Assembly (NCBI GenBank): GCA_037447655.1
Contig: JBBHKE010002124.1
Location: forward strand, 1 to 50,159
Reading direction: 5' to 3'
DNA from: Zygnema cylindricum
Taxonomy: Eukaryota; Streptophyta; Zygnematophyceae; Zygnematales; Zygnemataceae
DNA length: 50,159 nucleotides
Of this stretch, positions 1-50,159 are shown piece by piece. The notes beneath the pieces are model-generated. The model did no database searches. It saw only the letters and a program-made list of their open reading frames with translations, and was not told where the DNA came from. The translations under genes were made by a program, and so were the position numbers. How positions within the stretch are numbered: position 1 is the first letter of the stretch; every line of letters begins with the position of its first letter.

Positions 1-3000
1 CATTCACGTTCAACGTTCACATTCACATTCACATTTACAATCACACCCATATTCACATTCACATTCACATTCACATTCACGTTCACGTTCCTGTTCCTAA
101 TCACATTCACGTTCACATTCACGTTCACATTCACATTCACCTTCACGTTCACGTTCACATTCACATTCACAGTCACATTAACATTCACATTCACATTCAC
201 ATTCACATTCACACATTTACTTTCACGTTCACGTTAAAGCTCACATTAACGTTCACGTTCAACGTTCACATTCACATTCAGATTTACAATCACACACATA
301 TTCACATTCACATTCACATTCACGTTCACGTTCACATTCACGTTCACATTCACAATCACGTTCACATTCGCGTACATATTCAAGTTCATATTCACGTTCA
401 CATTCACATTCACGTTCACGTTCACATTCACATACACATTCACATTCACATTTTTCACATTTACGTTCACATTTACATTCACATTCATATTCACATTCAC
501 ATTCACATTCATATTCACATTCATATTCACATTCGTATTCACATCCACATTCACGTTCACATTCACATTCGCGTTCACATACACATTCACGTTCACGTTC
601 ACAATCACATTCACGTACACCTTCACATTCACGTTAACATTCACGTTGACATTCACGTTGACGTTCACGTTCACGATCACGTTCACGTTCACAATCACGT
701 TCACGTTCACAATCACGTTCACGTTCACATTCACATTCACATTCACCTTCACCTTCGCATAAACACATTCACGTTCACGTTCACCTTCACCTTCCCATTC
801 ACGTTCTCATTCACGTTCACATACACGTTCACAATAATATTCACATTCACGTTCACGTTCACATACACATTCACATTCACATTCACATTCACACATTTAC
901 TTTCACGTTCACGTTCACGTTAAAGTTCACATTAACGTTCACGTTCAACGTTCACATTCACATTCACATTTACAATTACACACATTCACATTCACATTCA
1001 CATTCACAATCACGTTCACGTTCACATTCACATACACATTCACAATAACATTTTTCACATTTACGTTCACATTTAAATTCACATTCATATTCACATTCAC
1101 ATTCACATTCATATTCACATTCACGTTCAAATTCAAGTTCACTTTAACATTCACGTTCAAATTCAAGTTCACTTTCATGTTCACGTTCAAAATCAAATTC
1201 ACATTCACGTTCACATTCACATTCACTTTCACATTCACGTTCACAATCACATTCACGTTCACATTTACGTTCAAATTCAAGTTCTCTTTCACATTCACAT
1301 TAAAGTTGACAATCATGTTCACATTCATATTCATTCACAATGACAAACAAAATCACATTCATGTTCACATTCACATTCAAGTTCACATTCACATAAACGT
1401 TCACATTCACATTCACAATCATGTTCACATTAATATTCACGATCATGTTCACGATCACGTTCACCTTCACATTCAAGTTCACGTTCACATTCAAGTTAAC
1501 ATTCGCATTCACATTCACGTTCAAATTCACGTTCACATTCGAGTTCACGTTCACATTCACGTTCACATTCACGTAGATATTCATGTTCATATTCACGTTC
1601 ACATTCACATTCAAATTCAAGTTCACATTCGCATTCACATTCACGTTCAAATTAACGTTCACATTCAAGTTCACGTTAACATTCAAGTTCACGTTCAAGT
1701 TCACGTTAACATTCACATTCACGTTCACATTCACATTCACGTTCACATTCACGTACATATTCAAGTTCATATTCACGTTCACATTCACATTCACATTCAA
1801 GTTCACATTCACATTCACATTCACATTAACGTTACAATTCACGTTCACATTCAAGTTCACGATCAAATTCACATTCACATTCAAGTTCAAGTTAACATTC
1901 ACGATCACGTTCACATTCACGTTCACATTCACATTCACATTAACGTTCAAATTCACGTTCACATTCAAGTTCACGTTAACATTCACGTTCACGTTCACAT
2001 TAACGTTCACATTCACGTACATATTTACGTTCATATTCACGTTCACATTCACATTAAAGTTCACATTCACATTCACATTATCGTTCAAATTCACGTTCAC
2101 ATTCAAGTTCACGATCACATTCACGTTCACATTCAGGTTCACGTTAACATTCACGTTCACATACACGTACATATTCACATTAATATTCACGTTCACATTC
2201 ACATTCAAGTTATCATTCACATTTACATTCACGTTCAAATTCACATTTACGTTAACATTCACATTCACATTCACATTCACATTTAAATTCATATTTACAT
2301 TCATATTCATTCACAATCACAAACAAAATCACATTCATGTTCACATTCACATTCACGTTCACATTCACATACACGTTCACATTCACATCCACATTCATGT
2401 TCACATTAATATTCACGATCATGTTCACGATCACGTTCAAGTTCACATTCAAGTTCACATTCACGTTCAAATTCACGTTCACATTCAAATTCACATTCAT
2501 ATTCACGTTCACATTCACGTTCATATTCACATTTCCATTCACTTTCACTTTCACGTTCGAATTCACATTCAGGTTCACATTCACGTACATATTCGCGTTC
2601 ATATTCACGTTCACATTCACGTTCACATTCACATTTAAATTCACTTTCACTTTCAAGTTCGAATTCACATTCACGTTCACAATCACATTAACATTCACAT
2701 TCAAGTTCAAGTTCACTTCAACGTTGAAGTTCATATTCACGTTCACATTCACATTCACGTTCACTTTCACATTCACGTTCACTTTCACGTTCACGTTCAC
2801 ATTCACATTCACGTTCACATTCACATTCACGTTCACATTCACGTTCAAATTCAAGTTAACTTTCACATTCAAGTTCACATTCACATACACATTCACAATC
2901 ATATTCACATTCATATTCATTCACAATCACATTCACAATCACATTCAAGTTCACATTCACGTTCACATTCATTCACGTTCACGTTCACTTTCACATTCAC

Positions 3001-4194
3001 TTTCACGTTCACATTGACGTTCACATTGACGTTCACATTGACGTTCAAATTGACGTTCACATTGACATTGACGTTCACATTGACATTCACATTCGCGTTC
3101 ACATTCACATTGACGTTCACATTGACATTCACATTGATGTTCACGTTGACGTTCATGTTTACGTTCACATTCACGTTCACATTCACATTCACATTCAAGT
3201 TCACATTCATATTCAAATTAACATTCACATTCATATTCAAATTCACGTTCACATTCACGTTCAACTTCATGTTCACATTCACAATCACGTTCACATTCAC
3301 ATTTACGTTCAAATTCACATTCACATTCACATTCATGTTCACGTTAACATTCACGTTCACGTTCAAGTTCACATTCACATTCACATTCACGTTCACATTC
3401 ACATTCCCATTCACATTCAAGTTCTAATTCAAATTCACATTCACATTCACGTTCACATTAACGTTCACATCCACATTCACATTGACGTTTATGTTCACAT
3501 TGACGTTCACATTCATATTGACGTTCACATTCACATTCACGTTCACATTGACATTCATATTGACATTGACATTCACATTAACGTTCACCATCACATTCAC
3601 ATCAAGTTGACATTCACATTCGCACTCACATTCACGTTCACATTCACGTTCAAGTTCACATTCACATTCAAATTCACATTCACATTCACATTCACATTCA
3701 AGTAAACATTCACATTCAAATAAACGTTCACATTCACATTCAAATTCACATTCACATTCATATTCAAATCCACGTTCACATTCACATTCACACTCACGTT
3801 CAACTTCACGTTCACATTCACAATCACGTTCACATTGACATTCACGTTCAAATTCACATTCACATTCACATTCATGTTCACGTTCAAGTTCACGTTCACA
3901 TTCACATTCACGCTCACATTCACATTCACATTGACGTACACATCCACATTAACGTTCACATTCACAATGACGTTCACCTTGACGTTCACATTGACGTTCA
4001 CATTGACGTTCACATTGACATTCATGTTGAAGTTCACGTTGACATAAACGTTCACATTCACGTTCACATTCACGTTCACATTCACATTCACGTTCACATT
4101 AACATTCACATTCACATTCACATTCACATTCACATTCATATTAACATTCACCTTTCACATTCACATTCACGTTCACGTTCACATTCACATTCAC

Positions 4195-4491
4195 GTTCAT
4201 GTTCACATTCACGTTCACATTCACGTTCACGTTCACATTCACGTTAACGTTCAAATTCACGTTCACATTCAGGTTCACATTGAAGTTCACATTGACGTTC
4301 ACATTGACATTGACGTTCACATTGACATTCACATTCGCGTTCACATTCACAATCACGTTCACATTCACATTGACGTTCACATTGATGTTCACATTGATGT
4401 TCACATTGAAATTCACATTGACGTTCACATTCACGTTCACATTCACGTTCACATTCACGTTCACGTTCACGTTCACGTTCACGTTCACATT
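4195..4491 (+). repeat. Satellite higher-order block, copy 1 (partner at 9009-9305)
   Basis: This stretch begins at a GTTCATG variant and runs through a TTGACR-rich interval. It recurs nearly unchanged 4,814 bases downstream. The order of the A/G choices and of the rare variants is shared, which random hexamer drift would not produce. A second short duplication overlaps its end: the interval around 4,485-4,600 recurs 330 bases later around 4,815-4,935. Confidence 0.85.
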
Positions 4492-5246
4492 CACGTTCAA
4501 TTTCACATTCACATTCAAATTCACATTCAAGTTCACATTCACATTCGAATAAACGTTCACATTCACATTCAAATACACATTCACGTTCATATTCAAATTC
4601 ACGTTAACATTCACAATCACGTTAACATTGACATTCATGTTCAAATTCACATTCACATTCACATTAATGTTCACGTTCAAGTTCACGTTCACATTCACAT
4701 TCACGTTCATATTCACATTCAAATTCACATTCACATTCACATTCAAGTTCACATTCACATTCAAATTCACATTCACATTCATATTCAAATTCACGTTCAC
4801 ATTCACATTCACGTTCACATTCACGTTCAATTTCACATTCACATTCAAATTCACATTCAAGTTCACATTCACATTCGAATAAGCGTTCACATTCACATTC
4901 AAATACACATTCACGTTCATATTCAAATTCACGTTCACATTCACAATCACGTTCACATTCACACTCACGTTCAAATTCACATTCACATTCACATTCATGT
5001 TCACGTTCAAGTTCACATTCACATTCACATTCACATTCACGTTCACATTCACATTAACGTTCACATTCACATTGACGTTCACATTCACATTGACGTTCAC
5101 CTTGACGTTCACGTTGACGTTAACATTGACGTTCACATTAACGTTCATGTTGACGTTCACGTTAACATAAACGTTCACATTCACGTTCACATTGACATTC
5201 ACATTCACATTGATGTTCACATTCACATTCACGTTGACTTTCACAC

Positions 5247-6600
5247 ATTCACATTCACGTTCACATTCACATTCAAGTTCATAATCACATCAAGTTGACA
5301 TTCACATTCGCACTCACATTCACGTTCACATTAACGTTCAAGTTCACATTCTCATTCAAGTTCACATTCACATTCACGTTCACATTGAAATTCACATTCA
5401 CGTTCACATTTACATTCACGTTCGTGTTCACATTCAAGTTCACAATCACATCAAGTTGACATTAACATTCGCACTCACATTAACCTTCATATTCACGTTC
5501 AAGTTCACATTCACGTTCACATTCACATTCACGTTCACATTCACATTCACGTTCACATTGACATTCACATTCACGTTCACATTGACATTCACATTCACGT
5601 TCACATTGACATTCACATTGACATTCACATTCACGTTCACGTTCACATTCACATTCACGTTCATGTTCACATTCACATTCACATTCACGTTCACATTCAC
5701 GTTCACGTTCACATTCACATTCACTTTCAAATTCACGTTCACATTCACGTTCGCATTGAAGTTCACAGTGACGCTCACATTGACATTGGCGTTCACATTG
5801 ACATTCACATTCGTGTTCACATTCACATTGACGATCACATTTACGTTCACATTCACATTCAAGTTCACATTCACGTTCACATTCACATTCACGTTCACAT
5901 TGACATTCACATTCACGTTCACATTAACATTCACATTGACGTTCACATTGATGTTCACATTGAAATTCACATTGACGTTCACGTTGACGTTCACATTCAC
6001 ATTCACATTCGCGTTTACGTTCACGGTTACGTTCACATTCACATTCACATAAACATTCACGTTCACATTCACGTTCACATTCACATTCACATTCACGTAC
6101 ATATTCACTTACATATTCACGTTCATATTCACATTCACATTCACATTAACATTCAAGTTCACCTTCACATTAATGTTCAAATTCACGTTCACATTCGAGT
6201 TCACGATGACATTCACGATCACGTTCACATTCACGTTACAATTCACGTACATATTCACGTTCACATTCAAGTTCACGTTAACATTCACGTTCAAATTCAC
6301 ATTCACGTTCACATTCACGTACATATTCACGTTCATATTCACGTTCACATTCACATTCAAGTTCACATTCACATTCACATTAACGTTCAAATTCACGATC
6401 ACATTCAAGTTCACGATCACATTCACATTCACATTCAAGTTCACGTTAAAATTCACGTTCACGTTCACATTCACGTTTTCATACACGTACATATTCACGT
6501 TCATATTCACGTTCACATTCACATTCAAGTTATCGTTCACATTCACATTCACGTTCAAATTCACGTTCACATTCACGTTCACAATCACATTCACGTTCAC
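5247..6600 (+). repeat. Satellite higher-order block, copy A (partner at 7559-8912)
   Basis: About 1.3 kb that recurs at an exact offset of 2,312 bases. Between 5,247 and 6,529 I found only isolated substitutions, for example G at 5,737 against A at 8,049; T at 6,533 against A at 8,845 follows. Similarity weakens after about 6,600. The offset is not a multiple of six, so the copy moved as a block and not by hexamer slippage alone. Confidence 0.88.
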
Positions 6601-7558
6601 ATTCACGTTCACGTTCACAATCACATTCACATTCACGTTCAAATTCACATTCAAGTTCTCATTCAAATTCACATTCACATTCACATTCACATTCACATTT
6701 ATGTTCATATTCACATTCATATTCATTCACAATCACAAACAAAATCACATTCATGTTCACATTCACATTCACGTTCACATTCACATACACGTTCACATTC
6801 ACATTCACATTCATGTTCACATTAATATTCACATTCAAATTCACGTTCACATTCACGTTCACGTTCACATTCACGTTCACATTCAAGTTCACATTCACGT
6901 TCATATTCACGTTCACATTCACGTTCACATTCACATTTACATTCACTTTCACTTTCACGTTCGAATTCACATTTAAGTTCAAATTCACGTACATTTTCAC
7001 TTTCATATTCAAGTTCACATTCACGTTCACATTCACATTCAAGTTCAAGTTCACTTCAACGTTGAAGTTCATATTCACATTGACGTTCACATTCACATTC
7101 ACGTTCACATTGACATTCACCTTTCACATTCACATTCATGATCATGTTCACATTCACGTTCACATTCACGTTTACATTCACATTCACGTTCACATTCACG
7201 TTCACGTTCACATTCACATTCACGTTCACATTCACATCCAAGTTCACAATCACATCAAGTTGACATTCACATTCGCACTCACATTCACGTTCACATTCAG
7301 GTTCAAATTCACATTCACATTCAAATTCACATTCACATTCACATTCACATTCACATTCAAGTTCACATTCACATTCAAATAAACGTTCACATTCACATTC
7401 ATATTCACATTCACATTTATATTCAAATTCACGTTCACATTCACATTCACACTCACATTCAACTTCACGTTCACATTCACAATAAGGTTCACATTGACAG
7501 TCATGTTCAAATTCACATTCACATTCACATTCATGTTCACGTTCAAGTTCACGTTCAC

Positions 7559-8912
7559 ATTCACATTCACGTTCACATTCACATTCAAGTTCATAATCAC
7601 ATCAAGTTGACATTCACATTCGCACTCACATTCACGTTCACATTAACGTTCAAGTTCACATTCTCATTCAAGTTCACATTCACATTCACGTTCACATTGA
7701 AATTCACATTCACGTTCACATTTACATTCACGTTCGTGTTCACATTCAAGTTCACAATCACATCAAGTTGACATTAACATTCGCACTCACATTAACCTTC
7801 ATATTCACGTTCAAGTTCACATTCACGTTCACATTCACATTCACGTTCACATTCACATTCACGTTCACATTGACATTCACATTCACGTTCACATTGACAT
7901 TCACATTCACGTTCACATTGACATTCACATTGACATTCACATTCACGTTCACGTTCACATTCACATTCACGTTCATGTTCACATTCACATTCACATTCAC
8001 GTTCACATTCACGTTCACGTTCACATTCACATTCACTTTCAAATTCACATTCACATTCACGTTCGCATTGAAGTTCACAGTGACGCTCACATTGACATTG
8101 GCGTTCACATTGACATTCACATTCGTGTTCACATTCACATTGACGATCACATTTACGTTCACATTCACATTCAAGTTCACATTCACGTTCACATTCACAT
8201 TCACGTTCACATTGACATTCACATTCACGTTCACATTAACATTCACATTGACGTTCACATTGATGTTCACATTGAAATTCACATTGACGTTCACGTTGAC
8301 GTTCACATTCACATTCACATTCGCGTTTACGTTCACGGTTACGTTCACATTCACATTCACATAAACATTCACGTTCACATTCACGTTCACATTCACATTC
8401 ACATTCACGTACATATTCACTTACATATTCACGTTCATATTCACATTCACATTCACATTAACATTCAAGTTCACCTTCACATTAATGTTCAAATTCACGT
8501 TCACATTCGAGTTCACGATGACATTCACGATCACGTTCACATTCACGTTACAATTCACGTACATATTCACGTTCACATTCAAGTTCACGTTAACATTCAC
8601 GTTCAAATTCACATTCACGTTCACATTCACGTACATATTCACGTTCATATTCACGTTCACATTCACATTCAAGTTCACATTCACATTCACATTAACGTTC
8701 AAATTCACGATCACATTCAAGTTCACGATCACATTCACATTCACATTCAAGTTCACGTTAAAATTCACGTTCACGTTCACATTCACGTTTTCATACACGT
8801 ACATATTCACGTTCATATTCACGTTCACATTCACATTCAAGTTAACGTTCACATTCACATTCACGTTCAAATTCACGTTCACATTCAAGTTCACAATCAC
8901 ATTCACGTTCAC
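7559..8912 (+). repeat. Satellite higher-order block, copy B (partner at 5247-6600)
   Basis: Second copy of the roughly 1.3-kb block, offset 2,312 bases. The few mismatches indicate a recent duplication by unequal exchange, or an assembly duplication; long reads would separate these. The block includes rare variants such as GACGCTCAC and TTGGCG that mark both copies. Confidence 0.88.
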
Positions 8913-9008
8913 ATTCAAATTCACATTCACATTCACATTCACATTAACATTCACATTCACATTCACATTCACGTTCAAATTCACGTTCACGTTCACATTC
9001 ACATTCAC

Positions 9009-9305
9009 GTTCATGTTCACATTCACGTTCACATTCACGTTCACGTTCACATTCACGTTAACGTTCAAATTCACGTTCACATTCAGGTTCACATTGAAGT
9101 TCACATTGACGTTCACATTGACATTGACGTTCACATTGACATTCACATTCGCGTTCACATTCACAATCACGTTCACATTCACATTGACGTTCACATTGAT
9201 GTTCACATTGATGTTCACATTGAAATTCACATTGACGTTCACATTCACGTTCACATTCACGTTCACATTCACGTTCACGTTCACGTTCACGTTCACGTTC
9301 ACATT
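9009..9305 (+). repeat. Satellite higher-order block, copy 2 (partner at 4195-4491)
   Basis: Partner of 4,195-4,491 at offset 4,814. It follows directly on the 7,559-8,912 block, so the array is a mosaic of re-used segments and not one regular higher-order repeat. Confidence 0.85.
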
Positions 9306-11850
9306 CACTTTCACCATCACATTCACAATCACAATCACATTCACACTCACATTCACGTTCACATTCACGTTCAAATTAAAGTTCACTTTCACGTTCACGT
9401 TCATAATCAAGTTCACATTCACATTCACGTTCACATTCACGTTCACAATCACATTCACATTCAAGTTGACAATCATGTCACAATAACATTCACGTTCACG
9501 TTCACATTCACGTTCACATTCACGTTCACGTTCACATTCACGTTCACGTTCACATTCACATTCACATTAACGCTCACATTCAAATTCACGTTCACATTCA
9601 CATACGTGTTCACATACACATTCACGTTCAGGTTCACAATAACATTCACGTTCACCATCACATTCACGTTCAGATTCACAATAACATTCACGTTCACCTT
9701 CACATTCACGTTAACATTAACGTTGACATTCACATTGACGTTCACGCTCACGTATACGTTCATAATCATGTTCACGTTCAGAATCACATTCACGTTCACG
9801 TTCACATTCACATTCACTTTCACGTTCACATTCACATTGACATTTACTTCACATTCACGTTCCCGTTCACGTTCACATTCACGTTCACATTCATATTCAC
9901 ATTCACACTCACCTTCACGATCACGTTCACGTTCACATTCACCTTCACATTAACGTTAACATTCACATTCACATTCACGCACATTAACACTCACATTCAC
10001 CTTCACCTTCACCTTCACCTTCTCATTCTCACGTTCACGTTCACGTTCACGTTCACGTTCACTTTCACGTTCACATTCACGTTCACCTTCACGTTCACAT
10101 TCACATTCACCTTCCCATTCACGTTCACATTCACGTTCACATACAAGTTCACATTAATATTCACATTCACGATCATGTTCACATTCATATTCACATGTTT
10201 ACGATCAAGTTCACATTCACGTTAACGTTCACATTAACATTCAAGTTCAGCATTCACATTCACATTGGCGTTCACGTTCACATTCACATACGCATTCACA
10301 TTGACATTTTTCACATTTACGTTCACATTTACATTCACATTCACAATCACATTCACATTCATATTCACATTCACATTCACATTCATATTCACATTCATAT
10401 TCACATCCACATTCACATTCACATTCACATTCACATTCATATTCACATTCATATCCACATCCACATTCACATTCACGTTCAAATTCAAGTTCACTTTAAC
10501 ATTCACGTTCAAATTCAAGTTCACTTTCACGTTCACGTTCATAATCAAGTTCACATTCACGTTCACATTCACAATCACGTACACATTCACATTCACGTTC
10601 ACAATCACATTCACGTTCACATTCACATTGACGTTCACATTCACGTTCACAATCACATTCACATTCACATTCACGTTCAAATTCAAGTTCTCTTTTACAT
10701 TCACATTCACATAAAAGTTCACTTTCACGTTCTCATTCACATTCACAGCCACGTTCATATTCACATTCATATTCATTCACAATCACAAACAAATCACATT
10801 CACGTTCACATTCACATTCACGTTCATGTTCACATTAAAATTCACGTTCACATTCACTTTCACATTGACGTTCACATTGAGGTTCACATTGACATTGACG
10901 TTCACATTGACATTCACATTTGCGTTCACATTAACATTGACGTTCGCATAGACATTCACATGGACGTTCACGTTGACGTTCAAGTTTACGTTAACATTCA
11001 CGTTCACATTCACATTCACATTGACGTTCAAATTGACGTTCACATTGATGTTCACATTGATGTTCACATTGACGTTCACGTTGACGTTCATGTTGACGTT
11101 CACATTCACGTTCACATTCACGTTCACATTCAAGGTTACGTTCACATTCACATTCACATAAACATTCACGTTCACATTCAGGTTCGAATTGACGTTCACA
11201 TTCACACTGACGTTCACATTGACGTTCACATTGGCATTCACGTTCGCATTGACATTCACATTGACGTTCACGTTCACGTTCACGTTCATGTTCGCATTCA
11301 CGTTCACATCCACGTTCACATTCACTTCCTTGTTCACGTTCACGTTCACGTTCGCATTGACATTCACATTGATGTTGACGTTGACGTTTACGTTCACATT
11401 CACCTTCACATTCACTTTCACGTTCACATTCACGTTCACTTTCACGTTCACATTCACGTTCACTTTCACGTTCGCATTCACGTTCACATTCACATTCACA
11501 TTCACGTTCACGTTCACATTCACATTCACGTTCACATTCACGTTCACATTCACGTTCACATTCACTTTCACGTTCACATTCACGTTCACTTTCACGTTCA
11601 CATTCACATTCACATTCACGTCCACATTCACATTCACGGCCGCATTCACTCACGTTCACATTCACGTTCACTTTCACATTCACTTTCACATTCACTTTCA
11701 CATTCTCTTTCACGTTCACTTTCACAAACTCGTTCACATTCACATTCACGTTTACATTCATTTTCACGTTCACGTTGACATTCAAATTCACATTCACATT
11801 CACGTTCACATTCACGTTCACATTCATGTTCATATTCATATTCATATTAA

Positions 11851-12430
11851 CATAATTAACTGTTATATAATTATTACAATGTGTGGTTATTATTGGTGGT
11901 TACTGTTGTTTATGGTTTAAACATTAATATGTATAATATATATGTATGTAATTTTTGTATCAAATAGTAATTAATAATTGAAGCAATTATTTTTCTTAAT
12001 AATACTATTTTTTGCATTTAGTTTCTTAGTTCTCATTACATATTGTATTAAACATTTATCATTATTGTCACGTGTCTTACAAGTATCGGAGGGATGTGAG
12101 TTGACCGATGGACGATGGAATGCTTCCACTCAACTGGTTGTAATGTAGATCTCTGTGGCATCGAACACTCAAATGGTCTCTTAATTCATTGCGCTAGCCT
12201 TCAAACCCCATGAGACTTTTTTATTATTATTTTTTTATTGTTGCCACTGTATTGTCACCAATATCTATAATTGATTTTATTTCATTAATTAATAAGATCT
12301 ATATATACTTTAAACATTTTTTGCAATCGCTACTTGTTACTATAAATTAATATTGTTATTATTACCATTATTTAATACCAGTTAGTACTATTTATTGTTA
12401 TTATCATTTATTACTATTCTATTTTATTAT
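11851..12430. other. AT-rich spacer between satellite and polypyrimidine tract
   Basis: Low-complexity A/T-rich sequence with many TTATT and TAATA runs. I see no convincing exon. The only structured part is the tRNA-like patch at about 12,150-12,205. Confidence 0.7.
12150..12205 (-). repeat. tRNA-like patch with A-box and B-box resemblance (possible SINE fragment)
   Basis: On the minus strand a TAGCGCAATGA stretch (12,187-12,197) resembles a Pol III A box. It is followed about 30 bases later by GTTCGATGCC (12,157-12,166), a good B-box match. No intact tRNA cloverleaf is apparent and a tail was not identified. It could be a SINE remnant or chance. Confidence 0.35.
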
Positions 12431-13851
12431 TTCTCCATCTATCTCCCTCTCTCCCTTTTCTCCATCGTCTCTCCCATTAACATTCTCACTCTGCCCCTAC
12501 CACACTCGAACATCCCTTCTAACCTTCTCCCCCTTTCCCCCAACCCCCCTCCCCCCGACCGCTCCCCCTCCCAATCCCCCTCGCCCACCACTTCTTTCCC
12601 TCCCTCCCTCCCTTCCCTTGCCCCCTCCCCCTCCCCTCGCCTTTCCCCTCCACATCCCCCTCCACCCACCCTTAGATCCCCCTCCCCATTCCCTCACTTT
12701 CTCTCTAACCATTAGCCCTCCCCTCCCCGTCCGCCGCCCTCTCCCTCTTCCTTCTCCCCCATCCACCTCCCCTTCCCCCTTCCCCCGCCTCCGCCTTCCC
12801 CTCCCCCACCCTTCCCATCACCCTCCTACCCATTCCTTTCCCCTTCCAAGTCACTCTTCCCTCCCTTTTCCATCCCTACAATCCCCTCCCCTTCCCCCTC
12901 CCTCCCTCTATCCTCCATCCCCCTACTCCTCCACTTCCCCCCCTCCGCCTCCTCTGTCCCTCCCTCCTTCCGTCTCGCTCTACCTCTTCCTCTCTCCCCC
13001 TCTTCCAATACATCTCTCTCCCCCAATCTCTCTTTGTCTCCCTCTCTCCCCTTCTCCCCCTCTCACCCTCTCCCGCTCCACAGCTCCCCCTTCCCACCGC
13101 CCCTCCAACCCCCTCACCCGTCCTCCTCCCCACCCACCCTCCGTCCCTCCCTCAATCTCTCCCACTCCCTTTCTCCTTTCCATCCCCTTTCCCCCTCTCC
13201 TCCTCACCCCCTCTCTCCCTCTTTCATTCCCTCTCTCCCTCACCCCCTCTCCCCCTCCCCCCCTCCTTCCCCCCTCGCTTTTCCACCCTACCTTTCACAC
13301 TCCCCTTTCCCCTCCCTACATTCACCCTCTTTTTCTCCCTCCCTCCCTCCATCTCACCTCCGTCCCTCCCTCCTTTCCTCTCCCTCTACCTCTTCCCCTA
13401 TCCCTCTCACTCTCTCACCTCTTCCTCTCCTTTACTCTCTCCCCCAATTCCTCTCCTTGTCTCCCGATCTCCCCCTTTCCCCCTCTCCCCCTCTCCCGCT
13501 CATCTTGTCCCCCTCTCTCGTTCCCCCTCCCCCTCCTCTCCTCCCCTCCCCCCTCTCCCCTACCTCACCCTCTCCCTCTCCCTCTTTTTCTCTCCCTATC
13601 TCTCTCCCTCTTTCTTCCCCTCCCCCTTTCCCACTCTCCCACTCACCCCCGCTCTCCCTTTTTCCCTCCCTCTCTCCCTCTCTCCCTCCCTCTCTCCCTC
13701 TCTCCCTCTCTCTCCCTCCCCCCCTTTCCTCCTTGCCTCTCCCTCTCGCACTCCCACGCCCTTTACTTCTCCCTCTCTACTCTCTCAATCTATCTAACTC
13801 CCTCGCTCTCTCCCTCTCTCTCCATATCTCTCTCCCTGTCTCACTACCTAT
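12431..13851 (+). repeat. Polypyrimidine (CCCTCTCC-type) tract, left part
   Basis: About 1.4 kb that is nearly all C and T on the plus strand, built from irregular CCCTCC, CTCTCC and CCCTTTCC words. Overlapping Pro/Ser/Leu-rich frames and Gly/Arg/Glu-rich antisense frames are by-products of composition. Mirror-symmetric pyrimidine runs of this kind can form triplex DNA. The tract ends exactly at the Copia-B insertion site and resumes at 33,625 after the CCTAT target duplication. Confidence 0.95.
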
Positions 13852-14131
13852 TGATAGAAAAGGAGCATGGCCAAAAATGGGACATAACATTACATGCAGA
13901 AGCATTCAGTCATGATAGGAGCCCAAAGAATTCTTCAGCAAAAGATTTTATTTAATTGGAGATCTTTCCTCTTTATGGTGTATTTTCTGCCTTCTCCTTT
14001 TGGTATGCTAAACTTTTCACCTGTCTTTTCTAAAATACTTTTGCCTAACCGACTTAAAACTACGAATAACACTTAGTGATAAAACTGAACATAAGGAAAT
14101 GACAAAAGGTAGGCGAATGTGGGCCTAAACA
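13852..14131 (-). repeat. Copia-B left (3') LTR, first part
   Basis: Aligns with the start of the right LTR at 33,047, sharing TGATAGAAAAGGAGCA and the AAGCATTCAGTCATGATAGG region. It is interrupted at 14,132 by Copia-A; the last five bases, AAACA, are the target duplication repeated at 20,112-20,116. Confidence 0.92.
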
Positions 14132-14592
14132 TGATAGGATCGATACACTTATAAATAGAAAAAAAAAAAAAATTGATTGCGGAAGCAAAGATGAAAGGAA
14201 GAGATCACTCCAGCAAAAGACAAAAGTATATTTCACCGGAAATTTTCCTCCCCTCTTACAAAAGATAAATTCTTTCCCCAAACGACTAAGTCCTAAATAG
14301 TCTCACACGAAACAAACAAGTACTGCAAGGTACAAATGAATCGTGCGACGTACCAAAGTACGCGCGCGAACCAATCACAACAAAGTACTACCGAAATAAC
14401 ATAAAGTACGCAGTACTGTACGAAACAACATACCGCCGTACAAAACAAGAGTCCGTCGTACAAACCAAAACAAAATAAACCAAAGACTATAACTAACTAA
14501 TCACGCCACACCACACAAATCACACGCTAATTAAATAATATATTTTACGGCGCTCAACAGAACTGAGACGCCGTTTCACAAAGAACCTAACA
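14132..14592 (-). repeat. Copia-A 3' LTR (left on this strand)
   Basis: 461 bp, TG...CA on either strand. It contains ten GTAC tetramers within about 150 bp (roughly 14,319-14,462). Identical by eye to the partner at 19,649-20,111 apart from the A-run length. Confidence 0.96.
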
Positions 14593-14606
14593 ATCCCCCT
14601 CTCTTT
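14593..14606 (-). promoter_or_regulatory. Polypurine tract of Copia-A
   Basis: On the element strand AAAGAGAGGGGGAT directly abuts the TG of the 3' LTR, the expected place and composition for the plus-strand DNA primer. Copia-B has the related GAAGAGGAGGAT at 20,379-20,390. Confidence 0.88.
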
Positions 14607-14619
14607 GTGAAACCCCCTC

Positions 14620-16182
14620 TTAAACTGCAAACAATCCTAATTTAGGTCTACCCCGTAATAGGACATCATAGACCGCCGCTTTCGTTAACATATCTGCGGC
14701 CTCCTCCAAAGTCGACACGTATAAAAATTCGATTTCCCTCGCTGCGACCAGATCTCGTACGAAGTGCCACTGTATCCGGATATGTTTCGTCCGCTTGTGA
14801 AAGACCGGATTTTTCACAAGCGACATCGAGCTCATGCTGTCAGTAAAAATCTGCAGACAGCCAATCACAATCCCCAACTCACCAAGCATCTCTTTGATCC
14901 ACACGGATGCTTTTGATGTGTGACACGCCGACATATATTCGGCCTCAGTAGAGCTTAGCGCAACCGTAGGTTGGAGCCGCGAACTCCAAGAAACCGCCGC
15001 GCCGCCCAAAACAAATGCGTACCCTGACGTGGACTTTCCACTATCGAAATCTCCTCCCCAATCAGCGTCGCAGAAAGCGATACACTGCAAAGGGTCTTGT
15101 TTGGACTTATATACCAAGCCAAACTCAACCGTACCAACCAGATAGCGAAATATTCGTTTCACTGCATCCCAATGATTCTTTTTCGGAGCGTTGCAGTAAC
15201 GACTGACAAGTGACACCGCCGCCGCAATATCCGGACGCGTGCCTACGCTTAGGTACATTAAACTACCTACTGCCTCACGATATGGAACAGATACATTTTC
15301 TTCCTCTTCGTACTTTCTATACTGTACTTTTGGATCTAATGGCGTCGAGACAGGTTTCGCGCCAATCATACCAAATCTAATCAAGACCTCTCTACAATAC
15401 TGAGCTTGACTTAATTTAATTACACTCTCGTTGGACCTTATGACTTCTATCCCCAAAATGTAACGAACTTCTCCAAGATCTGTCACTTTAAAGTGTACTC
15501 TGAGGTACTCTTTTAACTCATTAATGACAGACAGCTTGTCACTAATCATTAGAAAGTCATCGACATACACAGAAAAAATAATTTGGTCCTTTCCCTCTCC
15601 TTTAACGTACACTCCGGAATCTGAAACTGTACGAACGAAACCAAAGTCAGTAAGTACCTGATGAAGACGAAGGTACCAAGTCCTCGGCGCTTGTTTTAAT
15701 CCGTACAAGGATTTTCGCAGCCGCCATACTTTTCCTTCTTTTGAAGGCACACCCTCGGGCACCTTCATGTAAACCTCCTCTTCTAATTCTCCATTTAAAA
15801 AAGCTGTTTCTACGTCCATTTGATGTATATGCTTATTCCCCGCGGCCGCAATAGCAATAATCATTCTCAAAGAATCAAATTTAACAACCGGTGCATAAGT
15901 TTCCGAATAATCAACCCCCTCTATTTGTTGAAAACCTTTACACACCAATCTAGCCTTATATTTTATTATCTCCCCCGTAGCACCAGTTTTTGTTTTAAAT
16001 ATCCACTTGGCATCAATCGCCTTCTTCCCCTCCGGTAAGCTCACCTCCTCAAAAGTTTTGTTATCGATGATGGATTTTAATTCTCTCTCCCACGACGGTT
16101 TCCACTTATCCTCCCAATCCATGGAACTTCGTGCCTCGGCGTAAGATTGGGGATCGCCGGGCATATTCTCGGTCAATGATTG
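14620..16182 (-). CDS. pol (RT-RNH): Copia-A reverse transcriptase-RNase H module
   Basis: Open frame that starts right after the UAG at 16,183-16,185; its first Met is at 16,176 and the numbering below counts from it. Visible RT features: a KWIFKTKTG-type N-terminal segment, HQMDVETAFLNGELEEEVYM, and the catalytic YVDD at residues 204-207. The connection is followed by Copia RNase H with CDADWGG (D370, D372) and STEAEYM (E411), ending at the 3' polypurine tract. It copies the element RNA into DNA and degrades the template inside virus-like particles. Length of about 520 residues is normal for a Copia RT-RNH. No start codon context is needed if it is made by readthrough of the upstream UAG, since the frame is continuous with the integrase linker across that codon. 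Current expression from this copy is doubtful because the 101-bp duplication upstream shifts the frame. Confidence 0.93.
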   Translation of the reverse strand, partial: QSLTENMPGDPQSYAEARSSMDWEDKWKPSWERELKSIIDNKTFEEVSLPEGKKAIDAKWIFKTKTGATGEIIKYKARLVCKGFQQIEGVDYSETYAPVVKFDSLRMIIAIAAAGNKHIHQMDVETAFLNGELEEEVYMKVPEGVPSKEGKVWRLRKSLYGLKQAPRTWYLRLHQVLTDFGFVRTVSDSGVYVKGEGKDQIIFSVYVDDFLMISDKLSVINELKEYLRVHFKVTDLGEVRYILGIEVIRSNESVIKLSQAQYCREVLIRFGMIGAKPVSTPLDPKVQYRKYEEEENVSVPYREAVGSLMYLSVGTRPDIAAAVSLVSRYCNAPKKNHWDAVKRIFRYLVGTVEFGLVYKSKQDPLQCIAFCDADWGGDFDSGKSTSGYAFVLGGAAVSWSSRLQPTVALSSTEAEYMSACHTSKASVWIKEMLGELGIVIGCLQIFTDSMSSMSLVKNPVFHKRTKHIRIQWHFVRDLVAAREIEFLYVSTLEEAADMLTKAAVYDVLLRGRPKLGLFAV

Positions 16183-16185
16183 CTA
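16177..16185 (-). promoter_or_regulatory. Candidate programmed readthrough stop (UAG CAA UCA), Copia-A
   Basis: Codons across the junction read Phe-Ile-Leu-UAG-Gln-Ser-Leu. The frame upstream is the integrase C-terminal linker and the frame downstream is RT, with no shift between them. UAG followed by CAA UCA fits the UAG-CAR-YYA consensus known from tobamovirus replicase readthrough. The same stop in the same alignment column with CAA UUA is found in Copia-B (29,644-29,652). Readthrough is inferred from context and conservation, not shown. Confidence 0.7.
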
Positions 16186-16384
16186 CAAAATAAATGCCTC
16201 CTCCGAGGCATCCGAAATAAAATAATTGGAATTTTCGACATTTCCACCTTTGCGATCAAATGATAACCGATCCGGCTTCTTCCCCCTCGTCTCACGTTGA
16301 CTCCTTCGTAATGGAACCTCATTTTCTTTTTCGTTTGCGGATTTTTCTTTTTCAAATTCGGGTTCTTTCTCGTGGAAAGAAACG

Positions 16385-16586
16385 TTCGGAGATTTAGAAC
16401 TTGTAGATCGACGAATGTCCGAAGACATTCGGGATTTTTCACTTCGGATCTCGTCAAAATTAATCAATTCCGGATGAGTTTCGGATTCGGAGATTTAGAA
16501 CTTGTAGATCGACGAATGTCCGAAGACATTCGGGATTTTTCACTTCGGATCTCGTCAAAATTAATCAATTCCGGATGAGTTTCGGA
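16385..16586. repeat. 101-bp tandem duplication inside Copia-A pol
   Basis: Two adjacent identical copies, 16,385-16,485 and 16,486-16,586, each starting TTCGGAGATTTAG. As 101 is not a multiple of three, translation leaving the upper copy enters the second copy out of frame and stops about 11 codons later. The correct frame continues from the second copy through the linker to the UAG. It is either a disabling mutation of a young element or an assembly artefact. Confidence 0.95.
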
Positions 16587-19500
16587 ATTAGCTTTCCCCC
16601 TCTTAATATTGACGATCGGATCCGCGTCAATTTCGGAATCCGAGTCATCGAGATGTGGAAAAGTGAGAGAATCATTCACGTCAAGAAAGTCATGATTAGA
16701 AGAGTATTTTTCCGAACGAGAAATTGCAAATTTTAGATCCTCATGAAAATTGACATTACGACTCTCTTCCACTACATGACGGATCGGATCATACACCCGG
16801 TATAAACTCCCTTTGGAGCTATACCCCACAAAAATTCCCGACCAACTACGAGAAGAAAATTTACCTCGTCGCTTTACCGATTCGATGTACACCGTCGCTC
16901 GACATCCCCAAATTCGTAAATGATGTAATGAGGGCTTTCGACCATACCAAAGTTCATGAGGAGTCTTAATGCCCGAAATAGAGGTAAGTCGACGATTGCA
17001 AATATAATTAGCCGTTAAGATCGCATCCCCCCACAAAAACTCTTTTCTTCCCGATCCATGAATCATCGAGCGAACCATTTCTTGAAGAGTTCGATTTTTC
17101 CGCTCGGCGATTCCGTTCGATTCCGGTGAGTATGATGCCGTAAATTCTTGTCGTATCCCCCATTTCTTGCAATAAGGATCAAATGCCTTGAATTCTCCAC
17201 CATTATCCGATCGAACCGCCTTTAATTTCCGCTCGCATTGCCGTTCGGCCATTACATGCCACTCCTCAAATTTCGCGGAAGCATCGGATTTATTTTTGAG
17301 TAAGTATACCCAAGTAAATCTTGAGTAGTCGTCGACAATAACCATTATATATTTATTCCCCCCCAAACTTTCAGGCTTGACGTCACCACAGAGATCCACG
17401 TGTACTTTTTCAAGTGGGTGAGTTGACCGGAAATTCGTATCTTTAGTGGGATGGGGTTTGCGGATCTGTCGCCCTTGATTACAGCCGTCACAGCCGTTGA
17501 CTTTTTCGCCTGATGTCAGATCTAAGCCGCGCGTGCAACCGGCTTTGATCATACGTTTCAGATTCTGTTCTGACGTATGGCACATACGGTGATGCCATAG
17601 CGTCAGATCGCCCTTAATTTCGGCGATCTGTCCAATAATGCCGTCATCATGACGCTTTGACTTTGGACGCTTCCATAAAAGACGACTATGGAATGCGTCA
17701 GATACTTCTCCCTCACCGATCGTAACTCCATCTGATCGTACAATTTTGATCGTGGAATCTCCCAATGCGTACACGCTTGCACCAGCTCGCTGGATCTGCG
17801 GCACGCTCAGAAGATTTGCGGAGCCGCCCGGAATGTAAAGGACGTTCAACAGCTGGATTTCGGAGATTCGCTCAGATCCATTTGGATCTAGCGAAATCAA
17901 ATCGAGGCGTACGGTACCAACTGTACCGACAGAGATAGTTTGACCGCTAGCGACAGTGATTCTTTTTGGTACGGTCAAGGCACGCATTTCGTCGAAAAGT
18001 GTGCCGTCCGTACAAACGTGATGCGAGGCTCCGGAATCGATAATCCACTCTTTGTCGTTTTGCGCTTCAAAGTTTGGTTCGTCGTTGGCACTTAGCGTCG
18101 AGAACGTAATCGGTCCTTCCTCCTTCTCATCATTTTCCCCGACGAAGTGTCCATGGCCGCCGAATCGGCCGCCACGTCCACCGCGCCCTCCCCCTCTAAA
18201 TCGTTCACCGCCTCGTCCAGCGAATCTGCCGCCGCCGCCGCCATTCCCGCCGCGGCCACCACCATTGTCAGATCTCGCGTAACATTGGGGACTAATATGT
18301 CCCCACTTTCCACAATAATGGCATTGTTTTTCTTTATCCGGACAAGAGGAGGACATGTGACCGGCTTTATTGCAGCGAAAACACGTAACTGCAGACTGGT
18401 CTTGGAAAGGAGGTTGACCGGGAAAGTTTCCCCTCCTTTCGGTGCTTCTTCCCCTTCCCCTAGATCCGCCTCCTCTTCCCCTTCCCCCTCTTCCCCCACG
18501 GAGAAAATTGAGATCCGCGGGTTCTTCGGAGGATGCGTTTAGAGATCCACCCGAAGCCGAAGCTTTAGGAGGACCTCCTCGATTTCTCTCGGTTGTCTTG
18601 AGGTAATTTACGAGAAACTCATAACTCGGATTTGTTTGAGCCCAAAGAATCTCCTTGAGGTAAGTAAGATTGTCGGGTAAAGCATTGATGAGACCGATTA
18701 CTTTGTCTTCCTCGATGATAGTCCGGCCGTTATTCGAGAGTTGCTCCACAATAATATTGTATCGCTTGATTGCATCATCAATCGATTCGTTAGACTTTAT
18801 CTTAAATTGGATAAAGTCCGTGTAAGCATATTGCCCCTTGTTTTGGAGTCCCTTCTCAAATTGACCTTCGAGCGCCTTCCAACACTCGTGCGCCGTATCT
18901 CGGGTAAGAAAATGATCATGCACCGATGAGGTACAAGATTGCATAAGGCCGGTGATTGCGGCAAGATTTTTCTTCTTCCAAAGGCGACGAGCCTTCGGAT
19001 CGTCGATCGGCATCTTTTCTTCTCCATTCACGATCTTCCAAAGGTGACGGAGGATAAGTTGTGCCTTGATATATTTCTTCCATATTTGATAGTTAGATCC
19101 GTTGAAGAGGACGATCTTCCCCGGCATAGAAGGGATCGGTAACTCGTCATCGGATTCATATTCAAGATCCGAGTCGTTCTCGATCACAAACTTCCCTTTT
19201 CGGAGAGCATCCCTCAAAATATCGTCATCCTCGACCCCTCCATCCGAAGCCACTTCAAAAGTATTCAAGATCGGATCTTCCTCCTCCACTTTAAACTTCC
19301 CCTTTCGATTGGCATCCGTGATCCGTTGATCTACTAGAGTAAGAAAGCCGTCAAACAACTCATTGAGGCGATCTTCGGTCAGCACCACCCCTTCTTGTTT
19401 CTCTTTCTCCTCTTTTGGAAGTGGGTTGGAGGGAGAGCCCTTTTCAAAAGTCGTCTCTCCTCCGAAGCCGAAATCTTTCACACTCTGATCTGGAGATGAA

Positions 19501-19607
19501 TCGGCCAGATCCGGTGGATCCGGTAGATCCGGATTAGGAGCCGCAATAGGAGAAGGAGTGGATGAGGACTTCTTCTTCTTTCCCCCCATGGCGGCGAGAC
19601 TTGCCAC
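16464..19607 (-). CDS. gag-pol: Copia-A Gag-protease-integrase polyprotein (truncated by duplication)
   Basis: 1,047 residues from an ATG 28 bases after the primer site. The N-terminus is Lys-rich (MGGKKKK at residue 7) and acidic/Pro-rich. The Gag capsid region lies around residues 160-350 (FNGSNYQIWKKYI). Two RGG-rich stretches flank two CCHC zinc knuckles at C409-C422 and C429-C442, typical nucleocapsid RNA-binding elements. The aspartic protease has DSGAS with D524. Integrase has the zinc motif H673/H677/C706/C709 and catalytic D738, D801 and E835; the D-E spacing is slightly shorter than usual. Gag, protease and integrase are one uninterrupted frame, so no gag/pol recoding site exists here and the only candidate recoding signal lies downstream, before RT. 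The last 11 residues are aberrant owing to the 101-bp duplication. Confidence 0.95.
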   Translation of the reverse strand: MASLAAMGGKKKKSSSTPSPIAAPNPDLPDPPDLADSSPDQSVKDFGFGGETTFEKGSPSNPLPKEEKEKQEGVVLTEDRLNELFDGFLTLVDQRITDANRKGKFKVEEEDPILNTFEVASDGGVEDDDILRDALRKGKFVIENDSDLEYESDDELPIPSMPGKIVLFNGSNYQIWKKYIKAQLILRHLWKIVNGEEKMPIDDPKARRLWKKKNLAAITGLMQSCTSSVHDHFLTRDTAHECWKALEGQFEKGLQNKGQYAYTDFIQFKIKSNESIDDAIKRYNIIVEQLSNNGRTIIEEDKVIGLINALPDNLTYLKEILWAQTNPSYEFLVNYLKTTERNRGGPPKASASGGSLNASSEEPADLNFLRGGRGGRGRGGGSRGRGRSTERRGNFPGQPPFQDQSAVTCFRCNKAGHMSSSCPDKEKQCHYCGKWGHISPQCYARSDNGGGRGGNGGGGGRFAGRGGERFRGGGRGGRGGRFGGHGHFVGENDEKEEGPITFSTLSANDEPNFEAQNDKEWIIDSGASHHVCTDGTLFDEMRALTVPKRITVASGQTISVGTVGTVRLDLISLDPNGSERISEIQLLNVLYIPGGSANLLSVPQIQRAGASVYALGDSTIKIVRSDGVTIGEGEVSDAFHSRLLWKRPKSKRHDDGIIGQIAEIKGDLTLWHHRMCHTSEQNLKRMIKAGCTRGLDLTSGEKVNGCDGCNQGRQIRKPHPTKDTNFRSTHPLEKVHVDLCGDVKPESLGGNKYIMVIVDDYSRFTWVYLLKNKSDASAKFEEWHVMAERQCERKLKAVRSDNGGEFKAFDPYCKKWGIRQEFTASYSPESNGIAERKNRTLQEMVRSMIHGSGRKEFLWGDAILTANYICNRRLTSISGIKTPHELWYGRKPSLHHLRIWGCRATVYIESVKRRGKFSSRSWSGIFVGYSSKGSLYRVYDPIRHVVEESRNVNFHEDLKFAISRSEKYSSNHDFLDVNDSLTFPHLDDSDSEIDADPIVNIKRGKANSETHPELINFDEIRSEKSRMSSDIRRSTSSKSPNPKLIRN

Positions 19608-19634
19608 CTTGAGAACTCTTAATGGAGCAAACTA

Positions 19635-19646
19635 GCTCCGATACCA
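19635..19646 (-). promoter_or_regulatory. Primer binding site of Copia-A (3' end of initiator tRNA-Met)
   Basis: On the element strand TGGTATCGGAGC follows two bases after the 5' LTR. It matches the plant tRNA-iMet site TGGTATCAGAGC with one mismatch. Confidence 0.93.
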
Positions 19647-19648
19647 CT

Positions 19649-20111
19649 TGATAGGATCGATACACTTATAAATAGAAAAAAAAAAAAAAAATTGATTGCG
19701 GAAGCAAAGATGAAAGGAAGAGATCACTCCAGCAAAAGACAAAAGTATATTTCACCGGAAATTTTCCTCCCCTCTTACAAAAGATAAATTCTTTCCCCAA
19801 ACGACTAAGTCCTAAATAGTCTCACACGAAACAAACAAGTACTGCAAGGTACAAATGAATCGTGCGACGTACCAAAGTACGCGCGCGAACCAATCACAAC
19901 AAAGTACTACCGAAATAACATAAAGTACGCAGTACTGTACGAAACAACATACCGCCGTACAAAACAAGAGTCCGTCGTACAAACCAAAACAAAATAAACC
20001 AAAGACTATAACTAACTAATCACGCCACACCACACAAATCACACGCTAATTAAATAATATATTTTACGGCGCTCAACAGAACTGAGACGCCGTTTCACAA
20101 AGAACCTAACA
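19649..20111 (-). repeat. Copia-A 5' LTR (right on this strand)
   Basis: 463 bp, followed by target duplication AAACA at 20,112-20,116. Apart from the A-run (16 against 14) I found no difference from the left LTR. Confidence 0.96.
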
Positions 20112-20116
20112 AAACA

Positions 20117-20378
20117 AACACTGTGCGCCGAAATTGAATGGTATGCACTAAACCGAACATTACAAGTACGTCGCCCTAAATGACGCGCACTAAACCGAAC
20201 GTTACAAGTACGTCGCCCTAAATGACATCAAAAACCGTACCGGACAATACGCAACGGACGAAACACAAAACAACTCACAAGACGCCAACTGAAACCAAAC
20301 AATGAACAAAGACCAAATCCGTAACTGCGACAGGACGCCAAAACGTAACACTAGTCCTTTCCACAGCGAGCCATAACA
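20117..20378 (-). repeat. Copia-B left (3') LTR, second part
   Basis: Continues the LTR interrupted at 14,131 and matches 33,397-33,624, sharing AAGACGCCAACTGAAACC and AACTAG/ACTAGTCCTTTCCACAG. It ends CCATAACA before the polypurine stretch. A local direct repeat of the AACCGAACRTTACAAGTACG segment occurs here. Confidence 0.9.
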
Positions 20379-21534
20379 ATCCTCCTCTTCGATGTGGAAA
20401 ATTGCAAACAAGAATGCATTTCATGCTAACCCTAATTTTGAACGACCTCCGACAAACACATCATAGGTAGTCAACGTACTAAGTAAATCTGCGGCATCTT
20501 CCAAAGTCAACACGAATACAAAATCCACCTCTTTTAAATTGACCAAATCACGCACAAAATGCCATTGAATATAGATGTGCTTTGTACGCTTGTGAAATAC
20601 GCGATTTTTAACAAGTGCCACAGAACTCATGCTATCTCTAATAATTTGCAAACACACATTCCAAATCTTCAATTCACCGAGCATCTCTTTTAACCAAGTT
20701 GATGCTTTAGCAACATGACAAGCCGCCATTTACTCAGCCTTCGTTGAACTTAATGCAACTATCGGTTACAAACTTGAACTCCACGAAACTGTTGCACCGC
20801 CGAACACGAACACGAATGCGTATCCAGACATTGACTTTCCAAAATCGTAATCTCTTGCCCAGTCAGAATTGGAGTAACCAATGCAACTTGTCGATTTGTA
20901 CGTCAATCCCATATCAATCGTACCGGCCAAACATCAAAAGTTATGCTTGACGGCCTCCCAATGCGATTTCTTTGGTTCATGACAGAATCGACTCAAAGTT
21001 GAAAATGCCGCCGCATATCCGGACGAGTGCCCACACTCAAGTACATAAGACTTTCGATGGCTTCTCGATATGGAACGTCGACCAACAATTCATCCTCAAA
21101 CTTTCTTAAATGACACTTAGGATCCATAGGCGTAGAAAGTGGTTTTGCATTTGACATGCCTAACCGCGCTAATACTTCTCTGCAATACTGAGCTTGACTC
21201 AGTTTGTTATCTCCATTAGGATATCTAATAACTTTGATCCCCAAAATGTAACTAACGTCTCCAAAGTCTGTTACCTTAAACTAAAGGCATAGAAAGGCCT
21301 TCAATTCGTTGATTTTGTCTAAATTATCCAACGTCATCATAAAATCGTCTATGTAAACTAGGAACATTATTTGGTCATTTCCTTCCCCCTTAATGTAAAC
21401 GCCCGAATGTAAAGTAGTCCGTTTCAATCCAAATTTGTTTAACACCGAATGCAACCGTAAGTAAGAAGAACAAGGGGCCTGCTTTAACCCATACAAAGAC
21501 TTGCTTTAGCCCGTACAAAGACTTGCTTTAACCC
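20379..21534 (-). pseudogene. Copia-B RT C-terminal part and RNase H, degenerate
   Basis: Fragments match Copia-A: an RT piece with YIDD near 21,340, a RPDM/AQYCREVL segment near 21,000-21,240, and the RNase H tail with DSMSSVALVKN and RTKHIYIQWHF at about 20,420-20,730. At least three frameshifts or stops separate them. The right end is cut by Copia-C within the LYGLKQAP-type RT motif, where a short AACCCRTACAAAGACTTG unit is present in extra copies. Confidence 0.9.
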
Positions 21535-22444
21535 TGTTGAAAAGAAGTAATTAATATTCACTTCTTAATTTAGACTCTAGAGTGAAGAGAGAGAGAGAGT
21601 CACCATGGCTGCCGCCATAGTCAGAAAGAAACAGGCAGACAAAATAATAGATTGGCAAAATATTGCCCTAGGCCAAATTTGAACCTAGGTCTACAAAATA
21701 CAACATAGATGTATACCTTAACCATTATGGCGTGTACGAAACGATATACGTGTTCAGTTTGTTATGTATTTAAAGTGTTACACGAAACGTCACTTTCATT
21801 AAAACAGACTAAAATTGACGAAACAAAATCTTTAGTGAAACGGCGCTCGCGGACACAAATCTAACCGTGAAAAATACATGATCGGACGGACGGACGTCGT
21901 CGCCCACGCCAAACCCGAAGGAATCTTTGGCGACTTTCGAACATAGCGGCACGCTGTGCCACGTGGGGCCACATCATTGGACGCCGGAAAGGATGGGAGG
22001 AAGAACGACAACTCTCATGTTGACAAGTGTAAACCAGAAGGCCATGTTGTACAATGGCCGTACAAGAAATACAATCGGCCACTGTACCTTCTTGTACTAT
22101 ACACTCTTTTGATTGGCCTAGGGTAGAGTAGGACGTAGTTGTGAGTAGGAGTTAAGGGACTTAGCGTGTTTGAGGCGCCTCTCTCCAGGTGACCTTTTGT
22201 ATTTATAGGCCATCTTTGGCCAGCCATAACTTACTGCTCAGGGGAGCAAATTCAGTGATTCTTTTCAGTGATTCTTTTTGCGTTTGACTCAGGGGAGTCT
22301 TGTCCTCACAAGGGTGAGGGTGGTCAGAATATTTGTGTGCCTGGGCGGCACTTATTCAAAGGGAAAGTGAAAGGGTCAAATATTATCCTAGAGGCTTTAC
22401 ATAGGCTGTTCATTTTGTGAGTCAATGGAGACCAAAGAATTTCA
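21535..22444 (+). repeat. Copia-C 5' LTR
   Basis: 910 bp from TGTTGAAAAGAAG to GAATTTCA. It contains a GA microsatellite, an antisense tRNA-like module, and at its 3' end the ATG of gag (22,425). A TTTTCAGTGATTC unit is tandemly doubled near 22,255-22,280 where the other LTR has one. Confidence 0.93.
21665..21737 (-). repeat. Antisense tRNA-like module in Copia-C 5' LTR
   Basis: On the minus strand an ATGGTTAAGG segment resembles a tRNA-Ser/Leu D-arm (A box). Next comes a possible anticodon hairpin with ATACA/TGTAT stem and 7-base loop, then AGGTTCAAAT, a B-box-like T-arm, with normal A-to-B spacing for a tRNA. Stem pairing in the T-arm is poor, so it is a degenerate tRNA relic and not a functional tRNA. 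Confidence 0.5.
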
Positions 22445-23490
22445 GGTTATGGGCCCACCCTCTTGGGTGCCCATATTTAATGGATCAGACTTTCTTTATT
22501 GGGAAATGATGATGGAGGGAGAACTTTTTTAGAAGCACCTATGGGGCATAGTGTCCGGGCAAATTCGATGCCCACCTCTGCCTGGGTTTGGAGGAACACG
22601 TTTTTTTGGCACCTCCGTCACAACAGCTGTTAAAACATCAGCCACCATCAAGAACGATGACGAGGAAGGGGAGGAAATAATCATGGAAGGAGAAAAGGGA
22701 GAAGTTGCTTCTCGAGGGACTCCACTAACAAGGACGATAACGGCATCAGCACCACCGGCAATGGTGACAGGGAGTCAGACCGAACGGTCAGAATATGAAA
22801 ATTGGAACTATAAGGATAAGGTTGCTAAGCTCTTAATTCTCAAAAGTGTAGTGAAAGGTATTGCCATTCCTCTTATGCATGTTTGATCTTCCTCTCAGAT
22901 TTGGGTATCTCTAATAAACAGATATAAGAGTGGGTCATTGCAGAGCAACAACTAGCAGAAAATAAGATTTCAGCTTATGGTTACAAGGGAGGAAGTATGA
23001 ATGATAATTGCAATGACTTAGGAGCATTATTTGGAGAACTAGAGAGCCCGGTTAACTCATGGTCTGAGAGACAATGAGTAAATACACAGATAATGAAACT
23101 ACCTGAAGAGTATGAGAATATCATTAATCGATTGCAGGATCTAGGTGATAGCAATTCGAATTGGGATGATACAGTGGGGATGATTTTAGTGAAAGAGAGT
23201 ACCATAGAACTTAGGAGAGGAAGTCCGAGTGTTCAAGCATTGGCTGCAGGATCTGATTGGCGGAAGCGTGATGAGGAAAAGGGAAAGGATCCATATCGAA
23301 ACTTTGGAAGAAAAGGACAAGGATGTGGCAGATTTGATCGACAGGGGAGAGGAGCACCTCGAGGTGGATTATGCCACTTCTGCAAGAAACCGGGACATTA
23401 TATGGCAGATTGTGTCATGCTTGCAGATTTTTGACTGAAAGATGGACAAGGTTCGTCAAAAGATGGAGGAAAGAAAAAATTTTATAGATT
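22425..23490 (+). pseudogene. gag: Copia-C gag, degenerate
   Basis: Starts with ATG inside the 5' LTR and reads PSWVPIFNGSDFLYWEMMM, a typical Copia Gag N-terminus, before a TAG. Further pieces are an EYENWNYKDKVAKLLILKSV segment (about 22,790-22,850), a MKLPEEYENIINRL segment (23,093), and one CCHC knuckle C-H-F-C-K-K-P-G-H-Y-M-A-D-C near 23,370-23,415. After the knuckle the frame shifts and continues as a Gly/Ser/Lys spacer to about 23,490. Several in-frame stops make it non-functional. Confidence 0.88.
22445..22459 (+). promoter_or_regulatory. Putative half-tRNA primer binding site of Copia-C
   Basis: GGTTATGGGCCCACC abuts the LTR end. Its complement, GGTGGGCCCATAACC, equals the anticodon arm of plant initiator tRNA-Met as I know it (about positions 26-40, including the CAU anticodon), 15 of 15. 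No TGGTATCAGAGC-type site is present. Drosophila copia and yeast Ty5 are known to use an internal segment of this tRNA in the same way. The site lies within the gag reading frame. Confidence 0.75.
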
Positions 23491-23516
23491 TCTATAGTAT
23501 TTTCTAGGTTTAAATA

Positions 23517-24510
23517 TGTTTTTATAAAAAGAAAATAAGGACAGACAGCCTGCCTCCACCTCCGCTCTCTAGCCCCCATACTTGATGTAGTCACTGAAGG
23601 TTAGAGAGAGAGGTTGATCCATGGCTGCCTTAGTTCAACAAACAGCTATTTTTAGTAGGTTACTAAAAATATACTTGACGGACCAGAGATTTGATCCCGG
23701 TACCTACGGTTCGTCAAGTTGACCGGTAGCGGTCAACTTTATCCTAATACACTAGGACCAATGCTAAGTGCTATGGTATGTGATAGATATATATATATAT
23801 ATAGTTCGGGTGGATAAAATTCATTTAACTAGAACTGTATACGGCGTACATAGATTCAGTTTTAAGTACGTCGTACGATGCTAATTCAAAACGAATACTA
23901 CACATTTTATTTCGACATCGAAACAAATGCCGCGCAAGTATTTATTACGGCTAAGATTGCGTTTCGCATAAAATCCAACGGCGCACATCATCGCCGAAAT
24001 CCCGGAGTGGTCACTTTGGCGTTTTATGACATGGCGTGACTTGGAGCCACGTGGAGAGATGACATTCGGTCATAGGAATTCCGAGGAACGTACGGACAAG
24101 TGAAAAGCGGACACACGTCCGCTTAATAGCCTTGTCGTACATAGGCCGTACAAAAGGTACATCGACAGTAGTGCTTTTGTGTACGATACAATAATCTGAT
24201 TGGTCCGTACTTCAATAGATAGAAGTTATTAGAGAGAATCAGGACTTAGAAAATTTTGGTAGGTAATCACCTCTTCCTTTGAGAGTTTGTACAAATTGGC
24301 ATTTTTACTGCCTCATAACTTATCGGCTGGTTGGCCGTTTTCAGTGATTCTTTCTGCTACGGACTCAGGGGAGTCCAGGCTGCACAGGGGTGTAGTCAAA
24401 TTGTCAGTTTGCCTTCTTGGGCAGCAGTGGTCATGGCTTGAAGTGGGTTAGTTAAATACTATCTAGAGGCTTCTTGTATTCTGTAGTCCAATGGAGGATA
24501 CAAATTTGCA
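23517..24510 (+). repeat. Diverged Copia-C-related LTR-like block within Copia-C
   Basis: Resembles the Copia-C LTR in order: GA-rich start with CCATGGCTGCC, a tRNA-like patch (RC of TTTGATCCCGG near 23,690), TTTTCAGTGATTC, CTCAGGGGAGTC, an ACTATCTAGAGGCTT block, and a terminal CCAATGGAGG...TTTGCAGGTT corresponding to the gag start. Overall identity is low, so it is another subfamily. I found no 5-bp target duplication; the left boundary (TG at 23,517) is approximate. It may be a solo LTR, a truncated nested element or a recombinant. Confidence 0.6.
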
Positions 24511-24830
24511 GGTTGGTCACGACTTTTGGGGCCTCTTCGGAAGTCTTTTTGGTGTCGTCTCTTTCTTTTGAGTCGAAGTCGGGGTCCTTCTTCTTCCATT
24601 CCTCTAGAATCACCTCCTTTGCCTCCTCCATGGGCTAGACGACTGCTACACCAATAGTTTCCCCTTTTTTGAGTGCCCTCGTAAGCTGTAAGGCCGAAAG
24701 TAGGCGTCCCTCTTCCACTCCTTTACCAGCCGCTCCCGCTTTAACCTCAAACTCTTCTTCACCCTTCTTCACTCTCATAGCCCCACTTCTCCAATCGATC
24801 ATTCTTCTTAAACCAAAAACCACTCAAAAG
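24511..24830 (+). other. Unassigned segment between LTR-like block and protease
   Basis: About 320 bases that do not resemble Gag or protease, with Ser/Pro-rich translation in one frame. The first 80 bases could be the start of a gag related to the 23,517-24,510 block. No further identity is claimed. Confidence 0.4.
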
Positions 24831-26355
24831 CATGCAGAGATTCTACGGAGACAAAAGTGTGCTTTCGGAGGTAAGAAGGATCCACCTGTGGATGGGTGGA
24901 TCATAGACTCAATGGCCTCAATGCATATGTGCAAGGATAAGAGGTGGTTTACTAAATTAAGGAAAATTCCAACAGTTGAGATAGAGTATGGAGATGGTAG
25001 AGTACAAACCACAAGTCTTGTTGGATCGGTTGATTTAAAGGTTCTAGTTGATGGAAAGGTTTCAATTATAACACTCTCAGATGTTCTTTACATTCCACAT
25101 CTTAGCAAGAATCTAGTCTCCACAGCTGTTTTAGATGAAAAAGAGTTCAAAACCGGAACTAAGAAAGGAATCTTCACAACCAGCTTAGATAATGAGGTTT
25201 ATTTCGTAGCTGAAAAGGGTAGTCAAGGAATGTTCAGAATTGTAATTTGCAATAAAAAAGGTGTTCTCTACTCGTGTGGAAGTGATATGATGCTTTGGCA
25301 GAAGAGGTTGGGGCATGTGAATCCAGATAGATTTAAGAAAATGAAGAAAAATAGAATAGTGGAGGGAATTGTGTTTGGAGATGATGAGACCTCAGATGAT
25401 TGTAGTGGATGTGCCCAATGGAAGATTCTTAGACTTCCATTTCCAAATGCATCCACATTTAGAAGAGAGAAAGTATTAGATCTAGTTCACACTGATGTTT
25501 GGGGACCAGCTAGGTATGCTTCACATGGAGGGAAAAGATGGATGCTAACCATTACAGATGATTGGTCTAGCTACACTAAGGCATATTTTCTTAGACATAA
25601 GTTAGAGGTACTAAGATATTTCAAAGAATACAAAGTATGGAGTGAAAAATTACATGAAACCTCAATAAAGAGATAAGAAGTGATAATGGGAAAGAATACA
25701 CCTCAAAGGAATTTGAAGAGTTTCTTAAAGAAGAAGGAATCCATCAGGAGAAAACTATTCCTTATAATCCGAAACAAAATGGAGTAGCATAAAGAGTAAA
25801 TAGAACTTTAGGAGATTTGTCTAAAAGTATGCTAACTGATAAAAGAATAGGATTGCATTTTTGAGCTGATTCTATGAACTATGCTAATTTCATCAAAAAC
25901 AGAGTGCTAACTTCGGCAAATAAGGAAGAAACTCCGTATAAAAGATGGACAGGAAGAAGAAGATGGAAGAAGAAGAAGAAGATGGACCAGATTTTTCTAG
26001 CTTGAGAGTGTTCGGAAGTCAAGTCTACAGTTTGGATTCCGATAAGACTAAATGGAAGTTAGAGGGAAGAGGGAAACCAGGATATCTTGTAGGATATGAT
26101 GAGAGCACAAAAGGATATCGAGTGTATGACTTGAAAAAGAGAGATATCATTTTGGTAAAACACATAGTGGTGATGAATGAAGAAAAGTCAGTTGATCCAT
26201 TCAAATATAACAAGGAAGTCAAAATCAGATTTGAAACGGGTCAGTTTTCTGACTTTGACTTTGGAAATGAAGAGAAAGAATATTGGAAGAAAGAAAAATC
26301 TGCAGATGTACCAAAAGACAAGGAGGAAAAGACAACACCCGAGCTAACGCCATAA
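24831..26355 (+). pseudogene. pol (PR-INT): Copia-C protease and integrase, degenerate
   Basis: Protease: WIIDSMASMHMC (about 24,897-24,932), where the usual D-S/T-G is Asp-Ser-Met. Integrase: zinc motif with RLGHVNPDRFKKM and CSGC, then HTDVWGP and TITDDWSSYTKAYF. A frameshift near 25,675 precedes the second catalytic region RSDNGKEYTSKEF. The codon of the catalytic Glu in the GVAERxNRTL motif is TAA (about 25,790). A further frameshift lies near 25,950 before the LRVFGSQVYS and GYLVGYDESTKGYRVYD segment, and a TAA ends the linker at 26,353-26,355. Clearly inactive. Confidence 0.9.
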
Positions 26356-28180
26356 TACGAAATGGAAACCAACGAGGAATTTGATGAGACATCGGAATTG
26401 GAAGATTGGGGAGATGAAAATCTTCCTAAACGGAACCCGAAGATGCCTTCCATACCCGCGTCCGATTTTGAAGGAGGAAGAAGTAGTAAACGACTTCAAG
26501 AAATACAAAGAAATAACCAACTCACAAAGATGTCTCACCCAGATGAACCTCAGACATACTTAAAAGCCATAAATACCCCAGAAAGTAATCGGTGGATCAC
26601 TGCCATCAATGAGGAAATGTCTTCCATCATGGAAGCCAATGTCTTCCATCATGGAAGCCAATGTCTTCCATCATGGAAGCCAATACATGGGAATTGGTAG
26701 ATTGTCCACCAGACAGAAAATCGATTAGATGTAAGTGGGTTTTTAAGCTTAAACTAAACCCAAATAATACCATTGAAAGGTACAAAGCTAGGTTGGTTGC
26801 TAAAGGTTATACTCAGAAAGAAAGAATAGACTATGAATTAACTTTTGCACTCGCAGTCAGATTCCCTTCAGTCAGAATCTTTTTAAGTTTAGCCGCAGCA
26901 GAGAATATAGAAATACACCAGATGGATATTATAACCCCCCCCGCCTTCTTACACGGAGAGTTGAAAGAAAAAATCTACATGAGGCAACCGAAAGAATTTG
27001 TGGAAAGTGGAGAAAAAAGCAAGGTATGTAAACTGATAAAATCACTTTATGGCCTTAAACAGGCCCCGTGACAATAGAACATAAAAGTGGATGAAATTTT
27101 GATTGGTTTGGGGTATATCAGAATTAGTTCGGATCACTCCATATATCTATTTGAGGATGAGAATAGAGTGATATTTATTGCTATTTATGTTGATGATTTG
27201 TTAGTGTTAAGCAAGTCATTAGATAAGTTTAACAAACTAAAATAAGATCTGAGAAGTTGGTTCGATATGAAAGATCTCGACGAAGCAAAGTACATTTTGG
27301 TAATTCAAATGGAGAGAGATAGAGGGAATAGAATTATAAGACTCACTCAAAAAAAAGCTATCGGTAATATGCTAGAAAACTTCAGATGGAGAAAGTAAAT
27401 AGATGTACCACTCCCATGTATCTGAAAAAGGTGTCGGAGGGGAGTGAGGAGGGAAGAATATTGATTTTGAATGAAGAGATGGATGAGGAAGAAAAGATGT
27501 TTATGGAAGGGATTCCTTATCGACAGATTGTAGGCAGTTTAATTTACTTTATGAACTGTACATGTCTGGACATAGCTGCGGCTTTAGGTATTCTCAGTAG
27601 AAGTCTAAATGAACATAGGAAAATAGACTGGGAAGCAGCCAAAAGAGTGATGAGATATTTGGTGGGAACAAGGGAATTATGGTTGCATTTGGGAGGGGAG
27701 CACACTGATATCACTACTTGGAGTGATGCCAGTTATGGGGATGTGCCTTTAAGACGATGTACAACTAGATATGTGTTGCAAATTTGATCTGGTGCATGCT
27801 GTTGGAGTAGCAAACAGCAGAATGAAATTGCTCAGTCCACTATGGAGGCTGAATATATGGCTTCATGTGCTGCCACTAAAGAATTAATGTGGGTAAAATC
27901 TCTACTCGAAGAACTTAGGTTCATGAAATCTGGGACTCAAAATGTCTTTTGTGATAATCAAGCTGCTATCTCTATCGCAGCTAATCCAAAACACCCTTTC
28001 AAAGCTAAACATATGGATATAAGACTAAGCTTTGTCAGAGAGAAGGTTGAGAATAAAATAATTAAACTGATTCATAAAAGTGATATAGAGATGATTGCAG
28101 ACATGATGACAAAACCGGTACCTTCTCTTAAGTTGAAATTTTGCAGAGAAAATTGTGGACTTAAATTAAAAGTTGAGTAA
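26356..28180 (+). pseudogene. pol (RT-RNH): Copia-C reverse transcriptase and RNase H, degenerate
   Basis: RT pieces: ESNRWITAINEEMSSI, then KWVFKLKLNPNNTIERYKAR and LIKSLYGLKQAP followed by a stop at 27,069. YVDD lies near 27,187-27,198, and a LVGTRELWLHLGG/SDASYGD region near 27,660-27,740. RNase H runs from STMEAEYMASCAATKELMWV to FCDNQAAISIAANP and MMTKPVP, ending 28,180. The short insertion Ile-Ile-Thr-Pro-Pro in the MDVKTAFL-type motif and the 22-bp triplication add to the damage. Confidence 0.9.
26617..26682. repeat. 22-bp triplication in Copia-C RT
   Basis: ATGTCTTCCATCATGGAAGC plus CA occurs three times at 26,617, 26,639 and 26,661. The extra 44 bases shift the reading frame at the start of RT. 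TTCCATCATGGAA inside the unit is a perfect palindrome, which may have promoted slippage. Confidence 0.95.
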
Positions 28181-28193
28181 AAATTAAAGGGAG
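28181..28193 (+). promoter_or_regulatory. Polypurine tract of Copia-C
   Basis: AAAATTAAAGGGAG directly precedes the TG of the 3' LTR, the normal place for plus-strand priming. Confidence 0.8.
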
Positions 28194-29172
28194 TGTTGAA
28201 AAGAAGTAATTAATATTCACTTCTTAATTTAGACTCTAGAGTGAAGAGAGAGAGAGAGTCACCATGGCTGCCGCCATAGTCAGAAAGAAACTGGCAGACA
28301 GAATAATAGATAGGCAAAATATTGCCCTGTGCCAGATTTGAACCTAGGTCTACGAAATACGACATAGATGTATGCCTTAACCTTTATGGTGTGTACAAAC
28401 GAAAATATTGCCCTATGCCAGATTTGAACCTAGGTCTACGAAATACGACATAGATGTATGCCTTAACCTTTATGGTGTGTACGAAACGATTTACGTGTTC
28501 AGTTTGTTATGTATTTAAAGTGTTTCGCAAAACGTCACTTTCATTAAAACAGACCAAAATTGACAAAACAACATCTATAGTCAAACGACGCTCTCGGACG
28601 CAAATCTAACCGTGAAAAATACATGATCCGACGGACGTCGTCGCCCCCGCCAAACACAAAGGAATCTTTGGCGACTTTCGAACATAGCAGCGCGCTCTGC
28701 CACGTGGCGCCACATCATTTGACGCCGAAAAGGATGGGAGGAAGAACGACAACTCTTATGTTGACAAGTGTCAACCAGAAGACCATGTTGTACAATGGCC
28801 GTACGAGAAGTACAATCGGCCGCTGTACCTTCTTGTACTATACAATCTTTTGATTGGTCTAGGGTTGAGTAGGACGTAGTTGTGAATAGGAGTTAAGGGA
28901 ATTAGCGTGTTTGAGGCGCCTTTCTCCAGATGACCTTTTGTATTTATAGGCCATCTTTGGCCAGCCATAACTTACTGCTCAGGGGAGCAAATTCAGTGAT
29001 TCTTTTTGCGTTTGACTCAGGGGAGTCTTGTCCTCACAGAGGTGAGGGTGGTCAAAATATTTGTGTGCCTGGGCGGCACTTATTCAGAGGGAAAGTGAAA
29101 GGGTCAAATATTATCCTAGAGGCTTTACATAGGCTGTTCGTTCTGTGAGTCAATAGAGACCACAGAATTTCA
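28194..29172 (+). repeat. Copia-C 3' LTR
   Basis: 979 bp, ending GAATTTCA and followed by AACCC. Longer than the 5' LTR mainly because the tRNA-like module is present twice. The position corresponding to the gag ATG is ATA here. Confidence 0.93.
28321..28492 (-). repeat. Tandemly duplicated antisense tRNA-like module (period 86 bp)
   Basis: Two near-identical 86-bp units (ATTGCCCT at 28,321 and 28,407), each holding the minus-strand AAGGTTAAGGC (A-box like) and AGGTTCAAAT (B-box like) segments. The 5' LTR has one unit, so the duplication arose in, or was lost from, only one LTR. Confidence 0.6.
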
Positions 29173-29643
29173 AACCCGTACAAAGACTTCCCTCACCTTC
29201 TCTTCTTTCGAGTCAACTCCTTCAAGGATCTTCATGTACACTTCTTCCTCAAGTTCTCGGTTCAAAAGCGCGATTTCAACATCCATTTAAAGGATGTGTT
29301 TTTTTTCAACTGCTGCAATCGCCATAATCATCCATAAAGAGTCAAAATTTACAATTGGCGCATATGTCTCTGTAAAATCATTTCCTTCCTATTGTTGAAA
29401 GCCTTTGCATACTAGTTTAGCTTTATACTTTATTACTTCTCCCAAAGCACCAATTTTTTTCTTGAATACCCACTGCGATTCGATCGCCTTTTTCCCCTCG
29501 GGTAAATCAGCTTCTTCAAATGTTCGCTTCTCTACTATGGACTTAAATTCTTTCTCCCAATCCGGCTGCCATTTTGACTCCCAATCACCCGAATTTCGTG
29601 ATTCAAAGTAAGATCGGGAGTCACTAGCGTACTTTTTACAAAG
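29173..29643 (-). pseudogene. Copia-B RT N-terminal part
   Basis: Minus-strand translation matches Copia-A from the residues after the UAG (SRSY, ESKWQPDWE, FKSIVEKRTFEE, YKAKLVCKGFQ) up to the Copia-C insertion. The rest of RT resumes at 21,534. Frameshifts and stops are present. Confidence 0.88.
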
Positions 29644-29652
29644 TAATTGCTA
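29644..29652 (-). promoter_or_regulatory. Candidate readthrough stop (UAG CAA UUA), Copia-B
   Basis: In the frame shared with Copia-A the minus strand reads Phe-Leu-Leu-UAG-Gln-Leu-Leu. Flanking blocks align with Copia-A (RLSFDRK, NVENS, YFIS upstream; SY and a DWE-K-W pattern downstream) while residues next to the stop have diverged. UAG-CAA-UUA is the exact tobamovirus-type context. Confidence 0.72.
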
Positions 29653-31620
29653 GAGGAGGAAATCCTCCCCCTTAGTCGCCGAAATGAAGTAATGTGAATT
29701 TTCAACATTTCCTCTTTTCCTGTCAAAAGATAATCTCGCCGGTTTCTCCCTTTAGATTCTTGTGTACTCCTCTTTAAAGTAACATCCGACTCTTTTTCTT
29801 TATCCAATTCGGTATGACTTGAAGAGCATGATTTTGAATTTTTTGAGATTCAGATTACATTCGAGAATTCGAATGTCGCAATTCTACGTCAATGTTCTTA
29901 ATTTCTTCTTCAATGTCCAATTTTTGTTTCCTGATCGTAACATTGATAGCCGGATCAGGTTCAATGTCATCATTGGACTCCTCAATTTTGGAGAAATTAG
30001 AAATTTTGGCTTTGTCATTAAATCCAATTTTCTCCGCAATTTCGCCGATCCTTCGATTGCGGATTTTAGGTGCTCATGGAAGTTCTCGTTTTGTGATTCA
30101 ATAATTGTGTGTCGTGAGGGATCATAAATTCGGTAAAGATTCCCTCGCGAGCTATATCCAACAAAAGTTCTCGACCAACTTATCGATGAAAATTTTCCTC
30201 GCTGATTTTGTGATTCTACCTATACGGTAACACGATATCCCCATATCCGCAAATGATGTAGAGTTGTTTTTCGCCCGTACCACAACTCATGAGGTGTTTT
30301 ATCGCCCGAAATGAAAGTAAGTCGCTGATTACATGTATAATTAGCGGTTAAGAGTGCATCTCCCCAAAGTGACTAGATCAACCGGATGCATGCACCATAG
30401 CTCAGACCATTTATTAGAGTGTTTGATTTTGCTTTCAGCCACTCCATTTGGTTCCGGGGAGTAAGGTGCCGTATATTGATTTTTCATTCCCCATTCTCGA
30501 CAATATCTATCAAAAGCAACATATTCACCACCATTATCCGATCGAATGGACTTCAATTTCCTCTCACATAGTCGTTCCGCAATGATGTGCCACTCCTTAA
30601 ACCTCTCTAATGCTTCAGATTTTGTGTTTTAGAATAATTACCCATGAGAAACGTGAGTAATCATCGACAATAACAATGATGTACCAATTTCCTCTAATAC
30701 TCTCCGGTTTCACATTTCCACACAAATTGATGTGGACTAATTCTAGAGGATGTGAGGATCAAAACTTCATATTTTTCGGTGGATGAGGTTTTTGGATTTG
30801 ATTCCCTTGACTACACCCCTCACATCCATTAACGTTTCGCCCGAGGCCAAATCTAACCTCGCACACAACCGATTTTTAACATCTTCCTTAGTCTCCCCTC
30901 GGATGTGTGGCACATTCGGCGATGCCAAAGACTTAAATCCCCTCTAAATTTTTAAATATGATATAAGTTTATATCCGGATATAAATCAACCTTAGTCCGC
31001 TACCATACTAATCGACTATGCATATTTTTTGTGACTTCCCTTTCACCAATGACGACTCCCTTTTCATTAACATTGTGAATTGTCGAATCTCCAAAGGCAT
31101 ATACCCTACCACCCGCAAGTTGGATCAGCAAGACACTCAATAAATTAACCGGACCACCAGAAATGTGAAGTACATTGACCAAACGGGTTGGAGTTAAGGG
31201 CTCTCTCCGTTCGGAATTAAATGTGGGAAGGTCTAAACGGACCGGTTACCACATTGGTGACAAATAATTTGTCCGCTTGCAACCGTGATTTTCTTTGGAA
31301 TTGCCAACCGTCGCAAGTCGTCAAAGAATGTCGCATTAGTGCAAACATGATGTGATGCTTCCCTGTCAATCACCCACTCCTCCACATTTCCATTTTTTGC
31401 CGATAAATCAACCGAGAGGGTGAGACAAGTAAATATCTCAGCACCTGATCCCTCCTCTTCTACATATCCACTGTCTTTGAAAAAATGTCCTTGATCGCCA
31501 AAACGGCCACCACCACAGCCTCCAAAATGTTCTCCTCCTCAACCTCCTATGCGACCTCCTCTACGACCACCATCAAAGCCACCACGGCTGCCATTAAATC
31601 CACCTTTACCACCTCCACCT
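29653..31620 (-). pseudogene. Copia-B protease, integrase and linker, degenerate
   Basis: Minus-strand matches to Copia-A: linker with RLSFDRK and NVENS; integrase with RSDNGGEYVAFDRYC and APYSPEPNGVAES (about 30,430-30,556), which still has the catalytic Glu; VNVLHISGGPVNLLSV (about 31,120-31,180); and protease WVID followed by Arg-Glu-Ala-Ser-His-His near 31,350-31,375, where the expected Ser-Gly after Asp is Arg-Glu. Multiple frameshifts. Confidence 0.88.
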
Positions 31621-32993
31621 TCGCCTTCTCATTTTGCATAACATTGAGAACTTAGGTGCCCCTACTTGCCGCAAAGGTAACATTGCCAATCGGGACATGA
31701 CATCGCCAAATTTCCAAGTTTGTTGCAATGAAAACATGAGACAGAATTCAGATCGGGGGCCGACAGAAAGGCCTTTGGATTTCCATTTTTCATTTGTCCA
31801 CTTCCTATACCGCTCAGGCCTCCTCCCCTTCCTCCTCTTCCGCCACCACGGAGATAAGATAAGTCAGCGGAGTTAGAATTGGTAGTATTTAAAGAACCGG
31901 GGTAGGAGTACTTTGAGAAGAACTCACTCCATTATCTTCGTTATCTTTTAAATATGATAAAATGAATTCGTAAGTCAACCTCTTTTTCACTATCAAAATT
32001 TCTTTGAGATGGACAAGCCTATCCGGCAAGGCATTCAGAAAGCCAGTCACTTTACTTTATCCGCCTCAATAATAAACCGACTGATAGCCGCAAGTCGTTC
32101 CACAATAATGTTGAACCGGTTCGACGCATATCCGATCGATTCATTCGGATTCATCTTAAAATTGAGAAATTCAGTATATGCATGTTGGCCGCGATTTTGA
32201 TTTCTTTTTTCGAATTCGTTTTCAATGGCCCGCCAACATTCATTTGCAGAATCATGTGTGAGAAAGTACTCATGAACTACGGGCGTGTAAGTTTGCATCA
32301 ATCCGGTGAAGACGGCAACATTCCTTCGTCTCCATTTATTCCTTACCTTTCGATCAGAAATCGGCATGGGCTCCCCTAGAGTAACAAACTCCAATTTTCC
32401 AAAGACGTTGAGGTTTAAGTTATCCTTTGATGTATCTCTTCCAAATAAAGTAGTTCTTCCATTGAAGAGAACGACTTTGCCGGGCAGTATCTCATCTTCC
32501 TCATCACTGTCCTCCTCCAAATTAGACTCATCTTCTGCCTCCAATTTCCCTTTCCGAATTTTTTCTCTCCTATCATTTTCAGTTTCTCCTTCAACGTATC
32601 CGCTATCTCTACTGACAACTAGCAGCCTGCCCCCTTGAAGGGCAAATGAGAGCACACATTGAAGAACTCCAGTCAACAATGTCTAAAGTCTCTACTATGT
32701 CAAAAATACCTCTACTTCTATCTACTCCTTCTGTACAAACGTATCTGTAGGTAACATGTCTTCTTCTTTTTCAAATTGGGCAGCACTGAAGCACCTATGA
32801 CTCATCTTTGGAGTGTCACTGGAGTGTCATTGAAGTGGAGTGTCACTGGAGTGTCAGATTGCACACATGCAAACTGTGGAGCTGTATCCTTCTTGCTCCA
32901 CTCTTCTTCTTCTTTCCTCCCAGATTGCACAGGTGCAAACAGTGGAGCTGCACCCTTCTTCTTCTTTCCTCCCATTTTAACACTACTAGTCAC
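31621..32993 (-). pseudogene. gag: Copia-B gag, degenerate
   Basis: The start is the MGGKKKK motif at 32,975, also present in Copia-A; an upstream in-frame Met lies at 32,993. A duplicated segment of about 60 bp (the GATTGCACA-to-TTTCCTCCCA unit near 32,860-32,980) lies in the N-terminal region. The capsid part (32,047-32,580) shares GKVVLFNG, TGLMQTYT, ANECWRAIENEFEK and NESIGYASNRFNIIVERL with Copia-A. The Gly-rich and zinc-knuckle region follows at about 31,500-31,760 with broken frames. Confidence 0.88.
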
Positions 32994-33030
32994 TGCTGAA
33001 TTGCCGATAGCGGATACAAAGTACTTCTAC

Positions 33031-33046
33031 CTGTTCCGATACGAAG
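33031..33046 (-). promoter_or_regulatory. Degenerate primer binding site of Copia-B
   Basis: Element strand reads CTTCGTATCGGAACAG next to the 5' LTR, a decayed version of the TGGTATCRGAGC initiator tRNA-Met site used by Copia-A. Confidence 0.65.
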
Positions 33047-33624
33047 TGATAGAAAAGGAGCACAGCCAGAAATGTTCAAGGAGCATGGCCAGAAATGTTT
33101 AAGGAGCACGGCCAAAAATGGAATAGAACATTACATTACATTATCTCAAAGATCATGCAAAAGCATTCAGTCATGATAGGAGCCCAAAGAATTCTCCAAC
33201 AAAAGATTTCTTTAATTGGAGATCTTTTCTCTTTACAATGTTTTTTTTCTTCTCCTTTTTTGCTACTAAATTGTTCACCTCTCTTTACTAAAACACTTAT
33301 ACACAACCGACTTAAAACTACCACTAACACCTAGTGATAAAAGTGAACATAAGGACGTGACAAAAGGTAGGCGAACGTGTGCCTAATCAAGCAGTGTGCG
33401 CCGATATTGAGTGTGCGCCGAAATTGAGTGGTGCGCACTGAACCGAACGTTACAAGTACGTCGCACTAAATGACATCAAATACCATACAAGACAATACGC
33501 AACGGACGAAACACAAAACAACTCACAAGACGCCAACTGAAACCAAACAATGGACCAAGACTGGATCCTGCAACAGGACGCCAAAACATAACACAACTAG
33601 TCCTTTCCACAGTGAACCATGACA
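33047..33624 (-). repeat. Copia-B 5' LTR (right)
   Basis: 578 bp, TGATAGAAAAGG...CCATGACA. A GGAGCAYGGCCARAAATG unit occurs three times at the start, against once in the left LTR; TGTGCGCCGAWATTGAGTG is doubled near 33,393-33,430. Confidence 0.92.
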
Positions 33625-33983
33625 CCTATCGCTCCTTCACTCCCCTTTTTCCCCTCTCCCCACTCTCCCTCTCTTTCTCCCTTCCAATCTCTTCCCCCCC
33701 ACTGCCCGCCCCCCCCTCTCCTTTCCCCCCCTCTCCCTCCCTTTACCCCTCCTCCCCCTCACTCTCCCTCTCCCCCTTTCCCTTCCCTTCCCATTTCCCC
33801 TCCACATCAACCTTCCCTTCACCCCACTCCTCCCCCTACCCTGCCCCTTCACCCCCTCTCCCTCTCCCCCTTCCACCTCCCCCTCTTTCCCTCCCTCAAC
33901 CTCCCCCTCCCCCTCCCCCTCCCCCCACCCTTTACCCCCCACCCCCCACCCCCCACCCCCCACCCCTCATCCCCCGCCAAATA
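33625..33983 (+). repeat. Polypyrimidine tract, right part
   Basis: Begins with the CCTAT target duplication and continues as C/T-rich sequence, then CACCCCC repeats at about 33,930-33,970. Together with 12,431-13,851 it formed one tract of about 1.8 kb before Copia-B inserted. The proline-rich frames here are compositional. Confidence 0.93.
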
Positions 33984-34560
33984 AAATCTAAAAAAAGAAA
34001 AAAAACATATTTACAACATACATTGTTTTGTCACCAAATGGCTTTTGTCACAATCCCACCCTCCCACCTCTTTCCTCCATGACAAAAACATAATAATTTG
34101 CAAAATCAATGAAAAAATCACCCCACAAAAATAGGTGAAAGCATAAATGAATATGGTGTTCAATTTGATGACCGAAATTAGAACATGAAATGGAGAAACT
34201 AATGTAAAATTAAATCTTAGGTTTATCTTTCTAATTAATAATACGTTTCACTAATCTGATTTTCTGATTGCTTTTGCGCATCTCATCCCCTATCCACTCA
34301 CAAGTCTTTCAATCGTGTGAGGTTGCCTATCTCTGCCGCAATGCTCCCTTGGAGTCCCTTGTAAGATAAATATCTGCACCCCCCTCTCAAAGGACTTTAA
34401 ACGGAATCCTTTCATCCTTTTCCCCCCTCCCCGACCATCTTGACCCTTTATGGCAGAGGTTGCACACATCCCATGAATCAGAATTCAGTGCGAAATTTAG
34501 TGCGAGATTCCGTATGCAATTCAGTGTGGAATCATGACAGCAAAGATTGCACGCATCGAT
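33984..34560. other. Spacer, no gene seen
   Basis: Mostly AT-rich. It probably includes intron or downstream sequence of the small minus-strand gene to its right. A degenerate direct repeat of CAGTGYGRAATT-like words occurs at about 34,485-34,535. Confidence 0.5.
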
Positions 34561-34570
34561 AGCCACTCAC

Positions 34571-34902
34571 ACGCCATACACGCGACCGGAATCATCGCAG
34601 TAGAAATAAAGTCCATCACATTTGATCTCAGGAAAGTCCTCCTTGTTCCCTGCGGCCGCCTTCACCGCCTCCAGAGTTGACTCTGCAGCAGCAGGATCGA
34701 CAGAGAAGCGGCAGAGGATCAAATTAAAGATTCTTTTTCGCACGTGTGAAGACATGGACTGCACAAAAAAAGAGAAAAGGAAAAAAATCTGAGGGGAAAA
34801 CGCACTGTCTGGTTCCGGCATGACTCCTTTGTAGTCTCCCATGACGAGTGCCACGTGGCACACTAACATCAGCACTGTCGCGATGACCATGGTGGGCGCC
34901 AT
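34571..34902 (-). CDS. Putative small secreted protein gene, 5' part (two exons)
   Basis: Not recognised as a named family. The proposed first exon (34,806-34,902) starts with MAPTMVIATVLMLVCHVALV, a clear hydrophobic signal peptide, then an acidic segment ending at donor GTGCGT. The intron (34,683-34,805) has a pyrimidine-rich stretch and ends GCTGCAG. The phase-compatible second exon (34,571-34,682) encodes an Ala/Glu-rich helix-like piece and a short CDGLYFYCDDSGRVYG segment with two Cys, ending at donor GTGAGT. Further exons would lie to the left, where I see none before the polypyrimidine tract, so the gene is incomplete or cut by it. A continuous reading without the intron is also open. 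The sequence just upstream is duplicated at 38,431. Confidence 0.45.
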
Positions 34903-37128
34903 GGACTGCGGGCTCGCCACGTCACACTGACAGGAAAATTCAGACCTAAAGCCAGGTGGCAATTTTCGTCCACTTAGATCTGTTTTCCAGTTCCGTTGGG
35001 GTTTGGTCCGCGGTTTGAGATGTGGGAAAGCAGCTTTAGACTGCGGTCGAGAAAGGAATCCAAAGTGCGATATTATCAACGGCCTGCAAGGCCCCTCTTG
35101 TCATCTGCCGCCGTGCTTCCGTGCTTCGTCGGAGGAGAGTCGCGACTTGTGCTTCGCCGATACACGTGGACGGTGAAAAGAAGGGAGAAGACTCAACGGA
35201 GGACCACCTGGACCTGTAGGTTCGAAAGTTGGACACGCACAATTGCGCAGGAAATCGTTAAAAGACAAAATGTTTGTTGTAAATGAGACAAACTGATATA
35301 GCAGGTCTCGATGACCATAATCTCTTTTTTTGGAAGGGTGTGCTTCTCTAACAACGGTCCTGTTGTGCAATGTCGCACGAGAAGGAACGTGTGTTCGCGT
35401 TCAATCCGCGAGCGCCACATCTCGAAGGGTCTTCCCAAACCCGTGGAGATTAGATGTCCCCTGCGCATAATACGCACGAAACTACGTACCCGTACTTTTT
35501 GTCAAAAATCCGTACGAATAGGACAACTAGGCCGTGGAGTAATACCACGTCAACCCGAGGACAAAGGAACACGTGCGAATTGTTCCCGTGCAAACTGTTA
35601 GCGAGGAAAGACTATGTGAGAAACCCATAGATGTCTCATTCCGACGGGTTTTGACATTTTTACGAAATTTCGATTATTTTTTCAGTTTTTGAATTTTTCG
35701 TGAAACGCGTATATTTTTCGTATGGATATAATGTACGGGCTAGATGTACGGAAGATTCCAAAAAGAGACGTCGCTTCATTTCCGCGCGCGAAGACAGTCT
35801 CGTCCAAAGCTGTCCAATTTGTACGGACTTGGACATTTTGCGAAAATTACGTAAGTTTTCGTCGCTTTCATACTTAAGCTACATACAAAAGTGGTCATTT
35901 CGGGGTCGAATTTCGCGATGCCCGATTTTTGCGACCATCCGAATCGATGGGTTGGTTGCAAACGATGTATCGCCAATTTAGGTGACGATTGACAATAGTG
36001 ACCGACGGCTCGATGTATCGGTCAACGATTCCTTTCCAAGCGGTACACATCGCTTACCCACAAATGTTGCTCGGTGAACACCACCAGAAACCCAGGTGAT
36101 GTTTCACCACCTGTATATTGCAATAAGCATAGACATCGCCTGCGTCTTTTTCAGGCACTCTTAAGGGAGTGGTACCTCTACTGTACCTGTTTGTTTTTTC
36201 CAATTTGTGTGCAGTGTACTTTTCTTATGAGTACAAGCACGTATTTTAATGCCATCAAGAAAGAACTTCCAAAACTCGATTTTTACAAGCATACAGTCAA
36301 TAAAATTGCAAAACAAATGACTACATGTGCTAAGAAGTGTGACGTGAAAACACTCACTGTCACTTTGTCACGAAGCCGTATGTTAAAATATAAGAATCAC
36401 ATTTCACATCGAAAGTAAATTGAAAGTGTAAAACCAAAGCAAAAAGTATATTTTCTTGACGTTCATTCCAATTTTTCACCTCTTATACGAATCCTCAAGG
36501 CTAAAAGCGATACAAAAAATTGGGAAGCCAAGAAACGGAAAAATGGAAAAAAAAACGAAAGCAGAATATAAGTACCAGAACCGGAATTCCAAAATTTGGG
36601 AATGCAAACAGATACAAATATTTCAACAGCAAAAACTATTGCCCATCTCTTTATTTTTTTTGTATTTTGTTTTTTGTTACTCTTTTCTAGAAATACAAAA
36701 GTATCCAAAGAATTAATTCTCGTTACGGTCAAAAACAAGTGTTCAGAAACGCATTTCCTCTCTTTCCCTCACTCTCTCCCTCTCTCTCTCACTCCCTCTC
36801 CCACCCTCTGAAAAAAAGGACAAAATAGAGAAAAGAAAAAAAAAACTTCCATTCCACTACTATATCTCAAACTAAGAGAAAAAAAATGTTGTAATCGTTC
36901 AGAACCATAGAGGTACCAAGCGTTTTAAACGCACGCATGAAACGTCGAAAAAATAATGATGTATGCGTACGGAACACATGCAATTTTTTTTAAAATGCGT
37001 TGACTGACTTTGACTTCATAATAAAATAGAAAATAAAAAACATTTAATCAAAAGTGCTACTACAACTTAGGGTATGTGCCCATGTATAGAAGTACCGGTT
37101 TTTTAGTATATCTTCCGTCAAAGATTTT

Positions 37129-37145
37129 CCCGCGGCTTCCGCGGG
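37129..37145. repeat. Perfect 7-bp inverted repeat (CCCGCGG...CCGCGGG)
   Basis: CCCGCGG CTT CCGCGGG forms a GC-only stem with a 3-base loop in otherwise AT-rich sequence. No U-run follows and no function is evident. Confidence 0.8.
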
Positions 37146-37420
37146 CTTTGCATCCACGCTGGCGGAAGGCACATGACCTCTGCCACGTGTAGCAAAAAAA
37201 TCGCGCGCTCGTTATTCATTTACTTTTCTACGAGGCGCAATGCTATACGTTCAGGCTCTTCAAATTGAACTCTTTCAGGCCACTTGTTGCAAACTGAAAG
37301 GTTTTACCGATGGCGTATCCGATTCTGCATCCGACGGTCAAGGTTCACGCCCATAACCTTGGAGAATGAAATCAGTCATCCATTGACTTAGTTTTTCTGA
37401 CAGTTTCTGACAAAAAAAAA

Positions 37421-37518
37421 AAATTGGTACTGCATTGTCTGAAACAAACGTCCAGCAAATTGGTACTGCATTGTCTGAAACAAACGTCCAGCATTGTCTG
37501 AAATAAACGCGTCCAGCA
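37421..37518. repeat. 36-bp tandem repeat, two full copies and one partial
   Basis: AAATTGGTACTGCATTGTCT with its following 16 bases occurs at 37,421 and 37,457; a truncated third copy starts at 37,493. Confidence 0.93.
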
Positions 37519-38373
37519 GTAAATAACCACATTTTCAACCCTAAATGTAACTTCACCCTAACTCAAAAAAAAAATTACGTTAATATTGGAACTGTTTAAA
37601 CTAGCGTTAATTACTCTAATGACGAATATTTTTAGGTAGTGTAATGTACAAAATGTGTCAGTCCGTACTATAATTTCTCAATATTTAGTACAGATGTTCA
37701 AAATAAGTGTCAGATAATCACGTCGACTGGGAAAATCGAGTGCGTTGCGCGGAAAAGCGTACTCAGTTTTGATTTCAAGTCATAAAGACGATGGAAAATC
37801 GCGCAGACCTATTCTCACATGTTCAGGCGTCGAACATGTGAACACGGAGTATCGTGGCTACCCTAAAAACATGGGAAGGTGTATCGATTCCTTAACTTTA
37901 ACAGCAATTCACGGTGTACTTTTAACCATTTTCTTGAGATTTCCGTACATTTTGTTCGTACATCAAATCCGTACACGAAAGCTACGAATTTTACGAAAAT
38001 TTCGAAATCTTAAAAATTTAAGACATTTTCGTAAAAAAGTGAAAACCCGTACGTTTGTTACCTCTATGTTCAAAACACAATGTTACAAACCTAAAGGCTT
38101 TTTTTTTTTTTTTTTACATATAACGAGAAAAGAATATATTCCTTTTTTTTGCTCAGCATGGCTCGTAAAGCTGTAAAAAATCGAAAAAAAGAAGAAAAGA
38201 AAAACTAAAACGCTTTTCGCGAACTACAAACTCTCTCAAAAAACGTCGATTTTCTTAACGTCATCAATATACACCTTTTGATTTCTACTCTTTTTTTTTT
38301 TTTTTTTGTTTTTTTTTCCCCATAATAGTTAACCCCCAAAACCCTTCCAATTTTCAAATTGAAGGCACAAAAA

Positions 38374-38383
38374 NNNNNNNNNN
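38374..38383. other. Assembly gap (10 N)
   Basis: Ten Ns directly after GAAGGCACAAAAA, the same sequence where the repeated blocks at 43,135 and 43,333 end. The junction between the two duplication units is therefore unresolved; sequence, possibly a second copy of the small gene, may be missing. Confidence 1.
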
Positions 38384-38714
38384 TGCAGATTTCGACGAAA
38401 GGGTGCAGACTTTGGCGCCTGGTTTGGGCTAAAGCCAGGTGGCAATTTTCGTCCGCTTAGGTTTGTTTTCCAGTTCCGTTAGGGTTTGGTCCGCGGTTTC
38501 AGACGTGGGAAAGCAGCTTTAGACGTACGGTCGAAAAAAGAATCAAAAGTGAGATATTATTAACGGCCTGCACGGCCCCTCTTGTCATCTGCCACCGTGC
38601 TTCCGTGCTTCGTCGGAGGAGAGTCGCGACTTGCGCTTCGCCGATACACACGTGTGGACGGTGGAAAGAAGGGAGAAGGCTCAGTGGAGGACCAGCTGGA
38701 CCTGTAGGTTCAAA

Positions 38715-39183
38715 CATAGTTGTTCAAATCGCGCGATTTTTTCCTTTTTTCCGATTAATGAATTTTGAATAAATCGGAAAAAAACGCGATGTACTTTCTG
38801 TCCGGTAAACTGAACGGATAATTTACAGGAACTGTACGGTATTTACAGTAACTGTACGGTTTTGAACCAATAAAGTACGGAATTTGACTAAAAGATATGT
38901 TGCACTTCGTAGTACTTTCTGTCCGGTAAACTGAACAGAAATTTAACGGGAAACGTACGTAATTGTAACAAAATTGTACGGACTATGACGAAAAGAGACG
39001 GGAATTGTATGGACAATGTACAAACTGCGTTATATGTAAAACTCAATTTCTTTTATATGTACGGAATTGTACGGACTAAAATTCTTTAACTATTTTAACG
39101 ATTTTTTCAAAAGGTTCAATGCGTTTGCTACGTATAATTCGTCGCGATTAAATCGTTCGCACGAAACGCCGTGAACAACTATG
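38715..39183. mobile_element. hAT-type MITE, 469 bp, 8-bp TSD GGTTCAAA
   Basis: Terminal inverted repeats CATAGTTGTTCA...TGAACAACTATG (12 bp) and flanking duplications GGTTCAAA at 38,707-38,714 and 39,184-39,191. The empty site is visible in unit 1 at about 35,219-35,230. 8-bp duplications and YA-rich termini fit the hAT superfamily. It has no transposase and carries about ten GTAC tetramers, and an internal TACTTTCTGTCCGGTAAACT segment is repeated. Confidence 0.93.
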
Positions 39184-40241
39184 GGTTCAAAAGTTGGACA
39201 CGCACAATTGCGCAGGAAATCGTTAAAAGACAAAATGTTTGTTGCAAATGGGACAAACTGATTTGCCAGGTCTCGATGACCATAATCTCATTTTTTGGAA
39301 GATACTGTAGAGCTTCTCAAACAACCGTCCTGTTGTGCGTACCTGACTATGTACCAGTACACTTCCGTACATTTTTTGATTTTTGAAAGTTTCAAATTTC
39401 AAATTTCGATACGGCATATGCTAAAAAATAGTGAAGCGAAGAACCAGCAACCAGGCTGCTGAACAATTCCGTACATTTTTTTAAAGATTCGTCCAGTTTT
39501 CCGTACTGCCAAAACTAAACGAATTTTACAAAAAAGATAAAAGTCGCGAATGCCACGTAAAAATCCGAAAAAGTCCATATCCGTACGATTACAGAAATTT
39601 TCGTTTGAATTTTTCGCAAGCTGCGTGTACTTTTCATACGGATATAATGTACGGACTAGATGTAAGGATAATTCCAAAAAAGAGACGTCGCTTCATTTCC
39701 GCGCGCGAAGATAGTCTCGTCCAAAGTTGTCCAATTCGTACGGATTTAGACATTTTGCGAAAATTACGTAAGCATACGTCGCTTTCATACTTTTCGTAAA
39801 TTGTGTACAGTTTTTGCTGTACGAAAATGAACTGAGATGTAAGAAAACATACGAAAGTGTCACCAAAAGAAATCCTTTAAAAATGTGAAAAAGAACTGAA
39901 AAAAAAATGTAATGTACAACCCTATAAGGAAAGTGTACCGGGAAAACCTCAAAGTACAGAAAGTTTTAGCAGCTGTACTGAAGTATAAGGGTGAAGTACG
40001 AGAATGTACCTTGAAAGTTGAAAACTCTAAAACTCCCCCCTCAAATAACCCCAAAATGTACAATCATAAACGGATACCGTACGGAAATGTAGGAAAAAAT
40101 GTAAGGGTGCAAAGATATTATCAACATTTCAAAATAGTTCGATGCGCACTGTAAGTAATATTCATTAATTTACTCCGTACGTAATATGCGCACGGGACAT
40201 CTACGTCTGTTCGTTGGTTCCGTTTTTGTCAAATGTTTTTC

Positions 40242-41201
40242 TAGTGTTGTGTATCGGTAAGGATTTGCCAATAACCGATATGGATCTTTTTACGGGAACC
40301 CGATAATCAATATATTGGTACGATATATCATTATGGGTGTTATCGCCAATAAATAGCCGATGTTAATCGGTATTTATCGGCGATAACACCGATATCGATA
40401 ACTATCGGCGATATATGTACGGACCGTACAGATAAATGTACGACCTGTGCACTCAACAGTACGTCATATTCCCCGGACGCGCCCTACTTACAACCGCTTT
40501 CTACTGAGGTGTCGACCAATCAAATCACTGTTCATGTACAATTGTACAAGCACAGAAAGTATAGTAGCTCATGTACAATTGTACAAGCACAGAAAGTATA
40601 GTAGCCGCCATGAGTTATGTACGGCTTTGGTACGGATCCAATAAAATGATGTACTTTTCGTATCCGACTCCATGGCTTTGTCCCTTTCATCCTTGTGATC
40701 CATTGGAGACCTGCCACGTGTCAATCTGTCGGCTTTTCTAGCATAAGGTGCCAAAAGAGCCATTCCGGGATGCCAGAATTCACGCTGGCCATCCGCTCTT
40801 ATTATCTCATTCCAAGTCGTCCGTTCAATTCTAGCGCCGCGCATAATGTTTTTTTGCGTCCGTTGTACTTTGTGTCCGCCGTCTTTTTCCTGTTCCATGT
40901 TCACCAGTCTGTTAACGTTTCTTTTAAATTTGTCAACGTTTATGTGCTGCGCTGTCCGTAATAAATCGCAGCTAAACAGAGACGGAACAAATTCTTATAC
41001 GTGGCACGCTATATAAAGTCAATAAAATTAAACAATATGTTATAAAGTACTAAGCTATGCATACTATATATATTTTAAGCTATCGCTTATATGGAATTTG
41101 TTGGTCTCAGACCAATATATCAGAACCTCTGATCGTTCGATAACCGATAACTATCAGTATCGGTGTTATCGCGGTAATTTTTTTACCGATACACAACACA
41201 A
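40242..41201. mobile_element. hAT-type MITE family TAGTGTTGTG, long copy (about 960 bp)
   Basis: Ends TAGTGTTGTGTATCGGTAA and TTACCGATACACAACACAA are inverted repeats. The probable 8-bp duplication has one mismatch (TGTTTTTC and TATTTTTC). The interior is rich in TATCGG/CCGATA words in both orientations, giving strong self-complementarity. No transposase frame seen. The same family occurs at 45,506. Confidence 0.82.
40533..40606. repeat. 37-bp tandem duplication containing a 14-bp palindrome
   Basis: CATGTACAATTGTACAAGCA and its following bases are present at 40,533 and 40,570. TGTACAATTGTACA is a perfect palindrome in each copy. Confidence 0.93.
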
Positions 41202-41470
41202 TATTTTTCTATAAATTTATTTTTAGTATGAAGTCGAATTCGGTCAACGCATTGTATAAACTATTGAATTTTGTTTCGTGGGCGTATTCGTTATTTTTCG
41301 GGCATTTCATGCGTGCGTTGTATTCGCATGACACATCTATGGAGAAACCTATTGTTTGACTGTGTACCTCACTTCATGACCAACCGCCGCAGTTGCATCG
41401 CTCACCAAATCACACGCAAAAATCTATTGACGGTTCGATGTATCGGTTAACGGTACCTTTCCAAGAGGTG

Positions 41471-41668
41471 CACCGCGAATCGCTATTAGCGTCAACAACG
41501 CTGATTCAGCGCCCCTAAATTTTGACCCTAGGCCTGAAATAGAAGTAATAACGCAATTTAAAAACGTGGACCATAATCTGCCACATAAGCTGGCACTAAA
41601 TTAGAATTGATAACGCTATTTTTTTCACCACGCGACTTATATCTCCACACTAATAGCGATTCGCGGTG
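41471..41668. mobile_element. Small foldback/MITE element, 198 bp
   Basis: Perfect 19-bp inverted repeats CACCGCGAATCGCTATTAG (41,471-41,489) and their complement (41,650-41,668). The corresponding place in unit 1 (about 36,040) lacks it, which identifies it as an insertion. The target duplication is ambiguous, so the superfamily is not assigned. Confidence 0.8.
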
Positions 41669-42949
41669 TACACGTCATTCACGCACAAATGTTGCTCGGT
41701 GTATACTACCAAAAATCCAAGTTATGCTTCACCAAGTTCATGCAAAGATTTTTCTATAGCCGTATGTCCAGTTATTAACAACGTTATCTCTCCAATTTGT
41801 CAATGCCGATGTGACGATACATTCATTTATCTTGGTCACGTAGACGTGGCGCAATCATACCTAGGCTACTATGTTGGATCCCATTAAAACTTTGAAACAT
41901 CCATTGACCAAAATAGTATTCAAATCGTTGACCTTGTTAGAAGTCCGAGTGTCGACTCCGATACTTGTATATTGCAACAAGCATAGGCATCGCGTGCGTC
42001 TTTCGGCTCGAAGAGAGTGCTACCACTACCTGTTTGTTCTTTCCAATTTGTACACGATGTACTTTTGTTATGAGTACAAGCACTTATTTTTGTGCCATCG
42101 AGAAATAATCTCCAAAAATCGACTGTTTTACAAGCAACCAATCAATAAATTGCAAAACAAATGATCACATGTGCTAAAAAGTGTGATGTGAAAACACTCA
42201 CTTTCTAACGAGGCAGTACGTTAAGATGGAAGAGTCACATTTCACATCAAAAGTAAATTGAAAGTGTAAAATCCAAAACAAAAAGATATTATCTTGACGT
42301 TCATTCCATTTTTTCACCTCTTATACGAATCCTCAAGGCTAAATGCCATATAAAAAAGTTGAGAAGCCGAGAAACGGAAAAATCGAAAAGAAACGAAAGC
42401 AGAAAGCAAAACGGGAAGTGGAATTCCAAAATTTGGAAACCCGAACAAATACACATATTTCAAAAGCAAAATCACTTTATTACCCGTCCCATTCCTTTAT
42501 TTTTTGTGTATCTTGTTTTTCGGTACACGTTTCCAACATTACAACAGTGAACTTAATCCAGATGACGACCACATACAGGTGTTCAGAAGCAGACTTCCTC
42601 TCTCTCCCTCCTTCCCTCTCCCCCTCTCTCCCTCCTACCCAAACATTGTGGTCTTTCACTTCTCGATCAACTTCTGTGAACAGAACCTTCAAATCAGTAC
42701 AAAAAAAGTGGACCTTCACCTAAAAAAGACAAGAAAAACATAAAACTTATATACAAAACGAGAAAAAAAGGAAAGAAAATAGAGACGAAAGAAGAAATAA
42801 AACTGCCATTCCATTTCTAATCTCAAACTAAGAGAAAAAAAAGTTGTAATTATTCGGAACACAGTGTTACAAACCTATAGGCCTTTTTTTTTATTTGTTT
42901 AAACAAGAAAATAATATATTCCTTTTTTTAATCATCATGGCTCGTAAAG

Positions 42950-43350
42950 CTGTAAAAACTCAAAAAGGAAAAAAAACAAAATAACTAGAACGCTTTTTGC
43001 AAACTACAAACTCTTTCAAAACACGTCGATTTTTTTTAACGTCATCAATACACATCTTTTGACTTTTTATTTTTTTTGTTTGTTTCTTTTTCCTAAAATA
43101 GTGAACCTCCAAAATCCTCCAAATTATCAAATTGAAGGCACAAAAACAAACCTGTAAAAACTCAAAAAGGAAAAAAAACAAAATAACTAAAACGTTTTAC
43201 GCAAACTACAAACTCTTTCAAAAAGCGTCGATTACTTTTCACTTCATCAATATACATCTTTTGACTTTTTTTTTTTTTTTGTTTCTTTTTCCCTAAAATA
43301 GTGAACCTCCGAAATTCTCCAAATTATTAAATTGAAGGCACAAAAATACT
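42950..43350. repeat. About 202-bp tandem duplication
   Basis: The block from CTGTAAAAACTCAAAAAGG to TTGAAGGCACAAAAA is present twice, near 42,950-43,151 and 43,152-43,350. Unit 1 has a single copy at about 38,170-38,373. Confidence 0.9.
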
Positions 43351-43984
43351 CCTTTCTTCCCCCTTTTTCTTCCTTTTTCTCCTTCCTTTACACTCCTTTT
43401 TTGCCATCCTTTTCCTTGTCTTTTTTTTTCCTTTTCTCACTTTGCCTTTTCCCTCCACTTTCCCCTTTCCTCAAACCTATTGACCTTGGATTAGACTCCT
43501 CCCTTCACTCCTCCCTGCTCTCCCTTTTTGACTTTCTTTGTTAGGCCCTTTAAAATTATGTAACCTTCTCCCCACTAAAAACCAGTCGCCTCTAATCGAA
43601 TTATGGAGATCTCCGAGCCATCGGTTAAGTTTTCTCAAACCGTAAAAACCGAAAACAAGTCCCGAAAATATATTGTCTGCGATTTTGATCGATGTACATC
43701 ACTACAAAAAATAAAACTGAAATGTGAAAAAGAAACTGTCAATAGCGGATAGCTTAAATTCTTTAGCACTAAAATACAACGTAAAACTCAGTCACCTCCT
43801 GCAATGAAACCCAAGTAATCTCATCCTTCCCTCTGTCTCTCTCTCCCTCACCCTCAAGATCGTACATTATTCTATGATTATTGATGAATATTGTTGATAG
43901 TGATTATTGATAATGATTATGGATACAAGCACAAAAAACAGGCTTCATAAGTTTCTTTTCGTCCACATATTTAAAAGGTTTAAC

Positions 43985-44250
43985 TAAGGCTAATATTTCA
44001 GGTTTTGTTTAGGATTATGTTTAGAAAGGCCTTGCTAACGTACCAGACGTGCCCATATTTTAACGAACAACAATCCTAAAGCCGGTAGAAAAGAAAGACG
44101 GGACTTGAAAGGTATAATTATGGCTACTATTTAAAGTTTCTTTAGGATTTTGTTTAGCAAGGTCTTGTTGACGTACCAGACGTTTCCATATTTTAAGAAA
44201 ACAACAATCCTAGCGCCAATCTTGGTAGAGAAGAAAAACGGGACTTTCGT
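43985..44250. repeat. Imperfect tandem duplication of about 130 bp
   Basis: Two copies of TTTAGGATTWTGTTTAG...GACGTACCAGACGT/GTTTCC..ACAACAATCCTA..GGTAGARAAGAAARACGGGACTT, near 44,009 and 44,141. It lies in likely intron or intergenic sequence, with AT- and T-rich stretches on either side (43,351-44,845) in which I see no exon. Confidence 0.85.
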
Positions 44251-44845
44251 CGATCGCGACCCGAAGAGGAACAACTACTAAAAGTTTGAATAAAAGACCG
44301 ATTAGAACCGGTACTACTCTCACCTGCAATTATCCACAAATGCCACAAAAAAAACGGACACATACACCACAATCACCACAATTAGTGTGGATTATTTATA
44401 AAAAAAAAAAGGCTAAAGCGCAAACACTGAACAACGCAATCAATGTAGGGAGTGTGGATTCATTTTTTTTTACACAAAAACTTAAAATAGAAGTACTTGA
44501 TGATTGAAATCACCAGAATTAAGATGGGATGTTTTTTCTTCTTTTCTTCTTAACCCAAAAAGGCCCAAAGATCGAAGCAGTAAAAGTGATGAGTGATTGC
44601 TTTTTTTTACTCCAGTGTAGAAAAAACTCAAAGAAAACTTGAAAAACCAATGATATTTTCACATCAGGTCTATGATTCAGAAAACTAACTCATGACGATT
44701 GAAGTTCACTTTCATTACACTAACAATTAAAAACCAAAAAGAAAGGCGACAACAGAAAATAAAAATAACACTTTCTTAACAACCACCCCTTCCCTTTTTC
44801 CTTTTTCCTTTTTTGTGAAAATAGCTCCTCCATTTTCCAACTCAC

Positions 44846-45009
44846 CCATAGTGCTAAGAAAGCTGTACTTCTAAGTACAATTCCAGTCCATTTGAGGACA
44901 TCAAAAAATAAAACTCTCGCGCTGTGAATTTGAAGATAACTCGGAACATATTTTAATCCGGCCACCAATCCCCACAAAACATAACAACCGATACCAAAAG
45001 CATATATGT
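44846..45009 (-). CDS. SUD1/CER9 (DOA10/MARCH6-type) E3 ligase, membrane-region exon 3 of those seen
   Basis: 164 bp bounded by acceptor TTTTTCAG (45,010-45,017) and donor GTGAGT (44,840-44,845). Joined in phase to the exon at 46,510-46,661 (split Asp codon G|AC) it reads DIYAFGIGCYVLWGLVAGL, KYVPSYLQIHSARVLFFDVL and KWTGIVLRSTAFLALW, 55 residues. Order and pattern (DLYAF-type start, Arg-Val-Leu before a KW-type helix) match the late transmembrane region of plant SUD1, an ER-membrane RING-variant ubiquitin ligase acting in ER-associated degradation and sterol/wax regulation. At least two hydrophobic helices are present. Downstream exons are not found to the left, so they lie beyond long introns or are lost. 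The match is from family knowledge, not a search. Confidence 0.8.
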
Positions 45010-45505
45010 CTGAAAAATAACAAGGAAAAGGCCCCAAAAAAGAGTCAAAAAGAGTTAACAAATTGAGTTAAGAAAGAGCTAAAAAAGAGTTAAGATTTTT
45101 GTGCGGCGGAAGAAAGAAAAGAAAAAGAGAAAAAGATCTACGAAAGAGAAAGACTCCAAAAAAAGTTAGAAAAAACTGAATTAACTGTGCTAGAAAGAAC
45201 GAAAGGGACAACTGAACATCAACTTTGAAGACAAAAAAAGAAAATGGGAAGAGACACACAAAACACTACAGTTCCCACAGCGAAAAAAAAAAAGGACAAA
45301 AATATAATAGACAAACAACTGATTGCCCTTCCACAACCAATTTCCAACAAAAAACCCATAAAAAGACAAAAAACCCAGACAAAAAATGAGAACAAAAAAC
45401 AAACCAGAAACAATAACAACAATAATAGATAAAACTTGTGTTGTATACCATATCAAATTATCCTCGATGTATCCCGATGCAATACGAATCGTGTCTCGTA
45501 TCAAT

Positions 45506-45965
45506 TAGTGTTGTGTATCCGCAGCCTCTTACCAATAATCGATATGTACCTCTGTTTTGGCCTACCGATAATCAATGTAGTAGATCGATGTATCGGTAAG
45601 TAAATTATAGCAATATTTTCCCAACATATCAGTCCAATATGCTGATAAAAAACTATCGTGATAAATGACTTGGTTTCCATTGGCAGGACTTTTTTGCATC
45701 TAAGTACTGCGCAGTCCGTCCTATATTTCCGTACAAAGTACAGACTGGATAGTAATACATGGCATGACACAGCATATACTGTATGCGATATACATACAGT
45801 ACTAGTGTGTAGCAATAATATATACTTACATATATGTTGGGGATAACAAATTTATTCATTCGTAGCAATATGTCAGGCCCCTTTGCCGCTCGATTACCGA
45901 TATTTAACCGAAAATATCGGCAACCAGAATTATCGCGACAGGAAATTCACCGATACACAACACTA
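45506..45965. mobile_element. hAT-type MITE family TAGTGTTGTG, short copy (460 bp), in a SUD1-like intron
   Basis: Ends TAGTGTTGTGTATCC...CGATACACAACACTA with a perfect 8-bp target duplication GTATCAAT (45,498-45,505 and 45,966-45,973). Same family as 40,242-41,201. Lies between two SUD1-like exons. Confidence 0.93.
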
Positions 45966-46509
45966 GTATCAATGGCTGCTTAAATTTGTATCGCGATAGA
46001 TACCGTAATTATTTTCAGTCTGAAGCAGTGGACCTCACGGTAGGCTTGAGGAAATCGTATTGCACCCGACATTAAGGAGACGAAATATCAGTACTTTAGA
46101 GTTTACACCGGATTCCTAGAGCTAGATTCGTATCCGAACAACTGATAGGTGACATGATTCTGTCATATCATTTGTTTAAATATGGAGGACCATACAAGGG
46201 TTTTTAAGGGTTTTTTTTAAAAAGGGTTTTTTTTCTATCGATTTGTCGATTTTGGTTTTCAAGCCGATAATCAGATATCGAGCTGGATACAGAAAGGGGT
46301 ACTGTGTCGTCTATCCGGGGTACCCTATATTGAACATCCAGAAAATGTCCTCGAGAAACAACACTATAAAAAAAACAAACTACTGCTCTGCTTTTATAAA
46401 GAGAAACAGATGTCGAAAATAGGCAAAAACAAAAACAGCAATAGCAAATGGAAAAGAAAAAAAAAACAGAAATTGAACGGAAACGGAAACGGAAACAGAA
46501 AAAACTCAC

Positions 46510-46661
46510 CGTTGCATTGTGCCCCATAGGTGAAGGGAAGACGAGTGATGTGACCGAAAACCCATCTTCCGATACCGACGGGAACCAAAACAGTATTGCA
46601 AATGACAAGTGTCATCCAGGCCACCACCACTAACAGAACCAGCCGAGCCACAAATGTGTCC
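46510..46661 (-). CDS. SUD1/CER9-like E3 ligase, membrane-region exon 2 of those seen
   Basis: 152 bp between acceptor GGAACAG (ends 46,662) and donor GTGAGT (46,504-46,509). It encodes 50 full codons with one base split at each end: DTFVARLVLLVVVAWMTLVI, then CNTVLVPVGIGRWVFGHI and TRLPFTYGAQCN. This resembles the SUD1 helix and the following VPVSLGR-type and P-I/F-THG-I/A-KC-N motif. One strong transmembrane helix is visible. The exact 55- and 50-codon fits and matching phases across 1.5 kb of intron support the model strongly. Confidence 0.85.
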
Positions 46662-46820
46662 CTGTTCCAAAAAAATCCCAAATTGTTCCCAAATTATTCT
46701 TGAAATATTCTTCAAGTAGTCCCAAAATGTTCCTAAACTGTTCCCAAAATAATCCCAAAACCTTCCTAAACATTCCATAAATATTTCCCAAAATGTTCCA
46801 AAAAAAAGTTCATAAGCCAA
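46662..46820. repeat. Degenerate TTCCCAAAATR-type tandem repeat in intron
   Basis: Seven or eight loose copies of a 15-20-bp TTCCYAAAMTRTTCC-like word directly upstream (on the gene strand) of the 46,510-46,661 exon. The remainder to 47,030 contains TAAGAGTTTTT repeats. Likely intron. Confidence 0.7.
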
Positions 46821-47225
46821 AAAATGGATACGGAAAATGAATGAGGAGACGATGAATAAGGTGAGGAGAATATAAAACTAAAGTTCAAAGGAATAAAGCT
46901 TTGTGGAGTGTGTACTTTAGAATTTTCAAGAGCTTTCTTAAGGCTTTTTACTGTTTTTAGAAGTTCTTAAGAGTTTTTAAGAGTTTTTAAGAGCACAGTA
47001 GAGTTTTCTGGAGTTTCTTAGGCTTACTCTTCTTGATCTCCTCCTTCTTCTTCCTCCCACGCTTGTCCAGATCCTTCCTCTGTACTTCCTCTCCCTCCTC
47101 TCTCCCCTCTATTTCATGCCTCACATTCTCAACCGCAGGAGTTATAGCTACTGGAAGAGGGGCAGGTGGAGGAGGTGGAGGGGGAGGGGGAGGAGGTGGA
47201 AGAGGGGCAACCTGAGAAGAAGGTT

Positions 47226-47386
47226 TCCTCCTACAAGGACATTCTGAAGTCTGTTCTCTCTTCCCTCTCCTCCTCCTCCACCCCCTCCATGATTATTATT
47301 ATTATCAGCTTGTGGGAGTAAGAATTCTGAGAGACCGAAAACTTTTCCCGCAATTGTGAACGAATGTCCGAAAACTCGTTTCAATG
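47226..47386 (-). CDS. SUD1/CER9-like E3 ligase, exon 1 of those seen (3' boundary uncertain)
   Basis: Starts after acceptor CTCTTTTAG (47,387-47,395) and reads LKRVFGHSFTIAGKVFGLSE, FLLPQADNNNN, a Gly-rich stretch, and GRENRLQNVLVGG. Plant SUD1 has the corresponding helix followed by a G-L-x-x-F-L-L-P-[RQ] motif, an acidic or Gly/Asn linker, and an R-Q/E-N-R-x-Q segment. Beyond 47,226 the frame is uncertain: one frame is a Leu-rich reading to a stop, another reads a long proline run (about 47,150-47,215) and a charged Lys/Glu segment to about 47,035 near a possible GTAAGC donor, but the phase does not join cleanly to the next exon. A small indel or a missed intron is possible. Confidence 0.72.
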
Positions 47387-47929
47387 CTAAAAGAGGACAG
47401 AAACATTTGATGGGAAACAGAACATAAACATGGAATGAGAGCATATCGGCAAGAATTTCCGTAAAAGAATCGGAAAATCTGCAAAAAAGCCATCAGTTTT
47501 CTTACGACATCAGTTTTTCTTAAGACCAGTTTTTTACTTAGACAGGTGTCGATTGACAAGGGAAAGGGAATGTAGCATTCGATTGAATAAAATTCAATTT
47601 GTATTTTATGATTATGCATCTGGATTGGCTTTATATTACGTTTTTGCTTTTGGGTGAGAAGGAGAGTAGTAAATGGAGACTCCATTCTCTACAGCCTGTG
47701 ATTTTGTTAAAAATAAAAATGTAATAAACTTAAATTCTTCCCCAACTGCCTCTAACCAAAACACGGAACAAAAATTTCACATTTTTTAAATTCAAAACTC
47801 GAGTTTTTAGAGAAATGTGCCACCCTGAATAAGGAGATACTAAAAAACCCTGAAAAGGTCAATATTATATAAAGCGATTAGATAGTGGAAAAAAAAATTC
47901 ATAAACAGTTGACAAAACACACCCAGAAA

Positions 47930-48090
47930 CACGAAAAATTTACAGAAACAAGCTGAGAAACAAAAAAGGCTCACAAAAACATGCCGGGAACCATAGAAAG
48001 CTTACAAAAACACACGAGAAACAGAAAAAATTTACAAAAATAAGCTAGTAACCTAAAACGTTTACCAGAAGTTCACAAAAAAACAGAAAA
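47930..48090. repeat. Degenerate tandem repeat of about 38-40 bp in A-rich sequence
   Basis: Repeated pattern AGAAACA-RAAAA-TTTACA(R)AAA-AAGCTRR-AA in four or five diverged copies. Probably intronic. Between here and 47,690 I see nothing else, and to about 48,330 only the weak possible small exon at about 48,249-48,281. Confidence 0.65.
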
Positions 48091-48522
48091 AAAAAAGAAA
48101 GCATCTAAGGTTGAGAAGAAACATGGATGGAGCCAATGGGAGAGCTGCTTGTAAACCAGCATAACAATGAGATTTGCCCCAACAAAACCCAAAAACTTCT
48201 TTAAAAAAATGTCAAAAGTTCCTCACCACTTAGTATTCAGGGTTACGAACCTCAGCCGTATGTTCCACAAATTGGAGCAACGCCTGCCGATCAAAAAGAA
48301 AACAGAAAACAAAGAAAAGATTGTGTAAAAAAAAATTAATGGAGAGAGAGAGAGAGAGAAAGACCAACTCTCTTTCTCTCTCACTCTTTCTTTTAGAAGT
48401 GATTATAGACTAAACCGTACAAATAGTGAACAATTGCTGTGCAAAAAACTTCAACTTCCATCCCTTCGAGGATTCAAAACCCAGATTTTGCACCGTACAA
48501 GAATAGGGGCACACCTATCTCA

Positions 48523-48616
48523 TCATCTAGTCTGTGGCCTGATTAAGGCGATGGACTAGATTTTGACTCCAGCCTTCACTGTCTGTACTCTTGAAACATC
48601 CTGTCGGAATCAGTCA
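48523..48616 (+). repeat. tRNA-Ser-like relic (possible SINE head)
   Basis: GTGGCCTGATTAAGGCG (48,534-48,550) and the following ATGGACTAGA closely resemble the D-arm and anticodon-stem sequence of plant tRNA-Ser. A weak B-box-like segment lies at about 48,588-48,603. The rest does not fold as a tRNA, so this is a relic or the 5' part of a SINE. A GA/TC microsatellite (48,340-48,395) lies to its left. Confidence 0.45.
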
Positions 48617-48691
48617 ACTCTTATCATTGGAGACATACTGCTGCTAAAGCTGTGACGTTATTTTTTATTTTATTGCAGCTTTAACACTCAC

Positions 48692-48917
48692 TCTAATTGT
48701 GACGTCACACAGGGAAGTCGGCCGTTCCGGATGGAGAGGGAGTACACTGTATCTCATTTTCAAAAAAAGCCTCCCGACATCCTCGGCTTGCATCGGAGCT
48801 CGAGACGGAGCGATTCCTTCCCCGCTTTCAAAAAAAAGAACAGGAGGATATTGCGCTGAAAACAGAATCGCCCGCAAATCGCCACCTTCCCGGAAAGGCG
48901 CAATTGCCAGCTGGCAC
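48692..48917 (-). CDS. Putative coding exon, family not recognised
   Basis: 226 bp on the minus strand with a good acceptor (TTTTTTCAACCTTTCTGCAG upstream) and donor GTGAGT (48,686-48,691). The open 75-codon reading has balanced composition and higher GC than its surroundings: CQLAIAPFREGGDLRAILFS, then AQYPPVLFFESGEGIAPSR and a segment ending PLHPERPTSLCDVTIR. It lies upstream of, and on the same strand as, the SUD1-like exons but does not match any SUD1 segment I know. It could be another gene or a lineage-specific exon. A phase-compatible 33-bp exon (about 48,249-48,281, after acceptor CGGCAG) might follow. A TGACGTCA palindrome (48,700-48,707) lies inside. Confidence 0.4.
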
Positions 48918-48929
48918 CTGCAGAAAGGT

Positions 48930-49310
48930 TGAAAAAACAAAAAAAAAGACGAAAAGGAAAGGACAAGTAAAAAGATAAGGAACGGAGAGGAGTGGAAAAG
49001 AGAAAGAAAAGTGAAAGGAAACGGCTGATAAAACAAAATGAAAGGAAAGAAAAAACGAAAGGACAGGAAAGGCGAGGCGAGGGAAGGCAAGGAAAGGAAA
49101 AAGGAAAGGGAGGAACGGAAAGAAGGAAAGGAAAGGAAGAAAGGGAAGGAAAAGAATGGAAAGGATGAGAGGAAAGGGAAGGAAAAGGAAAGAGAGAAAT
49201 GGAAAGGAAAAAAAAGGAAAAAGAGAAAGAAAAGGGCAAGAATATAAAAAAGAAAGGAAAAGAAGGGGGAGAGAGGGAGAGATGGAGAGAGGAGGGAGAA
49301 TTAGGAAAAA
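48930..49310 (+). repeat. Polypurine (AAAGGA/GGAAAG) tract
   Basis: About 380 bases that are almost entirely A and G on the plus strand. Lys/Glu/Arg-rich frames on one strand and Phe/Ser-rich frames on the other are compositional. Confidence 0.93.
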
Positions 49311-50159
49311 GATACCAGCTTTAGTTGCTGTACTGTCGCCCTATTCTGCGATTTCGTCCTTCAGGGAGGCCCTCCCCGCATACCTCCATAGTCGCCCATC
49401 CTTCCTTCACCTTCCCGCTACAATAAACCCTACAGATCCTCCTTCATCTAACTCCTTCGCCTCGCTGCTCCTTGGAACCCTAAAATGTTTCTTGCTTCGG
49501 CTTCGACATGGTGTAACCTACAAATCATAGATGTCCCGTGCACACAATAACCACGAAACGAACGCGCGAATACTACGCACGATACGCATTTAACGATGAA
49601 AAAAATGTTATTAAATGCGTACGAATTGGACAACTAGGCGACAAATCGATCACCGTTGGAGTTCGTTCCAATGAACTGAAAATGATCTGGTGTTGTGTCA
49701 GAGGTCGCAAAAGTCAAAATTTTGCATAACCGAAAGCTACCGTTTTTTTTTTTCAGAATCTGAGTAACCGACGCCCGACCGGGTCATGTCACGCTCCAAA
49801 ATTGTTAACCGTTAACCGACCGACTTTTACGAAAATAAAAGTTAACCGAAACTCGATTTTTCGCGACTAATCGTACCCGCCCATAACAGAAAAAACACAA
49901 AAAAAATCTTAAATTTTCACGACGCATGAATAAGCCAATAATTACGATTTGTCGCGTTCCCTAAGATTACCGAAATGAAGTGTCAGCACCGTGTCAAATT
50001 TGCGACGCTAATAATGATGTCACGTAATTCTAAGATACCAAAGAGTACAAAGTACAATAATGTTGGATTGTATGGACAGTACAAAATTTTCATTTTTTTT
50101 GTCTTTTGCTTGACCGACTACAACCAACATTTTTTTTTTCTGGTGAATCAACCGACCGC
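49311..50159. other. Repeat-rich tail, no gene seen
   Basis: Around 49,526 a TAGATGTCCCGTGC end resembles sequences at 35,447 and, inverted, 40,206. The last 400 bases contain repeated AACCGAC/CGACC words (GTTAACCGTTAACCGACCGAC near 49,805) and could be part of another transposon running out of the window. Confidence 0.5.

Follow-up and report, generated by a model that had tools for sequence, protein, structure and literature searches.

Retroelements of the window

The window, that is, the whole stretch of DNA analysed (50,159 nucleotides), comes from Zygnema cylindricum contig JBBHKE010002124.1 and carries an element, Copia-A, on the minus strand at 14132–20111, together with remains of two others, Copia-B and Copia-C. 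The features of Copia-A are as follows.

14127–14131: target-site duplication AAACA, left flank
14132–14592, minus strand: 3′ LTR, 461 bp, from LTR-to-LTR comparison
14620–16182, minus strand: RT-RNase H frame, 520 codons followed by TAA (14622–14620); RVT_2, E 4.9e-80
16385–16586, minus strand: perfect, frame-shifting tandem duplication of 101 bp in the INT/RT linker, the two copies 100% identical
16464–19607, minus strand: Gag-PR-INT open frame, with ATG at 19589–19587 and its end at 16466–16464 owing to the duplication
19635–19646, minus strand: putative primer-binding site TGGTATCGGAGC, adjoining the 5′ LTR
19649–20111, minus strand: 5′ LTR, 463 bp
20112–20116: target-site duplication AAACA, right flank

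The LTRs (461/463 bp) are bounded by TG...CA and flanked by the short target-site duplication; they show no substitutions, their sole difference being the length of a poly-T run. TGGTATCGGAGC resembles a primer-binding site for initiator tRNA-Met, and a purine-rich tract precedes the 3′ LTR. Pfam matches in the upstream frame comprise Retrotran_gag_2 (E 1.3e-22), zf-CCHC (zinc knuckle; 20.1 bits, slightly below the Pfam cut-off of 20.8), Pol_BBD, gag_pre-integrs, rve and SH3_retrovirus, all in one frame, with RT found only after the stop; the claim that Gag, the PR region and INT form a single frame therefore holds. RVT_2, spanning residues 39–280 of 518, is the only Pfam match in the RT frame, the remainder of which is presumably RNase H, an assignment made by position only. 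Integrase (rve) thus precedes RT (RVT_2), and with this order, the LTRs and target-site duplication, and a Copia-type Gag and RVT_2, Copia-A is a Ty1/Copia LTR retrotransposon. A gap of 27 bp separates the end of the RT frame (14620) from the 3′ LTR (14592), and no env-like ORF lies downstream of RT-RNase H in Copia-A, the copy inspected for one.

The 101-bp duplication, located upstream of the stop as originally described (16385–16586, minus strand), puts Gag-PR-INT out of phase, so that the Copia-A frame ends at 16466–16464, before the junction TAG. Among the 31 fetched loci that contain the unit it is doubled in the window copy only, and the duplication therefore looks private to Copia-A; its origin would be replication slippage in a very recent insertion or, alternatively, an error in the assembly.

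Copia-B and Copia-C are represented by the following pieces.

20427–21502, minus strand: 3′ part of Copia-B RT, 60–67% identity to Copia-A
24897–28114, plus strand: INT and RT pieces of Copia-C, a different Copia lineage, with sense codons at the INT/RT boundary
29194–29643, minus strand: 5′ part of Copia-B RT, decayed, 65% identity to Copia-A
29920–32592, minus strand: remnants of the Copia-B Gag-to-INT region, broken into several pieces

The presumed LTR pieces of Copia-B, 79–91% alike, mark it as an old element. The order and strand of its RT halves suggest that later insertions separated them, and the places of the two elements suggest that Copia-A inserted into the Copia-B 3′ LTR. The Copia-C region (24669–28114, plus strand) lies between both parts of Copia-B RT, and its linker consists of sense codons, apart from decay.

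Elsewhere in the window, long arrays of degenerate 6- and 12-base repeats occupy 246–11920 and leave both strands with long open frames (NVNV, TFTF/HIHI) which, by their appearance, are probably not genes. Long pyrimidine-rich (CT) tracts adjoin the retroelements at 12618–13955 and 33612–34082, and the assembly has a run of ten Ns at 38374–38383. Scanning the window for Rfam families and tRNAs gave no hits.

The stop codon between integrase and reverse transcriptase

Three features define the junction.

16177–16182, minus strand: CAA UCA hexamer directly 3′ of the Copia-A stop, fitting the CAR-YYA readthrough consensus
16183–16185, minus strand: UAG stop at the INT/RT junction of Copia-A (TAG in 135/142 placed genomic copies)
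29644–29652, minus strand: TAG CAA TTA of Copia-B (TAGCAATTA), at the same column as the Copia-A stop in an alignment ungapped around the junction

In Copia-A, where the nine bases read TAGCAATCA (16177–16185, minus strand), the linker (frame from 16485) is open up to TAG and the RT frame continues without a shift. Positions and frame thus bear out the original prediction that linker and RT share one frame, parted by UAG CAA UCA alone; it proved equally correct that Copia-B has UAG CAA UUA at the same column, and that the stop and CAA UYA are kept between diverged flanks. TAG and CAA are identical in the two elements and the third base of TYA is kept, while codons −2 (ATT in Copia-A, CTC in Copia-B), −1 (TTG, CTC), +3 (TTG, CTT) and +4 (ACC, TGT) all differ. 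Synonymous sites are saturated between the elements (pS 0.76–0.77; pN 0.22 in RT and 0.30 in INT). Aligned to Copia-A, Copia-B has 13 in-frame stops in 1351 codons, five of them TAG (two low-complexity rows at 33.6–33.9 kb being left out of this count), so the odds that a stop would fall by chance at the Copia-A stop column are roughly 1%, and for TAG specifically roughly 0.4%. As a comparison of two copies only, this made a shared stop likely.

The nine-base motif is not rare in the window, with three matches against 1.58 expected and three or more in 18/100 shuffles, and the evidence is therefore its position, not the string. The third match, TAGCAACCA (26794–26802, minus strand), falls within the region of Copia-C, which is on the plus strand, and is expected by chance. 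Further in-frame CAR-YYA codon pairs were absent from the 1564 codon pairs of Copia-A and the 1327 of the Copia-B pieces. Across the genome, TAGCAATYATTGAC occurs 42 times, compared with three for the reversed pattern.

INT/RT junctions were surveyed in the window's own assembly (352,776,454 bases, 2,689 contigs). The query, 199 RT N-terminal residues whose first lies four codons beyond the stop, excluded the signal altogether. Junctions were read in the best 150 of 151 matches, obtained from 19,527 first-look candidates in this one genome, as 70 stretches of 2.3–3.6 kb and 80 of 211–262 bases. In-frame placement was achieved for 142, of which 140 were placed via a flanking motif and two by hand on the motif (L135, L158); the 142 include L136, whose column was misplaced. 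Eight junctions (L037, L048, L054, L066, L083, L100, L106, L131) were left unplaced and outside the counts, being frame-shifted or rearranged; some of them look frame-shifted around the same motif.

Among these 142 best-scoring relatives the stop column held TAG in 135, TAA in two, AAG in three and TGG in one, the remaining junction being the misplaced one, and TAG CAR YYA was present in 130. The 140 motif-placed junctions included 110 with TAG CAA TCA and 15 with TAG CAA TTA, and their +1 glutamine codon was CAA in 135 and CAG in one. An RT frame of 510–530 codons was found in 23 of the 66 placed long loci (22 TAG, 1 AAG); when at least 300 open codons upstream were also demanded, counted over at most the 596 codons fetched, 12 intact copies were left, and 12/12 had TAG. 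A hand count gave open frames of 516–522 codons in 45 of the 150 listed relatives, six of which had a stop inside the match. The two outcomes that would have spoken against a functional signal, a sense codon in most intact members or random codons after the stop, therefore do not hold among the copies read, and the survey rules out a chance coincidence of two decayed copies.

Since the listed copies are related by descent, the counts cannot be taken as so many separate events; what can be treated as independent are the subfamilies, at least five in number, whose junctions read (asterisk, stop) AFIL*QSLTENMPG, DDFLL*QSLCENKPG, EDFLL*QSLCENSAG, TEFLL*QLMCENLAG and TEFLL*QSLTENMTG. The best matches of Copia-B are close to the third of these, EDFLL*QSLCENSAG. 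Scans of viral contigs and of genome contigs found no relatives, and a PDB sequence search gave no match at E 0.001.

In four copies the column of the stop holds a sense codon: TGG in L018, and AAG in L038, L056 and L110. Over 170 nt the nearest neighbours of L018, L038 and L056 have TAG or, further down, TAA, and the sense codons of these three therefore look derived; L038 has a TAG sister, L051, at ≥97% identity. L110 is nearest over the junction to L038, and then to TAG copies. The sense-codon copies thus appear to be mostly tips, with one possible small group, L038/L110.

The INT/RT split is not general among the Copia elements of this genome. A Pfam search listed 150 RVT_2 rows, 58 of which, by hand count, lie in a single open frame of 1,447–1,489 codons, and three such relatives that were fetched have 49–51% identity to Copia-A RT, have sense codons through the linker and resemble Copia-C.

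Age of the stop and competing explanations

The coding sequence on both sides of the stop is under purifying selection. Median dN/dS was 0.196 on the INT side (47/66 pairs) and 0.123 on the RT side (5/66 pairs), pairs with dS outside 0.1–2 being excluded; values below 1 on both sides had been named as support in the original prediction, and for pairs with usable dS they are well below it. One very close pair gave an RT dN/dS of 0.91 at dS 0.01. Between subfamilies, where every sixth RT pair was viewed, dS was 2.7 or undefined (at or past saturation) and dN 0.12–0.16. RT so close to synonymous saturation, together with purifying selection, indicates that the stop arose long ago and that it has been bypassed. 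In comparisons of RT between five subfamily members, any two share 43–50% of third bases and all five agree in 61/494 columns, whereas three consecutive columns (stop, +1 and +2) keep their third base in all five. The +1 CAA alone is weak evidence, since, of nine other glutamine columns invariant across the five RTs, five likewise use a single codon, and CAA is favoured there 53 to 15. Stop-bearing copies have also multiplied recently: 28/66 long loci have a sister at ≥97% over 1,200 nt, and all such pairs are TAG/TAG except L038/L051. What the data show is where the stop lies, its frame and context, how old and how nearly fixed it is, and the selection on both sides of it, along with the absence of a conserved start codon past it and of the stop itself from another Copia lineage of this genome.

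An old, bypassed stop could be explained in several ways. In the published work that bears on them, cited here by PMC number, there is precedent at gag/pol for splicing, both in the Ogre polyprotein (PMC6317226) and in Drosophila copia (PMC2194720). TAG could accordingly be a 3′ splice site, retained RNA giving Gag-PR-INT and spliced RNA an RT-containing product, and a U-rich tract does precede TAG in most copies. How exceptional this tract is depends on the measure: only 2/55 YAG sites of Copia-B, the junction included, are as pyrimidine-rich upstream as its junction, but 24/55 are equally T-rich; in Copia-A 10/63 are as T-rich as its junction, but 28/63 are equally pyrimidine-rich. Another AG lies within 15 nt upstream in 55/85 distinct junctions, and inspection by eye of the 1.4 kb upstream, where five subfamily members share 11 GTs, found a consistent donor context at none of them. 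Splicing would also leave the kept CAA YYA 3′ of TAG unexplained, and CAG replaces TAG in 0/142 junctions. We consider it unlikely. Separate translation of RT, whether through reinitiation downstream of the stop or by use of an internal promoter or start, is less likely still. It has been proposed for Tca2, whose pol is driven by a junction promoter according to an extract of PMC2194720, and a methionine does occur within the first 16 codons past the stop in 99 of 137 stop-bearing junctions. The position of that methionine is, however, not conserved among the 12 intact copies: six have none in the first 100 codons past the stop, in another the first is at codon 54, within RVT_2, and the other five have theirs at +3 or +7. 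Nor would a separate start require the same frame, or CAA YYA.

Could the stop instead be a neutral or inactivating mutation of a master copy, whose defective offspring were mobilised in trans by stop-free helpers? Copia-A is young, its LTRs being free of substitutions, but its frame is disrupted: the damage either followed insertion or did not prevent mobilisation. Sense codons are also found in four copies, among which L038 and L110 are closely related. On the other hand, the stop predates at least five subfamilies that are near synonymous saturation in RT and under purifying selection on both sides, the 150 listed Copia-B relatives include no stop-free subfamily and no frame of more than 522 codons, and the sense codons of L018, L038 and L056 look derived, as described above. 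A relaxed stop, moreover, would not favour TAG over TAA and TGA, which among the 137 stop-bearing junctions stand at 135:2:0. This account, too, is very improbable. Reassignment of UAG as a sense codon in the host would account for uninterrupted expression, but has a probability close to nil and was rejected: the TAG-free RVT_2 frames of 1,447–1,489 codons in the same genome (58/150 listed rows) make UAG an unlikely sense codon, and the two frames of Copia-A contain TAG at the junction only.

Readthrough as the proposed mechanism, and known systems

The explanation we favour, and hold to be very probable from the sequence pattern, is that the lineage uses tobamovirus-type (type I) UAG readthrough at INT/RT for two-level expression of its polyprotein. 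Most ribosomes would stop at UAG and release Gag-PR-INT, while a minority would insert an amino acid there and go on in frame to make Gag-PR-INT-RT-RNase H; in the particle, integrase would then be in step with Gag, and RT-RNase H scarce. The driver of readthrough would be the UAG CAA UYA context. Two features expected of a type I site are present, namely UAG followed by CAR YYA (130/142) and a long, in-frame, selected coding sequence downstream. Recoding at gag/pol, as in an element of the Tca2 type, is not seen in Copia-A, where Gag, the PR region and INT share one frame. Readthrough itself, how often it occurs, which amino acid is inserted and the resulting protein ratio are what we infer from this pattern.

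Work on tobamoviruses gives a measure of what such a context can do. In a plant dual reporter, the TMV context gave 32% readthrough and that of BNYVV 11%, and changing the TMV UAG to UAA or UGA lowered readthrough (extract of PMC2754532); for TMV, CAR-YYA is described as the sole determinant of readthrough (extract of PMC2194720). RNA structure gave no clear signal at the junctions. Fold z-scores were −0.39 (Copia-A) and −3.71 (Copia-B) for 110 nt from the stop, and −1.87 and −1.67, with differing folds, for 120 nt around it. RNAalifold on six sequences found no significant shared structure, its score being reached by 9/100 column shuffles, and on six thinned sequences the score was matched by 8/200 codon-column shuffles. 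A weak common pairing, CAAUC ... GAUUGGG, lies about +35 to +75 nt past the stop (e.g. L041:1786–1920); it may be at most a hint, and possibly reflects coding conservation only.

Retroelements are commonly held to need far more Gag than enzymes. If readthrough operates as proposed, integrase would be on the abundant side and RT alone would be scarce, raising the question of what the ratio rule protects. The single-frame Copia lineage in the same genome offers a natural comparison, and more than 100 genomic UAG CAA UYA sites, kept over deep divergence, could show what such sites require.

Among plant Copia elements, those of the REXdb lineages resemble Copia-A in having LTRs, PR-INT-RT order and a primer site adjoining the LTR. 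Plant polyproteins are described, in section 13 of PMC6317226, as one ORF or as split after GAG or GAG-PROT; the split of the present lineage, by contrast, lies after INT. The original prediction that no described Copia lineage recodes at INT/RT agrees with that account, and a literature search, which covered few subscription papers and many sources in extract, found no description of a Copia element with a recoding stop at this point. SIRE1 (Sirevirus) is likewise a Copia element with one in-frame stop dividing its coding region, and suppression of that stop has been reported (extracts of PMC2829016 and PMC2194720), but it follows RT-RNase H and precedes an env-like ORF, whereas the stop described here lies inside pol, between INT and RT. 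In some sireviruses a UAG immediately 3′ of the gag terminator is conserved (extract of PMC5009743); there, the junction is gag/pol and pol is in the +1 frame, while here the stop is in frame and after INT.

Further afield, Tca2/pCal, a Copia element of Candida albicans, also has an in-frame stop dividing its polyprotein, although this is a UGA at gag/pol with a potential pseudoknot, and pol is expressed from a junction promoter (extract of PMC2194720), in place of the UAG at INT/RT found here. In Moloney murine leukaemia virus, in-frame UAG readthrough sets the level of polymerase (extracts of PMC2194720 and PMC5009743), as we propose for this lineage; the viral site is at gag/pol and has a pseudoknot, while ours is after INT and has no significant shared structure. 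The closest likeness at the level of the signal is to the type I tobamovirus site, UAG CAA UYA within the broader CAR-YYA consensus, which has the same stop and the same six following bases, in the one case in the context of a viral replicase and in the other in a retrotransposon. Probably, then, the recoding point of a Copia lineage has shifted from gag/pol into pol, at INT/RT, by means of a tobamovirus-type leaky UAG that would leave integrase in step with Gag and ration only RT-RNase H, and it has been kept in subfamilies, at least five in number, that are old and have been active recently. Signal and class of element are both known; it is their arrangement that appears to be new.
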